A stretch of 64,000 bases of DNA, taken from contig NZ_CP012945.1 of NCBI RefSeq assembly GCF_001402915.1, positions 620,001 through 684,000 of the forward strand. The letters are read 5' to 3'. This document shows positions 1-64,000 of the stretch, one piece after another (positions within the stretch are counted from its first letter, which is position 1; each line of letters begins with the position of its first letter). This DNA comes from Devosia sp. A16. GTDB lineage: Bacteria > Pseudomonadota > Alphaproteobacteria > Rhizobiales > Devosiaceae. Made by a program: the position numbers and the translations under genes. The notes beneath the pieces were generated by a model. The model searched no databases. It saw nothing but the letters and a program-made list of their open reading frames with translations, and had not been told where the DNA came from.

Positions 1-859
1 GGACGAGGGTGGCGAGTGCGCGATCCTGCATCTCGATCATGCGATCCCAGGCGCTCTGCATTGCGGGCGAGATGCCGCCGCGCACGCCGGTGCGCAGACA
101 CTGGCCGAAATGGCCCTCATAGGTGACGGTGGCGCCAAGCTGCACGCGGTCCTTCGGACCGATCGCCGGGTTGAGCTCGAAGAGCTCGAAATAGGTGGTG
201 GGCGGCTCCTCGCCGGTGGCGAGCCAGATGCTGGCGGAGTCCGCGCCGAGTTTGCGCCCGGCGAGTTCGGCTTCGATCATCAGGTCGGACGGGGTGGTGC
301 TGGGAAGGCGCGCCAGTTCCATGACCCGCTCGACCATGGCAACGGAGATGTCGGCGGCGTGCTGGTGCATTCGCACTTCGTCGTCGAAGCGCACGAGGCG
401 CAGCGCATCGAGCGCATCGCCGAGGAACACCTGCTCCTTGACGTACCCATCGAGGGCGGCGCGCAGCGGAGCCGGCATGTAGGGGGTACCGGAAACGCCA
501 ATCTTGCCGCCGGCGACGCCGAATTCGCCGAGGGCCACACCGAGCAGCTTTTCGAGCGAAGCGTTGGGACCGTAGGCGCGGGCATCGGCGAAGAAGCCGC
601 AGCGCTGGTTGAAGACACGGGTGTTGTTCGGCCCTGCCGAGAGGATGATCCCCCTGCCCTGCCTGGGCAACAGCAGGATGGTGCCGGCGCGCGCGGCCCA
701 GCCCGCGAGGTACTGCAGCACGCCGCCACCCGGCTTGGGGTGCGAGTAGACCATCAGCACCTCGACCCCGGCATCGGCCATGATGGCGCGAGCCTTGCCG
801 ATGCGTTCGGTAAGGCGATCGTCGGAGATGCGATCGAGGGTGGCAAGCAGAGTGGTCAT
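1..859 (-). CDS. creatinase-like M24 family protein (partial, C-terminus outside window)
   Basis: The frame is open from an ATG at 859 to the window edge (286 codons of a family usually near 390-400). The N-terminal part fits a creatinase N-domain, and the pita-bread fold begins after about residue 155. The start overlaps the upstream permease stop as TGATG, so it is the last visible gene of the sugar-type importer operon and is translationally coupled. Around residues 240-260 (LGATVTYEGHFGQCLRTG), where metal-dependent M24 peptidases carry two aspartates, I see no aspartate. A creatinase or amidinohydrolase-like, metal-independent role, or a pseudo-peptidase, is therefore more likely than prolidase. 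Substrate unknown. Confidence 0.75.
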   Translation of the reverse strand, partial: MTTLLATLDRISDDRLTERIGKARAIMADAGVEVLMVYSHPKPGGGVLQYLAGWAARAGTILLLPRQGRGIILSAGPNNTRVFNQRCGFFADARAYGPNASLEKLLGVALGEFGVAGGKIGVSGTPYMPAPLRAALDGYVKEQVFLGDALDALRLVRFDDEVRMHQHAADISVAMVERVMELARLPSTTPSDLMIEAELAGRKLGADSASIWLATGEEPPTTYFELFELNPAIGPKDRVQLGATVTYEGHFGQCLRTGVRGGISPAMQSAWDRMIEMQDRALATLV

Positions 860-1755
860 CAGCGAATTCCAGAACTCATGAGGCCGCGCACATAGTAGCG
901 CTGCAGGATGATCGCGAGGGCGACCAGCGGAATGGTAACGACGGTGACGCCGGCGAACAGCGGCCCGTCGAGCGGGAAGTTGGGGACGCTCTTGAACCCC
1001 GAGATGGCCACTTGGGCGATCTGCATGTTGGGATCCTGGATGATGACGAGCGGCCAGAGATAGGCGTTCCAGCTCCAGATGAACTGGATGAGAACGAGCG
1101 TTGCCAGCGCCGGCTTCACGTTGGGAAGCGCGATGCGCCAGAAGATCCTGAGCGTCGAGGCACCGTCGACGCGGGCAGCATCGTCGAGCTCGACCGGGAT
1201 CGACTGGAAGGCCTGCCGCATTAGGAAGATGCCGAACGGGCTGCAGGCGAAGGGCAGGAACAGCGCCGGATAGGTCGAGACCAGCCCCATGCCGCGCACC
1301 ACCTCGTAGAGCGGCACCAGGATCACCTCCAGCGGCACGAACGACGTCAGCAGCAGGATGACGAAGATGGTGTTGCGCAGTGGGAAGCGCAGGCGGGCGA
1401 AGGCGTAGCCGGCCAGCGTTGAGGTCAGCACCGCGATGATCACCTGCCCGCCGCTCGCGACAATGGTGTTGAACAGCGTGCGGCCAAAATTCAGCTGCGT
1501 GAACAGCGCCGTGTAGTTCTCGAGCGTCGGGAATGGCGGCAGGAAGGTCCAGATGGTCAGCGGGTAGCGAAACTTCACCACATCGTCGGTGGATTTGAGC
1601 GACGAGAGCGCCGACCAGACGATGGGGAACGCGAAGATCACCGTGATGATGAGGAGCGTGATCGCCCCGAACACCATGCGCGAGTTCCACACCGTCTTCG
1701 ATTTGGCGGCGGCCGTAGTGGCAGCGGCGGGGGCGGAAATTGCCTGGTCGGTCAT
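859..1755 (-). CDS. sugar-type ABC transporter permease (MalG/UgpE family)
   Basis: This 298-residue inner-membrane protein has about six hydrophobic segments and the EAA loop typical of MalG-type permeases (PVELDDAARVDGAS, then FWRIALPNVKPAL). The start is the ATG at 1755, overlapping the stop of the preceding permease as TGATG, which indicates tight coupling. Its partners are the permease at 1755-2660, the binding protein at 2744-4171 and the ATPase at 4273-5343. Family knowledge points to import of sugars, polyols or glycerol phosphates. The linked M24 protein leaves the real solute open. Confidence 0.9.
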   Translation of the reverse strand: MTDQAISAPAAATTAAAKSKTVWNSRMVFGAITLLIITVIFAFPIVWSALSSLKSTDDVVKFRYPLTIWTFLPPFPTLENYTALFTQLNFGRTLFNTIVASGGQVIIAVLTSTLAGYAFARLRFPLRNTIFVILLLTSFVPLEVILVPLYEVVRGMGLVSTYPALFLPFACSPFGIFLMRQAFQSIPVELDDAARVDGASTLRIFWRIALPNVKPALATLVLIQFIWSWNAYLWPLVIIQDPNMQIAQVAISGFKSVPNFPLDGPLFAGVTVVTIPLVALAIILQRYYVRGLMSSGIR

Positions 1756-2660
1756 CAGGATGCTCCACGCTTGCCGCGCAGGGCGAGGCCTTGGATGACG
1801 GTGATCACGACCAGCATCAGCAGCATGACGACAACGCTGGCTGCCGCCTGGCCGGGCGAATTGAAGAGGAAGGCCTGGGCGTAGGAGAAGTACGCGAGGT
1901 TGGAGGTCTGCCCGTTCGGCCCGCCGGAGGTGAGGATCTGGATCGGGGTGAAGAGGCGCGCCGCCGCGATGGTGGTCATGAACAGCGAGAGCACGATGCT
2001 CGGCCGCATCAGCGGCAGGGTGATGCGCCAGAACTTGCGCCAGCGGTTGGCGCCATCCATCGAGGCCGCCTCGAACAGGTGCGGCGGAATGGCCTGAAGG
2101 CCGCCGAGGAAGATGAGCATGGGCAGGCCGACATCTTTCCATGCCGTCATGATGACGATCGCCACGATGGCGAGGTTGCCGTCGGTGAGGAAGGGCTGGG
2201 TGGGCATGCCGAGCGCCCGGAAGATGGCGTCGAACAAACCGCTCGAGGGCTGGTAGAGCTGGTTCCACATCAGCGCCGCCACGGCCTCGGACGAAGCCAG
2301 CGCAGCAAGGATGGCGGCCCGGGCCAGCACGGTCCCGGGCATGCGCTTGTCGAGCAGGATCGCGAGAACCAGTGCCAACGGTACGATCACCACGATCATC
2401 AGCACCATGTAGACCAACGAGATCCAGAAGGCTGACTGGAAGGCCGGATCGGCCAGAATCTGCTGGTAATTCGCGAATCCGGCCCAGCCGGTGGGCCGAT
2501 GGGTGAACGGATTGAAGCCGCGAAAGCTGTTCATGATCGCGACGATGAGCGGCCAGATCCAGAAGACGCCGAGCCCGGCTGCGGCCGGGATCACCATCAG
2601 CGGACCGATGGCGAGTTCGCCTCGTCGGGTGGGGTTTACGGAAAAGCCCGGAATTCTCAT
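1755..2660 (-). CDS. sugar-type ABC transporter permease (MalF/UgpA family)
   Basis: The protein is about 301 residues with six predicted membrane segments and the EAA motif (PPHLFEAASMDGANRWRKF, then ITLPLMRPSI). Two starts are possible. The ATG at 2672 directly abuts an AAGAGG, while the ATG at 2660 sits 12 bases from it; I chose 2660. It forms the heterodimeric channel with the MalG-type permease whose start overlaps its stop. It follows the binding-protein gene after about 80 bases. Confidence 0.88.
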   Translation of the reverse strand: MRIPGFSVNPTRRGELAIGPLMVIPAAAGLGVFWIWPLIVAIMNSFRGFNPFTHRPTGWAGFANYQQILADPAFQSAFWISLVYMVLMIVVIVPLALVLAILLDKRMPGTVLARAAILAALASSEAVAALMWNQLYQPSSGLFDAIFRALGMPTQPFLTDGNLAIVAIVIMTAWKDVGLPMLIFLGGLQAIPPHLFEAASMDGANRWRKFWRITLPLMRPSIVLSLFMTTIAAARLFTPIQILTSGGPNGQTSNLAYFSYAQAFLFNSPGQAAASVVVMLLMLVVITVIQGLALRGKRGAS

Positions 2661-2743
2661 CGTCGCATGCATCCTCTTGGGAGGCGGGCCGCCCCGCCAG
2701 GGACGGAGCGGCCCAGGGCCGGGGAGGCCGTATTTGGCGGTGC

Positions 2744-4171
2744 TTACTTGTACTTGGCGAGGAGACCGTCGATCTGGGTCGCCACCTGGTCGAGGCGGCC
2801 CTGCGGATCGGCGCCGAGCGCGATGTCCTTGACGGCCGGGTTGATGGCCGAGAAGTAGTCGAACCAGCCAACCGACTTCGGCGGGCCGAAAGCGTGGTCG
2901 GCCACATTGGTGCCGAGCGTCAGGCGCTGGTCGGTGGCGTATTCGGGCAGCGCGTCGACCAGGGTCTTGCGCACCGGCATCGAGCCCCACGCGTCATGGA
3001 AGGCGAAGCGGTTCTCATCGTTGCAGATGAAGGCGAGGAGCGCCGCGGTTTCCGCCGGGTACGGGGTGCCCGACCAGATGATCGGCGAGTCGGCGACCGT
3101 GGTGGTGTAGGCGATGGTGCCCTTGGGGGCGGGCGACATGCCGAAGTTGAACGGCTGGCCGGTCTTCAGGAACCGCTTCACGGTGCCGGTACCGGAGAAG
3201 GTGATGGCCGCAGCCCCGCCGCGGAACTGGTCGGGCACGACGCCGGTCGGAGTATAGCCGTTGGTGAACACGGCCTTGTAGTTGGCCATGCCCTTGGCGG
3301 CTTCCGGGGTGTTGACGTAGCCGGTGGCGGTGAAGCCGTCCTCGGAGACGCCCATGAAGGTGTTGTAAGCCGACGAGCCCTTCTCGGCGTTCGGGTCGCC
3401 CATCATGCGCACCCAGATGCTTTCGAGCTGGGTGTAGTTGGAGCCCGGCCCACCATTGCCGTACCCGGAGGCGGCGAGGGCGAAGGTCTGCTGGTCGCCC
3501 GAAGCGCGCAGCGCCTTGGTGACGTCGTCGAAGCACTGCATGTACTCCTCGACCGTCCAGCCGCCATCGTATTCTGCCACTTCCGGCGGCGGCTTGATGC
3601 CGAGCTTGTCGAAGATGTCGCGATTGAACGCCATGTAGACCGGGTTGGTCTCCCACGGCAGGCAGACGAGGTTGCCGTCGATGGTCGCGGATTCGCGCAG
3701 CGGCGCGTAGACGTCGGCGATGAAGTCGGCCGACAGGAACTGCTGCAGCGGCAGGGTCAACTGGCCGGCGGCATAGGCCGAGGCGAAATCGTTGCGGCCC
3801 ATCATGATGTCGGGCGCCTGGCCCGAGGCGACATAGACCTGCACCTTGGTCGGCAGGTCGCCGTAGGGGACGCGCTCTTCCTGGATGGTGATGTTCGGGT
3901 AGGCCGCCGAGAACTTGGCATAGATGGCGTTCATCACCTCGTTGGTCTCGGGCGGATATTCCTGCCGCATGATCTTGAGGGTGATCGGCGCACTCGACAG
4001 CTCGGGGCCGGTATAACCGCCGAGGTCCAGCTTGTACTTGCCGGGGTTTGAGCCGGGAGTGGCGGCGAAGGCGCGCGACGGCAGGATGGCCGGCATCGCG
4101 AGCGCCGACACGCCGGCAGCCATGCCGGCGAGTACGGAGCGTCGCGACAGCGTCGATTTGAACTTGGTCAT
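2744..4171 (-). CDS. extracellular solute-binding protein, family 1 (Tat-exported)
   Basis: This 475-residue periplasmic binding protein opens with a twin-arginine signal (LSRRSVLAGMAAG, hydrophobic stretch, then PSRAFA), so it is probably exported folded. GAGGA sits five bases before the ATG at 4171, which excludes the longer reading frame from 4204. The mature part has the family-1 pattern (PDIMMGRNDFASAYAAG; VYMAFNRDIFDKLG). It delivers the solute to the two permeases downstream. The ligand cannot be read from the sequence. Confidence 0.9.
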   Translation of the reverse strand: MTKFKSTLSRRSVLAGMAAGVSALAMPAILPSRAFAATPGSNPGKYKLDLGGYTGPELSSAPITLKIMRQEYPPETNEVMNAIYAKFSAAYPNITIQEERVPYGDLPTKVQVYVASGQAPDIMMGRNDFASAYAAGQLTLPLQQFLSADFIADVYAPLRESATIDGNLVCLPWETNPVYMAFNRDIFDKLGIKPPPEVAEYDGGWTVEEYMQCFDDVTKALRASGDQQTFALAASGYGNGGPGSNYTQLESIWVRMMGDPNAEKGSSAYNTFMGVSEDGFTATGYVNTPEAAKGMANYKAVFTNGYTPTGVVPDQFRGGAAAITFSGTGTVKRFLKTGQPFNFGMSPAPKGTIAYTTTVADSPIIWSGTPYPAETAALLAFICNDENRFAFHDAWGSMPVRKTLVDALPEYATDQRLTLGTNVADHAFGPPKSVGWFDYFSAINPAVKDIALGADPQGRLDQVATQIDGLLAKYK

Positions 4172-4272
4172 GATGTCCTCGGAATTCGGGTTGCAGTCGA
4201 TCATTCGGGCGCGAACGATCGCGACCGGCGAAGCGGTGATAGAGTCGGATAGATCAGCGATACCGGGACGGC

Positions 4273-5343
4273 TCAGGAGAGACGCTTGCCCGTCCCGGCA
4301 TCGAAGCAGTGAATTCGCGCCCGCTCGGGCGCGAGATGAATGGTGTCGCCGCGCACGATCGACACGCGGTCCTTGGCGATGGCGGTGACGCGCTGCGTGC
4401 CGATATCGGCGACGATCTGCGTTTCGGCCCCGGTTGGCTCGACGACGACGACCCTGGCCGCAAAGCCGGTGTCGCCGATGCTGAAGTGCTCGGGACGGAT
4501 GCCCAGGTCGACGGCAGTGCCGGGCGCGACGCCCGTCAGCGTGCCGCCCAGCGGCATGGCCTGGCCGGACTGGTGCTCGAAGGTGAGGCCGGTATCCCCG
4601 CCCACCAGCGTGCCGCGCAGCAGGTTCATTGACGGCGAGCCGATGAAGGTGCCGACGAAGGCATTGGCCGGGTTGTCGTAGAGTTCGAGCGGCGTGCCGA
4701 TCTGCTCGACGATGCCGGCCCGCATCACCACGATGCGGTCGGCCATGGTCATGGCTTCGATCTGGTCGTGCGTGACGTAGATGGTGGTGACCTTGAGCCG
4801 CTCGTGCAGGTCCTTGATTTCCGTGCGCATCTGGACGCGCAGCTTGGCATCCAGGTTGGAGAGCGGCTCATCGAACAGGAAGACGCGCGGGTTGCGGACG
4901 ATGGCGCGGCCCATGGCGACGCGCTGCTGCTGGCCACCCGAGAGCTGGCGCGGGTAGCGATCGAGCAACGCTTCGAGGCCGAGGATTGCCGCGGCGCGCT
5001 TTACCTGCTCTTCGATCGCGAGCTTCAGGACGCCGCGCATCTCGAGCGAGAAGCTCAGGTTCTCGCGCACCGTCATGTGCGGGTAGAGGGCGTAGTTCTG
5101 GAACACCATGGCGATATCCCGGTCCTTGGCCGCCTTGTCGTTGACCACCTCGCCGGCGATCTCGATCTGGCCGCCGGTGATATCTTCGAGGCCGGCGATC
5201 ATGCGCAGCAGGGTGGACTTGCCACAGCCCGATGGCCCGACGAGGCTCAGGAACTCACCGTCGACGATGCCGAAATCGACGCCTTTGAGAACCTCCGCGC
5301 CGGCGAAGCTCTTGATCACTTTGCGCATCTGCACGCTGGCCAT
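4273..5343 (-). CDS. ABC transporter ATP-binding protein (UgpC/MalK family)
   Basis: This 356-residue ATPase is full length for the MalK/UgpC group. Walker A is GPSGCGKST near residue 37, the signature is [14 protein letters not shown], and Walker B is VFLFDEP followed by the [10 protein letters not shown]-loop. A TOBE-type domain fills the last third. It is the first gene of the leftward operon and energises the permeases at 859-2660. It is the only MalK-type ATPase in the window, so it could also serve the ATPase-less sugar importer at 33857-36908, as MsmK does in other bacteria (inference). Confidence 0.92.
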
Positions 5344-5386
5344 ACGATCCCCCCAGGGCGTGGTTCGATGAGCTGAGCGTGGCGTC

Positions 5387-5418
5387 TTGTATTCTTCATG
5401 TCAACAAATCCGATACAA
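5387..5418. promoter_or_regulatory. candidate operator upstream of the UgpC operon (TTGTAT...ATACAA)
   Basis: TTGTAT at 5387-5392 and ATACAA at 5413-5418 form an interrupted inverted repeat 44-75 bases before the ATPase start. The 3' half lies in TCAACAAATCCGATACAA, which resembles the sequences at 12732 and 12940 in front of the two other clusters. It is weaker than the uninterrupted palindromes at 5643 and 12952, so it is offered as a related site only. Confidence 0.4.
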
Positions 5419-5642
5419 ACTATCAGACGATTGTGTTGCCATCATCCCGCCAGGCGGACAGCGCAGAGACCGGTTTCATAGCGAGCCGCAAAACGCGCCC
5501 TGCCCCGCCCGAACATGTTGGAATCTCAGGTGTTCTCGCGGCATTTGACACTTGATAGTGCGATCGTTGCGCCCCGGCGCCAATGACCCTGCTCCGCAAA
5601 TTGCATAGCAGCTATACATTTTTTGCACGCCGCGCCCTGAAG

Positions 5643-5656
5643 TTTTGTATACAAAA
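5643..5656. promoter_or_regulatory. candidate operator palindrome TTTTGTATACAAAA
   Basis: This perfect 14-bp palindrome lies 48 bases before the TTG start of the TIM-barrel gene at 5704. The GT-N2-AC core in an AT-rich palindrome is the shape bound by many GntR-family regulators. The same ten-base core, TTGTATACAA, recurs at 12952-12961. No GntR gene lies within 1-16469, so the regulator would be encoded elsewhere. Confidence 0.55.
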
Positions 5657-5703
5657 ATGATGAGCTCCGCATTCACTCGGGGCTGTCAACGACGGAGAGC
5701 AGC

Positions 5704-6645
5704 TTGATCGGCGTATTCAACAACAGCCTGCCCGGGTACGAGGGGCTGACCCCCATCCAGATTCTCGACAAGGCCGCGGAACTGGGGCTCGGTGCCGTGC
5801 TGTTCGGCAACATCCTCGCGGTGGTGCCGGACCTCGATCACGGGAAACTCGCCGAGATCGGAGCGGCCGCCAAAGCGCGGGGCCTGAAGCTCAATGCCGG
5901 TGTCGGCACCTTCAACCCGGCCCGGCCCGAGCGCTGCAAGTCGCTGATCGAGGCAGGCGGCGGCGATATGGTGAAGGGGCTCGAGCGCGTGTTGCGCGCC
6001 ATGCCGGCGCTGGGCGCCGAGACGGCGTTCTTCGTCGTGGGGATGATCGAGGACCGCGATGATCCGAACGTGCCGTGGGCGGCGCAACTGCGGGGCGTGA
6101 TCGACGGGGTGAAAGCCCTGGCCCCCGCCATTCGCGAGTCGGGTACGCGGCTTCTGATCAAGACGCACGAGGAGATCTCGAGCTTCGAGATCCTGCGCAT
6201 TATCGAGGCGGTCGGCGAGGACCTGCTCGCCATTGCGCACGACCCGGTGAACGTGCCCTGCCGCGTCGAAGATCCGGTGGAATGTACGCGCCGCATCGCC
6301 AAGCACGTGGTGCAGGTACATATCGATGATTGCTACACCACCTTCGACGGCGACGACATGCGCCGCTACCTCACGGCGCTAGGCACCGGCGACATCGACT
6401 GGCCCGCCCTGCTCGCGCTCGTGCCGCACGCGACGCGCTGGATCGAGTTCCACCGCGGCCAGTTCGCGATGCCGATGTTCGACAAGGCCTGGCTGGCTGC
6501 GCAGGCCGACGCCACGCTCGACGAATATCGCTCGCTGATGGCCGCCACGGTGCGCAACGCGCGGGCGGAACGTCCGATTCCGGACCAGAAGGATGTGTTC
6601 CTGCGGCTCGCCCCCAGCATCGAATGGCTGAAAGCCCACGCCTGA
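5704..6645 (+). CDS. TIM-barrel sugar phosphate isomerase/epimerase-like protein
   Basis: This 313-residue cytoplasmic protein belongs to the xylose-isomerase-like TIM-barrel superfamily. Likely metal-site residues are E in KTHEEIS, D in HDPVNVP, H and D in VHIDDC, and E in WIEFHRGQ. The start is a TTG at 5704 with GGAGAGC six bases upstream; no ATG or GTG lies nearby. It is transcribed divergently from the UgpC operon and stands alone, converging on the racemase gene. Family members isomerise, epimerise or dehydrate sugars and inositols; the substrate here is unknown. Confidence 0.82.
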   Translation: MIGVFNNSLPGYEGLTPIQILDKAAELGLGAVLFGNILAVVPDLDHGKLAEIGAAAKARGLKLNAGVGTFNPARPERCKSLIEAGGGDMVKGLERVLRAMPALGAETAFFVVGMIEDRDDPNVPWAAQLRGVIDGVKALAPAIRESGTRLLIKTHEEISSFEILRIIEAVGEDLLAIAHDPVNVPCRVEDPVECTRRIAKHVVQVHIDDCYTTFDGDDMRRYLTALGTGDIDWPALLALVPHATRWIEFHRGQFAMPMFDKAWLAAQADATLDEYRSLMAATVRNARAERPIPDQKDVFLRLAPSIEWLKAHA

Positions 6646-6649
6646 GGGA

Positions 6650-7354
6650 CTAGCTCAGCAGCCTGCCCCATTTGCCCGGCAGGCTGCTCCCCAGGCCGAG
6701 AGCATTGAGCGCTGCCCAGACACCGGCCGAAACGGAATCGAGCACCGGGATGCCCAGTTCGGCCTCCATCTGGGCGCAGAGCCCCGCCCCGGGCAGGTTG
6801 GTGCAGTAGTAGAGGATCGCATCGGGTTTGCTCTCGGCCACCTGCCGCGCCATCGCCTTCAACGTTTCCGCTTCCATGGTCGAATAGCTGAAATTGTCGG
6901 TGAGGCCGGCGCCGAGATCGGCGACCGAGTTGTAGCCCGCCGCGCTCCAGCCTCGCACGATCTTGTCGTTCACCTGCTGACCGAATGGCGTGACGAAGGC
7001 GATGCGCCCGATCCCGGCACCGCGCAGCAGAGCGTCGAGGGCCAGCACCGAGGTCACCGCCGGAACGCCATGCGCCTCGGTGATGCGGCGACAGAGCTCG
7101 CGATCACGATCGAAGCCGAGTTCACCGCCCTTGGAACCGTTCCAGCAGATGAGGTCGACATGCGCGTCGGCGAGCAGTTGCGCGGCGCCCAGCATCGACG
7201 GCCAGTGATAGTCATCGACCACCGTGTCGCTCGGACCGGCAAAGCCGAAGCGCGCGAAGTGGGGGGAGACCCCCGGGATGTCACGCGTCATCGCCAGCGT
7301 CACGCGCTCGACCATGACGTTGGACGAGGGCGTGATGGTGCCGAAGGATTTCAT
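6650..7354 (-). CDS. Asp/Glu racemase superfamily protein (maleate isomerase / arylmalonate decarboxylase-like)
   Basis: This 234-residue protein has the two-lobed fold of the maleate isomerase/arylmalonate decarboxylase group. Both catalytic cysteine positions are filled: C70 in DLICWNGSKGG and C184 in YYCTNLPGAG. With two cysteines an isomerase or racemase reaction fits better than decarboxylase chemistry, which uses one. It is the last gene of the peptide-type importer operon and overlaps the ATPase stop as ATGA. It probably acts on the imported compound or an early breakdown product. Confidence 0.8.
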   Translation of the reverse strand: MKSFGTITPSSNVMVERVTLAMTRDIPGVSPHFARFGFAGPSDTVVDDYHWPSMLGAAQLLADAHVDLICWNGSKGGELGFDRDRELCRRITEAHGVPAVTSVLALDALLRGAGIGRIAFVTPFGQQVNDKIVRGWSAAGYNSVADLGAGLTDNFSYSTMEAETLKAMARQVAESKPDAILYYCTNLPGAGLCAQMEAELGIPVLDSVSAGVWAALNALGLGSSLPGKWGRLLS

Positions 7355-8160
7355 GCCACGGCCTGCCGCTGGGCTCGCCGCGCGCGCCCGACCCCGGGGT
7401 CGGGGATCGGCACGGCCTCGAGAAGCGCCTTGGTGTAAGCATGCCGCGGGTTATCGAAGACCTGCTCGCGAGTACCGTGCTCGACGATGCGGCCCTTCTC
7501 CAGCACCGCAACGGTGGTGCAGAGGTGGCGGACGACGGCGAGATCGTGAGCAACGAACAGGATGCCGAGGTTGAGCTGCTCCTGCATGTCCTGCAGCAGG
7601 TTGATCACCTGCGCCTGCACCGACACGTCCAGCGCCGAAACCGGCTCGTCGCAGATCAGCAGCTTCGGCCGGATCACCAGCGCACGCGCAATGGCGATAC
7701 GCTGGCGCTGGCCACCGGAGAACGAGCGCGGATAGCGGGCAAGCGCCTCCTCGCCGAGCCCGACCATCTTCAGCATCTCGACGACGCGGTCGCGGCGGCC
7801 GGCCGAACTCTTCTCGAGCTTGTGGACGAGCAGCCCTTCTCCCACCAGTTCCTCGACGGTCATGCGCGGGTTGAGGCTGGCATAGGGATCCTGGAACACC
7901 AGTTGGACGTCGCGGCGAAAGCGCAAGGCGTCGGCCCGGCCGGGGCGGTGCACATCGATGCCGCTATAGCTGACGCGGCCGCTGTCGGGCCTCGCGAGCC
8001 CGAGCGCGCAGCGGATGATTGTCGACTTGCCCGAGCCGCTCTCACCGACGAGTCCGACGGAATCGCCTTCGGCGACATCGAGGACGATGTCGTCGAGCAC
8101 GGTGACGCGCTGGCCGCGCCCTGCCGGGAAGGATTTGGAGATGTGGTCGATCTGCAGCAT
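7351..8160 (-). CDS. dipeptide/oligopeptide-type ABC transporter ATPase (DppF-like)
   Basis: This 269-residue ATPase has Walker A GESGSGKST, Q-loop VFQDPYASLNPRM, signature FSGGQRQRIAIARAL and Walker B LLICDEPVSALD. It is short for DppF and lacks the C-terminal cysteine-rich oligopeptide-transporter extension. Its start overlaps the DppD-like stop as TGATG, and its stop overlaps the racemase start. It pairs with the ATPase at 8160-9176 in the peptide-type importer. Confidence 0.9.
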   Translation of the reverse strand: MLQIDHISKSFPAGRGQRVTVLDDIVLDVAEGDSVGLVGESGSGKSTIIRCALGLARPDSGRVSYSGIDVHRPGRADALRFRRDVQLVFQDPYASLNPRMTVEELVGEGLLVHKLEKSSAGRRDRVVEMLKMVGLGEEALARYPRSFSGGQRQRIAIARALVIRPKLLICDEPVSALDVSVQAQVINLLQDMQEQLNLGILFVAHDLAVVRHLCTTVAVLEKGRIVEHGTREQVFDNPRHAYTKALLEAVPIPDPGVGRARRAQRQAVA

Positions 8161-9176
8161 CAACCGGCCCCATGGAGATGGCAACGCACCCGCGCGCCGA
8201 GTCGCGTCACGATCTCGGCCGGCTCGATCGTCGAGCAGACCGCCATGGCGCGACCGCAGCGGGGGTGGAAGGCGCAGCCGGAAGGCCGCGCCGCCGGCGG
8301 TGGAGGAGCGCCGGGGATGGATGGCAGCCGGGCGACCGTGACGTCGGCGCGCGGGACGGCCTCGAGCAGCCCTCGCGAGTAGGGGTGCTGCGGCTCGCCG
8401 AACAGCAGCGTGGCCTCGTTCTCCTCGACTATACGACCCGAGTACATGACCATCACCCGGTCCGCGAAACCGGCGACGATGCCCATGTCGTGGGTGATGA
8501 GCAATACAGCCAAGCCGCGACTGCGGGAGATTTCGTCGAGCAGGTCGAGGACGCGCTCCTGGACGCGGACGTCGAGCGCAGTGGTGGGCTCGTCGGCGAT
8601 CAAGAGGTCGGGCTCGCCGACCAGCGCCATGGCGAGCACGACACGCTGCCGCATGCCGCCGGAGAACTCGTGCGGATAGGAGTCGAGACGTTCGGCGGCG
8701 CGCTCCACCTTCAGTTCGTCGAGAACATCGAGTGCGCGCTTGCGGGCCTCCTTCCTGCCGATGCCGCGGATGCGCAGCGTCTCGGCCACCTGCTCGCCGA
8801 TGGTCATCAGCGGGTCGAGTGAGCTCATCGGATCCTGGAAGACCATGCCGATGCGCCTGCCACGGACCTCGGCCATCTGCCTGGGCGAGAGGGTCAGGAG
8901 ATCGGTGCCATCGAAGCCCACAGAGCCCGACAGCTTCACACGGGAGTTGAGGCGCATGATCGCCTGCGCGGTCACCGACTTGCCCGAGCCGCTCTCGCCA
9001 ACCAGCGCCACGCGCTCGCCGCGACCGATGCCGAAGCTGACACGGTCGACGAGCCGCGTTGTCGCCTCGCGCGTCGCAATGTCGATCGACAGGTTTTCGA
9101 CCGACAGCAGCCTGTCGGGTCGCCGCCGCAGATCCGCGGGTACTACGCCATCGGTCAGGATCGTATCCACTCCCAT
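8160..9176 (-). CDS. dipeptide/oligopeptide-type ABC transporter ATPase (DppD-like)
   Basis: This 338-residue ATPase has Walker A GESGSGKSV, Q-loop VFQDPMSSLDPLM, signature [15 protein letters not shown] and Walker [13 protein letters not shown]. It ends with the family's C-terminal cysteine segment (SGCAFHPRCGRAMAVC), which binds an Fe-S cluster in some DppD proteins. It lies between the DppC-like permease and the DppF-like ATPase in one tightly spaced operon. Confidence 0.92.
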   Translation of the reverse strand: MGVDTILTDGVVPADLRRRPDRLLSVENLSIDIATREATTRLVDRVSFGIGRGERVALVGESGSGKSVTAQAIMRLNSRVKLSGSVGFDGTDLLTLSPRQMAEVRGRRIGMVFQDPMSSLDPLMTIGEQVAETLRIRGIGRKEARKRALDVLDELKVERAAERLDSYPHEFSGGMRQRVVLAMALVGEPDLLIADEPTTALDVRVQERVLDLLDEISRSRGLAVLLITHDMGIVAGFADRVMVMYSGRIVEENEATLLFGEPQHPYSRGLLEAVPRADVTVARLPSIPGAPPPPAARPSGCAFHPRCGRAMAVCSTIEPAEIVTRLGARVRCHLHGAG

Positions 9177-9179
9177 GGT

Positions 9180-10028
9180 TCAGGCCTGCAGCGAGGGGTC
9201 GCGCCGCACCTGCAGGATATCGGCCAGCAGGGCAAAGGCGACAGCATTGATGACGATGGCGGCGCCGGGAGCGGCAACGGCCCACCAGGCGATCGACATA
9301 TAGGAACGGGCGCCCGAGATCATGGCGCCCCATTCCGGGCTCGGGGGTTGCGCACCGACACCGATGAAGGAGAGGCCGGCAAGGATCAGCATGGTGAAGC
9401 TGATGTCGCCCGCCCATTTGACGATCAGCACGTCGATCGAGTTGGGCAGCACGTGTTTCAGCATCAGCCGGAGCGGCGAGACGCCGAGCACGCGCGCGCC
9501 CTCGACAAACGGCTGCTCCATGGTCTGCCGCATTGTGGTGCGAAGGATGCGGGCGGTCATCGGCCAGCCGGTGACGGCAAGCGCGATGATGCCGGACTGC
9601 AGGCTCGGGCCCAGCACCGTGGCGATGCCCAGCGCGACGACGAGGCCGGGCAGCGACTGCCCGATATCGGTGATGCGCATCAGGAGCTCGTCGATCCAGC
9701 GCGGGCCGACCGTCGCCAGCGTCGCGAAGATCATGCCGATGGCCGAATAGAGCGCGACGACGAGGATGGTGGAAAAGAGCGAGAGCTGGGAGCCGGCGAT
9801 CAGCCGCCAGAAAATGTCGCGGCCCTGGTCGTCGGTGCCGAGCCAGTAGCTGGCGCTGGGCGGCATCAGCGTCATCACCATGTTGGAGGTGTAGATGCTG
9901 GCCGGGGCGACGAGGGGGCCGACGAGCGCCAGCAGCAGCAGCGCGGCGACCACAGTGAAGACGGCCAACTCGTACGGCGTGAAGCGGGCCTTGCGCCTGG
10001 CGGGGGTGGTGGACATTGAAGCGGTCAT
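9180..10028 (-). CDS. peptide-type ABC transporter permease (DppC-like)
   Basis: This 282-residue inner-membrane protein has the DppC N-terminal segment, the motif YWLGTDDQGRDIFWRL, and the EAA loop (FVEGARVLGVSPLRLMLKHVLPN). Its start overlaps the DppB-like stop as ATGA. It forms the importer channel with the gene at 10025-11056. Confidence 0.9.
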   Translation of the reverse strand: MTASMSTTPARRKARFTPYELAVFTVVAALLLLALVGPLVAPASIYTSNMVMTLMPPSASYWLGTDDQGRDIFWRLIAGSQLSLFSTILVVALYSAIGMIFATLATVGPRWIDELLMRITDIGQSLPGLVVALGIATVLGPSLQSGIIALAVTGWPMTARILRTTMRQTMEQPFVEGARVLGVSPLRLMLKHVLPNSIDVLIVKWAGDISFTMLILAGLSFIGVGAQPPSPEWGAMISGARSYMSIAWWAVAAPGAAIVINAVAFALLADILQVRRDPSLQA

Positions 10029-11056
10029 CGTGCCCCCGCCCCCATTTGCCGGCCGCGAATGCGCGGGTCGAGCATCAGCGTGATCACGTCAGCCACGAGA
10101 TTGACGACACAAACGGCGACGCCGACGAACATCACTGCGCCGAGCACGGCGTACGTGTCCTTGAGCGCCACCGAATTGGCGAGGAAGCTGCCGACGCCGC
10201 GCCGCGCGAACACCGTCTCGACGAGGATCGCGCCGCCCACCATGCCGCCCACCAGCGTGCCGATGAGACTGACTGTCGGGGGCAGAGAATTGGGCAGCGC
10301 GTGGCGCAGCACGATGGTGCGGGTCGAGGCGCCCTTGGCACGCACCGGCAGCACCATGTCGGAGGCGAGCACGCCGATCAGGGTTGCCCGCAGCAGACGG
10401 TAGACCTGCGAGGCGAACGGCACGGCAAAGACGAAGGCCGGCAGGATCAGGTAGGCCAGCGCATCGAGAAAGCCCGCGAAGTCGCCCGCGAGCAGCGCAT
10501 CGATGGTCGGCATGCCGGTGACGGTCGGCGAGGCCACACCGAACGAATGCTGGCCGGAGATCGGGGTGATGCGCCACACGCTCCCGAGGAAATATTGCAG
10601 CATCAGGGCCAGCCAGAAGGCCGGCATGGCGCCCCCGACGACGGCGACGAGGCGGCTCGCGCCGTCGAAGGCCTTGCCGCGATAGGTTGCTGCGACGAGC
10701 GCAGGCGGAACGGCGAGAATTACACCGAGGATGGAGGCGAAGATCATCAGCTCGATGGTCGAGGGCAGCACGGCGGCAAGTTCGGAGAGCACCGGCTTGG
10801 CCGACACCACCGAGGTGCCGAGATCGCCGCGTACGAGGCGACCAAGGAAAGCCAGGTATTGTTCCGGCCAAGGCAGGTCGAGGCCGAGACGTTTGGCCAC
10901 CGCAGCAACCTGCTCCTGGCTCGCGCCGGGGCCGGCGGCCACCTGCGCCTCGTCGCCGGGGATCAGCTTGATCATGACGAAGACCAGGGTCGCCAGACCC
11001 CAGAGGGTCAGCACCATCATCACAAGCCGTTGGCCTACGAGGCGCAGGTAGCTCAT
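10025..11056 (-). CDS. peptide-type ABC transporter permease (DppB-like)
   Basis: This 343-residue permease starts with the classic DppB opening (MSYLRLVGQRLVMMVLTLWG, then LIPGDEA). It has six membrane segments and an EAA-type loop in which VRAKGASTRTIVLRHALPN takes the usual place. It lies five bases downstream of the binding-protein stop. Nothing unusual was seen. Confidence 0.9.
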   Translation of the reverse strand: MSYLRLVGQRLVMMVLTLWGLATLVFVMIKLIPGDEAQVAAGPGASQEQVAAVAKRLGLDLPWPEQYLAFLGRLVRGDLGTSVVSAKPVLSELAAVLPSTIELMIFASILGVILAVPPALVAATYRGKAFDGASRLVAVVGGAMPAFWLALMLQYFLGSVWRITPISGQHSFGVASPTVTGMPTIDALLAGDFAGFLDALAYLILPAFVFAVPFASQVYRLLRATLIGVLASDMVLPVRAKGASTRTIVLRHALPNSLPPTVSLIGTLVGGMVGGAILVETVFARRGVGSFLANSVALKDTYAVLGAVMFVGVAVCVVNLVADVITLMLDPRIRGRQMGAGAR

Positions 11057-11061
11057 CGGCG

Positions 11062-12642
11062 CTACTTCTTGAGCAGGTTGTAGTCGAGCGGGGCGAAGTT
11101 GCCGTTGATGCTGGCGGCGCCTTCAGTCGGGTTGGACAGCCGGTCGGAACGGTAGGCGACGTAGGAGCCCGCCCAGTACATCGGCATGAACACGGAATCC
11201 TTCTCGATGATCTGCTGCGCCTCTTTGTAGAGGTCGCACCGCTCGGTGGCGTCGGCGCTGCCGACGGCCTTGTTGAGGATGTCGTCGACTTCCGGGTTCT
11301 TGTAGCCGGCGCGGTTGGTGCCGACGGCGGTCGAGATGAAGGTCTTGGTGAGGAACACGCCGGGATCGGGGAACAGCGAGTTCTCCGAAAGCAGCATCAG
11401 CTGCGGGATCTGGGCGGGGTCCTGCAGCATCTGCAGGTAGTTCGGGAAGGCGATCGGCTCGAGGTTGAGCGTGACGCCGATATCCTTGAGGTTGGACTGC
11501 AGGAGCGTCGCCTCCTGCACCTGGTCCTCGAATGCCGGCTGGAAGCGCAGCGTCAGGGTGAGGTTGGTGGCCCCGGCCTCGGCGAGCAGGGCCTTGGCCT
11601 TCTCGATGTCGCGAGCAACGGTCGGGAATTCGGGGCGGCAGGAAAGCGTGTCCGGCAGCGGGCCGGCCGGCAGGCTGCCCTTGCCGCGATGGATGCCGGC
11701 GAGGCCGCCCTCGTAGTCATAGGCGAGACGGATCGCTTCACGCACCTTCACATCGGCAGTCGGACCGGTCGAGGTGTTGAAGTAGATGCCGTTGACCTGG
11801 GCCGCCGGCCCGTAGGCCACCGCCACGCCGGGCTCGTTGGCGATGACGTCGAGGTCGCGCTGCAGGATGTTGCGGCCGACGTCGATATTGCCGACCTTCA
11901 ATTCGTCGCGCTTGGGCGCGCTTTCGTCGGAGCGGCGGAAGATCAGCGAGGCCGGGCGATCGCCCTTGTCGCCCCAGTAGGTGTCGGCCCAGTCGATGGT
12001 GATATCGTTGCCCTGTACCGAGGTCAGCTTGTAGGGGCCCGAGCCGGCATCGTTGGCGGCGAGCCAGGCCTGCGCGTCGTCGGCGCCGGCATTGGCCGTC
12101 GCGAGCGCCGAGTTGATGACGTAGATGCGGCCGAGCGAGCCGAGGAACAGCGCGTTCGGCTTGGTCAGCTTGATGGTGAAGTGGGTGTCGTCGGCGATCT
12201 CGGTGCTGTCGTACCTGTCGATGTAGGAGGCAACGCCGGTGGCGAGACGCTTCACGCGGTCGAGCGAGTAGGCCACGTCTTTGGACGTGACCGGCGTACC
12301 ATCATGGAACTTGGCGCCGTCGCGGATGGTGAAGGCGATCGAGGAGGCGTCGGGCGCGACCGTGAACTCCGAGGCTAGCGCACCGATGACGTTGAGCTCG
12401 GCATCGAAGGTGATGAGCGGGCTGTAGATGCGGCTCGTCAGGTCGTTGGTCTGGAAGTAATTCGAGGCGATCGGGTCGAGTGTGTTCACCGATCCGGCGC
12501 CCGACACGATAACCGTATTGGCGCGGTCGGCCGCCGAAGCCGCCCCCGCGGCGAACAGCGCGCCCAGCGCTACCGCCCCGAGCATCGCCGTCATTTGCAG
12601 CTTGTTGCGCAGTCGCATGGTTGGTCGAAGGGTCGCTTGCAT
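11062..12642 (-). CDS. extracellular solute-binding protein, family 5
   Basis: This 526-residue periplasmic binding protein for peptide, nickel or opine-like solutes has a Sec signal ending at GAASA-AD. The mature part shows the family start NTVIVSGAGSVNTLDPIAS and the LAYDYEG and NPEVDDIL regions. I chose the ATG at 12642 because GGAG lies nine bases upstream; a longer frame runs to 12819 but lacks a binding site and would bury the signal peptide. It is the first gene of the leftward operon to 6650. A GTATAC palindrome lies about 100 bases upstream. Confidence 0.9.
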   Translation of the reverse strand: MQATLRPTMRLRNKLQMTAMLGAVALGALFAAGAASAADRANTVIVSGAGSVNTLDPIASNYFQTNDLTSRIYSPLITFDAELNVIGALASEFTVAPDASSIAFTIRDGAKFHDGTPVTSKDVAYSLDRVKRLATGVASYIDRYDSTEIADDTHFTIKLTKPNALFLGSLGRIYVINSALATANAGADDAQAWLAANDAGSGPYKLTSVQGNDITIDWADTYWGDKGDRPASLIFRRSDESAPKRDELKVGNIDVGRNILQRDLDVIANEPGVAVAYGPAAQVNGIYFNTSTGPTADVKVREAIRLAYDYEGGLAGIHRGKGSLPAGPLPDTLSCRPEFPTVARDIEKAKALLAEAGATNLTLTLRFQPAFEDQVQEATLLQSNLKDIGVTLNLEPIAFPNYLQMLQDPAQIPQLMLLSENSLFPDPGVFLTKTFISTAVGTNRAGYKNPEVDDILNKAVGSADATERCDLYKEAQQIIEKDSVFMPMYWAGSYVAYRSDRLSNPTEGAASINGNFAPLDYNLLKK

Positions 12643-12731
12643 TCCAGTGCTCCGGTGCACAGTGTTTCCTGGGTCCCTGTGACGGCGCTCCCCGGGCTGC
12701 CCTGCCCCGCGCCGTCGCTGATTTCGCGGTA

Positions 12732-12751
12732 TCAACGATTTCGTATACATA
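12732..12751. promoter_or_regulatory. candidate operator with GTATAC core upstream of the peptide-type importer
   Basis: TCAACGATTTCGTATACATA lies about 90 bases before the binding-protein start. It matches the site at 12940-12961 and the half-site at 5401 in the lead-in TCAAC-A-AT and in the ATACA end. The palindromic core is only GTATAC here. It could alternatively be part of a -10 region. Confidence 0.45.
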
Positions 12752-12951
12752 CCATAATCAAAACGAACACATCTTTGGGCCACGGTCAACGGGGTGAATC
12801 GCGGAATCTTGAGCCTCAAAAGGCAGCAGATTGCCTATGTTTCAGGCAATTTCTCCCACTGCTTCGGCCAATTTGACGGAATAGCGGCGACCGACAGGCG
12901 GCTCGCGTGCCTGTGTCGCCCAACTCAAAATGTACGGGATCAACAAATTTC

Positions 12952-12961
12952 TTGTATACAA
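12952..12961. promoter_or_regulatory. candidate operator palindrome TTGTATACAA
   Basis: This perfect 10-bp palindrome lies 60 bases before the ATG of the hydantoin-racemase-like gene at 13021 and repeats the core found at 5645-5654. The lead-in TCAACAAATTTC starts at 12940. The 378-base gap between the divergent genes (12643-13020) holds this site and the one at 12732; I see no gene in it. Confidence 0.55.
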
Positions 12962-13020
12962 TCAATCGGCTGTGCAACATGCAAGGATTGGCCGCACGGG
13001 CCCGACTGGATTCACGACGC

Positions 13021-13755
13021 ATGACCAAGCCACACATCCTGCTCATCAATCCGAACACCTCCGCCCCGATCACCGAGACGATCCGGCAGCTGGCGATGGC
13101 AGAGATCGGCGGGCAGGCGAACCTCACGGCGGTGACCGCGCCTTTTGGGGCCCGCTACATTTCCTCGCGCATGTCCGTAACGATTGCCGCGCATGCCGTA
13201 CTCGATGCCTATGCGGCCGCGGTGGCGAATGGCGGGCGGTTCGATGCGGTGATCGTGGCCTGCTTCGGTGATCCCGGCATCGACGCGCTCAAGGAGATCG
13301 TCGACATCCCCGTGGTCGGCTTCGCCGATGGGGGATTGATTGCCGCGGCAGCGCTGCCGGGGAAATTCGCGATCGCCACCATAGGCGAGGCGTGGCGCGA
13401 CATGCTGACCGAACTGGCTCTGCGCCGTGGCTTCGGCGACCGTCTGGCGGGGGTGATCCTTATCGAGGAGAACGGCCGTGCGCCGGAGGTTGCCGGGCCG
13501 CGCATCACCGCCAGGGCGAAAGCACTCGGGGTCGAGCGCGTCGTCATCGGCGGCACCGGGTTGATCCCGGTTCTCGATTCAATCGCCGGCAATGTCGGCG
13601 TTGATGTGGTCGATCCGCACCGCGTCACCCTGCATGATGTCATCCGCATGATCGGCGATGCGCCCGAGCCCAGGCCGGCCGCAGCGGCGCCATCGCTCTT
13701 CACCGGCCTGTCCTCGGCCCTCGAGGGGCTGCTCAACCATCCGTACGCCAGTTGA
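13021..13755 (+). CDS. hydantoin racemase-like protein (HyuE/Asp-Glu racemase family)
   Basis: This 244-residue protein opens with MTKPHILLINPNTS, the classic start of this family, and carries the first catalytic cysteine at C81 (VIVACFGDPG). At the second catalytic site, where hydantoin and amino-acid racemases have Cys in a V-L-G-C-A-G stretch, it has VVIGGTGL (residues 175-181), so a Gly stands there. A two-base racemase reaction is thus doubtful; a hydrolase, decarboxylase or isomerase role is possible. The start is the ATG at 13021, since the frame upstream of it to 12907 reads through the operator. It lies 17 bases before the synthase gene. Confidence 0.82.
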   Translation: MTKPHILLINPNTSAPITETIRQLAMAEIGGQANLTAVTAPFGARYISSRMSVTIAAHAVLDAYAAAVANGGRFDAVIVACFGDPGIDALKEIVDIPVVGFADGGLIAAAALPGKFAIATIGEAWRDMLTELALRRGFGDRLAGVILIEENGRAPEVAGPRITARAKALGVERVVIGGTGLIPVLDSIAGNVGVDVVDPHRVTLHDVIRMIGDAPEPRPAAAAPSLFTGLSSALEGLLNHPYAS

Positions 13756-13772
13756 GGCGGCAAGGAGTTCCC

Positions 13773-15050
13773 ATGACGACCAAACCGCAGCGCGGCACGC
13801 ACCTCGTAGAGGGCCGCCATTTCGTCAGCCCGTTCAACTTCATGCCCGAAGTGACCACCGGATGGGAGATCCCCACTCCGCTGGGGCTCATCGACAGCAC
13901 GATCCGCAAGGTCATCTACACTGTCGGCGTGCGCCCGACCGAAGGCGAGCTTGTCGAGATCTGCGGCCTGCTCGAGGAACTGGGGATCGAGGAAGAAAGC
14001 CTCAACGTCTGGTGGCGCGGCGGCGACGAAGGCGATCCGCAGGAACTGGCCGCGGTTTTCGCCATCGCCAGGGCCAAGCCGAAGTTCAAGGTCAACGTTT
14101 TCACCGACACCCTGCTGGGCAATGGCGATACGCCCATGCCGCTGATGAAGCAGACGGTCGACATGTTCGCCGAGGCCGGCATCAAGCTGCTCAACCCCGG
14201 CCTGCTGCAGGCCCCGAGCGAGGATGCCCGCAAGCGCCAGGCCGACGAGATGGCGGCGATGAACGAATACATCAAGGCCGCCGGCATGGAGTGGAACGGC
14301 ACCGTAGCCCAATGCGCGCGCCGCAACTTCGACGAGTTCATGGCGCTCTGCAACACGGCTATCGACAACGGCATCCGCCGCTTCGACCTGATGGACTCGA
14401 CCAGCGCGCTGTCGCCCGAAGGCATGAAGCACTATGTGCGCACCTTCCGCAGCCGGCTGAAGTCACCGACGCCGCTCACCATGCATACGCACGACGATTT
14501 CGGGATGGATACCGCGGGAACCATCGCCGCCGTGCTGGCCGGCGCCTCGCCCGACGTGGCGCTCAACGGCGTCTCCTACCGTTCAGGCTTTGCCGCCCTC
14601 GAGGAGGTCGTCGTGGCACTGGATGTGCTCTATGGCGTCGATACCGGCATCCGGCTCGACAAGCTGCAATGGGCGGCGGACGAACTCGCCCGCATCATGC
14701 GCTTCCCCATCCCGCCGCTGAAGCCGGTAGTGGGTCGCCACCAGTTCCTGCGCGAGGGTGCGCACGACATCGAGAAAATGCTGGATGGCCGCGCTCCGGC
14801 GGATTTCGCCAACATGGGCAGCAGCTACAGCCCCGAACTGATCGGCGCAAAGTTCGACTGGGTCTACTCGCAGCAGGGCAATGGGCGCATCGTTGCGGCA
14901 GCCGCGAAGTCGATCGGCGTGGCGCTCACCGACAAGCAGGTCGACGAGGCCGTAAAGGTGCTGGAGGACAAGCTCGCGGCGCACCCCGCCTATCCGCGCT
15001 GGGCCACGCCCGACGAGGTGTTCGCGGTGATACGGCAGGTGGCCGCCTAG
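13773..15050 (+). CDS. HMGL-like/DRE-TIM family protein (homocitrate or isopropylmalate synthase-like)
   Basis: This 425-residue TIM-barrel protein resembles the alpha-isopropylmalate/homocitrate synthase and HMG-CoA-lyase group. The N-terminal motif reads LIDSTIRKV (D41, R45) where the family has D-T-L-R-D-G. The metal histidines are visible in MHTHDDFGM. The later G-x-G-E-R-x-G-N stretch is replaced by NGVSYRSGF. These changes suggest a divergent aldolase, lyase or condensing enzyme, not LeuA. AAGGAGTTCCC before the ATG fixes the start. It sits in an operon with the racemase-like gene and the MFS transporter. Confidence 0.75.
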   Translation: MTTKPQRGTHLVEGRHFVSPFNFMPEVTTGWEIPTPLGLIDSTIRKVIYTVGVRPTEGELVEICGLLEELGIEEESLNVWWRGGDEGDPQELAAVFAIARAKPKFKVNVFTDTLLGNGDTPMPLMKQTVDMFAEAGIKLLNPGLLQAPSEDARKRQADEMAAMNEYIKAAGMEWNGTVAQCARRNFDEFMALCNTAIDNGIRRFDLMDSTSALSPEGMKHYVRTFRSRLKSPTPLTMHTHDDFGMDTAGTIAAVLAGASPDVALNGVSYRSGFAALEEVVVALDVLYGVDTGIRLDKLQWAADELARIMRFPIPPLKPVVGRHQFLREGAHDIEKMLDGRAPADFANMGSSYSPELIGAKFDWVYSQQGNGRIVAAAAKSIGVALTDKQVDEAVKVLEDKLAAHPAYPRWATPDEVFAVIRQVAA

Positions 15051-15056
15051 TTCGGC

Positions 15057-16469
15057 ATGAAGCCCTGGATCGCGCCCAAGTCGATCGGTGATATCCGCGT
15101 CGGATCCGTCGCCCTCATCGTGGCGGCGGCGCTGTTCATGCAGATGCTGGACTCCACCATCATCGTCACGGCCATCCCGGCAATGGCGGGTTCGTTCGGG
15201 GTCACGCCGCTATCCATGGGCGCGGGCATCACCACCTACATGCTCACGGTCGCCATTCTCATCCCGGCGGCGGGCTGGCTCGCCGACAGGATCGGGGCAC
15301 GCAGCGTGTTCCTGGGCGCAATCGTCGTATTCACGCTTGGCTCGCTGCTCTGCGGCCTGTCGCGGGACCTGCCGCAGTTCATCGGCTCGCGCGCGGTGCA
15401 GGGCGCCGGTGGCGCCTTCATGGTGCCGGTGGGGCAGATCATCGTGCTGCGCCTCGCCCAGCGCGATCAGCTGGTGAGAACGCTCTCGCTGCTGAGCTGG
15501 CCGGCGCTCTTCGCCCCAGTCATCGGCCCGACGATCGGTGGTTTCATCACCACCTACTTCTCCTGGCGCTGGACGTTTCTCATCAACATCCCCCTGGGCG
15601 TCATCTGCCTCACCCTTTCGGTCTGGCTGATCCCCGATGACGGGCATCGCAAGAACGTGCCGCTCGACTGGCTGGGCCTGCTGCTGTCCTCGCTCGGCCT
15701 GGGCGCCCTTCTCGCCGGGCTGGACGGGCTGGTCCACCACAGCACGAACCTGCCGGTTACGGTTGGCCTGATCGTCGGCGGAGTGGCGTTCTGCGGCCTC
15801 GCAACACGCCACATGCTCCACACCACCCACCCCCTGCTCGATTTCTCGATCATGCGGGTGAAGAGTTTCGCGCTCTCGACCCTGTCGTCCGGCAGCTATT
15901 ATCGCATTGCCCTCAACACCATGCCGTTCCTGCTGCCGCTGCTGTTCCAGCTGGCGTTCGGGATGACGGCCTTCCAGGCCGGCAGCCTGATGGTGGCGTA
16001 TTTCGGCGGCAACCTCGCGGTTCGCCTGATCACCACGCCGGTGCTCGAACGCTTCGGTACACGCAAGGCGGTGGTCGTCAACGGCATCCTCAGCGCCGTG
16101 GCGATTGCGCTTTGCATTCCGCTCGACGCCACGACCCCCCTGCCACTGGTGCTGGCGCTGTTGTTTCTCGGCGGCGCCACTCGCTCGATGCAGTACACCG
16201 CGCTGAATGTCCTCACCTTCATCGACATCAGCCCCGAACAGCGCAGCTCCGCCTCGACCCTGGCGACGATGATCATGCAGATCACCATCCTGCTTGGTGT
16301 GGTCGTCGGCACCCTGAGCCTCAGCCTGTTTCAGGCCGTTCGTGGTGCAACAGCACTCGGCCTGCCCGATTTTCAGCTGAGCTTCGCCGCCCTCGCCACC
16401 CTGACGCTGATATCCGCCCTTCAGATGCGCAGGATTCCCCAGTCAGAGACGGAAGCTCGACGAAAGTAG
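15057..16469 (+). CDS. MFS transporter, DHA2-type (14-TM drug/metabolite exporter family)
   Basis: This 470-residue inner-membrane protein has the DHA2 opening motif (QMLDSTIIVTAIPAMAGSFG), motif A (GWLADRIGARSVFLG) and many hydrophobic segments, consistent with 13-14 helices. It starts six bases after the synthase stop, so it is the third gene of the rightward operon. Family members export drugs or metabolites by proton antiport. Here it may export a toxic intermediate or take up an alternative substrate (inference). Confidence 0.88.
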   Translation: MKPWIAPKSIGDIRVGSVALIVAAALFMQMLDSTIIVTAIPAMAGSFGVTPLSMGAGITTYMLTVAILIPAAGWLADRIGARSVFLGAIVVFTLGSLLCGLSRDLPQFIGSRAVQGAGGAFMVPVGQIIVLRLAQRDQLVRTLSLLSWPALFAPVIGPTIGGFITTYFSWRWTFLINIPLGVICLTLSVWLIPDDGHRKNVPLDWLGLLLSSLGLGALLAGLDGLVHHSTNLPVTVGLIVGGVAFCGLATRHMLHTTHPLLDFSIMRVKSFALSTLSSGSYYRIALNTMPFLLPLLFQLAFGMTAFQAGSLMVAYFGGNLAVRLITTPVLERFGTRKAVVVNGILSAVAIALCIPLDATTPLPLVLALLFLGGATRSMQYTALNVLTFIDISPEQRSSASTLATMIMQITILLGVVVGTLSLSLFQAVRGATALGLPDFQLSFAALATLTLISALQMRRIPQSETEARRK

Positions 16470-16659
16470 CCGGCGCTGCAAGACGACTGACTTCGCTCCG
16501 CCCACGGGGACCTCGACCTCCGCTCTGGGCCGGCGACGAGCATCGTCGACGCTATGCCTCGAACCACCGGCTGGGTTGCGGCACGGCTCGCCGCTCGACA
16601 TGGAGAGGGGATGATCGAGACCAGAATCCAGGGAGGGGTGGTCCGGCAAGTCGCACCGC

Positions 16660-17145
16660 CTATTGCAGTGTCGCCTCGGTCAACGCGATGGGGCGGAGCA
16701 GTTTGGAGTAGACCCAGCCCTGCTTGCCGGCGCCGGCATCGATCAGCACCCAACCGCGCTCCTCACGCAGGACATTGACCTTGGTGCCGCCCTTGAGGGC
16801 AAAAAGCTGCGGCATGGTCTTGCGGGGCCCGCTCCGCACCCGCAGCGACTCCACGGCAACCGAGTGGGTGAAGACCGGCCGCATGGCCGCTTCGCTCGGC
16901 TGCACCGGATCGTGCTTCACCACCACCGGGGTGACGCGGGCGATGTCGAGCGCCTCAGCCTTGGCCGATGGGAGCACGGCGACGTAGCTGGGTTTGAGGT
17001 TGGTCTTTACCGGGGTGGCGACAGCAGCCTCGCCGACCTTGCTGAGGGTGAAATTCACCCCGCCCACCGTGACGGCGCCCGAGACGAGGGTGACCGAGGC
17101 CAACATGAAGGCGGGCAGAATGAAGTGGGCCAATTTCAGCTCCAT
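16660..17145 (-). CDS. exported or membrane-anchored bacterial SH3 domain protein
   Basis: This 161-residue protein has an N-terminal hydrophobic segment (HFILPAFMLASVTLVSGAV) that could be a signal or anchor. After a linker comes a C-terminal SH3b domain: VESLRVRSGPRKTMPQLFAL, GGTKVNVLREERGWVLI, GWVYSKLL. Such domains bind peptidoglycan or peptides in the envelope. The ATG at 17145 is chosen because the longer frame to 17481 runs antisense-like through the gene upstream. The 190-base gap to the MFS gene holds nothing I recognise. Confidence 0.78.
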   Translation of the reverse strand: MELKLAHFILPAFMLASVTLVSGAVTVGGVNFTLSKVGEAAVATPVKTNLKPSYVAVLPSAKAEALDIARVTPVVVKHDPVQPSEAAMRPVFTHSVAVESLRVRSGPRKTMPQLFALKGGTKVNVLREERGWVLIDAGAGKQGWVYSKLLRPIALTEATLQ

Positions 17146-17190
17146 TTTGGACGGTGCGCAAAGGGTCGCGCCTTGGGCGCCCCTTGTCCT

Positions 17191-17221
17191 GGCCATGCGC
17201 CGGCGGGGCCGGCGCATGGCC
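17191..17221 (-). terminator. hairpin downstream of the GlsB/YeaQ-like gene
   Basis: GGCCATGCGCC at 17191-17201 pairs perfectly with GGCGCATGGCC at 17211-17221 around a 9-base loop. It lies ten bases after the stop of the small membrane protein gene and before the SH3 gene. There is no T-run, so it may be a stabilising or Rho-related hairpin. Confidence 0.45.
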
Positions 17222-17231
17222 ATCGATCGCA

Positions 17232-17495
17232 TCAGACCGTAGTGCGGCGGCCGCGGATGGCGCGCCAGATGGCGATGAGCAGGCAGGCGCCCACGACCGC
17301 CACGATCAATTGGCCAACGATGCCGCCCATGGTGGCGCCGAACACGGCCATCAGGATGAAGTTGCCGACAATGGCGCCGACAATGCCCATCACGATATTC
17401 ATGAGCAGGCCCTGGTTCGAGCCCATCATCTTCTCGGCAATCCAACCGGCCAATGCGCCGATGATGATCGCCAGTACCCAACCGATGCCTTCCAT
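17232..17495 (-). CDS. GlsB/YeaQ/YmgE family stress-response membrane protein
   Basis: This 87-residue membrane protein has three hydrophobic segments and the family pattern IIGALAGWIAEKMMGSNQG, then NIVMGIVGAIVGNFI, and a basic tail. AGGAGG lies six bases before the ATG at 17495. Members are induced by general or cell-envelope stress in enterobacteria, but their molecular role is unclear. It is nine bases downstream of the next small membrane protein, so the two probably form one transcript. Confidence 0.88.
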   Translation of the reverse strand: MEGIGWVLAIIIGALAGWIAEKMMGSNQGLLMNIVMGIVGAIVGNFILMAVFGATMGGIVGQLIVAVVGACLLIAIWRAIRGRRTTV

Positions 17496-17504
17496 GCTTG
17501 CCTC

Positions 17505-17690
17505 CTATTGTGCGTTCGGGGTGACGTCCACGTTTACAGCCGGCACGTCGACATCGACCGTCCGGGTCACGCCCGTGCCGTTGAAGAACAGGAAGTAGGC
17601 GACGACGACCACAAGGGCGACCAGCAGGATGCCGGCAATGACGCCGCCGCTGCCACCACCGCCGGTGACGATTGTTTCGCGATCAGCCAT
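17505..17690 (-). CDS. small single-pass membrane protein, unknown function
   Basis: This 61-residue protein has a glycine-rich N-terminus (GGGGSGG), one strong membrane helix (IAGILLVALVVVVAYFLFF) and a valine/aspartate-rich periplasmic tail (TRTVDVDVPAVNVDV). GAGGAG precedes the ATG at 17690. Similar small proteins next to stress-membrane genes are common in Hyphomicrobiales, but no function is known to me. Confidence 0.75.
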   Translation of the reverse strand: MADRETIVTGGGGSGGVIAGILLVALVVVVAYFLFFNGTGVTRTVDVDVPAVNVDVTPNAQ

Positions 17691-17945
17691 TCTTGCACTC
17701 CTCTCAAATGGACTGGCGGCTGAACGCTATCCAACGGCGAGGAGTTCCAAAAAACGCAAGAATTTCAATATACTTACGGGATGCTGACGCGGCATGTCAG
17801 CGACATGACAGGAATGGACGAGCATCTGCCTCGTCGGCCGAGACGGGTCCTCCAGAGCGTCGGGCGCCTCGCGAGAGCCACCCCGCCTGTCGCTGAGATT
17901 CTCAAGCGCTTGGGGCGGCTGCAGCTGTGCTCGAGGCGGGCCGTT

Positions 17946-18062
17946 TCACGTTGTCCATAATCGAGGCAGTTGACCAATAACGAAGATGCCAATGGCAATC
18001 GCCAGGACGATCGCCAGCCAGGCAATGATCATCCAGCCAATGCCGTAGCGTCCCCTGAGCAT
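17946..18062 (-). CDS. 38-residue single-pass membrane protein
   Basis: This very short frame runs from the ATG at 18062 to a TGA at 17946. AGGAGGGG lies just upstream at good spacing, one of the strongest ribosome sites in the window. The product is a basic start (MLRGRYG), one hydrophobic helix (WMIIAWLAIVLAIAIGIFVI) and a short tail ending PRLWTT. It follows the same plan as the neighbouring small membrane proteins. Function unknown. Confidence 0.62.
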   Translation of the reverse strand: MLRGRYGIGWMIIAWLAIVLAIAIGIFVIGQLPRLWTT

Positions 18063-18656
18063 GCTTCCCCTCCTGCACGGTCAATTGGTCGCGCAAAAAC
18101 TCTAGTCGCTGCGCGCCGGCGACGCCAGCGGACCTTTAGGACAATGCCGTGGATCGTCGCGCCTGCGGTGCGACCCGCCGCTCCATTGCACCTCTCCCAG
18201 GAAGTCCACCTCGCCGGCTGCTCGCAATCTGCCGGTGGCGAGGATCGAACCCACCAAGACGGCTGCCACGCCGCCATGACCCTCCATGCCTCCCCCAAGC
18301 ATGCGTCCCCCCGATCGTGAGACGGAGGCCACCTCTCGACCAAGGGTGGCCTCCCGACCGGAGGCGGTGTGGACGCGATCCGATCGACATACGAGATTAA
18401 GGGAGCGCACGGCGCCGCCTATAACATTTGATAAGCTCCCCGCCTCTTGGCCGTACGGGGCGGCCGCCGAATCTGCTATGCGCACCGATGCGCGACTGTC
18501 CCCATGAATCGCAGTGGGCGCGACCCATGGCCGGCCCTCCGGCCCGTAAGTGCCGCCTGCCGCGCACGACCATGTTCGACTGCAAGTACTTGATGTTCAG
18601 CCCATTCTACAGCACCGGACCTCGGCGGAAGCCATACAGGGGCGGGAGTTGAAGGC
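18063..18656. other. 594-base gap between divergent genes, no gene recognised
   Basis: This stretch separates the 38-residue gene from the histidine kinase. It contains overlapping frames on both strands (for example 18102-18485 minus) without ribosome sites or family resemblance. It must hold the promoters of both flanking genes, but I cannot place them with confidence. Confidence 0.4.
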
Positions 18657-19943
18657 ATGACGCTGGATTTCGACACGCTGCATGTCGTGGCCCTCCTGAA
18701 CACCACCATCCTGATGATCGTCTTCGCCGGGGTGCTGTGGGCGTACCGGTCCCTTTCGGCGACAAGGTATTGGCTGTTTTCGCTCATCCTGCCGGCGCTA
18801 GGGACGGTGTTGCTGGCGATCGGCATGGCGACGGGTTCCGATCCCACGGCATCGTTGGGCAGCTGGGTGTTCGGAACGGCCTATCTGCTGGCGTGGCAGG
18901 GCGTTCGCGTCTTCTATGACAAGCCGCCCGCGTGGCGAGGCGCCATCATCATCCTGGCGCTGGGCGCCGCAGTGATGGGTGTCGTACTTGGCCATATGCG
19001 CCCTGCGCAGAATATTGCGCTCGCGGCTGTGCAGATCGCGTTCATCGCGCCACTGATGCTGACCATCCTGCGCCATCCGCTGCGCGCCGGCGGCATCGTT
19101 GTTCTCGGCGGCGTGGCGCTCGCTGTGGCAGGCAACATCGCGGAGGCGCTCGCCAGCACGAGCAGGCTGGATGCGTCGTGGCCGGCACCCGACGGCGCGC
19201 TGGCGGCATGGTTCTACCTTGCCGTCATCGTCGGGGGTGGCGTCTCTTATATCGGCTTCGCGCTCATGGCCTTCGATCGCGTCCGCACCCAGCAGCGGGA
19301 CTTCGTCGCCATGGTGACGCACGAATTCCGCGCCCCCCTGGGCGTCATCGCCGCCGTCGCCGACAATCTCGCGCTCTCGGCCCCCACCGAAACCGATGAC
19401 GTCAGGCTGCGCGCCGCTCGGATCCAGCGCACGGTCAGGCGCATGTCCATGCTGATCGACAATATCTTCACCGGCGATCGGCTCGATACCTGGCAGGCGC
19501 CGTTCGCCGTCGAGGCGCCCCTCGATCTCAACGACGTGCTCCGTGGCCTTGAAGCGGAAAACGAAGCCGCGGGGACCGTCAGCTTCGTCCATGCCGATGC
19601 GGCACCGGTCAAGGGCGACCGGAAGCTGCTGGAGATCGCGCTGCTGAACCTGATCCAGAACGCGCTGAAATACTCTGCGGCGGGCAGTCCGGTGACGGTC
19701 CGGCTGTCGACCGACAAAACACATGTCCGGGTCACCGTCACCGATTGCGGACCGGGCATCCCGGCTGAGGATCGCGAGCGGATCTTCCTCAAGTATTACC
19801 GGTCGGAAGGTCAGCGGCCGGACGGCTCCGGCCTGGGCCTCTACATTTCTCGCGCCATTGCGCGCCAGCACGGCGGCGATCTGACCCTCGTGGCCAGCGG
19901 CCCCGGCGGCTCGACCTTCTGCCTCGCGCTGCCCGTGGCTTAG
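18657..19943 (+). CDS. orphan sensor histidine kinase with 7-TM N-terminal domain
   Basis: This 428-residue inner-membrane kinase has about seven hydrophobic segments in residues 10-205, then the H-box FVAMVTHEFRAPLGVI (H222), the N-box NLIQNALKYS (N335), and the G boxes DCGPGIP and GSGLGLY. All key residues are intact. No PAS or HAMP domain is visible and the periplasmic loops are short, so a membrane or intramembrane signal is likely. No response regulator lies beside it. It may sense the stress that the neighbouring small membrane proteins respond to (inference). Confidence 0.88.
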   Translation: MTLDFDTLHVVALLNTTILMIVFAGVLWAYRSLSATRYWLFSLILPALGTVLLAIGMATGSDPTASLGSWVFGTAYLLAWQGVRVFYDKPPAWRGAIIILALGAAVMGVVLGHMRPAQNIALAAVQIAFIAPLMLTILRHPLRAGGIVVLGGVALAVAGNIAEALASTSRLDASWPAPDGALAAWFYLAVIVGGGVSYIGFALMAFDRVRTQQRDFVAMVTHEFRAPLGVIAAVADNLALSAPTETDDVRLRAARIQRTVRRMSMLIDNIFTGDRLDTWQAPFAVEAPLDLNDVLRGLEAENEAAGTVSFVHADAAPVKGDRKLLEIALLNLIQNALKYSAAGSPVTVRLSTDKTHVRVTVTDCGPGIPAEDRERIFLKYYRSEGQRPDGSGLGLYISRAIARQHGGDLTLVASGPGGSTFCLALPVA

Positions 19944-19981
19944 CCCGCTGAAACTCCGGCGGCAGGTGCAGCGTTGCTGCC

Positions 19982-20068
19982 CTTGCAACCGGCATCCGGT
20001 TGCCGGCGGAGCCGCCACACGCGTCCACACCGCCGTCCCCGGTGGCTCCGCCGTTATTTTGTTGCAAG
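19982..20068 (+). terminator. nested inverted repeats after the histidine kinase, likely terminator
   Basis: An outer pair CTTGCAAC (19982-19989) and GTTGCAAG (20061-20068) encloses an inner pair GGCGGAGCC (20005-20013) and GGCTCCGCC (20044-20052). GTTATTTTG follows the inner stem. The rest of the gap to 20383 shows no gene. Confidence 0.45.
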
Positions 20069-20383
20069 ACCTCGATGCCCGGCAAACGAGTTTGCGGACC
20101 GGGTCGCGACGAGCGTCCACCACCGCCACTGCGCGGTTCCTCCGGCCCGCAACCAAGTGCCCCGACCCAAGTTTAAGAGCCCGACAACGCGCCCGGAGCA
20201 AACGGCTCCGCGCCTAGTCACGACCGCATCGTAAACCTTTGATTTTGCTGACAAATATGGTCACGAGCGTGTCAGCATCAGACTGCTAGCGTCAGCCTCA
20301 GCTTGCCGGGGTCCGTCTGGACTCGTGGCTGCTGGGACATGGCGCGACGACGCCCAGCCCTGAAAACAATGGAGGAAAAAACC

Positions 20384-21826
20384 GTGAAGAAGTTCTCCCT
20401 GCTCGCAAGCCTCGCAACGGCGGTGCTGCTGACCGCAGCGCCTGTGGCGCTACAACTGCCGGTGGCCGGCATCTCGGCCTATGCCCAGGAGGCCAAGGTC
20501 AGTTTCAGTGTTTTCTTCAAGGACCTGAAACCGCACGGCGTATGGGTCAAGCACGCCAAGTACAAGTATGTCTTCTGCCCCAGGGTGGACGCCGACTGGC
20601 GCCCCTACACCAACGGTCACTGGATTTTCATCAAGGACCGCGGCTGGTATTTCGACTCCGACGAGCCCTTCGCCTGGGCGGTCTATCACTATGGTCGCTG
20701 GGTCGATGACGACCGCATCGGCTGGTGCTGGGTCCCGGGCAATCACTGGGCGCCGGCCTGGGTGAGCTGGCGGCGCAGCAAGGACCATATCGGCTGGGCC
20801 CCGCTGCCTCCCGAAAATGACGGCTTCCAGATCAACATCAAGGTCACCGTCGGCGAGCCGCCGGAGCGTGACTGGGTATTCGTGCCGGTCCGCTCGTTCC
20901 TCGAGCCCGACCTGCGGGTGACGGTGATCGTTGCCGATCGCGATCCCGAGATCTTCCGACGCACCGAATTCGTCGGCCCGGTGGTGGTCCAGAACAATGT
21001 GGTGATCAACAACATCATCGACATCGACTTCATCCAGCAGCAGACCAACCAGCAGGTCACGGTGGTTAACGCGCAGACGACGACAGATCCTGCCAAGGTG
21101 ACGACCGACGCCTCGGCGGGCACCATCCAGGTTTTCGCACCGACCGTCGAGGAGCCCAAGAACGACGAAGCGCCGCCCGAAGCGGTCGAACCGGAACAGG
21201 CCCAGCAGGAACTCGGCAAGCCCGAAGCGCCCGCCGACGGCCAGGCTGCACCCGCGGAGGGTGCTGCGCCTGCCGAAGGCCAGGCTGCACCAGCCGATGG
21301 TGCCGCCCCTGCCGAAGGTCAGGCTGCCCCGGCCACCGAGTGTCCGGAAGGCCAGCAGCTGGTGGATGGAAAGTGCGTCCCTGCCGCCGCCAAGCCCGCG
21401 GAGGAACAGCCCGCTAAGCCGGCCGCTGAACAGCCCGCCGAGCAGAAGCCGGCCGAGCAGAAGCCCGCCGAAGGCGCGGCTCCCGCCGACCAGAACGCCG
21501 CGCCCGCCGAACAGGCGCCTGCGGCCGAACCGAAAAAGCCTGCGGATGAACCGGCCAAGTGCCCTGAGGATCAGGAACTGGTCGACGGCAAGTGCGTCCC
21601 GGTGAAGGCCAAGGAGCAGCCAGCCGAGCAGCCTGCAGCCCAGCAGCCGGCGGCCGACCAGCCGGCTGAAGCGGCACCGGCCGAAAAAGCCAAGCCGGCC
21701 GATGAGCAGGCCGCCCCCGCCGAAGAGGCCAAGCCCAACGACAAGCAGCCGCCCTGCCCCGAGGGCCAGCAGTTGGTGAAGGGCAAGTGCGTCCCGATCG
21801 AGGGCGAGGCTGCTCCGGCGCAATAA
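20384..21826 (+). CDS. exported DUF6600-like protein with Pro/Ala/Glu-rich tail and three Cys modules
   Basis: This protein has about 480 residues. GGAGGAAAAAACC precedes the GTG at 20384, giving a clean Sec signal (KKFSLLASLATAVLLTAAP...AYAQE); the ATG at 20369 overlaps that site. Residues around 35-160 are rich in W and Y (HGVWVKHAKYKYVF, YGRWVDDDRIGWCWVPG, WVSWRRSKDHIGWAPLPP), as in DUF6600/FecR-like envelope proteins. The C-terminal half is low-complexity A/P/E/Q sequence carrying three CPEGQQLVDGKCVP-type modules. It is likely periplasmic or surface-located; function unknown. Confidence 0.8.
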   Translation: MKKFSLLASLATAVLLTAAPVALQLPVAGISAYAQEAKVSFSVFFKDLKPHGVWVKHAKYKYVFCPRVDADWRPYTNGHWIFIKDRGWYFDSDEPFAWAVYHYGRWVDDDRIGWCWVPGNHWAPAWVSWRRSKDHIGWAPLPPENDGFQINIKVTVGEPPERDWVFVPVRSFLEPDLRVTVIVADRDPEIFRRTEFVGPVVVQNNVVINNIIDIDFIQQQTNQQVTVVNAQTTTDPAKVTTDASAGTIQVFAPTVEEPKNDEAPPEAVEPEQAQQELGKPEAPADGQAAPAEGAAPAEGQAAPADGAAPAEGQAAPATECPEGQQLVDGKCVPAAAKPAEEQPAKPAAEQPAEQKPAEQKPAEGAAPADQNAAPAEQAPAAEPKKPADEPAKCPEDQELVDGKCVPVKAKEQPAEQPAAQQPAADQPAEAAPAEKAKPADEQAAPAEEAKPNDKQPPCPEGQQLVKGKCVPIEGEAAPAQ

Positions 21827-21835
21827 CCCCTGAGG

Positions 21836-21860
21836 AGCGGCGGGGCTCAGCCCCGCCGCT
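21836..21860 (+). terminator. strong hairpin after the DUF6600-like gene
   Basis: AGCGGCGGGGCT and AGCCCCGCCGCT form a perfect 12-bp stem around one base, ten bases after the stop codon. No T-run follows, so termination may depend on the second hairpin at 21961. Confidence 0.55.
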
Positions 21861-21960
21861 TCCGCACTCCCGGGTGGGCGCGGCGGCTCGCAGTCCGTTC
21901 ACCGACACCCAACCGGGTGATAGCCCGGCCGCCTCCGGCTCCCTTGGTCCGGAGAGAGGA

Positions 21961-22004
21961 GATCCGGCGGACCTTCGCTGCGCGCCAGGGAGGTCCGCCG
22001 GATC
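21961..22004 (+). terminator. 14-bp stem-loop followed by GTTTTC
   Basis: GATCCGGCGGACCT (21961-21974) pairs perfectly with AGGTCCGCCGGATC (21991-22004), with a 16-base loop and then GTTTTC. This fits a Rho-independent terminator for the gene ending at 21826. The remaining gap to 22279 holds a REP-like repeat and no gene that I can see. Confidence 0.6.
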
Positions 22005-22110
22005 GTTTTCTGGAAAACTGCACATATGGGTCATCGCCGACGCGAAATGAATGAAGGGCACCTGCAGGGCGCCCTTTCTCGTTCCGGGCGCGGGGCGACA
22101 CCTCAAACGG

Positions 22111-22135
22111 AGGTTCCCGCTTTCGCGGGAATGAC
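22111..22135. repeat. REP-like dispersed palindrome (copy 1)
   Basis: The core TCCCGCTTTCGCGGGA with flanking AGGT and ATGAC recurs at 33317, 33620 and 49475, always in gaps between genes. The core forms a 6-bp stem with a TTTC loop. Confidence 0.7.
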
Positions 22136-22279
22136 TCCGTGGGTGAACGCAGGCTCGTGGCTGCAGCTTGTCAGCCCCAACCGCCGGCTGTCGCGATCGG
22201 CGACCCAGCCTGTCCCTCGATTGGATAGATCGGTAGCAATGCCGTTAACGCGACATTTTCTGAACCTCGGCTAACCTCG

Positions 22280-23617
22280 TTGTATTCGTCAGCCGTGCCC
22301 CGGCACCGCTTCATCCAACCCCAGTCGGATGCACCAGTGAGTTCCTCCTCGGCCGCGCTCGACACATCGCCGCTCGAGGCGGCCCGCCGGCAGAATGCTC
22401 TGGCGCTGCTGCTCTTGCTGTGCACCGCCTTCGCCTTCGCCCTGCGCTTCGTCTTCTCGTCCGAGTTGATGAACCAGGTCGTCGCCTATACGACCGAAGC
22501 CGGCGCCTTCTACGAGAAGCTGCATTTCGGCACCTATGCGGTATTGCTGCTGCTGCCCTTGGCGCTGTTCGGCCGGCCGTTCATCCTGCAGGGCGACGAG
22601 ATCGGCAAGTTCCGGGCGCTGGTGCGCTACAGCGCGCTGCTGCTGGTGCTCGTGCTGTTCATGTTCTTTACCGGACGGGCCGGATCGTCGGTGCTGCTGA
22701 TCGACACCTATCTGGTCGCCGGCGCCGCCGGCCTCGTCATGCTGGCGCAGAACCCCAGCGCGCGGCGCCTGCTCGGCGACGTGACCCTCGGCCTGCTGAT
22801 CCTCAGCGCCGTCATCGGCATCGTCGAAGCCGTGACCCAGCATCGCATCATGCCTTACAACGCGGTGGAGCTGGTGTTTCGCCCGGTCGGCCTCTCCGAC
22901 CATCCGCTGGCGCTCGGCGCCACCTGCGCCACCGCCGTCGGCTTCGTGGCGCTGACGCGCTGGAAGGTCTGGATCCGGGTGGCCGCGATCGCCGTGCTGT
23001 TCATCGGCGCCGCCGCCTCCGGGGCGCGCATGGCGCTGCTGGTCACCGTCATCGAGATCTTCGCGCTCATCCTGCTGGTGCCCTGGCCGCGCCTCACGCC
23101 GCGCCATCAGCGCCAGGCCAAGCTGGCAGTGCTGCTGGTGACCCTGGGCGGCGGCGCCGTGCTGACCGCGGTGATGCTCGCGGCGGGCCTCCTCAGCCGC
23201 TTCACCAGCACCCTGTTCGATGAGAACTTCTTCGTCCGCGTCAGCATCTACGACGTGTTCAACTATGTCAGCTGGCAGCAGGTGATGTTCGGCATGGATG
23301 GCACCGAGCTGGTGCGGATCGTGCAGCAGAAGCTGCACATGCCCACCATCGAGAGTGCCCAGGTGGTTCTGGTGCTGCTGTTCGGCCTGCCGGTGGCGCT
23401 GCTGTTCGCCTGGCTGGTGATCGCCATGCTGTGGCGCATGCTGCGCCATGCGGCGCCCGCCGCCTGGATCGGCGTCGGGGCAACGCTGGCGGCGGCGCTC
23501 TCCAACAACACGCTCTCGTCCAAGACCCCGATCGTCATGATGATGATCGTGCTGGTGCTGGCCTACAACTCCAATGGCATCAAACTCGCACCGGCCTCGA
23601 GCTCCCCTCGCCCGTGA
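22280..23617 (+). CDS. polytopic membrane protein, O-antigen polymerase/VpsF-like
   Basis: The protein has about 445 residues and roughly ten to twelve hydrophobic segments. A central stretch with RHRIMPYNAVELVFRPVGLSDHPLALG-like sequence followed by SGARMALL is reminiscent of Wzy/O-antigen ligase or VpsF-type polysaccharide proteins. The start is uncertain: a TTG at 22280 opens the frame, and the GTG at 22337 is an alternative; neither has a good ribosome site. Such proteins polymerise or ligate lipid-linked sugar units at the periplasmic face. The CelD-like gene nearby supports a surface-polysaccharide role. Function assigned by inference. Confidence 0.62.
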   Translation: MYSSAVPRHRFIQPQSDAPVSSSSAALDTSPLEAARRQNALALLLLLCTAFAFALRFVFSSELMNQVVAYTTEAGAFYEKLHFGTYAVLLLLPLALFGRPFILQGDEIGKFRALVRYSALLLVLVLFMFFTGRAGSSVLLIDTYLVAGAAGLVMLAQNPSARRLLGDVTLGLLILSAVIGIVEAVTQHRIMPYNAVELVFRPVGLSDHPLALGATCATAVGFVALTRWKVWIRVAAIAVLFIGAAASGARMALLVTVIEIFALILLVPWPRLTPRHQRQAKLAVLLVTLGGGAVLTAVMLAAGLLSRFTSTLFDENFFVRVSIYDVFNYVSWQQVMFGMDGTELVRIVQQKLHMPTIESAQVVLVLLFGLPVALLFAWLVIAMLWRMLRHAAPAAWIGVGATLAAALSNNTLSSKTPIVMMMIVLVLAYNSNGIKLAPASSSPRP

Positions 23618-23705
23618 GGGAGGGGTTCGGATGGGGGCGGGAATGGTGAGGCGGTCGCGGTGCTGACTTCACCACCCCCTCCCTCAATCCCTCCCCTCTA
23701 GGGCA

Positions 23706-23987
23706 GGGCTATGGCATATGAAGCACCGACAGTAGTTGGAGTGCCTTCTCCCCTTGTGGTCAGCGGACGAGGGCAAAGCCCTCGCCGCGAGGTGCCCGAA
23801 GGGCGGATGAGGGGTCCGCGCAACGAAGTGTAGCGCGACCTGAGCGTAGCGAGGGGCGACTGGGTACGCGGAGAGAACCCCTCATCCGGCCTTCGGCCAC
23901 CTCGCGGCGAGGGCTTTGCCCTCGTCCGCTGACCACAAGGGGAGAAGGCAAGAGGTGCCCTCCAAAGCCATATGCGATAGCCCTACC
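23706..23987. repeat. 282-bp composite inverted repeat between genes
   Basis: The left arm, about 23742-23814, and the right arm, about 23877-23950, are nearly identical inverted copies including GAGGGCAAAGCCCTCG. The similarity extends outward through AGGGCTAT-GCATATG on both sides. The 582-base gap (23618-24199) holds no gene I can support. The element can fold into one long hairpin and belongs to the class also seen at 33372, 51948, 56832, 58282 and 63252. Confidence 0.75.
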
Positions 23988-24199
23988 CTCAAGGAGGGAA
24001 GCGATCGCGTCATCTCCCGAGGTTCGTCTGATCGTCCCGCGCGCGTGAGGCGTGGATGAGGCGGTCGCGGTGGGCAAGCGAGCACGGCGCAACGTCTCCC
24101 CCCGCGCCCATACATTAAGGACGATTCGACTCCGAACGGGCATCCGGCGCGCTGCTCTGGCATCTTCCGGCCAGATATTGAGATCCTCCCGAGGACGCG

Positions 24200-25198
24200 A
24201 TGCTTTCGGACTTCGTCGATCTTGTCGCCGGCAAGCTGGTCAACGCCGTGACCGGCGAGAACGGCATCACGCTGCTGATCCTGTTCGCCACGGCTTTCAT
24301 CAGCGCGCTCGTCGCCTACTGGCGCACCGTCGAGCACAAGTCCTTCGCCGATTTCTTCAGCTTCGCGCTGCCCAAGGAGGTGATCATGCACCCCTCGGCG
24401 CGCGCCGACCTCATGTTCTACATCACCAAGCGGTTGATCATGCCGGTGCTGCTGATCCCCGCCGGCATCGTCTTCGTGGCGCTGGTTGGCTACGGCACCA
24501 ACCAGTTGATCAGCTTCGTGTTCCAGATTCACGGTCCGCTGCTCGAGGGCCAGACGCCCTGGTGGGTGCTGGTGCTGTTCACTCTCTCGATGCTGCTCGC
24601 CTACGACATCTCGTATTACCTCTACCATGTCGCCCAGCACAAAATCCCGTTCCTGTGGGAGCTGCACAAGGTGCACCACTCGGCCGAGGTGCTGGTGGGC
24701 ATCACCAAGGACCGCGTGCACCCGCTCGATGACCTGATGAACCGCATGTGGGATGGCGTCATCCCCGGCATCTGCTTCGGCATCTGGAGCATCATCGCGC
24801 TCGACCCGGTCGAGCTCACCGTGTTCGGCATCAATGTCTATGCCATGCGCAACCTGCTGATGATGGATTTCGTCCGCCACACCCACTACAAGATTTCGTT
24901 CGGGCCGCTCGACAACTACATCCTGTCGCCGCACTGGCACCAGCTGCACCACAGCGCCGACCCGCGCCACTACGACAAGAATTTCGGCCTGCTGCTGTCG
25001 GTCTGGGATCGCATGTTCGGCACCGCCTTCGTCCCCGATCCGGACGAGGAGATGAAGTTCGGCCTGCTCGACCGCGACAAGGACGACTACCAGTCGCTGT
25101 TCGGGCTCTACCTGTTGCCGCTGAGGAAAATGGCCGGCCATGTCGCCGGCTGGCTCGGCCGCCGCCGCCCGCCCGCCAAGGAGCCGACGCAGCCATGA
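24200..25198 (+). CDS. sterol desaturase/fatty acid hydroxylase family protein
   Basis: This 332-residue inner-membrane di-iron enzyme has a complete histidine set: H143xxxH147 (YHVAQH), H156xxHH160 (HKVHH) and H245xHxxHH251 (HWHQLHH), plus H227 and H229 in RHTHY. GAGGA sits before the ATG at 24200. Members hydroxylate or desaturate fatty acids, sterols, carotenoids or alkylglycerols with O2. Its stop overlaps the start of the CelD-like acyltransferase as ATGA, so the two act together, perhaps modifying a lipid carrier or acyl group of an envelope polymer (inference). Confidence 0.88.
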   Translation: MLSDFVDLVAGKLVNAVTGENGITLLILFATAFISALVAYWRTVEHKSFADFFSFALPKEVIMHPSARADLMFYITKRLIMPVLLIPAGIVFVALVGYGTNQLISFVFQIHGPLLEGQTPWWVLVLFTLSMLLAYDISYYLYHVAQHKIPFLWELHKVHHSAEVLVGITKDRVHPLDDLMNRMWDGVIPGICFGIWSIIALDPVELTVFGINVYAMRNLLMMDFVRHTHYKISFGPLDNYILSPHWHQLHHSADPRHYDKNFGLLLSVWDRMFGTAFVPDPDEEMKFGLLDRDKDDYQSLFGLYLLPLRKMAGHVAGWLGRRRPPAKEPTQP

Positions 25199-26307
25199 AC
25201 GCGCATACCCCGATCGAGGCGCTGCTCGAAGAGCGGTTCGAGCTCGTCGACAGCGAGGCGCGCCTTGCCGCCATCGAGCCCGCCTGGAGCGCGCTGTGGC
25301 GGCGTGGGCCGGGCCTGCTGTTCCACACGCATGCCTGGGTCGCCGCCTGGTGGCGCACGGTTCCGGGCCGCGATGGCCGGCAGTTGCGCATCGGGCTGAT
25401 CTGGCGCGGCGACGAGCTGCTGGCCATCCTGCCGCTCGCCATCCAGCGGCGCAAAGGCCTGCGCTTTCTCGAATGGGCCGCCAATGACTGCACCGACTAC
25501 CCCGATATCCTGCTCGATCCGCGCTGTCCCGCCGCTGCGGTGACCCGGCTCTGGCACGAGGTGGTGGCGGCCGGCGGGTTCGATCTCTATTTCCTCAACC
25601 GGCTGCGCCCGCACGCGAAATTCCGCGCCCTGCTCGATGCGCCCGATGGCCTGCGCCTCGCCGCCAACCACCGCACCGAAACCTGTTCGCAGGTGGTGGG
25701 AGACTGGACGGCGGGCGCGCAGTGGTTCGACCAGCAATCCAAGAAGACCCGGCAGAACTATCGCCGCGGCGTGAAGACGCTGGAGGAAAGCGGCGAGCTG
25801 GTGTTCCGCCTGCTGCCGCCCGACGCCCCGGTGGCGCCGGTGCTCGACCGCCTCGCCGCGCTCAAGCGGCAGTGGCTGGCCGACAGCGGCCGTGTCTCGC
25901 CGCTGTTCGATGCCGGCGCCCCTGCCCTGCCGGCGCTGGTCGAGGTGCTGGCCAAGGCCGGCGCGTTGCGCATCTTCGTGCTTGAATGCAACGGCGCGAT
26001 CATCGCCATCTCGCTCAACTTCGTCGACGACGATACGCTGATGGCCTTCCTCACTAGCTACGATCCGAAGTTCGAGCGCGGCTCGCCCGGCATGGTGCTG
26101 CTGATGGATTACGTGCAGTGGTCGATCGACCAGGGGCTCAAGGGCGTGGATTTCCTCTGCGGCGAAGAACCCTTCAAGGAAAAGTTCGCTACCCGCTCGA
26201 CCAGGCTCGCCTCGGTGATGGGTCCGCGCACCCTCAAAGGCCGCCTCGCCATGCTGGTCGACCGGCTGCGCCAGCGCTGGCAATCACGGACAGAGCGGGC
26301 GGTTTAG
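25195..26307 (+). CDS. GNAT-fold acyltransferase, CelD/BcsL family
   Basis: This 370-residue protein has an N-terminal half typical of CelD/BcsL proteins (WSALWRRGPGLLFHTHAWVAAWW, ILPLAIQRRKGLRFLEWA) and a C-terminal GNAT-like half (LECNGAIIAISLNFVDDDTLMAFLTSYDP, then GVDFLCGEEPFKEKFA). The family is found in cellulose, capsule and exopolysaccharide loci and is thought to acylate sugars. Its start overlaps the hydroxylase stop. It ends 17 bases before the convergent permease remnant. Confidence 0.8.
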   Translation: MNAHTPIEALLEERFELVDSEARLAAIEPAWSALWRRGPGLLFHTHAWVAAWWRTVPGRDGRQLRIGLIWRGDELLAILPLAIQRRKGLRFLEWAANDCTDYPDILLDPRCPAAAVTRLWHEVVAAGGFDLYFLNRLRPHAKFRALLDAPDGLRLAANHRTETCSQVVGDWTAGAQWFDQQSKKTRQNYRRGVKTLEESGELVFRLLPPDAPVAPVLDRLAALKRQWLADSGRVSPLFDAGAPALPALVEVLAKAGALRIFVLECNGAIIAISLNFVDDDTLMAFLTSYDPKFERGSPGMVLLMDYVQWSIDQGLKGVDFLCGEEPFKEKFATRSTRLASVMGPRTLKGRLAMLVDRLRQRWQSRTERAV

Positions 26308-26323
26308 AGCCCCACGCTCCCCT

Positions 26324-26935
26324 TCAGCCCTTTACCGCCCCGCCGGTCAGCCCCGAAATCACGTAGCGCTGCGCCAGGAGGAAGAAGGCGATGGCCGGCA
26401 GGATCGACAGGGTGAGGAAGGCGAGGATGCGTGGCCAGTCAGAACCGTACTGGCCCTGGAACTGCATGATCCCCAGCGGCCAGGTGTATTTGGCATCGGA
26501 GTTGAGCACGATCAGCGGCAACAGGAAGCTGTTCCAGCTGCCCACGAAGTTGAACACCCCGACGGTGGCGATGATCGGCAGGCACAGCGGCAGCGTGACG
26601 TACCAGTAGATCCGGATATAGCCGCAATTATCCATGCGGGCAGCATCGATCAGTTCCTTGGGCAGCTCCTTGAAGAAGTTGTAGAACAGCAGCACCGAGA
26701 GCGAGATCGAGAACGCTACCTGCGCGATGATGATGCCCAGGTGGCTGTCGAGCAGCCCAAGGTCGCGCATCTTGATGAACAGCGGCAGGATGGCCGTCGC
26801 CGACGGAAACAGCAGCCCCAGCATCAGGTAGTTCATCAGGAAGCGGCTGCCGAAGAACTTGATATGGGCAAAGGCGAAGGCGGTCATCGAGGCGAGCAGC
26901 GTCGAGAGCAGCACCGAGCCCAGAGCCACCAGCAA
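26324..26935 (-). pseudogene. N-terminally truncated MalG-type permease remnant
   Basis: The last 200 or so residues of a MalG-type sugar permease are intact, from LVALGSVLLSTLLASMTAFAFA through the EAA loop (KELIDAARMDNCGYIRIYWYVTLPL) to GGAVKG. Family members run to about 275-300 residues. The first helix and signal region (about 75-80 residues) is missing: in frame upstream of a TTG at 26935 only unrelated basic sequence appears, and the other frames do not supply it. No MalF partner or family-1 binding protein lies beside it. A deletion at the end of the ribose-type operon is likely. Confidence 0.7.
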
Positions 26936-27125
26936 CCCGGCGCGGCGCTGGGCTTCGACAGCAACGGGTTGCGGCTGTAGCCGCCAACCGCCGGTGCGCG
27001 GGGACGTCCCACGGAGACCAGAACACCGGCGCCCGCGTTGGCGTGTCCCTCCCCTTTTAGGACAGGGGGGAGAGGGCAGGGGTGGGGGTCGGCTCGCACC
27101 GGCCCCTGACGGGGTCTCTCTCGGC
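26936..27125. other. gap with G/C-rich hairpin sequence of the intergenic repeat class
   Basis: About 190 bases separate the intact RbsC-type permease from the truncated permease. It contains CCCTCCCC (27047-27055) facing GGGGAGAGGG and GGGGTGGGGG, resembling a partial copy of the inverted-repeat family. It may mark the deletion point that removed the permease N-terminus. Confidence 0.4.
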
Positions 27126-28178
27126 CTACCGATACCGCACCTGGTTCCACCGGTGCCCGAGCAGCGACAGGATGATGATCAGCCCGTAGAAGAATTGCAC
27201 GTAGAAGCCCGAGAGCCCTACCCCGACCACGCCGGTCTGGATGAACGACACGGTGAAGGCGCCGATGGCGCTGCCGATCACCGTGCCGATGCCGCCCCAG
27301 GGGGCAGTGCCACCGACGAACACCGAGGCGAGGCCTGGCAACAGGAAGCTGTCGCCCGAAGTCGGCCACCAGGTGTAGTTGATGAACACCGCGAACACCC
27401 CGGCGAGCGAGGCGCCCAGGCCGACGAACACGAAGGTCTGCAGCCGCACCCGGCGCACGTCGATGCCCATCTGCTGCGCCGCATCGGGATTGTCGCCCAC
27501 GATATGGACGCGCACGCCGAAGCGGTGGCGATTGTAGATCAGCGAGCAGACCGCGACGAAGGCCAGCACCCAGACCACCTGCAGCGGAATGCCCAGCACT
27601 TCGCCCGCGAAGATCTTGTAGGCCCAGCTCTGCGGCAGCGTCACCAGGGCGATCGAACGCCCCTCGGTCTGGATCTGGATCAGCCCGCGCAGCATGAAGT
27701 TCATGCCCAGCGTCGCGATCAGCGACGAGAGGTTGGCATAGACCACCAGCCAGCCGACGCAGAGCCCGATGAACAGGCCGGTGGCAACGGCGGCGACGAG
27801 CCCGATGAACGGGTCGTACCCGGCCTGCACCACCAGCGCGAAGGCCCAGCCGGACATGCCGATGGTAGCGGGGAAGGAAAGGTCGATCTCGCCTACCGTC
27901 ACCACATAGACCAGCGGCACCACCACGAACAGCACCACCGGCAGCCCGATCAGCACGGCCCGGTAGATGCTCCATTGCGAGAACACCCCGGGATTGCCGA
28001 TGAAGAACATGGCGATCATCAGGACGAAAACCAGGAGCGAACCGAGCGCCGGGCGATTGGCCATGACGAAGCGGCGCAGGCGCGACTCATCGGCATGCTT
28101 GCCGTCCGCGACACGGCGCACCGCATCGGCGTCGAGCTTCATCGGCGAAATCGCCTTTTCGGTGAGGTTGTCGGTCAT
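27126..28178 (-). CDS. ribose-type ABC transporter permease (RbsC/BPD_transp_2 family)
   Basis: This 350-residue permease has about ten hydrophobic segments and the family motifs VTVGEIDLSFPATIGMSGWAFA and NRHRFGVRVHIVGDNPDAAQQMGIDV. Its start overlaps the ATPase stop as ATGA. It forms the channel of the importer at 27126-30028, for monosaccharides or inositol-like solutes. Confidence 0.9.
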   Translation of the reverse strand: MTDNLTEKAISPMKLDADAVRRVADGKHADESRLRRFVMANRPALGSLLVFVLMIAMFFIGNPGVFSQWSIYRAVLIGLPVVLFVVVPLVYVVTVGEIDLSFPATIGMSGWAFALVVQAGYDPFIGLVAAVATGLFIGLCVGWLVVYANLSSLIATLGMNFMLRGLIQIQTEGRSIALVTLPQSWAYKIFAGEVLGIPLQVVWVLAFVAVCSLIYNRHRFGVRVHIVGDNPDAAQQMGIDVRRVRLQTFVFVGLGASLAGVFAVFINYTWWPTSGDSFLLPGLASVFVGGTAPWGGIGTVIGSAIGAFTVSFIQTGVVGVGLSGFYVQFFYGLIIILSLLGHRWNQVRYR

Positions 28179-28963
28179 GCCACGCCTCCCGCGTGTCGAG
28201 CCGCCGCCTCGAGCTGAGCGGGATGGGCAAGCTCTTCCATGAATTTGATCAGCGCCTCGGCCGAGCCGAGTTCGGCCTTGCTCAGTTGCGCTGCGACGCG
28301 ACCGCGATCGAGCACCACGAAGCGATCCGAGATGTCGTAGACGTGGTGGATATTGTGGCCGATGAACAGGATGGAGCGCCCCGCCGCCCGCGCCTGCTCG
28401 ACGAAGTGAAACACCTTGGCCGTCTCGGTCAGCGACAGCGCCGTGGTCGGCTCGTCGAGGATGATCAGGTCGGCCTGGTTGTAGATGGCGCGAGCGATGG
28501 CCACGCCCTGTCGCTCGCCGCCCGACAGTTGCCCCACGATCGAGTCCGGGCCGAACACCTTGGAGGTGAAGCCGATCTCGCGCATCAGCCGCGAGGCTTC
28601 CTCGCGTTGCTTGCTCACCCTGAGGAAGCCGAGCGGACCGACGATCTCGCGGCCCATGAAGATGTTCCAGGTGATGGTCTGCTGAACCGCCAGCGCCCGA
28701 TCCTGAAACACCGTTTCGATGCCGGCCTCGCGCGATTTGGCGGCGTTCCAGCCGCTGACCGGTTTGCCCCGCACCAGGATTTCCCCGGTGGTCGGTTGCA
28801 CCGCCCCGGCGAGGATCTTGATCAGCGTCGACTTGCCGGCCCCGTTATCGCCGACCAGCCCCACCACTTCGGCTTCGTCGACATGCAGGTCGACGCCACC
28901 AAGGGCATAGACCTGCCCGTATGACTTCTTGATATTGCTGAGCTCGATGATGCGCTTGCTCAT
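28175..28963 (-). CDS. ribose-type ABC transporter ATPase (single-domain, FrcA-like)
   Basis: This 262-residue ATPase has one nucleotide-binding domain, unlike the duplicated RbsA. Walker A is GDNGAGKST, the signature LSGGERQGVAIARA, Walker B LIILDEPTTALS. The single-domain form matches the FrcA subgroup of fructose/mannose/ribose importers in rhizobia. It lies downstream of the binding-protein gene, separated from it by an attenuator-like hairpin. Confidence 0.9.
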   Translation of the reverse strand: MSKRIIELSNIKKSYGQVYALGGVDLHVDEAEVVGLVGDNGAGKSTLIKILAGAVQPTTGEILVRGKPVSGWNAAKSREAGIETVFQDRALAVQQTITWNIFMGREIVGPLGFLRVSKQREEASRLMREIGFTSKVFGPDSIVGQLSGGERQGVAIARAIYNQADLIILDEPTTALSLTETAKVFHFVEQARAAGRSILFIGHNIHHVYDISDRFVVLDRGRVAAQLSKAELGSAEALIKFMEELAHPAQLEAAARHAGGVA

Positions 28964-28987
28964 GATCCCTCGCTGCTGCGGAAGAAA

Positions 28988-29010
28988 GAGCCCGGCACAT
29001 GGCCGGGCTC
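28988..29010 (-). terminator. attenuator-like hairpin between binding protein and ATPase genes
   Basis: GAGCCCGGC and GCCGGGCTC form a 9-bp stem with a 5-base loop, 20 bases after the binding-protein stop. On the transcribed strand it is followed by TTTCTTCC. Such a hairpin would let the binding protein be made in excess over the ATPase and permease. Confidence 0.6.
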
Positions 29011-29029
29011 CAGTTGGGAGAGATCGAGC

Positions 29030-30028
29030 TCAGCGCAGGCCTTCGATCGCCAGCGCCGCCACTGCTTCGTAATTGTCGGGTGTCACGAACCCGGCGCCGG
29101 TATCCACATTGACCGCGCCCAGCCCGTAAACCACCTGCTGGCACAGCGACTGGATCGGCATGTAACCCTGCAGGAAGGGCTGCTGATCGGAGGTCAACTG
29201 TACCCAGCCGTTCTTGAACGCATCGATGATCTGCGGGCTGGTATCGAAGCCGATATTGATGATGTCGCCCGCCTGCTTGCCGGCCGCCTGCATGTAGGTC
29301 GCGGCATTCCCCAGCGGCTGCCCGCCCGGATAAGCGATGAGCTTGACGTCGGGGTTGGCGGCGATGGCGGCGGTGATGACGGGAATGCCGACATTGGGAT
29401 CGGTGCCGAGCCCTTCAGGGCTCTGCAGCTTCACCACCTTCAGCCCGGCATCCTCGAAGGCCTTGAGCGTGCCCAGCTCGCGCTCGGCGCGCTCCACCTG
29501 CGACCAGTCGCTCATCACGATGGCGACGTCGCCCGACTTGAGACCGAAGCGCCGGATCGCTTCTTCGCCCAGCGCCCTGCCCTGCGGCCCCTGTTGCGCA
29601 CCGACATAGCCGCCGCCGAATTTGGCGGTGACTTCGTCCACCGGCACGTTCTGGTACATCATCTTGATGCCGGCTTTGTAGGCCTCTTCGGCCAGCGGCA
29701 TGATCGCGGCATTGCCCGGGTGCCCCATCATCGCGATGCCGCCCGGCTTGGCGCCGATGGATTCACGCAGCTGCTGGGTCATCTTTTCTGCGCTCCAGCC
29801 CGAAAAGATGTAGTCCACCTTGGCGCCGAGGTCCTTCTCGGCCTGCTTGGCCCCGTTATAGACGATCGAGGCGAAGGCATCGCCTTCCGCGCCGCCGGCA
29901 AAGAAGCGGATCGAAACGCCGGAACACCACTTGTCCCGCAACGCCTCGGCCTGAGCCGATGTGACTGCCGAGATTGCAACGGTCGCGAGAACGGCCGCTG
30001 CGATCGACTTAACGAACCTACCAGACAT
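29030..30028 (-). CDS. sugar-binding periplasmic protein, family 4 (RbsB/FrcB-like)
   Basis: This 332-residue protein has a Sec signal (SIAAAVLATVAISAVTSAQAEA) and the type-1 periplasmic fold: IRFFAGGAEGDAFASIVYNGAKQAEKDLGAKVDYIFSGW-type opening, a GHPGNAAI turn, and GDIINIGFDTSP near the end. It binds the sugar for the importer downstream. The next gene upstream (30097) is a TIM-barrel isomerase 68 bases away, probably in the same transcript. Confidence 0.9.
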   Translation of the reverse strand: MSGRFVKSIAAAVLATVAISAVTSAQAEALRDKWCSGVSIRFFAGGAEGDAFASIVYNGAKQAEKDLGAKVDYIFSGWSAEKMTQQLRESIGAKPGGIAMMGHPGNAAIMPLAEEAYKAGIKMMYQNVPVDEVTAKFGGGYVGAQQGPQGRALGEEAIRRFGLKSGDVAIVMSDWSQVERAERELGTLKAFEDAGLKVVKLQSPEGLGTDPNVGIPVITAAIAANPDVKLIAYPGGQPLGNAATYMQAAGKQAGDIINIGFDTSPQIIDAFKNGWVQLTSDQQPFLQGYMPIQSLCQQVVYGLGAVNVDTGAGFVTPDNYEAVAALAIEGLR

Positions 30029-30096
30029 CTCCTACTCCTCCCCTGTCGTGCATCGCGCACGCTTGATGTGCCGCCATTTCGAGCCGGCACCACTCG

Positions 30097-31038
30097 TCAG
30101 TCGGACTGCGTCAGCGACGGGTCCCCTCCCTCGTAGTTCGCAGTCAGATTCACGAACGCCCCGCCGCGGCTGTGCTTGAGATATTCGAGCGCCCGCACCT
30201 GTCCGGTCATTTCGAGCGCGTTGCGGTAGACGGGGTCGTGCCAGCCTTCGATATCGATCGAGCCCGACCAGCCGGCGAGCCGCAGCTCGGAAATGATGTC
30301 GGTCCAGTTGCTGTCGCCGAACCCCGGCGTGCGCATGAACACGAACTTCTCCTTGCCGAAGATGCCGTGCTCGCGGATCACCTCCCAGCGGACGGTGGCG
30401 TCCTTGCCGTGCACGTGGAAGAACTTGTGCGCCCACTTGCGGATCTGCGGCAGCGGATCGATCAGGTAGACCAGCTGGTGGCACGGCTCCCACTCGAGCC
30501 CCAGATTGTCGTCGGGCGTCTCGTTGAACATCAGCTCCCAGGCATCGGGGTTGTGCGCGATGTTCCAGTCGCCGCTCTGCCAGTTGCCATCCATGGCGCA
30601 GTTCTCGAAAGCGATGCGGACGCCCTGGTCGGCGGCGCGTTTCGCCAGTTCCGACCACACCTTTCTGTATTGCGGCAGGCTGTCGGTGAGCGGCTTGCCG
30701 CGCACCCGGCCGGTGAAGCCGGCGACGCACGTCGCGCCGAAATGGCGGGCGTTGTCGATGCAGTCCTTCCATCCCTGCAGCGTCTGGCGGTCCATCTCCT
30801 GGTCTTCCAGCGGATTGCCGAACATGCCGATGGTCGAGATGGTGATGTCGCGCTCGCCGATGGCGTCGCGGCAGCGCCTGCCCAGTTCGCCCAGGTCCTG
30901 CCCGTTGGTGGTCTGCCAGAAGAACGGCTCGAAGCTCTCGAAGCCGAGATCGCGCAACTCTGCGATGCGCAGAGCGGCGGTGCCGGCGGTGGCGCTGACC
31001 ATGGTGCCGATGCGGATAGACTTGGTGGGGTCGTTCAC
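30097..31038 (-). CDS. TIM-barrel sugar phosphate isomerase/epimerase family protein
   Basis: This protein has about 313 residues from a GTG at 31038; a TTG at 31059 lies inside the upstream gene and is less likely. Candidate metal residues include E in IAFENCA, E in GLEWEPCH, H in FHVHGKD, and E in SIDIEGWHD. The family isomerises or epimerises keto-sugars and inosose-type compounds. Placed between a Gfo/Idh/MocA dehydrogenase and a sugar importer, it probably acts on the oxidised sugar produced by that dehydrogenase. Confidence 0.82.
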   Translation of the reverse strand: MNDPTKSIRIGTMVSATAGTAALRIAELRDLGFESFEPFFWQTTNGQDLGELGRRCRDAIGERDITISTIGMFGNPLEDQEMDRQTLQGWKDCIDNARHFGATCVAGFTGRVRGKPLTDSLPQYRKVWSELAKRAADQGVRIAFENCAMDGNWQSGDWNIAHNPDAWELMFNETPDDNLGLEWEPCHQLVYLIDPLPQIRKWAHKFFHVHGKDATVRWEVIREHGIFGKEKFVFMRTPGFGDSNWTDIISELRLAGWSGSIDIEGWHDPVYRNALEMTGQVRALEYLKHSRGGAFVNLTANYEGGDPSLTQSD

Positions 31039-31048
31039 GAACGGGGCC

Positions 31049-32083
31049 TCAGGTTGCAATGGCGACGCGCTGGCGCGTGCGGGCGCTCTCGATGGCGCCG
31101 AACACCATGGCGAGGCTGTGGAGGTTGTCCGAGCTCACCGTCTCGGGCGCCCGGCCGGAGGCCACGGCGTCGATGAACTCGAGCAGCACGCTGGCGTGGC
31201 CATGGGTCTGGGCCGGATCGGCCGGCGGCAGCACCGCCAGCGGTTCGAGCGGCCGGAAGAAGCCCTCGCTGCCGGCGACCACATTGGCCTCGAAGCGCTG
31301 CTCGCCATCCCACAGCAGGGTGCCGCGCGAGCCGACGATGCGCCAGGCGGAGTCCCAGCTGGTATTGGCGCCCTCCGCGCTCCACGAGCCGCGATAGGTG
31401 AACAGCACGTCGTCGGAGAGCTCGAAGATGGCGGTCGCCACCGAACCGCCGGCATACCAGGAGCTCGCCGGGTTGGCCTCGTGGCAGTAGACCGCCAGCG
31501 GCCGCTTGCCGGAGATGAAGCGCGCCGCATCCAGCGTATGGATGGCCATGTCGAGCAGCAGCACATGCTGCATCTGCTCGCGAAAGCCGCCGAAATGCGC
31601 GCCGACGAAGAAATCGCAATGGAGTGCGTTGAGCGTACCGAGCGCGCCGCTGTCGAGCGTCGCCCGGATCCGCCGCACCCCCTCGTTGAAGCGGCGGTTC
31701 TGCACCACGGCATGCACCTTGCCGGCCCGGGCGGCGCGCGCCACGAGGTCGCGGGCCTCGTCCAGGCTGGCGGCCATCGGCTTTTCGGAGAGGACGTGGC
31801 AACCGTGCCGCAGCGCCGTCGCCACCACCTCGTGGCGGGCGCCGGGGACGACCACGTCGAAGACCAGATCGGGGCGGGTGCCGCTGAGCAGGGCATCGAG
31901 ATCGCTCTCCACCGCCGCCTTGCCGAGGCCGAACTCGGCCGCCAGCCGATGGGCCGCTTCGGGGTTGATGTCGTTGAGGCCGACGATGCTGATGCGCTCG
32001 CGGAGCGCCGGCGTCTCGGAAATGGCCTTGAGCCAGCCTTTCGACATAGCTCCGCACCCGGCCAGAACGGCGCGAAATGACAC
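31049..32083 (-). CDS. Gfo/Idh/MocA family NAD(P)-dependent oxidoreductase
   Basis: This 344-residue enzyme has a Rossmann opening (RAVLAGCGAMSKGWL), the family motif LSEKPMAAS containing the catalytic Lys, and the active-site H and D in MAIHTLDAARF. Members oxidise sugars, inositols or their derivatives. It is the first gene of the leftward operon ending with the ribose-type importer. The two CGTAAACGTTT operators in front of it are shared with the divergent LacI gene. Confidence 0.88.
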   Translation of the reverse strand: MSFRAVLAGCGAMSKGWLKAISETPALRERISIVGLNDINPEAAHRLAAEFGLGKAAVESDLDALLSGTRPDLVFDVVVPGARHEVVATALRHGCHVLSEKPMAASLDEARDLVARAARAGKVHAVVQNRRFNEGVRRIRATLDSGALGTLNALHCDFFVGAHFGGFREQMQHVLLLDMAIHTLDAARFISGKRPLAVYCHEANPASSWYAGGSVATAIFELSDDVLFTYRGSWSAEGANTSWDSAWRIVGSRGTLLWDGEQRFEANVVAGSEGFFRPLEPLAVLPPADPAQTHGHASVLLEFIDAVASGRAPETVSSDNLHSLAMVFGAIESARTRQRVAIAT

Positions 32084-32139
32084 TTGCCTGCCCCTCCCCA
32101 GGGAAACCGCCCGGCGCCCCTCAGCGTCTGCGGCGGTCT

Positions 32140-32153
32140 CGTAAACGTTTACG
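32140..32153. promoter_or_regulatory. LacI-type operator O1, CGTAAACGTTTACG
   Basis: This perfect 14-bp palindrome with the central CG typical of LacI/PurR operators lies 57 bases before the oxidoreductase start and 86 bases before the LacI start. It is the likely target of the LacI protein at 32239. Confidence 0.75.
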
Positions 32154-32191
32154 ACGCTATATTCGCGCGCATTTCTGTGTCAAGGAGTTTT

Positions 32192-32205
32192 CGTAAACGT
32201 TTTCG
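32192..32205. promoter_or_regulatory. LacI-type operator O2, CGTAAACGTTTTCG
   Basis: This is the same operator with one mismatch, exactly 52 bp centre to centre from O1 (about five helical turns). It lies 34 bases before the LacI start, so it probably mediates autorepression, and looping with O1 is possible. Confidence 0.7.
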
Positions 32206-32238
32206 GACCCCCACCGGAACGCCAGGAAAGCCAATGCC

Positions 32239-33273
32239 ATGAAGGGCATACGCCGCCTCGCCGAGCACCTGAACATCTCGATCGGCACGGTCTCGCGCGC
32301 CTTGAACGGACGTCCCGACGTCAATGAAGCGACCCGCCGACGGGTGCTCGATGCGGCCGCCGAGTTCGGCTACGTGCCCGACCAGGCGGGGCGCACCCTG
32401 CGCCAGGGCACCACCAACGCCGTCGGCTTCATGATGGAGTCGGGCGCCGATACCTCGGGCAACCCCGACAACTTCTTCTTCGGCGTGTTCGACGGCGTCC
32501 AGACGGTGCTGAGCCGGCATCACCTCGACCTGGTGGTGCTCCCCTGCCCCACCGACGAGGACCCGACCCAGTACCTGCGCCGCATGATCGCGCGCCGGCT
32601 GGTCGATGCGCTGATCATTTCGGCGACGCACCGCAAGGACCCGCGCGTCGAACTGCTCAACAAGACGCGCGTGCCGTTCATCGCGCTGGGCCGGACCGGC
32701 ACGCCGAGCGATCACCCATGGATCGATCTCGATTTCGAGGGCGTGGCGCATCGGGCGGTGGACCGGCTGGTCGCCAAGGGCCATCGCCGCATCGCCGTGG
32801 CGGTGCCCGGCAGCGACATCAACCTGGGGGTGATCTTCCTCCAGGCCTACAAGGACGCCCTGGCCCGACATGGCATCGCATTCGACCAGCGCCTCGTCAT
32901 CTACACCTCATCGTCCGAACAGGGCGGCTACCAGGCGGCGCACCAGCTGATCAGCATGCCGCAGATGCCGACGGCGGCGGTGCTGGTCTACGAACTGATG
33001 GCGATCGGCTTCTACCGGCGGCTGCGCGACGCCGGGCTCGCCCCCGGCCGCAACGTGGCGGTTATCGCCTTCCGCGAGTCGCCGCTTTCCCGCTTCCTGT
33101 CGCCGGCGCTCACCTGTTTCAGCATGTCGCTGCGCGACCTCGGCATCGCGCTGGGGGAATCGCTACTCGCCTCGATGCCGGCCTATGCCGAGATCTACCC
33201 GCAGGGCACCGTGCACCGGGTCTGGCCGATGGAACTGGTGGAGGGCGACAGCGACAACGTGCTGGAGCGGTGA
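32239..33273 (+). CDS. LacI family transcriptional regulator
   Basis: This 344-residue protein has an N-terminal LacI helix-turn-helix (IRRLAEHLNISIGTVSRALNG), hinge helix (YVPDQAGRTLRQG) and a periplasmic-binding-type effector domain. It is divergent from the oxidoreductase/importer operon and two operators lie between them, so it most likely represses that operon until its sugar is present. The start at 32239 is taken with AGGAA upstream; the family normally begins just before this helix. Confidence 0.9.
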   Translation: MKGIRRLAEHLNISIGTVSRALNGRPDVNEATRRRVLDAAAEFGYVPDQAGRTLRQGTTNAVGFMMESGADTSGNPDNFFFGVFDGVQTVLSRHHLDLVVLPCPTDEDPTQYLRRMIARRLVDALIISATHRKDPRVELLNKTRVPFIALGRTGTPSDHPWIDLDFEGVAHRAVDRLVAKGHRRIAVAVPGSDINLGVIFLQAYKDALARHGIAFDQRLVIYTSSSEQGGYQAAHQLISMPQMPTAAVLVYELMAIGFYRRLRDAGLAPGRNVAVIAFRESPLSRFLSPALTCFSMSLRDLGIALGESLLASMPAYAEIYPQGTVHRVWPMELVEGDSDNVLER

Positions 33274-33289
33274 CGCTGCCGGTTCGTTT

Positions 33290-33524
33290 GAGATCATGTC
33301 GCAGGCGAGAAAACAGAGGTCCCCGCTTTCGCGGGAATGACCCCGCGGAGGGGATAGCTCAGTGCCCACCACCCCTCACCCGTCCCGGCTTCGCCGGTCC
33401 ACCCTCTCCCCGACGGGGAGAGGAAAAGTGGTGATCACCGGCGGCGCAGGATTCTTCTCCCCGTCGGGGAGAAGGTGGCGCGTAGCGCCGGATGAGGGGG
33501 CAAGCCACGACCGTCGAGGCGATC
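33290..33524. repeat. 235-bp duplicated intergenic unit, copy 1
   Basis: This unit is repeated at 33593-33827 with a constant 303-base offset and only a handful of substitutions. It contains the REP-like palindrome (33317-33341) and an inverted repeat built on CTCTCCCCGACGGGGAGAGG and its CTTCTCC counterpart. No gene is visible in the 583-base gap 33274-33856. Confidence 0.85.
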
Positions 33525-33592
33525 TCAGGCGGCCGATCATCCGGCCCCGTCGGCCACAACTTAGCGCCCCACGCGCGGAAACCGCCCCCGCC

Positions 33593-33827
33593 GAGATCGT
33601 GTCGCAGGCGAGAAAACAGAGGTTCCCGCTTTCGCGGGAATGACCCGGCGGAGGGGATAGCTCAGTGCCCATTGCCCCTCACCCGTCTCGGCTTCGCCGG
33701 TCCACCCTCTCCCCGACGGGGAGAGGAAAAGTGGTGATCACCGGCGGCGCAGGATTCTTCTCCCCGTCGGGGAGAAGGTGGCGCGTAGCGCCGGATGAGG
33801 GGGCAAGCCACGACCGTCGAGGCGATC
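33593..33827. repeat. 235-bp duplicated intergenic unit, copy 2
   Basis: This is the second copy of the unit at 33290-33524, same orientation and no length change. The 68 bases between the copies are not repeated. The copy ends 29 bases before the permease stop. Confidence 0.85.
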
Positions 33828-33856
33828 CGCAGCGACAGGCTCGCGCACAGTCACGC

Positions 33857-34681
33857 TCAGCCCTTCACCGCCCCCTGCAGCAGCGCCGCCACGAACTGGC
33901 GCTGGAAGATCAGGAAAATGGCGATGGTCGGCGCGAGGATCAGCAAGGCGCCGGCGCAGAGCAGCGGGATATCGGTGCCCCATTGCCCCTGGAACGCGCC
34001 CAGCGCGCCCGCCATCGTGCGTTGCAGCGGATCCTGCACCAGGACAACGGGCAGCAGGAACTGGTTCCAGGTCCACAGGAACTGCAGGATGGCGAGCGAC
34101 ATGATGGCCGGTCGCGCCAGCGGCACATGCACCAGCCAGAACTGCTTCCACTCGCTCGCCCCGTCGATCTGGGCCGCTTCGGACAGCTCCTTGGGCGTGT
34201 TCACGAAATGCGTACGCATCCAGTAGACGCCGAACGGCATGTAGAGCCCGATCAGCGGCAGGATGATCGCAAAGCGTGTGTTGAGCAGCCCCAGCGCCTT
34301 GATCTCGTAGTAGAGCGGCGTGATCACCGCCTCGAACGGCAGCGTCAGCCCCAGGACGAACACCAGGTAGAACCAGCGCCCGCGCCCCTTGTCGAACTTG
34401 GCGAGGCCATAGCCGGCCATGGTGGCGAACAGCACGCTGAGCGGCACCGTGCCGACGACGATCAACAGGCTCGAGAGCAGCAGCTGATCCATCTCGGCCA
34501 CTTCGAACGCCTTGGCGAAGTTCACCCATTGCGGATTTTCCGGCCAGGCGAGCCCGGGCGGATAGCTGCCCGAGGGCGCCAATGCGGCGCTGAACATCGA
34601 GAGGAACGGCAGCAGCGTCAGCACCATCAGGACGATGATGAGCAGGCGCGCCAGGGCCGCATCGAGTGCGAGACCCTTCAT
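33857..34681 (-). CDS. sugar-type ABC transporter permease (MalG family)
   Basis: This 274-residue permease has six hydrophobic segments and the EAA loop PKELSEAAQIDGASEWKQFW, then VPLARPAI. The ATG at 34681 overlaps the partner permease stop as ATGA. It is the last gene of the operon 33857-36908, which has no ATPase of its own. Confidence 0.9.
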   Translation of the reverse strand: MKGLALDAALARLLIIVLMVLTLLPFLSMFSAALAPSGSYPPGLAWPENPQWVNFAKAFEVAEMDQLLLSSLLIVVGTVPLSVLFATMAGYGLAKFDKGRGRWFYLVFVLGLTLPFEAVITPLYYEIKALGLLNTRFAIILPLIGLYMPFGVYWMRTHFVNTPKELSEAAQIDGASEWKQFWLVHVPLARPAIMSLAILQFLWTWNQFLLPVVLVQDPLQRTMAGALGAFQGQWGTDIPLLCAGALLILAPTIAIFLIFQRQFVAALLQGAVKG

Positions 34682-35586
34682 CGCCGCACCCGCGTCAGCC
34701 ACTGGATCGGCAGCACGCAGACCAGCACCAGCACCATGAGGAAAATGGCGAGCGCCGAGGCGAGCCCGACTTGCCGGTGCGCGAAGGCCAGCCGGTAGAT
34801 CTCGAGCCCCGGTACCGTGGTCTGGATGCCCGGCCCGCCGCCGGTGGCGATATAGACGATGTCGAAGCTGGCGAGCGCTGCGATCACCGTGACGGTGACG
34901 CAAACGCCGAGCTCCTGCCGCAGCCCCGGCAGCGTGATGTAGATGAACTCGTCCCAGGCGCCGGCGCCGTCGAGCCGCGCCGCCTCATAGAGGCTGGGGT
35001 CGATCTTGGTGATGCCGGTGACCAGCAGCATGGTGCAGAGCCCCAAGAGCACCCAGGCGCCGATGATCCCCACTGCCGGCAGCGCGAAGGTGAAATCCCC
35101 CAGCCAGCCGCGCGCCAGCGCCTCGAGCCCGAGGCCGCGCAGCGCCTGGTTGACGAGCCCGGTATTGGCGAACATCCAGCTCCAGGCAATGCCGGCCGCG
35201 ACCAGCGGGATCACCTGCGGCAGGAACAGGATGGTGCGCGTCGCGGTGCCGAACGGCCCGCCCAGGTGCTCGCGGATCGCCGCCGCCACCGCCAGCCCCA
35301 GCACCACCGGGATCAGCGTGAACCACAGGGCGAGCAGGAACGCATTGCCGATCACCTGCAGCAGGTCGGCATCGGTCAGGACGATCAGGTAGTTGTTGAG
35401 CCCGACGAACCGCATCTTGCCGATGCCGTCCCAGCGCTGCAGCGAATAGAACACCGACATGCCCAGCGGCACGAGGACGAAGGCCGCGTACATGACGAAA
35501 GCCGGCGCCGCGAACAGCAGCGCCGCGATGCTGGCGCGCCGGCCGATGCCGCCGTGCGAACGGGCCGGGGCAGTTGCCCCGGCCAT
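34678..35586 (-). CDS. sugar-type ABC transporter permease (MalF family)
   Basis: The protein has about 302 residues from the ATG at 35586, preceded by AGGA at eight bases. A TTG at 35607, three bases after the binding-protein stop, is an alternative start without a ribosome site. Six membrane segments and the EAA loop DPSLYEAARLDGAGAWDEF are visible. It pairs with the MalG-type permease. Confidence 0.88.
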   Translation of the reverse strand: MAGATAPARSHGGIGRRASIAALLFAAPAFVMYAAFVLVPLGMSVFYSLQRWDGIGKMRFVGLNNYLIVLTDADLLQVIGNAFLLALWFTLIPVVLGLAVAAAIREHLGGPFGTATRTILFLPQVIPLVAAGIAWSWMFANTGLVNQALRGLGLEALARGWLGDFTFALPAVGIIGAWVLLGLCTMLLVTGITKIDPSLYEAARLDGAGAWDEFIYITLPGLRQELGVCVTVTVIAALASFDIVYIATGGGPGIQTTVPGLEIYRLAFAHRQVGLASALAIFLMVLVLVCVLPIQWLTRVRR

Positions 35587-35609
35587 CTGGTTGGTCCTGG
35601 TGGTCAAGA

Positions 35610-36908
35610 TCAGCGCGACAGTTCTTTTTCGTATTCGGCCTGCACCGCCTCGATCAGCCCCTTGCCGGTTTGCACGCCGCCGACCAGCTTCTGCAGTTCG
35701 GGCGTCCAGCCCGCCGCGAAGATCGCACCGGTGGCGTTGGCGATGAAGTCCATCGCGCCGTTATCGGTGGCCACCACATTGCCGGCGGCGAGCGTCTGCT
35801 CGGTCACCGAGCCGGGCGTCACGGCCGGAATGGGCAGGTCGGCCGGGCCGCCGGGATTGGAGCCGCCGACTTCGACGTTGATCTTGCGGGCGGTCTCGTT
35901 GGTCGCCACCCAGTTGAGGAAGAACGCCGCGCAATCCTTATGCGCCGCCTTGGCGCCGATGCCGAAGGTGAGCGGCGCCGACATGGCGGCATGCCGGCCA
36001 CCCGCCTCGACCGGCGGCATCAGGAAGAAGCCGAACTTGCCGGCAAAGTTCTTGTCGAGGTTGCCCGACTCCCAGTCGCCGTTGAACATGAAGAGCCCTT
36101 CCCCGCCGGTGAACCGGCTCATCATCTGGAAGTACTCGATGGCATTGGTGTCGGCGGCGAAATAGCCCGACTTCACCCAGTTCTCGAGATGCTCGGCCGC
36201 CTTGAGGTTGGCCTCGGTATTGATGGTGGCGCCGTCCTTCTGGAAGATCCAGTCATTGATCGGCTCGGGCGGGCCGTACGAGCCCATCAGGTCCTGCAGC
36301 GGGAAGGCGAGTCCGCCGGTGCCCTTGTTGAACTGCATGATGGGGACGATCCCGGCATCCTTGGCCTTCTGCATCAGCGCATCGAGCTCGGCCAGCGTCT
36401 TGGGCGGCTCGGTCATGCCGATCTTGGCCGCCAGCTCCTTGTTGTAGAACACCCCGGTCATCGAATAGTTGAGGCCCATGGCCCAGAGCGAGCCGGCGCC
36501 GCGCGGCCGCCCGCCCTCTTCGACGCGCAGCTGGATCAGCTGGCTGGGCGGGAACTTGTCCCAGCCGAATTCGGTGAAGTAGCCGTCGAGATTGGCCAGC
36601 AGCTCGTTGGCGACGAGATCGCTCATCGAGGGCAGACGGATGAGGTCGGGCGCGTTGTCCTCGCTGAGGATGCGCGGCGAATTCTCCATCATGTTGGCGA
36701 ACTGATCTTCCTTGATGTCGAAGGTCACGTTCGGGAACTGCTTGGTAAACTCCTCGGCCAGCTTGCTCGGCAGCGGGAAGCCGGTTTCGAAATAGGCGTT
36801 CATCACCACCGGGTCGGCGCCGCAGCTCGGCGCGGCGGCGGCGGTGCCGGTGAGCGCGGCGGCGGTCAGCGCCGCGAGGCCGGCAGCGGTTACGGATTTC
36901 AGCGTCAT
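35610..36908 (-). CDS. extracellular solute-binding protein, family 1
   Basis: This 432-residue protein has a Sec signal ending at GTAAAAP and family-1 features (PDLIRLPSMSDLVANELLANLDGY, GVFYNKELAAKIG). Two ATGs lie six bases apart; the one at 36908 has GGAGGAGG at proper spacing, while that at 36914 is too close. It is the first gene of the sugar importer operon. The operator TGCTAAATGGATTTAGCA lies about 50 bases upstream. Confidence 0.9.
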   Translation of the reverse strand: MTLKSVTAAGLAALTAAALTGTAAAAPSCGADPVVMNAYFETGFPLPSKLAEEFTKQFPNVTFDIKEDQFANMMENSPRILSEDNAPDLIRLPSMSDLVANELLANLDGYFTEFGWDKFPPSQLIQLRVEEGGRPRGAGSLWAMGLNYSMTGVFYNKELAAKIGMTEPPKTLAELDALMQKAKDAGIVPIMQFNKGTGGLAFPLQDLMGSYGPPEPINDWIFQKDGATINTEANLKAAEHLENWVKSGYFAADTNAIEYFQMMSRFTGGEGLFMFNGDWESGNLDKNFAGKFGFFLMPPVEAGGRHAAMSAPLTFGIGAKAAHKDCAAFFLNWVATNETARKINVEVGGSNPGGPADLPIPAVTPGSVTEQTLAAGNVVATDNGAMDFIANATGAIFAAGWTPELQKLVGGVQTGKGLIEAVQAEYEKELSR

Positions 36909-36957
36909 GGTCATTCCTCCTCCAAGGTGCGTCCCAGCCTCGGCTGGCGTTCTATTT

Positions 36958-36975
36958 TGCTAAATGGATTTAGCA
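36958..36975. promoter_or_regulatory. LacI-type operator TGCTAAATGGATTTAGCA (copy 1)
   Basis: An 8-bp inverted repeat around GG lies between the serine-hydrolase stop and the binding-protein start. The identical 18 bases recur at 39149-39166, upstream of the glycosidase and beside the LacI gene at 39240. Confidence 0.75.
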
Positions 36976-36993
36976 TGAGGTTCACGGCTTTCG

Positions 36994-38163
36994 TCAAGAG
37001 GCTCCGAGCAGCTGCCGCAGCGCCTCGACCAGCGCCGTGCCGCGGTTGTCGCCCGGCCCGCGCATCCAGTTGGTGACAAAGGCGAATCCGACCCGGTGCC
37101 GCGGGTCGGCAAAGGCCACCTGGCCGCCGGCCCCGTCATGCCCGAAGCTTTCGACAGTGAGGAACCGCCGCGCTTCGGAATCGAGCTGGAAGCCCATGCC
37201 CCAGCGCGGATAGGGCGGCTCGGCCGCAAATACCGGGGGGCCTTCGGTGACCGTGGCGGTCGCCCGCCGCAGCACCTCGGCGGACGCGAGGCGCACCCCG
37301 CGCGTCTCGGTCACCGCGGCCGACCAGATGGTCGCCAGCGCTTCGGCGGTGGCGATGCCGCCGGCGCCGGGTATCTCGGCCTGCTGCACCCGCCGGTCGT
37401 TGAAACCGCCATCGCTGGTGACCAGCGCCGCCGGCAACGCCCGGCCCAGCGTCATGGCGCGATAGGGCCAGTTGACCTCGCCCGCCACGGCCTTCGTCGC
37501 ATCCAGCTCCCATAGCTCCGCCAGTTCGGATGCCACCTGCAGATGCGCGATGTTGCCGCGCGAGCGCGGCAGGCCGATCCAGGCGTCGACGCCGAGCGGC
37601 GCAATGGCGTCGCGGAAATAGGCGCCGGGCGATCGCCCGGTCACCCGCCGCACCAGTTCGCCCGCCAGCCAGCCATGGGTCAACGCGTGATAGGCATAGC
37701 CCTCGCCCGGCGGCCAGAGCGGCGCCTGCGCTGCGAGCTTCGACGTGGCAGCCTCCCAATCGAGGATGTCGGCGAGTTCGAAATCGTCGCGCGGCGCCGA
37801 CAGCCCGGCGCGATGGCTCAGCGCCTCGGCCACCGTCACTGCGCCCTTGCCGGCGGCGGCAAATTCCGGCCAGTAGCGCGCCACCGGCGCGGCGTAGTCG
37901 AGCCGGCCCTCGCCGACGAGCCGCGCCACCATCAGCGACATGAGCCCCTTGGTGCACGAGAAGATCACCGAAGCGGTGTCCGCGTCCCATCGCCGCCCGT
38001 CGCGCTCGTCGGCAATGCCGCCATGCAGCTGCACCACCACTTCGCCGTCGACCAGGATGGCGAGTGCCGCGCCCATGCCCGGCGCATCTGCGAACGCCGC
38101 CTCGAACACCTCGCCGATGGGCTCGAAGCCGGCGGCCACCACCCCCTCGATCTGCACGCTCAT
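36994..38163 (-). CDS. serine hydrolase, class C beta-lactamase family
   Basis: This 389-residue cytoplasmic protein (no signal peptide) has the SxxK nucleophile motif S69-C-T-K72, a tyrosine region GYAYHALTHGWLAGELVRRVTG, and HDGAGG near the C-terminus replacing KTG. That set fits family VIII carboxylesterases and related hydrolases, not drug-resistance enzymes. The start overlaps the glycosidase stop as ATGA. It probably removes acyl or ester groups from the sugar that the glycosidase handles (inference). Confidence 0.85.
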   Translation of the reverse strand: MSVQIEGVVAAGFEPIGEVFEAAFADAPGMGAALAILVDGEVVVQLHGGIADERDGRRWDADTASVIFSCTKGLMSLMVARLVGEGRLDYAAPVARYWPEFAAAGKGAVTVAEALSHRAGLSAPRDDFELADILDWEAATSKLAAQAPLWPPGEGYAYHALTHGWLAGELVRRVTGRSPGAYFRDAIAPLGVDAWIGLPRSRGNIAHLQVASELAELWELDATKAVAGEVNWPYRAMTLGRALPAALVTSDGGFNDRRVQQAEIPGAGGIATAEALATIWSAAVTETRGVRLASAEVLRRATATVTEGPPVFAAEPPYPRWGMGFQLDSEARRFLTVESFGHDGAGGQVAFADPRHRVGFAFVTNWMRGPGDNRGTALVEALRQLLGAS

Positions 38164-39128
38164 GACTGCACCTCCATTTCGAGCCTGGGCATTCCGTCGG
38201 CGTGCCGGCCCAGTTTCACCGGCAGCGGATCGGAGATCGAGCCGGCAAAGACGCCGCCCGACTGCACATTGTTGAAGGCGAGCAGCACGGCCCGCCCTGA
38301 GCGGTCGGTGGCGATCCGCCCGGCATAGAGCGTCTGGGGCACCAGGAGACTCGCTCGCTCGATCGGATAGGGGCCGAGTGCGTGCGGGATCGCCACCGAC
38401 CACACGCCGCCCTGCTGCCCGGCCAGCCGGCCCGACAGCCTGGGGCTGTCGCAACAGAAGATCAGGTGCAGCGTGCCTTCGACTTCGACGATCTGCGGCA
38501 CCTCCAGATGGGCAAAGCCGGCATCGATGGCGCTGAGCGGCGGCTGCGCCTGCCAGCTCTGCATGTCCTCGGAGACGGCGTGCCCGATCACCCCGCGCGT
38601 CATGTCTTCGCCGTGGTTGGCCCGCGCCGTGATCAGCATGTGCCACTGCCCCGCCGCGTCGGCGAACACCCAGGGGTCGCGCCAGGCCTCTTCGGGCCAG
38701 CTCGAGCTGCCGAGCGTTTCGTAATGCGTGCTGTCGGCAGTGCTGATCGGGCCAGGCAGTTTGCGCCAGTTGTAGAGATCGTCCGAGACCGCGAGGCCGA
38801 TCGTCTCGATATTGGCGTTGCTGTCGGGCGAGAGGAAACGCGAGCCGGTATAGTAGAGCCGCCACAGCCCGTCGGGTCCCTTCACCACGCTGCCGGTCCA
38901 GGTGGCGGTAGCGTCGAAGCTGCCGGCGGGGCCGGTATCGAAGATTCGGCCGTGGTCCTGCCAGTTCACCAGGTCGGTCGAGGTGGCGTGGCCGATACGG
39001 GCATTGCGATGCCGCAAATCGGGATTGCCCAGCGCATGCGGCGCGTGCAGGTAGAACAGGTGGTAGGTCGCGCCGTCATCGGCCAGCCAGAAATCCCAGA
39101 CCCAGTGGTCGGGCAGTGAAAAAGCCAT
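38160..39128 (-). CDS. GH32/GH68-like five-bladed propeller glycosidase
   Basis: This 322-residue cytoplasmic protein has clan GH-J features: an early Asp (D12 in WVWDFWLA), TATWTGS around residues 74-80, W-R-D-P at 149-152 (likely transition-state D151) and LEVPQIVE later as the acid/base region. Such enzymes cleave beta-fructosides such as sucrose, levan or inulin pieces, though a related arabinan- or mannoside-specific family is possible. It is the first gene of an operon with the serine hydrolase, under the operator at 39149. Confidence 0.75.
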   Translation of the reverse strand: MAFSLPDHWVWDFWLADDGATYHLFYLHAPHALGNPDLRHRNARIGHATSTDLVNWQDHGRIFDTGPAGSFDATATWTGSVVKGPDGLWRLYYTGSRFLSPDSNANIETIGLAVSDDLYNWRKLPGPISTADSTHYETLGSSSWPEEAWRDPWVFADAAGQWHMLITARANHGEDMTRGVIGHAVSEDMQSWQAQPPLSAIDAGFAHLEVPQIVEVEGTLHLIFCCDSPRLSGRLAGQQGGVWSVAIPHALGPYPIERASLLVPQTLYAGRIATDRSGRAVLLAFNNVQSGGVFAGSISDPLPVKLGRHADGMPRLEMEVQS

Positions 39129-39148
39129 CGCTTTCAACCCCTCGCATT

Positions 39149-39166
39149 TGCTAAATGGATTTAGCA
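39149..39166. promoter_or_regulatory. LacI-type operator TGCTAAATGGATTTAGCA (copy 2)
   Basis: This is identical to 36958-36975 and in the same orientation. It lies 21 bases before the glycosidase start and 74 bases before the divergent LacI start, placed to repress the glycosidase and perhaps the regulator itself. Confidence 0.75.
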
Positions 39167-39239
39167 GGCAGTGCGAACGACGCCAAGTTGTCAAATCGCG
39201 TCTGCCCCTTCTATGAAGAGCACCGAGGCAACTGGAGCG

Positions 39240-40259
39240 ATGGCAGGAGTGACCAAGAAGCGCGTAACGCTCGCGGATGTGGCGAGGCTCGCCGGCCTCT
39301 CCTCCGCCGCCGCTTCGATGATCCTGACCGGCCGCCCCGATACCCGGCTCTCGGCCGAGGCGCACCGGCGCGTGCACGAGGCGGCGGCGCAGTTGGGCTA
39401 TCGCCCCAACCTCGCGGCGCAGGCGCTGCGGACCGACAAGACCCGCACCATCGCCTTCATCTCCGATTACGTCGCCACCACGCGCTACGCCAACGGGCTG
39501 ATCCGCGGCGCCCTCGCCGCGGCGCAGGAAGCCGGCCAGGTGCTGATGCTGCTCGAAACCGGCGGCGAGCCCGACCGCGAGGTGCAGGCCATCGAGGCAG
39601 CGCTCGACCGGCAGGTGGACGGCATCATCTTCGCCGCCATGCGAGCCCGCGAGATCTTCGTGCCGACCCTCCCCGCAGCCACCCGTGTGGTGATGCTCAA
39701 CGGCACCAGCAGCCGCTTTCCGCTTTCGGTGCTGCCCGACGAGCTGACCGGCGGTCGTAGCGCCGTGGAGCTGCTGGTGGCAGCCGGCCATCGCGACGGC
39801 ATCGCGCTCATCGGCCACAACCGGATCGCCGAACAGGGCCTGTTCCGTTCCGACACGGTGGCGCGACGCATCGCCGGAATCCATGCCGCGATGGAGGAGC
39901 ACAAGCTCGGTTTCGCCACCGAGGAGAGCTGCTGGGAGTGGGAGCCGCAGCATGGCTTCGAGCTGACCCGCAAGGTCCTGACGCAGCGGCCGGACATCAC
40001 GGCCCTCCTCTGTCTCAACGACCGGCTCGCCTTCGGTGCCTACCAGGCACTGGCCGAGGCGGGACGCTCTGTGCCGGACGATATTTCCGTGGTCGCCTTC
40101 GACAATGACGAGATCGCCGGCTACCTGCGCCCCGGGCTCACCACCATCGCGCTGCCGCACGAAGAGATGGGCCGCGCCGCGGTCCGCCTGCTGCTCTCGG
40201 CCGAAACCAGCGGCGAGCACCTCGTCGCCATGCCCGTGGTGGTGCGCGCCTCGATCTGA
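39240..40259 (+). CDS. LacI family transcriptional regulator
   Basis: The protein has about 339 residues. The helix-turn-helix is VTLADVARLAGLSSAAASMILTGR, unusual in having S-A-A-A-S where most relatives have a T-V-S recognition start. Then come the hinge region LGYRPNLAAQALRTDKT and a ligand-binding domain ending QRPDITALLCLNDRLAFGAYQAL. The ATG at 39240 matches the usual family start; GTG at 39249 and ATG at 39213 are alternatives. Divergent to the glycosidase operon, it is the likely reader of both 18-bp operators. Confidence 0.9.
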   Translation: MAGVTKKRVTLADVARLAGLSSAAASMILTGRPDTRLSAEAHRRVHEAAAQLGYRPNLAAQALRTDKTRTIAFISDYVATTRYANGLIRGALAAAQEAGQVLMLLETGGEPDREVQAIEAALDRQVDGIIFAAMRAREIFVPTLPAATRVVMLNGTSSRFPLSVLPDELTGGRSAVELLVAAGHRDGIALIGHNRIAEQGLFRSDTVARRIAGIHAAMEEHKLGFATEESCWEWEPQHGFELTRKVLTQRPDITALLCLNDRLAFGAYQALAEAGRSVPDDISVVAFDNDEIAGYLRPGLTTIALPHEEMGRAAVRLLLSAETSGEHLVAMPVVVRASI

Positions 40260-40291
40260 CCGGCCACCGGCAGGGCGCCGCGGCGTCGGTC

Positions 40292-41203
40292 CTAGACCCG
40301 CACCTTCCGCCCGTCGGCCCGCTCTTCGAGCCGGCTGTCATCCGCCTGCGACAACCGCTCGTTGCTGAGCTGCAGCAGGTCGTTGGCCGGTGTGAGGTTG
40401 CCGGCGCCGGCATCGTCGGCCGACAGCACCGAGGCTTTGAGCAGTTGAGAATAGGGATGCTCGGGCTTGTCGAGCACGGCACGGGCCGGCCCCATTTCCA
40501 CCACCCTGCCCTTCTGCATGATGATCAGCCGATCCGAGATATAGTAGGCCGTGGCGAGGTCGTGGGTGATGTAGATCACCGAGACGCCCAGATCGTCGCG
40601 CAGCGATTTCAGCAGGTTGACGATCGCCATGCGCAGCGACGCATCGACCATCGACACCGGCTCGTCGGCGATCAGCAGCGGCGGGTTGGGGATCAGCGCC
40701 CGGGCGATGGCGACGCGCTGCAGCTGTCCGCCCGACAACTCGTGCGGGAAGCGGCCGCCGATTTCGGCGAGGCTGAGGCCCACCTTCTGCAGGGCGCCAT
40801 CCATGGCCGCATCGACCGCCGCCTTGTCGCGGGTGCCGAGGAACCGTCGCGCCGTCGATTGGAGATAGCGATCGACCCGCTTGAGCGGATTGAACGCCTC
40901 GAACGGGTTCTGGAAAACCGGCTGCACATTGGCCATGAACTTCAGCCGGTCGGCCCGCCTGCCATGCTGCACCGGCTGGCCGCGGAACAGGATGCTGCCG
41001 GTGGTCGGCCGCTCCAGCCCCAGGATCATGCGGGCCAAGGTCGTCTTGCCCGAACCGCTCTCCCCGATGATGGTGAAGATCTCCGGCTTGTCGGCGGCGA
41101 TGGCGAAACTGACCTGGTCGACGGCGCGCACCTCCTGGCGGCCGAGGATGCCGCCCATCTGGAAACGCTTGCCGACATCGGCGACTTCAAGCAGCGCGCT
41201 CAT
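40292..41203 (-). CDS. oligopeptide/oligosaccharide-type ABC transporter ATPase (OppF-like)
   Basis: This 303-residue ATPase has Walker A GESGSGKTT, Q-loop VFQNPFEAFNPLKRV, signature LSGGQLQRVAIARAL and Walker B LLIADEPVSMVD. The start overlaps the OppD-like stop as ATGA. It is the last gene of the importer operon and converges on the LacI gene across 32 bases. Confidence 0.9.
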   Translation of the reverse strand: MSALLEVADVGKRFQMGGILGRQEVRAVDQVSFAIAADKPEIFTIIGESGSGKTTLARMILGLERPTTGSILFRGQPVQHGRRADRLKFMANVQPVFQNPFEAFNPLKRVDRYLQSTARRFLGTRDKAAVDAAMDGALQKVGLSLAEIGGRFPHELSGGQLQRVAIARALIPNPPLLIADEPVSMVDASLRMAIVNLLKSLRDDLGVSVIYITHDLATAYYISDRLIIMQKGRVVEMGPARAVLDKPEHPYSQLLKASVLSADDAGAGNLTPANDLLQLSNERLSQADDSRLEERADGRKVRV

Positions 41204-42231
41204 GCGGCAACTCCCACGCGAGTGTGCCCGCCGGGCACCAGCGGCTCGACGTCGGCGGCGCGCCAGCAGGCGCTGCGGTGGTCGGGTCCGACCGTCAGCA
41301 GCGGCGGCGCCTCGGTCTTGCACTTGTCGATGGCGAGCGGGCAGCGCGGATGGAACCGGCAGCCGGCCGGCGGCGCCGCAAGACTGGGCGGCCGCCCCTC
41401 GAGCGCCGGGCGCTGCGTCGTGTCGCCGATGCGCGGCAGGCTGGCGACCAGGTGCGCCGAATAGGGATGCTTGGGCGCGGTAAACAGGGTGCGCGTCGGC
41501 GCCTCCTCGACCAGCCGCCCGGCATAGATGATGCCGATGCGGTCGGCGATATTGGCATGCACGCTCATGTCATGCGTGACGAAGACGATCGAGGAGCCCA
41601 TCTCGGTCTGGAGGTTCTTGATCAGCGACAGCACGTCCTTCTGCACCACCACGTCGAGCGCCGTCGTCGGTTCGTCCGCGATGATGAAATCGGGCTTGCA
41701 CACCGTCGCGAGCCCGATGGTGACGCGCTGGCGCATGCCGCCCGACAATTCGTGCGGATAGGCGTTGAGCACCGAGGGCGGCAGTTTCAGGTGCCCCAGA
41801 TGCTCGATCACCCGCTGGCGGAAGGCGCTGCCGCTGAGCCCCAGCGGCCGGGCGGCGAAATCCTCGAAGATGCGGCCGATGCGGCGCACCGGGTTCAGCG
41901 TGCTCATCGAACCCTGCATGATGTAGCTGAGGTGCCGCCAGCGGATGGCGTCGATCTCGGCCGGGGTTGCGATGGTGACGTCGGTCTTGGCACCGCCGAA
42001 ATCATAGGTGGCGCTGCCCGCGATCACCCGCAGCGGCGGCCGGATGGCGGCGGCCAGCACCTTGATGAAGCTGGTCTTGCCCGAGGAACTCTCGCCGGCA
42101 ATGCCGTAAACCTCGCGCCGCTTGACGTTCATGCTGATGCCGTCGACGGCGCGTACCTCGCGGTTCACCCCGAAATAGCTCATCTGGTAGTAGGCCTTGA
42201 GCGCCTCGACCTCGAGAATGTTGTCGGCCAT
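41200..42231 (-). CDS. oligopeptide/oligosaccharide-type ABC transporter ATPase (OppD-like)
   Basis: This 343-residue ATPase has a slightly unusual Walker [10 protein letters not shown], which still fits GxxxxGK[ST]. The Q-loop is [15 protein letters not shown] where most relatives have VFQ, the signature [14 protein letters not shown] and Walker [13 protein letters not shown]. The C-terminal cysteine segment is [14 protein letters not shown]. These variants are typical of the sugar-importing Opp branch. Its stop overlaps the OppF-like start. Confidence 0.88.
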
Positions 42232-42234
42232 GCA

Positions 42235-43092
42235 CTAGGCTCCCATGCGGCGCAGCCGGCTGCGCGGATCGATATATTCGTTCATCGAGACGGCCAGCAG
42301 GAACAGGCCGAGGAAGGTGATGACGATCAGGATCACCGGGATCACCACCCACCACCAGACGCCCACCACCATCGCCGAGTGCGAATTGGCCCAGTAGAGC
42401 ACGGTGCCGATAGTGGGGTTATTGATGTTGGTGAAGCCCAGCACGGCGAGGGTCACCTCCATGCCGATCGACCACAGCATGTTGTTCATGAAGGTCGAGA
42501 ACACGATCGGCATGACGTAAGGCAGGTGCTCCTCGAGCAGCACCTTGCGGGTGCTCATGCCGGCGAACACCGCATGGCGGGTGAACTCGCGGTGCTTCAG
42601 CCCGAGCGCCACGGAGCGGATCAGCCGCGCATCGAACGGCCAGCCGAAGCAGGCCATGATCAGCGCCATGGTGAAGCTGTCCATGTGGTTGCGCAGCACG
42701 AAATAGAACAGCACCAGGATCGGGAAGATCGGCACCGCGACGAAGATGTCGTTGATGAACATCAGCACCCGGTCGACCCAGCCGCCGAGGTAGCCGGCCG
42801 CCAGCCCCACCGCGATCGAGATGATGCGGCTCAGGACCGCCACGGTGATGCCGAACAGCAGGCTGTTCCTGAACGCCGCCGAAAGCTGCCAGAACAGGTC
42901 CTGGCCGCGCGAATTGGTGCCGAACCAGTATTGCGCCGAGGGCGGCTGGTCGGGAATGGCGAGGTAGATCTGGCTGGGATCGACCGGCGAAAAGAAGCTC
43001 AGGGCCGCAAAGATCGCCACGATGCCGACGAGGATCAGCCCGATGGTGAACTCGATGTTGTAGCGGATAAGGTCGCGGAATACGGCAAACAT
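42235..43092 (-). CDS. Opp-type ABC transporter permease (DppC/OppC-like)
   Basis: This 285-residue permease has an N-terminal anchor, PPSAQYWFGTNSRGQDLFWQL, and the EAA-like loop HAVFAGMSTRKVLLEEHLPYVMPI. It lies six bases downstream of the partner permease and three bases before the OppD-like start. It forms the import channel with 43099-44103. Confidence 0.9.
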   Translation of the reverse strand: MFAVFRDLIRYNIEFTIGLILVGIVAIFAALSFFSPVDPSQIYLAIPDQPPSAQYWFGTNSRGQDLFWQLSAAFRNSLLFGITVAVLSRIISIAVGLAAGYLGGWVDRVLMFINDIFVAVPIFPILVLFYFVLRNHMDSFTMALIMACFGWPFDARLIRSVALGLKHREFTRHAVFAGMSTRKVLLEEHLPYVMPIVFSTFMNNMLWSIGMEVTLAVLGFTNINNPTIGTVLYWANSHSAMVVGVWWWVVIPVILIVITFLGLFLLAVSMNEYIDPRSRLRRMGA

Positions 43093-43098
43093 CTGGCT

Positions 43099-44103
43099 TC
43101 ACTCCGCCCGGACGCGCGGATCGAGCAGCGGGTGCAGCAGATCCACGATGAAGATGGCCAGCGCCACCGCGGCGATGGAAATGGTGCAGACGGCGAGCAC
43201 GGTCGAATAGTCGCCGGCGTTCACCGCGTCGACGAGGAGCGACCCCATCCCCGGGTAGTTGAACACCTGCTCGGTGATGACGGTGCCCGAGAACACTCCG
43301 CCGATCACCATGGCGAGCGCCGTCACCTGCGGCACCAGCGCATTGCGGATCACGTAACCGCCCACGATCGTATCGCGCCTGACGCCGGCGAGCTCGGCAT
43401 AGGTGACGTAGTCTTCGGTGACGATGTTGGAGACGAGCGCACGCATGCCGATGAACCAGCCGCCCAGCCCCACCAGCACCAGCGACAGGGCCGGCAGCAG
43501 CGAATGCTGCAGCACCGACAGGATGAACGACCAGGTCCAGCCCGGCCGCACGTCCATGGCGAAGCCGCCCGAGATCGGCAGCACCGGCCACAGGAAGCCG
43601 AAGACGATGAGGATGATGAAGGCGACGATGTAGTAGGGGATCGGCTGCAACCCCATCGAGACGATGCCGAAGGCCTTGAGCCAGCGGCTGTTCTGGAAAT
43701 AGCCGGCGAGCCCGCCCAGCAGGTTCCCCACCACGAACGTGATGGCGGTCGAGGTGAGCAGCAGCCCCAGCGTCCAGGGCAGCGCGCGCAGCACCAGTTC
43801 CATCGCCGGGGTCGGGAAGGCCATCAGCGAGGCGCCCAGGTCGCCGCGCAGCAGCCGGCTCCAGAAATTGAAATACTGCGTCAGCACCGGCTGGTTGGTG
43901 CCGAACATCTCGGTCAGCGCAGCGCGGGTCGCGGCAATCGCCTCAGGCGACAGGTTCGAGCGGGCGGAGAGGCGGCCGAGCACCTGTTCGACCGGATCGA
44001 TCGGCGACAGGTAGGTGACGACGAACATCGCCGACACCCCGAAGAATATCACCGCCAACAACTGCACGAACCGCTTGGCGGCGAACCACAGATAGCCTTG
44101 CAT
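43099..44103 (-). CDS. Opp-type ABC transporter permease (DppB/OppB-like)
   Basis: This 334-residue permease has the DppB-type opening (FAAKRFVQLLAVIFFGVSAMF, TYLSPIDPVEQVL) and the loop TYAELAGVRRDTIVGGYVIRNALVPQ. AGGAGAGTTT before the ATG at 44103 fixes the start. It is separated from the binding-protein gene by about 295 bases that hold a tandem repeat and a hairpin. Confidence 0.9.
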   Translation of the reverse strand: MQGYLWFAAKRFVQLLAVIFFGVSAMFVVTYLSPIDPVEQVLGRLSARSNLSPEAIAATRAALTEMFGTNQPVLTQYFNFWSRLLRGDLGASLMAFPTPAMELVLRALPWTLGLLLTSTAITFVVGNLLGGLAGYFQNSRWLKAFGIVSMGLQPIPYYIVAFIILIVFGFLWPVLPISGGFAMDVRPGWTWSFILSVLQHSLLPALSLVLVGLGGWFIGMRALVSNIVTEDYVTYAELAGVRRDTIVGGYVIRNALVPQVTALAMVIGGVFSGTVITEQVFNYPGMGSLLVDAVNAGDYSTVLAVCTISIAAVALAIFIVDLLHPLLDPRVRAE

Positions 44104-44190
44104 AAACTCTCCTATGCACCCGAGGCGGCCGGTTAGCCCGCGGCGGCCGCAGGCCGTCCGCACCGGGACGGCTTCTTGGCCGTCCCACAA

Positions 44191-44290
44191 CGCGGCGACT
44201 TCTTAGTCGTCCGCTCGCGGCGACTTCTTGGTCGTCCGCTCGCGGCGACTTCTTGGTCGTCCGCTCGTGGCGACCCTCTTCGTCGTCCCG
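44191..44290. repeat. four 25-bp tandem repeats inside the Opp operon
   Basis: Units start at 44191, 44216, 44241 and 44266; the first three differ at one base and the fourth is degenerate. Each carries CGACTTCTTGGTCG, a small stem-loop. A related degenerate unit precedes them near 44165. The period of 25 is not a multiple of three, so this is not a protein repeat. Confidence 0.8.
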
Positions 44291-44352
44291 CACGCCGGTT
44301 GCTTCGGTCGCCTCTCTCGTCTTCCATCAGCGCCCCCGAAAGGCGGAAGGGA

Positions 44353-44374
44353 GCGCGGGAAAATTCCCCCGCGC
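44353..44374 (-). terminator. hairpin after the Opp binding-protein gene
   Basis: GCGCGGG (44353-44359) and CCCGCGC (44368-44374) form a 7-bp GC stem with an 8-base loop, 25 bases after the binding-protein stop. It probably limits transcription or protects the upstream message, giving more binding protein than permease. Confidence 0.5.
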
Positions 44375-44398
44375 CCCCTTTCACCTCAGGGAGAACGA

Positions 44399-46321
44399 TC
44401 AGCCCGCGACCGGAGTGATCTGGGTGAAGATGTAGCGTCCGTTCGACCAGTTGGTGACCGGGTTGGCATACGGCTTCTCGGCGTTCGGCCAGCCGGTCCA
44501 GTAGCGGTTCGACTGGATGGAGAACACGTTGTAGGCCATGATCGGGATGTTCGGCATCTCTTCGAGGTGCAGCTTGACGAACTCGTGGCCGTACTCGATG
44601 CCCTTGGGATCGTTGAAATCGATCTTGCGGATCTTCTCGATGATGGCGTCGAGCCGCGGATCGGTCCAGCGCATCCAGTTGCGGTCGGGCTGCGATTCAC
44701 CGGGCTTGGCCACATAGGCCGAGTGGTAGCTGTCGAGGAAGAAGCTGAGGTCGGGGTGACCGCCCCAGGTTTCCACCGCCCAGGCGATATTGGTTTCGTA
44801 GTTGCCGACGCGCTGCCGGCCCCAGGTATCGCTGTCGACCTGCGCCGTCGCCTGCACGCCGGCCTGCGTCCACATCTGCGCAATCATCACGCCCAACCGG
44901 TTGATCACGCCTTCCGCCGGCACCATCACCTCGAAGGCGAAGGGCTGGCCGTTCGGCATCATCCACTGGTTGCCGTTCTTGGTGAAGCCGGCCGCCGTCA
45001 GCAGCTCTTCGGCCGCCGCCACGTCCTGCTTCCACCAGCCATAGCCGAAGGCGTTGCGCACCGCCGCCTCGTCGGTCGGCACCGCGTCGCCGAACTGCGG
45101 ACGCACCATGTCGGCGATCTGCAGGCCGATATTGGGGTCGTACGGCTTGATCTTGCGGGTGCCGGTGTCGACCTCGTAGTTGATGAGGAAGTCCTGCAGC
45201 GGCGCATGATAGTCGCGCGGATGCGTGCCTGTGGGCGGCACCGAGATGGCCGAGAGCGTCGCCGCGCCGCGATAGGACGCCATCGACATGGCGCGCGCAT
45301 CGAGCATCAGCGCCAGGGCCCAGCGCACGCGCTTGTCCTGGAACTTCTCGTTCTGGTGGTTGAAGATGATCATCGGCAGGGTCGGATCGGGGTGGGCATA
45401 GGGGAAGCCCGGGAACCAGCCCTGGATCTGCGGATCGTCCTTGACCACCGCGAAGGTGCCTTCCGGCGTCAGGTCGTGCACCATGTCGAGGTTGCCGTTG
45501 CGGATCTCGATCAGGCGGTTATCGGTGGTGATGTTGTTGCGGTAGATGACGTATTTCGGCTTGGGCTCGGCGATCATGCCCATCGCCGTGCGCTGCCAGT
45601 CCTCACGCTTCTGCCAGATGTACCAGGTGCCGTTCGGATCGAACGAGTGCAGCGTGTAGGGCCCGATGCTGACCGGCGGGTTGGCGTCGTAGGTGAGGAT
45701 GTCCTCGACCTTTTCGTAGACATGCTTGGGCATGATCCACGCTGCCGTCCAGCGCACCGCGAACAGCGCGTGGAAGCGTGAGTTGGGCGCATTGAGCTTG
45801 AAATGCACCGTGTACTTGTCGGGCGCGGTGACTTCGGCCACCTGCGCGCTGAAGGCGCCGTTATAGGGCGTGCCGGGGGTCGCCTTCTGCTTTTCGACCG
45901 TGAACACCACGTCGTCGGCGGTGAACTCGACGCCGTCGCTCCAGAAGATGCCCTGCTTGAGCTTGACGGTCATCTCGGTGAAGTCGGCATTGTATTGCCA
46001 CAGGTCGTCGGCCAGCGAGTTGTAGACCGCGTTCTCGCTCGCCCCTTCGATGCCGGCATCGGGGTCGATGAACCACAGCGTATCGGTGGTGAGGTTATGC
46101 AACCCGTTGCTGGTGCCGTTGCCGGCGCCGACCGCCCACAGGTTGAACCAGCCCGGATTGCGAATGATCCCTTCGGGATTGTGAACGATCACCGTCTCGT
46201 TGCGCGGAAACTGCGCCAGGTCCGGCGCGGTCCCTTCGGCATCCTGTGCAAAGGCCAGGCCATTGGCGGCCACGGTAAGGGCGCCCATAGCGGTGCCCAG
46301 CAGAAAACTGCGTCTATCCAT
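44399..46321 (-). CDS. extracellular solute-binding protein, family 5 (Tat-exported)
   Basis: This 640-residue periplasmic protein has a twin-arginine start (MDRRSFLLGTAMGALTV...AFAQD). GGAGG before the ATG at 46321 rules out the longer frame. It is larger than the usual 500-550 residues, as in oligosaccharide-binding members of the family. The mature part shows QGIFWSDGVEFTADDVVFT and VRWALALMLDARAMSM. As the neighbour of a GH43 gene it probably binds plant-derived oligosaccharides (inference). Confidence 0.88.
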   Translation of the reverse strand: MDRRSFLLGTAMGALTVAANGLAFAQDAEGTAPDLAQFPRNETVIVHNPEGIIRNPGWFNLWAVGAGNGTSNGLHNLTTDTLWFIDPDAGIEGASENAVYNSLADDLWQYNADFTEMTVKLKQGIFWSDGVEFTADDVVFTVEKQKATPGTPYNGAFSAQVAEVTAPDKYTVHFKLNAPNSRFHALFAVRWTAAWIMPKHVYEKVEDILTYDANPPVSIGPYTLHSFDPNGTWYIWQKREDWQRTAMGMIAEPKPKYVIYRNNITTDNRLIEIRNGNLDMVHDLTPEGTFAVVKDDPQIQGWFPGFPYAHPDPTLPMIIFNHQNEKFQDKRVRWALALMLDARAMSMASYRGAATLSAISVPPTGTHPRDYHAPLQDFLINYEVDTGTRKIKPYDPNIGLQIADMVRPQFGDAVPTDEAAVRNAFGYGWWKQDVAAAEELLTAAGFTKNGNQWMMPNGQPFAFEVMVPAEGVINRLGVMIAQMWTQAGVQATAQVDSDTWGRQRVGNYETNIAWAVETWGGHPDLSFFLDSYHSAYVAKPGESQPDRNWMRWTDPRLDAIIEKIRKIDFNDPKGIEYGHEFVKLHLEEMPNIPIMAYNVFSIQSNRYWTGWPNAEKPYANPVTNWSNGRYIFTQITPVAG

Positions 46322-46433
46322 CTTCTTTTTCCTCCCGACGGCGGCAGCGCCTCTCGCGCTCCTGTCCCGAAAGCGCTCCACCGCTTTCGGGCGCCATCCT
46401 ATCCGCGAAGCCTTCCTTGTCAACTTGTGTTTA

Positions 46434-46488
46434 GATGTACATCGGATATCCTAATATGAACGGCAGAGCCCCTTGAGGTACGTACATC
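46434..46488. promoter_or_regulatory. candidate operator pair TGTACATC/CGTACATC
   Basis: The palindrome GATGTACATC lies at 46434-46443 and GTACGTAC followed by ATC at 46478-46488. They share TACATC and are about 45 bases apart in the 583-base gap between the divergent binding-protein and GH43 genes. No regulator gene is adjacent. The rest of the gap shows no gene. Confidence 0.4.
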
Positions 46489-46904
46489 TTTCTGTCGCCG
46501 AATGCCCCGAACGGAGTTCTCCGGCAATTGATGTGTGTCAAATATGCGTTCTTTTGCAGTATGTTACCAGATAACGACGCTGCAGTTCGGCGATCCGCGA
46601 AACACAGCCACGCGATGCGTCGCCTTTGACCGCGCCTTCATCGAACCTATCGAGTGTGCGGTTGCTTCATATCAGAACTCGCGGTTACTATCGTGACTGT
46701 GCCTGCTCGATCCGGTTCAGTCGTTCGCCCCTCCGGCAGGGGTGATCGCCGGCCGGTGAAACCTGAAATTCCGACCGGGCATGTGGAGCCCTGCCCCCGA
46801 GACCACGGAGCCGCGACCGGGCCGCTGCCGCCGAATCGAGCGGCTCGTCCGAACGGCACATCGGTCGAGCCTTCATACCCTGTTTTCCGTTATGGACCCC
46901 TCTG

Positions 46905-48899
46905 ATGACCACGCCAAAGCCGACCTGGAGCGCCGATAACGGCGACGGCACCTTCACCAATCCGCTGTTCTACGAAGAGTTTTCCGACCCCGACATCATC
47001 CGGGTGGGCGAGGCCTACTACATGACCGGCACCACCATGCACTGCATGCCGGGCCTGCCGGTGCTGCGCTCCACCGACCTGGTGAACTGGACGCTGCTCT
47101 GTTACGCCTTCGACCGGCTCGACCTCGGCCCCGCCTTCCGGCTCGAGGATGGGGAGATCTACGGCCAGGGCATCTGGGCCCCGTGCCTGCGCTATCGCGA
47201 CGGCACCTTCTATATCTTCTCCAACGTCAACGGCCAGAAGACCCAGATCTTCACCGCCACCGATCCCGCGGGTCCCTGGACGCGCAGCGAGGCCGAGTAC
47301 AACTACCACGACCTGACGGTGTTCTTCGACGACGACGGGCGCGCCTATGTGGTCTGGGGCTACCGCAACCTCAGGATCGCCGAGCTCGACCCGAGCCTCC
47401 GCCGGGTGATCCCCGGCAGCGAACGCGAGCTGCTGCCGCCTGACAGCCTGATGGGCGAAGGCGCCCACTTCTACAAGGTCGGCGGCAAGTACCTGATCAC
47501 CAGCGCCTGGTTCGCCGGGCCCATGCGCATGCCCTGCGCCCGCGCCGACAGCCTCGATGGCCCCTGGGAGATCAACCCCGCCATTTCGATCGACGAGGAT
47601 TTCGGGCTCGCCGAAGGCTATCGGATCAAGGGCGCCGGCATTCCCTTTACCCTCGCGCCGCCATTCGAGCTGGTGCCGCCCAACCCCGCCGCCAACGGCC
47701 GGCTCAACCTGCACCAGGGCGGCATCGTCGACACTCCAAATGGCGAGTGGTGGGGCTGGTCGATGATGGATTACAATTCGCTCGGCCGGCTGACCTGCCT
47801 GTCGCCCATCACCTGGCACGATGGCTGGCCCTATTTTGGCCTCTCCGGCAATCTCGGCCGTACTCCGCGCACCTGGGTGAAACCCTCCACCGCCTCGCCG
47901 TCGTCGCCCGCCCTGCCGTGGCCGGAACGCAGCGACGATTTCGACGGCGCGACGCTCAACCCGATCTGGCAGTGGAACCATGTGCCGGTCGATGCCAAGT
48001 GGTCGCTCGGCGAGCGCCCTGGGCATCTCCGCCTCCACACCCTGCCCGCCGCCGATTTCTGGCGGGCGAAGAACACCCTGACGCAGCGCGCGGTCGGCCC
48101 GCGTTCCACCGTCACGGCGGAGTTCGACGCTGCCGGCCTCGCCGCCGGCGACGTGGCCGGGCTGGCGCTGCTCGGCATGCCGTGGCGCTGGGTCGGTCTC
48201 GCCCGCACTGCCCTGGGCGACGAGATCCGCGCCTTCGACTACCAGACCGGCCACACCCTCGCCGCGCCCGTAACAAGCTCGCGCCTCTGGCTGCGCGCCG
48301 AGTGCGACTTCCTCACCGAGGTGGCGCAGCTCAGCTACTCAACCGACGGCGAGAGCTTCACCCCCATCGGCGAGCCGATGATCATGGTGTTCCAGCTCAA
48401 GACCTTCCAGGGCATCCGCTATGCGGTGTTCGCCTATAACGAGACCGGGCAAGCCGGCGGCTATGCCGATTTCGACCGCGTCAGCATCGACGAGCCGCAC
48501 CCGCGCGGCCTGATGCAGCCGATCCCGGCCGGCGAGAGCGGCACGCTGGTGCTGGCCAATGCGCCGTCCATCGGCCTTGGGGTCGCCCTGGGGACGGTGA
48601 TCGCCGCGACGCCGGAGGCGCTCACTGTCGAGCCGGTCGGCCTGGGCCGCGTCGCCCTGCGCCATGCCGGCGGCCTGCTGTCGGTGACGGCGGGCGGCGT
48701 GGTCACTGTGGGCGGCCTTGCCGGCGAGGCGACGCAGTTCCAGTGGATGGAAACTCCGACCGGGGAGGTGACGCTGATGGCCCTCGCCACCAACCGCTTC
48801 CTCCGCATCGCCGCCGATGGCGCCGTAAGGGCCGACAGCCCCGGCCCCCGGCCGGACGGCGGAGACGGCACGCGCTTCAGGTTTGCCGGACCCGTGTAA
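46905..48899 (+). CDS. GH43 family glycosidase with beta-sandwich and C-terminal trefoil-like domain
   Basis: This 664-residue cytoplasmic enzyme lacks a signal peptide. The N-terminal propeller has the GH43 triad: D28 (FSDPDIIRVG), D136 (HDLTVFFDDDGRAYVVWG) and E185 (MGEGAHFYKVGGKYLI). Residues 330-540 are a GH43-type beta-sandwich (SDDFDGATLNPIWQWNHVP). The last 120 residues (VALRHAGGLLSVTAGG, ATNRFLRIAADGAVRADSPG) resemble a fascin-like beta-trefoil. Likely a beta-xylosidase or alpha-arabinosidase acting on oligosaccharides brought in by the divergent Opp importer. Confidence 0.87.
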   Translation: MTTPKPTWSADNGDGTFTNPLFYEEFSDPDIIRVGEAYYMTGTTMHCMPGLPVLRSTDLVNWTLLCYAFDRLDLGPAFRLEDGEIYGQGIWAPCLRYRDGTFYIFSNVNGQKTQIFTATDPAGPWTRSEAEYNYHDLTVFFDDDGRAYVVWGYRNLRIAELDPSLRRVIPGSERELLPPDSLMGEGAHFYKVGGKYLITSAWFAGPMRMPCARADSLDGPWEINPAISIDEDFGLAEGYRIKGAGIPFTLAPPFELVPPNPAANGRLNLHQGGIVDTPNGEWWGWSMMDYNSLGRLTCLSPITWHDGWPYFGLSGNLGRTPRTWVKPSTASPSSPALPWPERSDDFDGATLNPIWQWNHVPVDAKWSLGERPGHLRLHTLPAADFWRAKNTLTQRAVGPRSTVTAEFDAAGLAAGDVAGLALLGMPWRWVGLARTALGDEIRAFDYQTGHTLAAPVTSSRLWLRAECDFLTEVAQLSYSTDGESFTPIGEPMIMVFQLKTFQGIRYAVFAYNETGQAGGYADFDRVSIDEPHPRGLMQPIPAGESGTLVLANAPSIGLGVALGTVIAATPEALTVEPVGLGRVALRHAGGLLSVTAGGVVTVGGLAGEATQFQWMETPTGEVTLMALATNRFLRIAADGAVRADSPGPRPDGGDGTRFRFAGPV

Positions 48900-48917
48900 C
48901 CCTCGCGCCTCTCGAGC

Positions 48918-48943
48918 CCGGCAGCGAGGCGCCTCGCTGCCGG
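48918..48943. terminator. bidirectional terminator hairpin
   Basis: A perfect 26-base palindrome built from CCGGCAGCGAGGC and its complement lies between the convergent GH43 and LOV genes. It can stop transcripts from both sides. Confidence 0.65.
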
Positions 48944-48947
48944 CAGC

Positions 48948-49379
48948 TTAACCGGCCTTGTCCCCGGCAAGCTCGCGCGCCCAGCTTTCGAGGCTCTCCT
49001 GCAGGCTGACCAGCCGGGAAATGTCGGACTGGATGCCGATGAAGTGGGTGATCTCGCCGTCCCGCGCGCGGACCGGCCGGATCGACAGCCGGTTCCAGAA
49101 CGGGCTGCCGTCCTTGCGGTAGTTCATCAGGTCGATCAGCAGCTCTTCGCCCTTTGCCATCGCCTGGGCGAGGCGGGCAACCTGCGCCCGGTCGGTACCT
49201 GCTCCCTGCAGGAAGCGGCAATTCCGGCCGATCACCTCGCCCGGCGTATAGCCGGTGAGCTTCTCGAAACCCTTGTTGACGTAGATGAGCGGGCAATCGG
49301 GGCGCCGGGCATCGGCCAGGCTGATCGAATGCAGCGACGGGTCGATGCGTCTGTCTGCGGGACGGAGAAGCTTGATCAT
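48948..49379 (-). CDS. short LOV (blue-light receptor) domain protein
   Basis: This 143-residue protein is essentially a single PAS/LOV domain. The photoactive motif is complete: G51-R-N-C54-R-F-L-Q58, with C54 the expected FMN-adduct cysteine. Flavin contacts are visible in NYRKDGSPFWNRLSI and FIGIQSDIS. A short C-terminal helix (SLQESLESWARELAG) could form the dimer contact. It has no output domain, like the short LOV proteins of Pseudomonas putida and Dinoroseobacter. The ATG at 49379 is chosen because the longer frame to 49553 translates a REP-like repeat. No partner gene is evident. Confidence 0.88.
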   Translation of the reverse strand: MIKLLRPADRRIDPSLHSISLADARRPDCPLIYVNKGFEKLTGYTPGEVIGRNCRFLQGAGTDRAQVARLAQAMAKGEELLIDLMNYRKDGSPFWNRLSIRPVRARDGEITHFIGIQSDISRLVSLQESLESWARELAGDKAG

Positions 49380-49474
49380 CGGATACTCGGCGGTTGGCGC
49401 GATAGTATCGGCGGGGATCTGGCACGAGACAACTGCTTCCTCCGTTGGCGATCGTGCAAAAGCCGGGAAAGCAG

Positions 49475-49499
49475 AGGCTCCCGCTTTCGCTGGAATGAC
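49475..49499. repeat. REP-like dispersed palindrome (copy 4)
   Basis: A slightly degenerate copy (TCCCGCTTTCGCTGGA core) of the repeat at 22111, 33317 and 33620. It lies in the gap between the LOV gene and tex. Confidence 0.65.
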
Positions 49500-49641
49500 C
49501 CGGTGGGCGGGGCACGCCATGACCTGACGAGAAGGGGTCGCCTCCCGCCCCACTCACAAATCGAGGAAATCCTCCCGCGCCGGGTGTGACCGCCGGCCCG
49601 AGCCGACTATGGTCGCCCCGACCAAATCAAGAAGTTGCCTC

Positions 49642-51939
49642 ATGTCCCAACTCGACGCCCGCATCGCCGCCCAGATCGCCACCGAGATCGCCGCCCGCCC
49701 CGACCAGGTCCGGGCGGCGGTGGAGCTGCTCGACGGCGGCGCCACGGTGCCGTTCGTCGCGCGCTACCGCAAGGAAGTGACCGGCGGCCTCGACGACACC
49801 CAGCTGCGCCTGCTGGCCGAGCGGCTGACCTATCTGCGCGAACTGGAAGCCCGCCGCGCCGCGATCCTCAAATCCATCGACGAACAGGGCAAGCTCACCC
49901 CCGAGTTGACCGCCTCCATCTCGCGCGCCGCCACCAAGGCCGAGCTCGAGGATCTCTATCTGCCGTTCAGGCCCAAGCGCCGCACCAAGGCCGAAATCGC
50001 GCGGGAGCGTGGGCTTGGCCCGCTTGCAGAAGCCATCCTCGCCAACCGCAGCGCCGATCCCGTGGCGCTCGCCGAAGCGTACATCACGGCGGAGGTGCCC
50101 GGCACCAAGGAGGCGCTCGAAGGCGCCCGCGACATCGTCATCGAGGGCCTGTCGGAAAACGCCGCCCTGCTCGGCCAGCTGCGCGCCCATATGCGCGACA
50201 AGGCCATGCTGAGCGCCAGGGTACTGAAGGGCAAGGAGGAGGCCGGCGCCAAGTTCGCCGACTATTTCGACCATTCCGAACGCTGGAACAAGGTCGCCGG
50301 CCACCGGGCCCTCGCCATGATGCGCGGCCGCGACGAGGAGGTGCTGAGCCTCGAGATCGAGGTGGATGCCGACGTCGCCGATCCGGTCAAGCCGGCCGAG
50401 CGCCTGGTCATCGGCGCGCTCGAGGCGCAGGGCAATGGCGCCGGCGACCGTTGGCTCCGCGAGGTGGCCGGCTGGGCCTGGCGCACGCGGCTGCGCATCA
50501 CGCTCGCCATCGACCTGATGGTGGAGCTGCGCGAGCGCGCCGAGCTCGAAGCTATCGGCGTCTTCGCCCGCAACCTCAAGGATCTGCTGCTGGCCGCTCC
50601 GGCCGGCGCCCGCGCCACCATGGGGCTAGACCCCGGCATCCGCACCGGGGTTAAGGTCGCGGTCATCGACGCCACCGGCAAGCTCCTCGACAGCGACACC
50701 ATCTACCCCTTCCCGCCTCGCAATGACGCGATCGGCGCCCAGGCCGCCATCGAGGGGCTGATCAGCAAGCACGGCGTCGAACTCATCGCCATCGGCAACG
50801 GCACCGGCAGCCGCGAGACCGAAAAGCTGGTGGTCGACCTGATCGCGCGCCTGCCGGCGCCCAAGCCGACCAAGGTGATCGTCTCGGAGGCCGGCGCTTC
50901 GGTCTATTCCGCCTCCGAACTGGCCGCGGCCGAGTTCCCCAATCTCGACGTGTCGCTGCGCGGCGCCGTCTCCATCGCCCGGCGCCTGCAGGATCCGCTC
51001 GCCGAACTGGTCAAGATCGAGCCCAAGGCAATCGGCGTCGGCCAGTACCAGCACGATGTCGACCAGTACCGCCTCGGCCGCTCGCTCGATGCCGTAGTGG
51101 AAGACGCGGTGAACGCCGTCGGCGTCGACCTCAACACCGCCTCGGCACCGCTGCTGGCGCGCATCTCCGGTCTCGGCCCCTCGGTCGCCGAAGCCATCGT
51201 CACCCACCGCGACGCCAACGGCCCGTTCCGCTCGCGCCAGGCACTGCTCGAGGTGCCGCGGCTCGGCCAGCGCACCTTCGAGCAGAGCGCCGGGTTCCTC
51301 CGCATCACCGGCGGCAGCGAACCGCTCGATGCCTCATCGGTGCACCCCGAAGCCTATGGCGTCGCCCGCAAGATCGTCGCCGCCTGCGGCCGCGACCTGC
51401 GTGAGATCATGGGCGACAAGTCGGCGCTGTCGGGCCTCGATCCCAGGCGCTTCGTCGATGACCGCTTCGGCCTGCCGACGGTGCGCGACATCCTCGCCGA
51501 GCTGGAAAAGCCCGGCCGCGACCCCCGCCCCGCCTTCAAGACCGCGACCTTCGCCGAGGGCGTCGACGACATCAAACACCTCAAACCCGGCATGCTGCTC
51601 GAAGGCACCGTCACCAACGTCGCCGCCTTCGGGGCCTTCGTCGATATCGGCGTGCATCAGGATGGGCTGGTGCACGTCTCGCAACTGGCCGACAAATTCG
51701 TCAAGGACCCGCACGAGGTGGTCAAGGCAGGAGACGTGGTGAAGGTGCGCGTCGTCGAAGTCGACGTACCGCGTAAACGCATCGGCCTCAGCATGCGCAA
51801 GGAGATCGACACCTCAGCTCCGCGCGATCGCCCGCGTGATCAGCCGGTGCGCGCCAATCAGCGCGTGGCGAAGGAGGCGCCGCGCAGCACCGGGTCGCTG
51901 GGGGACATGCTCAGCGAGGCCATGAAGCGGAAGAAGTAG
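49642..51939 (+). CDS. tex: Tex family RNA-binding transcription accessory protein
   Basis: This 765-residue cytoplasmic protein is full length. The N-terminal Tex region holds [17 protein letters not shown] and [22 protein letters not shown]; the YqgF/RNase-H-like domain holds [15 protein letters not shown]-type sequence; a helix-hairpin-helix region follows ([22 protein letters not shown]), and the S1 domain sits near residues 640-710 ([31 protein letters not shown]). Tex binds nucleic acid and affects transcription and stress survival. The start at 49642 gives the conserved N-terminus; GTG at 49609 is an alternative. Confidence 0.95.
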
Positions 51940-51947
51940 CGGGCATT

Positions 51948-52128
51948 GCAGTCGGGACTCCCTCTCCCGCTTGCGGGGGAGGGGGAACCACGCGAAAGCG
52001 TGGTGGGAGGGGGGTGCCCCACGCACTGACCGCAGGCGTACGGGGCACGGGCCGGTGTTTGTGGCACCCCCCTCCCACCGCCTGACGGCGGCACCCTCCC
52101 CCGCAAGCGGGAGAGGGGCGCCGACTGC
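51948..52128. repeat. intergenic inverted repeat (181 bp)
   Basis: Arms at about 51948-52020 and 52061-52128 match in inverted order from GCAGTCGG through CTCTCCCGCTTGCGGGGGAGGG to GGGAGGGGGGTGCC. It fills the whole gap between the convergent tex and GAF genes, so it may act as a bidirectional terminator. Confidence 0.8.
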
Positions 52129-52133
52129 GGGCT

Positions 52134-52646
52134 TCAGCGCTGACCGCCCACCCGCTCCCCAAACACCCCCGCCAGATACGCCATCGTCGCGAACGGCATC
52201 ACCTCACCCACCCGCGCCAGTCGCTCCGGCGTGTAATACCCCGCCTCGTGCAGCAGGTTGAACGCCCCGATGGTCCGCCCGCCCACGACGATCGGCAGGT
52301 TGGCGATCGACTCGCAGCCCAGTGAGCCGATCAGTTGCCAGTCGGCGAAATCCACCGCGATCGCTTCGAGGCTGAGCGCGGTGTAGATCTCCTGCCGGCG
52401 GATCAGCGTTGCCGTCCACTGGTTGTCGGGGATCGGCTTGAAGCCGCCCACCGCATAGGCCTCGGCGTTCTGGGTGTAGAGGCGGCGGAGCCGGCCGGCC
52501 GGCACGTCGAACAGCGTCGCCGTGGTGAGCTTGCTGCCGATCGCCTCGCCGATCAGCCCGGCGACAAAATCGAACAACGGCTGCGCGGGGCCGGCCTGGC
52601 GGACCAGGGCGAGGAAGGCCGGCCAGTGCTTGTCGAGCGCAGCCAT
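52134..52646 (-). CDS. GAF domain protein
   Basis: This 170-residue protein is almost entirely one GAF domain: LFDFVAGLIGEAIGSKLTTATLFD, RRLYTQNAEAYAVGGFKPI, GCESIANLPIVVGGRTIGAFNLLHEAGYYT. No effector domain and no obvious cofactor cysteine pattern are present. Its start overlaps the stop of the DUF885-type gene as TGATG, so the two are co-made; the GAF may sense a small molecule linked to that enzyme's substrate (inference). Confidence 0.8.
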   Translation of the reverse strand: MAALDKHWPAFLALVRQAGPAQPLFDFVAGLIGEAIGSKLTTATLFDVPAGRLRRLYTQNAEAYAVGGFKPIPDNQWTATLIRRQEIYTALSLEAIAVDFADWQLIGSLGCESIANLPIVVGGRTIGAFNLLHEAGYYTPERLARVGEVMPFATMAYLAGVFGERVGGQR

Positions 52647-53818
52647 CAGGCGACCCAGAAATCGCGCAGCGTCGAAGGGGTGTGCATGTTGCCGTAGAGA
52701 TAGGCCCAGAACTCGGTGCGCCGCTCCTTGGGCACCTTCTCCCACACCGCGTGCGTCGCGGTATCGCCGCACCAGTAGCCGTAGACGAACGGCGCCCTCA
52801 GGCCGTGGCGGAGAAAGGCGATGCGGTTCTTCGCCGTTGCGAGGTCCTGATAGCCCGCCTCGGCGACGATCGGCGCCACCTCCTCGTGCGAGCGGCCCTC
52901 GGCGTGCAGCATCCAGGCGGCGTTGCAGCGGAGCGCCGCGCGCAGCCGCTCGAGCGTCATCCCTACCACGTCCTCGGGGGTGTTGATCCAGTCGAGGAAG
53001 AACCAGCCATTGTCGGCAATGCCTTCGAACAGCGCGCTGCTGGCCGAACTCGTCACCACCTGGGCACCGTCGAGCGGCATCTTGCCCTCGGCGACATAGC
53101 GCTGGCGCAGCGCCATATGCACCAGGTGCCCCGGGAACGCCTCGTGGCAGGCGAGGTGCTTGATCGCCGAGCGGGTGAACGGCATGGCGAGGTTGAGCCG
53201 CATCTTGCGCTCGGGAAAATCGCAATAGGCGGTGAACGGCACATCGTCGAGCCGCACCGGCTCGAGCCACTCGTCGTTCATCAGGTACATCATCTCGCTG
53301 GTGCGGCGCCGCGCCTCGCGCGTCACCTCGGCCATGGTGGCGAGCACCTGATCGGGCGGAACGAGCGTGTCGGCTTCGAACCGGCCGACATCCTCGGCCA
53401 GCGACCCGCCGCGATAGCCCAGCTCATCGAGGTTTTCCCGGATGGTCCGGCGATAACCGTCGAGGATCTCGTCGCTCACCATCTGGGTGTCGACCCGCAT
53501 CTGCCGGCGCAGCCGTTCGGCATAGGAAATCTGCCGGCCCTCGAAGGTGTCGAGCAGCGCCAGGAGCGAATCCAGCATTTCGGTGAGGTAGGCGCGGCGC
53601 AGCTCACTGTCGGCCTCGCCTGGGACACGCGCCTGCAACGCATCCAGCCGGTCGCGCGCCTCGCTGTAGTCCTTGAGCGCATAGGGCTCGATCTGCGCCA
53701 TCGCCACCGGGATCAGCCCCTCACGGTCGAGGAAGCTCTGGGTGCGCGGCACGTCGCGATAGAGCCGGTCGAGGCCGGCGGTGAGCCGCGCCAGTTCGAG
53801 TCCCAATTGCATGCTCAT
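52646..53818 (-). CDS. DUF885-type putative metallopeptidase
   Basis: This 390-residue protein has the motif H225-E-A-F-P-G-H231 (HLACHEAFPGHLVHM), which in DUF885 proteins is read as a zinc-binding HExxxxH. A downstream Glu at about 265 (ALFEGIADNGWFF) could be the third ligand. GGGAG six bases upstream supports the ATG at 53818 over the GTG at 53833. There is no signal peptide, so it would act in the cytoplasm. It is divergent from the GntR-type gene at 54070. Confidence 0.75.
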   Translation of the reverse strand: MSMQLGLELARLTAGLDRLYRDVPRTQSFLDREGLIPVAMAQIEPYALKDYSEARDRLDALQARVPGEADSELRRAYLTEMLDSLLALLDTFEGRQISYAERLRRQMRVDTQMVSDEILDGYRRTIRENLDELGYRGGSLAEDVGRFEADTLVPPDQVLATMAEVTREARRRTSEMMYLMNDEWLEPVRLDDVPFTAYCDFPERKMRLNLAMPFTRSAIKHLACHEAFPGHLVHMALRQRYVAEGKMPLDGAQVVTSSASSALFEGIADNGWFFLDWINTPEDVVGMTLERLRAALRCNAAWMLHAEGRSHEEVAPIVAEAGYQDLATAKNRIAFLRHGLRAPFVYGYWCGDTATHAVWEKVPKERRTEFWAYLYGNMHTPSTLRDFWVA

Positions 53819-53842
53819 GGCCGCTCCCTGCACCCCTGTTGA

Positions 53843-53856
53843 TCTAACGGACTAGA
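53843..53856. promoter_or_regulatory. candidate operator TCTAACGGACTAGA
   Basis: An imperfect palindrome (TCTA...TAGA) lies 25 bases before the DUF885-type start. The 12 bases TCTAACGGACTA recur exactly at 60296-60307 in front of the deacylase gene. The GntR-type gene at 54070 is the nearest candidate reader. Confidence 0.45.
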
Positions 53857-54069
53857 ACACCATCTGTCGGCCCGCCGCCAGTGGCCCAGAGCGACTTTCG
53901 TCCAATTGGCCGGCCAAATCCAACAGAAAACCGACGACAACCCGCTGATTTCCCGGCATTTTGCATGACATTTGAGCAGCACGGACGGTCTGCATGAAAT
54001 TTGTACGCAGGCGATTGTCATCGGCGAAAGGGGACGCTACCGTCACGGTGTATCAGGTGGATAGAACAC

Positions 54070-55119
54070 GTGTTCGCGATCGACGCCAACAGCATCGACA
54101 AGTCCCTGCCCGTGCCCGTGGGCACGCAGCTCTATGGGCTGTTGAGCTATGCGCTATCGTTCGGCGGCATCGCCCACGGCACCCGCCTGCAATCGGTGCG
54201 CCAGCTCGCCGCCGAGCTCGGCATCGCGCCGATGACCGTGGCCCAGGTCTACCAGCGGCTCCGCGATGCCGGCCTCGTCGAGATGAAGCACGGGCTCGGC
54301 GCCTTCGCCGTCTCCGACATGAAGAAGCGCGGTTCGGACAACTTGCCGGTCTCCTCGCTCCGCGCCGATATCGAGGTGCTGATCGGCAAGGCCGAAAAGC
54401 TCGGCGTCTCGACCCTGACGCTCACCTCGATGATCAACGCCCAGTCGCTGCTGCGCCGCCCCAAGGCCGGCCTGAAGATCGTCTTCGTCGCCATCTTCGA
54501 GGGGCCCGGGCGCGATTACGTGGCGCAGCTCAAACCGGTGCTGGCGACCAACGACCAGATCCAGCTGATCACCCTCGATTCCCTCAGGGTCACCGAGGAG
54601 CTGCGCCGGATCAGCACCGAGGCCGACATCGTCCTCACTTTCCTCCATCGTGAGGCCGAGGTGCAGGCGCTGATCCCCGAGGCGCGGGTGCTGGGGCTGC
54701 GCTTCATTCCCTCGATGCGCACTCGCCAGGCCCTGGCCGGGCTCGACCCGCGCACCCGCATCGCCGCGGTGACCTATTTCGAGGAATACATCGCCATCAT
54801 GCGCCCCAGCGTGCGCGAGTTCGCGCCGCACGTTTCCGACATCCGCGTCACCTGGCTGTCGGCGCCCGACCTCGGCGAGGTGATCGCGCAGTGCGACGCA
54901 GTGATCTTTGCCTCGGGCGCCGACCATGTGGCCGACCTGGTGCAGCCCGGCGTGCCCTGCTTCGAATACCGGCATGCGCCGGATCCCGGCGCGCTCGAGG
55001 GCGTGCTGGTGCCGCACCTGGCGGACCTCCGCCGGGGCAAGATCGCCGTCAACGAGACGGCGCCGGAGGAAGGTGGCGCCGAGCTCGACGCCGCCGCAGG
55101 AGATACGGCGACCGCATGA
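54070..55119 (+). CDS. GntR-type regulator with periplasmic-binding-like effector domain
   Basis: This protein has about 349 residues from a GTG at 54070, with AGGTGG nine bases upstream. A GntR winged helix fills the first 80 residues (GTRLQSVRQLAAELGIAPMTVAQVYQRLRDAGLVEMKHG). The rest (KIVFVAIFEGPGRDYVAQL, ADIVLTFLHREAEVQALI, CDAVIFASGADHVADL) looks like a two-lobed ligand domain, unlike the usual FadR, HutC or MocR partners. It precedes the peptide-type importer and probably controls it. Confidence 0.8.
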   Translation: MFAIDANSIDKSLPVPVGTQLYGLLSYALSFGGIAHGTRLQSVRQLAAELGIAPMTVAQVYQRLRDAGLVEMKHGLGAFAVSDMKKRGSDNLPVSSLRADIEVLIGKAEKLGVSTLTLTSMINAQSLLRRPKAGLKIVFVAIFEGPGRDYVAQLKPVLATNDQIQLITLDSLRVTEELRRISTEADIVLTFLHREAEVQALIPEARVLGLRFIPSMRTRQALAGLDPRTRIAAVTYFEEYIAIMRPSVREFAPHVSDIRVTWLSAPDLGEVIAQCDAVIFASGADHVADLVQPGVPCFEYRHAPDPGALEGVLVPHLADLRRGKIAVNETAPEEGGAELDAAAGDTATA

Positions 55120-55221
55120 AAGCTGAACGAATGAAATGGTCGCGCTTTCGAACCAGAAAAGTCTGCAACTTTTCTTGAAAGCGCTCCGCCGCACAACACG
55201 ACTTCACACAGGGGAACGGGA

Positions 55222-56757
55222 ATGAACAAACTTCTATTGCTGACCACCGCCATGGTGGCGCTGGGCGTGCTGCCGGCGACGGTCACGCTGGCGCAGGACA
55301 AGGCCATTGTGATCGGCACCGACGTCGATGCCGGCACGCTCGATCCGCGCCTGACGCGCGACACCACCGCCTACCGCGCCGCCGATCTGATCTATGCGGG
55401 CCTCGTGCACCTCAACAGTAAGCTCGAGGCAGTGCCCGACCTTGCCGAAAGCTGGGAGTCGCCCGATCCGCAAACCGTGATCTTCAAGCTGCGGCCCGAC
55501 CTCAAATTCTCCGACGGCTCGCCGCTCACCGCCGACGACGTGGTCTATACCTATGAGAGCGTCATCAACCCCGATTTCAACGCCCCCGATCGCGCGCTCT
55601 ACAGCCCGATCAGCAAGATCGAGGCGGTCGACCCGCAGACGGTGAAGTTCACCCTCTCGGCCCCCTATGCGCCGCTCCTGAGCTATCTCGACAAGGGCAT
55701 CGTGTCGAAAGCCGCCGTCGAGGCTGGCAAGGACCCGGCCACCGATCCGGTCGGCGCCGGCCCGATGGTACTGAGCGCCTGGAACCGCGGCAGCGACATA
55801 GTGCTGAAGGCCAACCCGAGCTATTGGGACGGCGCCCCTGATGTGACCGACGTCACCGTCAAGATCATCGGCGACAACTCGGCCCGCGCCCAGGCCTTCG
55901 AGGCGGGCGATCTCGACGTCATCCAGTCGCCGCTGTCGCCCAACGACATCGCCCGGCTCAAGGCCGACAGCCGCTTCGGCAACGTCATCACCGCCGGGCT
56001 GGGCGTCACCTACATCAACTACAACACCAAGGATCCGCTGCTGGCCGACCCCGGCATGCGCCAGGCCTTCTCGATGCTGATCGACCAGAATTCGATCGTC
56101 AATGACATCTACCAGGGCGTCGACCAGATCGCGTCCTCGATCATCCTCCCCTCCTCGTGGGCCTATTCGCCCGACATCAAGCAGCCGACCTTCAGCATCG
56201 AAGGCGCGGTCGCCAAGTTCAACGAGCTGGGCTGGAAGGATTCTGACGGCGACGGCATCCTCGACAAGGACGGCAAGAAGCTGACGGTGACGCTCTCCAC
56301 CCACAGCGAAGACCCCAACCGCGTGCAGTCGATCGAGCTGACCCAGGCGCTGATGCAGTCGGCCGGCGTCGACGCCCAGGTGCAGATCACCGACTGGCCG
56401 TCCTTCTCGACCAACTATGTGCAGAAAGGCCTGCACCAGATCGCGCTGCTCGGCTGGCTCAACATCGTCGATCCCGACCGGCTGCTGTTCGGCCAGCTCT
56501 CGACCGGCGGCTCGACCAACTGGGGCGGCTATTCCAACCCTGAAGTCGACAAGCTCCTGCAGGAAGGCCGCTCGTCGCTCGATCAGGCGGCGCGCGCCAA
56601 GGCCTACCAGGCGGCGGCGACCATCCTCGCCTCCGACCTGCCCTACTTCATCGTCTCCGACCAGGGCTACCAGCTGTTCTACAAGCAGCCCTTCCCGGTC
56701 GAGGTGCACGCCACCCCACGCGGCAATTTCCGCGGCCTCATCGGCATGGACGACTAA
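55222..56757 (+). CDS. extracellular solute-binding protein, family 5 (DppA-like)
   Basis: This 511-residue periplasmic protein has a Sec signal ending VTLAQ-DK and the family pattern IVIGTDVDAGTLDPRLTRDT, LKFSDGSPLTADDVVYTYESV, YINYNTKDPLLADPGMRQAFSMLID. It is the first structural gene of the rightward importer operon 55222-63233. The ligand may be a peptide, an N-acyl amino acid or an opine; the neighbouring deacylase and creatinase-like genes favour a small amide (inference). Confidence 0.9.
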   Translation: MNKLLLLTTAMVALGVLPATVTLAQDKAIVIGTDVDAGTLDPRLTRDTTAYRAADLIYAGLVHLNSKLEAVPDLAESWESPDPQTVIFKLRPDLKFSDGSPLTADDVVYTYESVINPDFNAPDRALYSPISKIEAVDPQTVKFTLSAPYAPLLSYLDKGIVSKAAVEAGKDPATDPVGAGPMVLSAWNRGSDIVLKANPSYWDGAPDVTDVTVKIIGDNSARAQAFEAGDLDVIQSPLSPNDIARLKADSRFGNVITAGLGVTYINYNTKDPLLADPGMRQAFSMLIDQNSIVNDIYQGVDQIASSIILPSSWAYSPDIKQPTFSIEGAVAKFNELGWKDSDGDGILDKDGKKLTVTLSTHSEDPNRVQSIELTQALMQSAGVDAQVQITDWPSFSTNYVQKGLHQIALLGWLNIVDPDRLLFGQLSTGGSTNWGGYSNPEVDKLLQEGRSSLDQAARAKAYQAAATILASDLPYFIVSDQGYQLFYKQPFPVEVHATPRGNFRGLIGMDD

Positions 56758-56768
56758 GTCCCTGCCCA

Positions 56769-56800
56769 CCGGCCGGCGCTTCCTCCCAGACGCCGGCCGG
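56769..56800 (+). terminator. hairpin after the DppA-like gene
   Basis: CCGGCCGGCG and CGCCGGCCGG form a perfect 10-bp stem with a 12-base loop, followed by GACTTTACG, eleven bases after the stop. It probably reduces read-through so that binding protein exceeds the rest. Confidence 0.55.
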
Positions 56801-56831
56801 GACTTTACGTGTTCTGAGATGCCGCCGGCGG

Positions 56832-56930
56832 GCTCCCCTCCCCCTTGAGGGAGGGGTTGGTGGTGGGGGTCCATCGGTGATCACAGAACCACCCCCACCC
56901 CCCGCCCCTCCCCTCAAGGGGGAGGGGAGC
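56832..56930. repeat. intergenic inverted repeat (99 bp)
   Basis: GCTCCCCTCCCCCTTGAGGG at the left matches the right end in inverted order, and GGTGGGGGT faces CCACCCCCACC in the middle. It belongs to the same class as 51948, 58282 and 63252. Confidence 0.75.
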
Positions 56931-57048
56931 GCGGCAGGTGTACTGGGTGAGATCGAGTGCCGCCCCGCGCGGATGAATCAACCCATCCGCCAACCGACGC
57001 AGACGTTTGACTTTACTGCGCTTTCAACAAGCGCATCGAGGAGATGAC

Positions 57049-58221
57049 ATGAGTTTCTCGCAGCGCCTTGGCGCCGATTTCTATCAGCGCGTCCATCGCG
57101 ATATCCGCGCCCGCATGGCCGAGACCGGGGTCGACCTACTGCTGCTCGATGCCAATGACGATGTCATCTACACCACGGGCTTCTCGCACTACACCACCGA
57201 GCGGCCGGTGGTCTTCGCCATCAGCCAGACCGGTGCCTGGCTGCTGCTGCCGCGGCTCGAACAGGGGCATGCGGCGCATCAGGTCATCGCCGCCGAGCCG
57301 GTGATCTATTTCGAGTTTCCGGGCGTCGACAAACCCTTCGACGTGCTCGCCCGGGCACTCCCCGCGCAGTCGGGCACCGTCGCCCACAGCTACGGCATCG
57401 CCTTCGGCCGCATCGCGCAGATCGCTTCGGCCTTCCCCAATGCCAAGGTCGTACCCTCCAACATCGTCCAGCAGATGCGGCTCAGGAAATATCCCGAGGA
57501 GATCGTGCTGCATCGCGAGGCCGCCCGCATCTCCGACGAGATGGTGCGCGCCGGCGTGGCGCTGATCGGCGAGGCATTGCGCGGCGGTGGCGAGCTGCCG
57601 AGCGAGATCGAGATCGAGCAGCACGTGTCGCGGCACGCCATGAACATCATGTATTCCGAGCACGAGGAGCTGATGCTGGTGCAGGGCCTCGCCTCCGGCC
57701 TTGTCTATTCCGGCATCCGCTCGAGCTTCCCGCACGGCATGCCCACCGGCAATCCGGTCAAACGCGGCGAGAGCCTGATCCTGTCGCTGGGCTGCCGGGT
57801 CGGCGGCCGCGCCGCCGAAAGCGAGCGCACCTTCTTCATCGGCGAGCCCTCTGCCGAACAGCAGCGGCATTACTCCGTGGCCTACGAAGCCCAGAAGCTG
57901 GCGACTGCGGCGCTGATCGCCGGCCACACCTGCGCCTCCTCGGACAACCTGGCGCTCGGCTATATCCGCGACCAGGGCATGGCGGAGAATGCGCTGCACC
58001 GCGTCGGCCACGGCATGGGCATCATGTTCCATGAATCGCCGTGGATCGAAGCGGGCGACCAGACCATCCTCGAGCCCGGCATGATCGCCTCCAGCGAACC
58101 CTCGATCACCGTCCCAGGCTTCGCCGGCTACCGCATCGCCGACACCGTGCTGGTCACCGCAGAGGGGCCGGACAGCATGACCCACTACCCGCGCAAGATC
58201 GACGAGATCGTCATCGCATGA
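57049..58221 (+). CDS. creatinase-like M24 family protein
   Basis: This 390-residue protein has a creatinase N-domain and a pita-bread C-domain. Of the five metal ligands of M24 peptidases only two remain: H321 (HRVGHGMGIMFHE) and E350 (SSEPSI). The first Asp is S246 (ILSLGCR), the second is E257 (AAESERTF) and the last Glu is A364 (YRIADTV). This fits metal-free creatinase-type chemistry on a C-N bond, or a loss of activity. GAGGAG precedes the ATG at 57049. It sits between the binding protein and permeases of the importer. Confidence 0.82.
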   Translation: MSFSQRLGADFYQRVHRDIRARMAETGVDLLLLDANDDVIYTTGFSHYTTERPVVFAISQTGAWLLLPRLEQGHAAHQVIAAEPVIYFEFPGVDKPFDVLARALPAQSGTVAHSYGIAFGRIAQIASAFPNAKVVPSNIVQQMRLRKYPEEIVLHREAARISDEMVRAGVALIGEALRGGGELPSEIEIEQHVSRHAMNIMYSEHEELMLVQGLASGLVYSGIRSSFPHGMPTGNPVKRGESLILSLGCRVGGRAAESERTFFIGEPSAEQQRHYSVAYEAQKLATAALIAGHTCASSDNLALGYIRDQGMAENALHRVGHGMGIMFHESPWIEAGDQTILEPGMIASSEPSITVPGFAGYRIADTVLVTAEGPDSMTHYPRKIDEIVIA

Positions 58222-58281
58222 GGTGGGCGGATGACACGGCGGAGCTGGCGTCAACGCAGCCGACAGGTCGGTGCAGGAAAC

Positions 58282-58389
58282 GTACCCCCACCCCTGTCCC
58301 CTCCCCGCAAGGGGGAGGGAGACGCTCTCACCGGCGCCAGTGTTTTGGTCTCCTCCCCCCTTGCGGGGGAGGGACAGGGTGGGGGGTAC
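58282..58389. repeat. intergenic inverted repeat (108 bp)
   Basis: GTACCCCCACCCCTGTCCCC at the left matches the right end in inverted order through GCAAGGGGGAGG and GTCTCC. It lies inside the importer operon, between the M24 gene and the DppB-like gene. Confidence 0.78.
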
Positions 58390-58444
58390 TCTGTGCGCAC
58401 CGCGCTATCCCCGTGCACGCGCCCCACCTGCCCCAGGTGCCGCG

Positions 58445-59425
58445 ATGCTAGCCTATGTCATCCGCCGCCTGCTGCTGCTGATCCCCATGGCGGTCGGCAT
58501 GATTGTCGTCACCTTCGGCCTGCTGCTGCTGGTGCCGGGCGATCCGGCCGCGGTGCTGCTCGGCCCCGAGGCGTCGCCCGAAATGATCGCCAATCTCAGG
58601 CGCACGCTGGGGCTCGATGACCCCTGGTATGTCAGGCTCGGCGCCTATTTCTGGCAGCTGCTGCATGGCGATCTCGGCCGCTCGATCTTCCAGAGCGCCC
58701 CGGTCAGCGAGATCATCGGCGGCCGCATCGGCGCGACCATCGAGCTTGCCGTGGTGGCGCTGCTGCTCGCCACCATCCTCGGCGTGACGCTGGGCGTCCT
58801 CGCCGCGGTGCGCCAGGGCTCGCTCATCGACACCGTGACCATGCTGCTCGCCCAGCTCGGCGTCTCCATGCCGGTCTACTGGCTGGGGCTCCTCTTGATG
58901 CTGGGCTTTGCCGTGCAGCTCAACTGGCTGCCGGCCATCGGCCGCGGCGCGCCGATGCCCGAGGCGATCGTCGCGGCGCTGAGCGGCCGGCCGCAGGTAT
59001 TGTGGGATTCCATCCTCCACATCCTCCTCCCCGCCCTGGCGCTCGCCGCCAATTCGGCGGCGATCATCTCCCGGCTGGTGCGCACCTCGATGCTCGAAGT
59101 GCTGCGCGAGGATTTCGTCCGCACCGCCTATGCCAAGGGCCTGCGCCGGCCGCGCGTCGTGGTGCGCCATGCGCTGCGCAACGCGCTGCTGCCGGTGTTG
59201 AGCGTCATCGGGCTGCGCTTTGGGGCACTGCTCGGCGGCGCCGTGCTGGTGGAAATGATCTTTGCCTGGCCGGGCCTCGGCCAATTGACCTTTTCGGCCG
59301 TGTCGCAGCGCGACCTGCCGCTGATCCAGGGGATCGTCCTGACCTTCGCACTGATCTTCGCGCTGGTGAACCTCGTCGTCGACCTGCTCTACGCGCTGGT
59401 CGATCCGCGCGTGCGGCTGGGGTGA
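58445..59425 (+). CDS. peptide-type ABC transporter permease (DppB-like)
   Basis: This 326-residue permease has the opening MLAYVIRRLLLLIPMAVG, LVPGDPAAVLLG, and the loop FVRTAYAKGLRRPRVVVRHALRN typical of DppB. The ATG at 58445 is preferred; the frame upstream reads through the inverted repeat. It pairs with the DppC-like gene six bases downstream. Confidence 0.92.
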   Translation: MLAYVIRRLLLLIPMAVGMIVVTFGLLLLVPGDPAAVLLGPEASPEMIANLRRTLGLDDPWYVRLGAYFWQLLHGDLGRSIFQSAPVSEIIGGRIGATIELAVVALLLATILGVTLGVLAAVRQGSLIDTVTMLLAQLGVSMPVYWLGLLLMLGFAVQLNWLPAIGRGAPMPEAIVAALSGRPQVLWDSILHILLPALALAANSAAIISRLVRTSMLEVLREDFVRTAYAKGLRRPRVVVRHALRNALLPVLSVIGLRFGALLGGAVLVEMIFAWPGLGQLTFSAVSQRDLPLIQGIVLTFALIFALVNLVVDLLYALVDPRVRLG

Positions 59426-59430
59426 GCGCC

Positions 59431-60264
59431 ATGCGGATTCCAAAACCCCTTCGCAATCCCTCGCTGGTGATCGGCGGCCTGATCATCCTCACCCTGGTGG
59501 TCCTCGCCGTATTCGCCCCGCTGCTCGCGACGCATGGCGTCGACCAGCCCGACATGCGCAACCGCTTCTCGCTCCCCTCAGCGGTCCATTGGCTGGGCAC
59601 CGACAACCTGGGGCGCGACCTGTGGAGCCGGCTGATCTTCGGGGCGCGCATTTCGCTCTCCATCGGCATCATCTCGGTGACGGTCGCGGCGCTGATCGGC
59701 ACCACCGTCGGCCTCGCCGCCGGCTATTTCGGCGGCTGGGTCGATATGCTGCTGATGCGGATCACCGACGTGTTCCTCGGCTTCCCCGCCGTGGTGCTGA
59801 CCCTCGCCATCGTCGCCGTGCTGGGGCCGGGCATCGTCAACATCTCGGCCGCCATCATCGCCGTCACCTGGACCGAATATGCCCGCGTCGTGCGCTCGAC
59901 CACCCTGGTGCTGCGCGAGCAGAACTACGTGCAGGCCGCCAAGGCGCTCGGCGCCGGCTGGCCGCGCATCCTGTTCATGGAAATCCTCCCCAACACGCTG
60001 GGGCCGATCATCGTCCTCGCTTCGCTCGGGCTCGGCACGGCGGTGATCATTGAATCGGCGTTGAGCTTTCTCGGCTTCGGCCTGCCGCCGCCGACCCCGA
60101 CCTGGGGCTGGACCCTCTCCTACGGCACCCGCTTCATCCGCGACGAGCCGTGGCTCTCCATCATCGCCGGGGCCACCATCATGGTGACCGTGCTCGGCTT
60201 CAACCTCCTGGGAGACGGGCTGAGGGACATCCTCGATCCGCGCCAGCTCACCCGCGCCAAGTGA
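59431..60264 (+). CDS. peptide-type ABC transporter permease (DppC-like)
   Basis: This 277-residue permease has VHWLGTDNLGRDLWSRLIFGARISL, the loop YVQAAKALGAGWPRILFMEILPN and ESALSFLGFGLPPPTPTWG. The start is the ATG at 59431; a GTG at 59422 overlaps the preceding stop and is possible. It forms the channel with the DppB-like protein. Confidence 0.92.
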   Translation: MRIPKPLRNPSLVIGGLIILTLVVLAVFAPLLATHGVDQPDMRNRFSLPSAVHWLGTDNLGRDLWSRLIFGARISLSIGIISVTVAALIGTTVGLAAGYFGGWVDMLLMRITDVFLGFPAVVLTLAIVAVLGPGIVNISAAIIAVTWTEYARVVRSTTLVLREQNYVQAAKALGAGWPRILFMEILPNTLGPIIVLASLGLGTAVIIESALSFLGFGLPPPTPTWGWTLSYGTRFIRDEPWLSIIAGATIMVTVLGFNLLGDGLRDILDPRQLTRAK

Positions 60265-60295
60265 CACCAAGCAAACGTAACACCAAGAAAACGCT

Positions 60296-60307
60296 CTAAC
60301 GGACTAA
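60296..60307. promoter_or_regulatory. candidate operator TCTAACGGACTA
   Basis: The 12 bases are identical to 53843-53854. They lie 13 bases before the deacylase start in the 55-base gap after the DppC-like gene, so an internal regulated promoter is possible. Confidence 0.4.
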
Positions 60308-60319
60308 GGACGACAAACG

Positions 60320-61267
60320 ATGGTCAAGCAGATCAACAAGCTGAGGCCCAAATTCACCACTCACGCCGACGGCAGCGATGCCGTGCTGTTCATCCACGAA
60401 CTGGTCGGCGAACAGGATGGCCCCACGGTCGGCATTTCTGCCTCCATCCACGGAAACGAGAATGCCGGCTCGCAGGCCATCCTCGATCTCTACCGCATCC
60501 TCAAGGACATGCCGCTCAAGGGCCGCATCCTGCTGTTGCCGGTCGCCAACCCCAGGGCATTCGCGGTGAACCATCGCTTCACCCCGCTCGATGAGCTGAA
60601 CCTCAACCGTGAATTCCCCGGCGACGATCGCGGCAACTACACCCAGCAGCTCGCCTTCGCCCTGGCGCGCGACTATTTCGACAAGCTCGACGCCAATATC
60701 GACCTGCACTCGGGCACCGATCGCCCGACCGTCGACTACGTCTACATCTGGAGCGACGAAGGGCTGTCGCGCGCCTTCGGCTCGAAGCTGCTCTACCGCC
60801 CGACCACCGGCAAGGCCGGCACGCTCTATTCCGGCACCACCAAGACGGTGACCATCGACCGCCGCCCGGAAATGAAGGTGACCACCATCGAGCTCGGCGG
60901 CGGCATCGTCGACCAGGGCCCCTATGTGAAGCGCACCGTCGACGGCATGCTGAACCAGTTGCGCTATCTCGGCGTCATCGCCGGCCACCTCGTGGCTCCG
61001 CCCAGGCAGGTGGTGGTGGGCGAACTGGTCGGCATCCGCCCCAAGCATGGCGGCTGGCTCGAGCCGCTCTGCCCCGCCAATGGCGAGATCATCAAGGGCG
61101 GCCAGCTGCTCGGTCGCGTCGTCAGCCCCTATGACTTCGAGACCATCGAGGAGATCCCCACCCCGTTCGAGAACGGCATCATGGTGATGCAGCATCTGAG
61201 CCGCAACCTGGTGGAAGCCGGCGATTACGGCTTCATGGTCGGCAACCTCGACGGCGCGGAGCAGTAA
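60320..61267 (+). CDS. succinylglutamate desuccinylase/aspartoacylase family deacylase
   Basis: This 315-residue cytoplasmic zinc hydrolase has H44-G-N-E47 (SIHGNENAG) and H130 (IDLHSG) as metal ligands, with NLNREFPG as the substrate-binding stretch. The family removes acyl groups from N-acyl amino acids or related amides. It lies inside the importer operon, between the permeases and the ATPases, so it most likely acts on the imported solute. Confidence 0.85.
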   Translation: MVKQINKLRPKFTTHADGSDAVLFIHELVGEQDGPTVGISASIHGNENAGSQAILDLYRILKDMPLKGRILLLPVANPRAFAVNHRFTPLDELNLNREFPGDDRGNYTQQLAFALARDYFDKLDANIDLHSGTDRPTVDYVYIWSDEGLSRAFGSKLLYRPTTGKAGTLYSGTTKTVTIDRRPEMKVTTIELGGGIVDQGPYVKRTVDGMLNQLRYLGVIAGHLVAPPRQVVVGELVGIRPKHGGWLEPLCPANGEIIKGGQLLGRVVSPYDFETIEEIPTPFENGIMVMQHLSRNLVEAGDYGFMVGNLDGAEQ

Positions 61268-61270
61268 CGG

Positions 61271-62258
61271 GTGGCGCAGTTGGCGACGAGCACGGTCGGC
61301 GCGGCGATTGCCGTAAAGGACCTGGAGATCCGGATCCGCGGCGAGCGCGGCTCGTATCCTGTCGTCGCCGACATCGCGCTGACCGTCGCGCGCGGCGAGA
61401 CGCTGTGCATCGTCGGGGAATCGGGCTGCGGCAAGTCGATGACCGCTCTGTCGCTGCTGCGCCTCCTCCCCGAGGCGGCGAGCGCCACTAAGGGCAGCAT
61501 CGAGATCAATGGCGAGGACTTCCTCGCCATGCCGGAGCGGCGGGTGGAAGACCTGCGCGGCGTCGAGATCGCCATGATCTTCCAGGAGCCGCTGACCGCC
61601 TTGAACCCGGTGCTGACCATCGGCGAGCAGATCGCCGAGTCGGTGCGCCGGCACAAGAAGCTGAGCCACAAGGCGGCGATGGCCCGGGCCATCGAGACGC
61701 TGCAGCTGGTGCAAATGCCCGACCCCGTCCGCCGTAGCAGGCAGTTCCCGCATGAGCTCTCGGGCGGGCAGCGCCAGCGCGCCATGATCGCCCTGGCGCT
61801 CGCCTGCGAGCCCAAGATCCTCGTCGCGGACGAGCCGACCACCGCCCTCGACGTCACCGTGCAGGCGCAGATCCTGGGGCTCATTTCCGACCTGCAGAAG
61901 CGGCTCGGCACCGCTCTGGTGCTGATCACCCACGATCTGGGCGTCGTGGCGGAAGTCGCCGACCGGGTGGTGGTGATGTATGCCGGCCGCCGCGTCGAGG
62001 AAGCGAGCGTCTACGACCTGTTCGAGCACCCCATCCACCCCTATACGCTGGGGCTGATGGGGGCGATCCCGCGTCCTGTCGCCGGCCGGCCGGCCACCGA
62101 GCGGCTGGTCGACATCGCCGGCACCGTTCCGCCGCCCTGGGACCTGCCCAAGGGCTGCGCCTTCGCCCCGCGCTGCCCGCGCGCCTCGGCCCGCTGCCGC
62201 GAGGAACGGCCACCCCTCGAAGAAAAGCGGCCCGGCCACTTCGCCGCCTGCTGGGAGC

Positions 62259-62272
<14 letters not shown>
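61271..62272 (+). CDS. peptide-type ABC transporter ATPase (DppD-like)
   Basis: This 333-residue ATPase starts at a GTG four bases after the deacylase stop. Walker A is [10 protein letters not shown]-loop IFQEPLTALNPVL, signature LSGGQRQRAMIALAL, Walker [13 protein letters not shown]. The C-terminal cysteine segment is GCAFAPRCPRASARC. Its end overlaps the DppF-like start by 14 bases. Confidence 0.92.
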
Positions 62273-63233
<961 letters not shown>

Positions 63234-63251
63234 GCATCCACCGGCGGTGCA

Positions 63252-63386
63252 GTGATCCTCCCCCGCGTGGCGGGGGAGGGGGACCGCCGTAGGCGGTGGA
63301 GGGGGCGGCGGCAAGCGCAGTGTGCGTGGTCGCCCCCTCCACCAGCTTCGCTGGTCCCCCTCCCCCGTTCCACGGGGGAGGATCAC
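63252..63386. repeat. intergenic inverted repeat (135 bp)
   Basis: GTGATCCTCCCCCG at the left matches the right end in inverted order through GGGGGAGGGGGACC and GGTGGAGGGGGCG. It fills most of the gap between the DppF-like and amidohydrolase genes. Confidence 0.78.
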
Positions 63387-63425
63387 CGAGAGTCCCTGCC
63401 CGACCCCAGATAGAAAGCCCACCCC

Positions 63426-64000
63426 ATGCCCACCACCACCCTCTTCACCAATGGCCGCGTGCTCGATCCCGCCCAGGGCGTGCTGCGCGATGGGCTGGCC
63501 GTGCTGGTGCGCGATGGCCGCATCGCCGAAGTCGGCGCCGGCATCGCCGCCCCCGCCGATGCGCGTGTCATCGATCTCGGCGGCCGCACCCTGATGCCGG
63601 GGCTGATCGACTGCCACATGCATGTGGTGGCCGAAACTCTCGACCTCTGGGCCAATATGATCGCCCCCTCCTCGCTCGCGGGCCTCCGCGCCGCGCGCGT
63701 CATGGAAGAGACGCTGCAGCGCGGCTTCACCACCATCCGCGACCTCGGCGGCGCCGATCACGGCCTCGTTCGCGGCGTCGAGGAAGGGCTGATCGACGGG
63801 CCGCGCATCGTCATCTGCGGCAAGGGCCTCACCACCACGGGCGGCCACGCCGACCTCAGGAAGCGCACCGATGACCGTCCGGGCATGATGTCGGATCGGC
63901 TGGGCTCGATGGGCTATATCGCCGATGGCGTCGATGCGGTGCGCACCGCCTGCCGCACCATGATCAAGGAGGGCGCCAAGTTCATCAAGGTGATGGCCAA
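63426..64000 (+). CDS. amidohydrolase family protein (partial, continues past the window)
   Basis: The first 191 residues are present. The family start is clear: TTLFTNGRVLDPAQGVLRDGLAVLVRDGRIAEVG, then LGGRTLMPGLIDCHMHVV, where HMH supplies two metal ligands, followed by GFTTIRDLGGADHGLVRGVEEGLIDGPRI. This resembles imidazolonepropionase- and prolidase-type amidohydrolases. It is the next gene after the importer and probably belongs to the same catabolic set. Confidence 0.85.
   Translation, partial: MPTTTLFTNGRVLDPAQGVLRDGLAVLVRDGRIAEVGAGIAAPADARVIDLGGRTLMPGLIDCHMHVVAETLDLWANMIAPSSLAGLRAARVMEETLQRGFTTIRDLGGADHGLVRGVEEGLIDGPRIVICGKGLTTTGGHADLRKRTDDRPGMMSDRLGSMGYIADGVDAVRTACRTMIKEGAKFIKVMA

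Follow-up and report, generated by a model that had tools for sequence, protein, structure and literature searches.

The VanR group of FCD-type GntR regulators, to which Atu1419-like proteins belong, has six rather than seven effector-domain helices and forms tetramers, and a metal-binding FCD subgroup carries three His plus Asp/Asn ligands. Atu1419 of Agrobacterium fabrum is described as a tetrameric FCD/VanR-group GntR repressor acting on neighbouring catabolic genes through a 10-bp palindrome, ATGTATACAT; a palindrome overlaps the -10 box, and an intergenic region has two palindromes, 190 bp apart (PMC7797058). The FadR subfamily of GntR regulators has a TKGT/ACMA operator consensus (PMC4494728), with extra half-sites reported 7-12 nt from the site centre (Suvorova et al., PMC4494728). 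A wider spacing is described for BusR of Streptococcus agalactiae, a tetramer of the GntR superfamily binding a bipartite motif whose parts are 22 bp apart, with an RCK_C domain, c-di-AMP binding and a coiled-coil ruler (PMC8517857).

The locus of Devosia sp. A16 considered here, partly contained in a stretch of 64,000 nucleotides (the window), is a block of uptake and catabolic genes of about 24 kb in which palindromes precede five transcription units (Table 1). These palindromes are, with a probability of roughly 0.86, operators of P0008, a predicted FCD-type GntR repressor whose gene closes the UgpC operon of the block. The prediction is well supported and the type of regulation common, with an unusual spacing of 22 bases. 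The predicted regulon would be local, like that of Atu1419, with an FCD regulator, the same GTATAC core, neighbouring catabolic genes as its predicted targets and two palindromes in the OppA/racemase intergenic region, 176-212 bp apart; the pathway differs, and no 22-bp box is described for Atu1419 in the part of the source covered (PMC7797058). The spacing also exceeds that of the FadR-subfamily half-sites and matches that of BusR (PMC8517857), which has an RCK_C domain where P0008 has an FCD domain. The open-licence literature on the palindrome, on TTGTATAC with GntR, on barbiturase or cyanuric acid hydrolase, on FCD and on Devosia GntR regulators yielded no listing with a description of the regulon.

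Table 1. Genes, predicted operators and upstream boxes of the block (window positions unless marked genome).
Feature	Position	Strand	Remark
M24-family peptidase-like gene	1..859	-	extends past window to genome 619663
Two sugar-type ABC permeases	859..2663 (1755-2663, 859-1755)	-	ORFs named by inspection; orthologues in relatives
Sugar-type solute-binding protein	2744..4171	-
UgpC/MalK-type ABC ATPase	4273..5343	-	NF008653 over cut-off; first gene of operon ending with GntR gene
Predicted UgpC-operon operator, TTGTAT-N20-ATACAA	5387..5418	-	TTGTAT 5387-5392, ATACAA 5413-5418; half-sites in 22-bp register
Weak box at -22, isomerase-like gene	5623..5632	+	TTGCACGCCG, 5/10 letters
Predicted operator of isomerase-like gene, TTGTATACAA	5645..5654	+	perfect palindrome, inside TTTTGTATACAAAA 5643-5656
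Xylose-isomerase-like TIM-barrel protein (TIM2)	5704..6645	+	PF01261
Arylmalonate decarboxylase/EutA-like protein	6650..7354	-	below NCBIfam cut-offs; distal Opp-operon gene
Peptide/nickel-type ABC importer (OppF, OppD, OppC, OppB, OppA)	7351..12618	-
Predicted OppA-operon operator, TCGTATACAT	12741..12750	-	GTATAC core 12743-12748
Box at -22, OppA	12763..12772	-	ATGTGTTCGT on OppA strand, 5/10 letters; itself conserved
Weak box at -22, racemase	12930..12939	+	ATGTACGGGA, 5/10 letters
Predicted racemase/HMGL-like/MFS-operon operator, TTGTATACAA	12952..12961	+	perfect palindrome
Asp/Glu/hydantoin racemase-family protein	13021..13755	+
HMGL-like (isopropylmalate synthase-like) protein	13773..15050	+	earlier in-frame TTG at 13752
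MFS transporter	15057..16469	+
Predicted fifth operator, TTGTATACAT	genome 614705-614714		5.3 kb left of window; before ring-opening amidohydrolase gene
GntR regulator P0008	genome 614835-615548		about 4.5 kb left of window edge; last gene of UgpC operon

A preliminary description of the window had placed four related sequences at 5387, 5643, 12743 and 12952, all of which were found there, and had proposed a single catabolic regulon of about 16 kb; a single local regulon is supported, and its predicted extent grows to about 24 kb, the predicted fifth operator lying before ring-opening amidohydrolase and binding-protein genes. Beyond the left window edge the UgpC operon continues with a TIM barrel, two amidohydrolases and P0008, and left of P0008 the fifth operator is followed by the AtzD/barbiturase-like gene P0009 and an NMT1-type binding protein; for the TIM-barrel protein P0012 no PDB relative was found at E 0.001. 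The distance to start codons, described earlier as 45-110 bases, is nearly that; to the likely starts it measures 43 bp for UgpC (5343), 49 bp for the isomerase-like gene (TTG at 5704), 59 bp for the racemase (ATG at 13021) and 122 bp for OppA (ATG at 12618), the last falling to about 98 bp if the in-frame ATG at 12642 is counted from. The UgpC element encloses a TTGACA on the UgpC strand.

The block was found in four genomes (G000, G067, G068 and G076), and in all four the sites precede the UgpC, isomerase (TIM2), OppA importer, racemase and AtzD-like amidohydrolase genes, as expected if the palindromes are conserved before orthologous genes. The UgpC operator is conserved in 4/4, the palindrome of the isomerase-like gene is exact in three and has one mismatch in G076, the OppA core is kept in every case and the racemase operator is likewise present throughout, taking the form TCGTATACAA in G076. 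The AtzD-like gene occupies three different placements among the four genomes, retaining its site in each. Within the 30-40 kb regions compared, GTATAC cores occur at these operators in 4/4 cases in G000 and G068, 4/5 in G067 and 3/4 in G076, with the OppA and racemase cores separated by 211, 212, 210 and 176 bp. Helical phasing lends no support to looping between the UgpC and isomerase operators, whose centre distances of 247, 242, 242 and 257 bp give no constant phase.

P0008 exceeds curated cut-offs for PF00392 (58.7 bits, cut-off 27) and PF07729 (70.4 bits, cut-off 24.3), assigning it to the FCD type of GntR regulator. The preliminary description was right in predicting a GntR-type regulator and wrong in placing it outside the block, since P0008 lies inside the block in 4/4 block genomes, just beyond the window here. 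Among 15 solved-structure sequences matching P0008 at E 0.001 none was labelled Atu1419. No site lies directly before P0008 itself. Elsewhere, 37 orthologues (5 + 4 + 28; 42-71% identity) were scanned over 350 bp upstream. The four block genomes, in which the regulator gene comes late in its operon, are not part of this set, nor are 21 genomes, out of 51 with a match, that gave no locus. A site with at most one mismatch was found in 24/37, and a palindrome with TKGT/ACMA boxes at no more than two mismatches in 32/37. Five Rhodobacterales loci, compared separately, gave 5/5 at one mismatch or fewer. It ranks first of 1024 ten-base palindromes upstream of the 37, where 19 control palindromes of the same composition reached 0-2/37. 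The five orthologues with no upstream site (G618 and G736, both 64% identical, G839, G592 and G470) may be operon-distal like P0008. Judged by these comparisons, the palindrome and P0008 orthologues travel together across many genera.

We think it unlikely that the palindromes are read by another of the genome's FCD-GntR proteins and that P0008 is a bystander, although FCD genes number 29 and in relatives the palindrome also stands near other GntR genes. Exact sites in the family away from a P0008 orthologue number 25, 16 of 24 having another GntR gene within 2.5 kb and the 25th, in G088, lying alongside a 29%-identical GntR gene; other FCD regulators thus seem to use the same palindrome, and cross-talk is possible. 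Against a different reader stand the linkage of motif and P0008 orthologues in 32/37 loci (at most two mismatches) and the constant presence of P0008 in the block. In this genome it is the block's sole FCD gene, and one has to go about 91 kb leftwards or 81 kb rightwards to reach the next. The recognition-helix pattern SRT-x-VR(A/S)AL is found in 12/12 aligned orthologues, with the G-contacting Arg38 present as placed by hand alignment. The FCD domain contains His residues and an apparent Ser where FCD domains usually have a metal-ligand Asp. An Asp at HTH position 28 speaks against P0008 as the reader, since it favours G/C and the operator base is T; Arg38, Thr39 and Asn59 fit the FadR-subfamily rules when aligned by hand, the trend for Thr39 and Asn59 being called not significant at source (PMC4494728).

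Many sites have a weaker second box 22 bp upstream. Offsets were analysed for 51 primary sites (those of 32 of the 37 orthologues at up to two mismatches, five from Rhodobacterales and 14 from the block, a set without the UgpC elements or, for G076, the sites of OppA and racemase), and -22 was the top offset of 102 both for the 37 regulator sites (z 4.8) and for the 14 block sites (z 5.7). Shuffled flanks reached the -22 score in 0, 0 and 2 of 2000 trials for 27 non-redundant regulator sites, 14 block sites and four G000 sites respectively, corrected for the choice of upstream offset. The box is weak, with at least 7/10 letters in 9/37 regulator and 7/14 block sites (14/37 and 7/14 if -23 is allowed); before the isomerase-like gene it reads TTGCATGCCA or TCGCATACCA in relatives, each with 7/10 letters. 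The UgpC element falls in the same register. As a candidate part of the motif the box is better supported than the lead-in noted earlier at three sites, which in this genome is indeed TCAACAAAT at UgpC and racemase and a variant, TCAACGATT, at OppA; among the relatives UgpC retains the lead-in in 4/4 and the racemase in part, and it was rejected as a motif element for want of conservation at OppA.

There is little likelihood that GTATAC is merely -10 sequence, paired with the -22 box as its -35 element, and that no operator exists at all. TTGYAT and GTATAC/TATACA are 18-19 nt apart, near promoter spacing, and within the block it is this left half, TTGYAT, that is conserved. In the regulator-upstream set the right half of the box (ACRA) is no less well preserved than the left, unlike a -35 element; the conserved outer TT and AA of the palindrome extend beyond a -10 hexamer, and no enrichment was seen for 19 further A+T-rich palindromes matched in composition. 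Outer bases 2 and 9 were both changed in six and changed on a single side in 13 of 37 sites (Fisher p 0.14), and their co-change was rejected as evidence of a dimer site, which slightly weakens the operator reading and slightly strengthens the promoter one. A scan for sigma-70 consensus over 5300-5750 and 12600-13060 detected no promoter, but with just 0.2-0.3 expected this says little. The earlier caution that GTATAC might partly be -10 sequence does not set promoter and operator against each other, an Atu1419 operator itself overlapping a -10 box (PMC7797058).

Within the window, four matches at up to two mismatches against 2.38 expected were equalled by 19/100 shuffles and show no excess; this count being uninformative, whole genomes and orthologues were used instead. 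The 5.03-Mb genome contains exact TTGTATACAA at two places, each of them within the block (reversed control, one), so that exact copies are confined to the block and not scattered at random. Four places have one mismatch, 614705 in the block and 776071, 921425 and 3411337 elsewhere, and the 3-kb loci of these last three yielded no GntR gene. TTGTAT-N20-ATACAA is exact once in the genome, at 5387, and with up to two mismatches occurs at nine places, five of them in the block at four distinct operators (reversed control, 18). The excess is local, without a genome-wide one, the totals being six against eight for the reversed control at up to one mismatch and 165 against 217 at up to two. Conservation, as far as sequence comparison goes, is stronger evidence than counts that the palindromes are real, and chance repetition of an A+T-rich pattern noticed in one stretch is scarcely credible given conserved sites and both exact copies in the block, even if two-mismatch matches in the window are not unusual and genome-wide counts fall below the control.

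Beside what was computed (the sites, their conservation, the link of motif to regulator gene and the 22-bp box), a scheme can be inferred for repression, oligomeric state, effector and substrate. A P0008 dimer would bind TTGTATACAA with its GT-AT-AC core, and a second dimer, separate or part of a tetramer, would sit on the same side of the helix at the weaker half-site, which lies 22 bp or some two turns upstream. As long as inducer is missing, P0008 would close five promoters of the 24-kb block, that of its own operon included, and would be released by an inducer, probably a carboxylic acid from the opening of a nitrogen-rich ring compound. What began as a motif can be put to the test as a regulon for which the regulator gene, five candidate operators and their geometry are specified, and the 22-bp register, with the highest score in each of two site sets, raises the question of whether FCD repressors commonly act as dimer pairs on bipartite sites. 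A more tentative extension, which we regard as possible but doubtful, has an FCD-GntR tetramer measuring out a strong palindrome and a half-site two turns upstream at each target, looping the OppA and racemase elements some 20 turns apart, and the ring-opening amidohydrolase of the regulon acting on a new substrate, neither cyanuric acid nor barbiturate.

In the block an uncharacterised branch of the cyanuric acid hydrolase/barbiturase superfamily is associated with a pair of amidohydrolases, with enzymes of racemase type and with two complete importers, and these ties narrow the search for its natural substrate. P0009 matches PF09663 and the barbiturase 5hwe and, like AtzD, TrzD and barbiturase, has the Ser226/Lys156 pair, placing it in the AtzD/Bar (Toblerone) superfamily, while Ser85 is replaced and the specificity positions fit neither enzyme as described (PMC3758960; PMC4051656). 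The AtzD signature is given as a Ser85/Lys42 dyad with Arg195/Thr321/Arg325/Gly345/Gly346 and that of Bar as Asn195/His321/Lys325/Val345/Ser-Ala346 (PMC3758960; PMC4051656). Assignment as a barbiturase was rejected, two of five positions fitting (Ser195, Met/Gly321, Lys325, Gly/Ala345, Ser346), as was assignment as a cyanuric acid hydrolase, P0009 having Thr at Ser85 in all four orthologues, Ser for Arg195, Lys for Arg325, Ser for Gly346 and, depending on the alignment, Met or Gly for Thr321, with Gly345 kept in three of the four.

The palindromes before the UgpC, isomerase-like (TIM2), OppA, racemase and AtzD-like genes mark a real, conserved and local regulon, predicted from sequence to be under the control of an FCD-domain GntR protein (P0008) encoded inside the block. 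Reading the sequence left of the window revealed that the UgpC operon extends leftward beyond it in the order UgpC, solute-binding protein, two permeases, M24-type protein, TIM barrel, two amidohydrolases (both of the triazine-hydrolase/deaminase superfamily) and P0008. The preliminary description had placed the regulator outside the block, but since P0008 is the last gene of the UgpC operon the regulator is part of it. Past P0008 lies an operator, followed by the gene for P0009, which belongs to the AtzD/barbiturase family of ring-opening amidohydrolases, and 3 bp further on by the gene for an NMT1-type binding protein. In the relative G076 a protein related to this NMT1-type protein (61% identity) follows the MFS gene and not, as in this genome (G000), the AtzD-like gene, such that another piece of the block has moved between the two genomes. 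The extent of the block counts the isomerase-like gene, the Opp importer unit, which includes an arylmalonate-decarboxylase-like gene, and the racemase/HMGL-like/MFS operon.

Coordinates of the block and of individual features in Devosia sp. A16 and in G076
Feature	Genome position	Window or locus position	Strand	Remark
Gene block	~612603-636469			
P0009, AtzD/barbiturase family	613518-614636	L007 (region left of window) 13518-14636	minus	left of window
Operator TTGTATACAT	614705			5.3 kb left of window
TTGACA between UgpC half-sites		window 5399-5404	UgpC strand	
DUF6600 protein		window 20303-21826		
NMT1-type protein relative		L066 (locus of G076) 7475-8350		

The four sequences of the preliminary description were all recovered in place in the genome, a single contig of 5,032,994 bases of which the window covers positions 620001-684000. 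Exact TTGTATACAA occurs at two places, both within the block, and with at most one mismatch at six, namely the two exact sites, the operator past P0008 in the same gene block and three elsewhere. Allowing two mismatches gave 165 places versus 217 for the reversed control, hence there is no genome-wide excess and the signal is local. Across the family the exact palindrome was found at 33 places in 27/136 genomes. Eight genomes besides this one have close P0008 orthologues (at least 62% identity), the next matches being at about 40%. Exact sites inside the orthologous block make up the genome total in G067 (3/3) and G068 (2/2); in G101 the sole exact site is 121 bp upstream of the regulator gene, and in G088 it is on a different contig beside a different GntR gene. 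The G076, G096, G130 and G103 genomes lack the exact palindrome and carry near-exact sites. The proposed conservation before orthologues held, with sites preceding the same genes in all four block genomes (this genome, G000, with G067, G068 and G076). The AtzD-like gene differs in place and orientation among them and retains its site ~60-80 bp upstream (mismatches: G000 1, G068 1, G067 0, G076 2). In regions of 30-40 kb GTATAC occurs 4, 4, 5 and 4 times in G000, G068, G067 and G076, being at operators in 4/4, 4/4, 4/5 and 3/4 cases, respectively. The UgpC element and the isomerase palindrome are together the most conserved stretches of the intergenic region in which both lie.

The block was not found around the P0008 orthologues of more distant relatives, which have other neighbour genes and usually a site upstream of the regulator gene itself. 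Scanning 350 bp upstream of 37 such orthologues, drawn from the family, order and class of this genome, located TTGTATACAA exactly in 7, with at most one mismatch in 24 and with at most two in 32, leaving five without a site in that interval. It ranks first of 1024 ten-base palindromes there, followed by its variant TCGTATACGA (19) and then by a palindrome with 8, with 19 same-composition controls reaching 0-2 of 37. The outer pair 2/9 is changed on both sides in 6/37 and on one side in 13/37, a co-variation that was not significant. Away from a P0008 orthologue, 16/24 exact family sites have another GntR gene within 2.5 kb (some of these matches being short or weak) and 8/24 do not, versus 3-6% estimated by chance from the 29 FCD genes of this genome or ~50 first-look candidates. 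As such TTGTATACAA looks like a common FCD-GntR operator of the family, the GntR genes at these sites being only 23-42% identical, with P0008 the obvious predicted reader in this block. One Rhodobacterales locus, L046, has the regulator gene next to genes for a polyamine-type ABC importer, an Asp/Glu racemase-family protein and a GNAT protein, and similar genes occur at L044 and L048. The Rhodobacterales regulator being divergent to an importer and an Asp/Glu racemase-family gene, a theme common to the Devosia block, is a hint to the effector.

A second box was sought by scoring all offsets of 10-60 bp to either side of the primary sites. The top-scoring offset was -22 both for the 37 regulator-upstream sites (z 4.8) and for the 14 block sites (z 5.7). 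With offset choice corrected, mononucleotide-shuffled upstream flanks reached the observed mean in 0 of 2000 trials for 27 non-redundant regulator sites, in 0 of 2000 for the 14 block sites and in 2 of 2000 for the 4 G000 sites. The box is weak, with at least 7/10 letters in 9/37 regulator and 7/14 block sites; some orthologues use 23, and allowing both -22 and -23 gave 14/37. The TTGTAT...ATACAA element noted earlier before UgpC is in exactly the 22-bp register. TTGTAT-N20-ATACAA occurs once in the genome without mismatch and at nine places with at most two, five of them in the block and none at the OppA site; as the pattern was derived from the UgpC element, the match there is not independent. 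At the block sites the box may alternatively be a -35 element, TTGYAT being the half retained there; among the regulator-upstream sites the other half is retained at least as well. A perfect TTGACA between the half-sites of the UgpC operator is kept in the four genomes, with no recognisable -10 at 16-18 nt from it.

FadR-subfamily sites are described as TKGT/ACMA; in some groups two bases separate GT from AC, and extra half-sites lie 7-12 nt away (Suvorova et al., PMC4494728). Atu1419 is reported as an FCD tetramer that uses ATGTATACAT palindromes to repress catabolic genes next to it; some of these palindromes overlap a -10 box, and two that lie 190 bp apart form a loop seen in electron micrographs (PMC7797058). 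BusR reads motifs 22 bp apart (PMC8517857). The palindrome resembles that of Atu1419 and the spacing that of BusR, and the present system joins the two. The OppA-to-racemase core distance (211, 212, 210 and 176 bp in the four block genomes) is compatible with, and no proof of, DNA looping.

The closest PDB matches of P0009 are barbiturase (1e-55) and then cyanuric acid hydrolases, its specificity positions fitting neither fully. AtzD Ser85 is replaced by Thr in all four orthologues, with the Ser226/Lys156 pair retained; one survey describes Ser85 as conserved throughout (PMC3758960) and another only the Ser226/Lys156 pair (PMC4051656). We infer that P0009 opens some nitrogen-rich ring hydrolytically, perhaps with a new substrate. 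FadR-subfamily proteins are described as binding carboxylic acid ligands (PMC4494728), and the inducer of P0008 would likely be a carboxylic acid from ring opening. Specialist attention is best directed at the 22-bp architecture and at the atypical ring-opening enzyme. Elsewhere in the window, a DUF6600 protein carries a long Pro/Ala/Glu-rich tail of repeated CPEGQQLVDGKCVP-like units.
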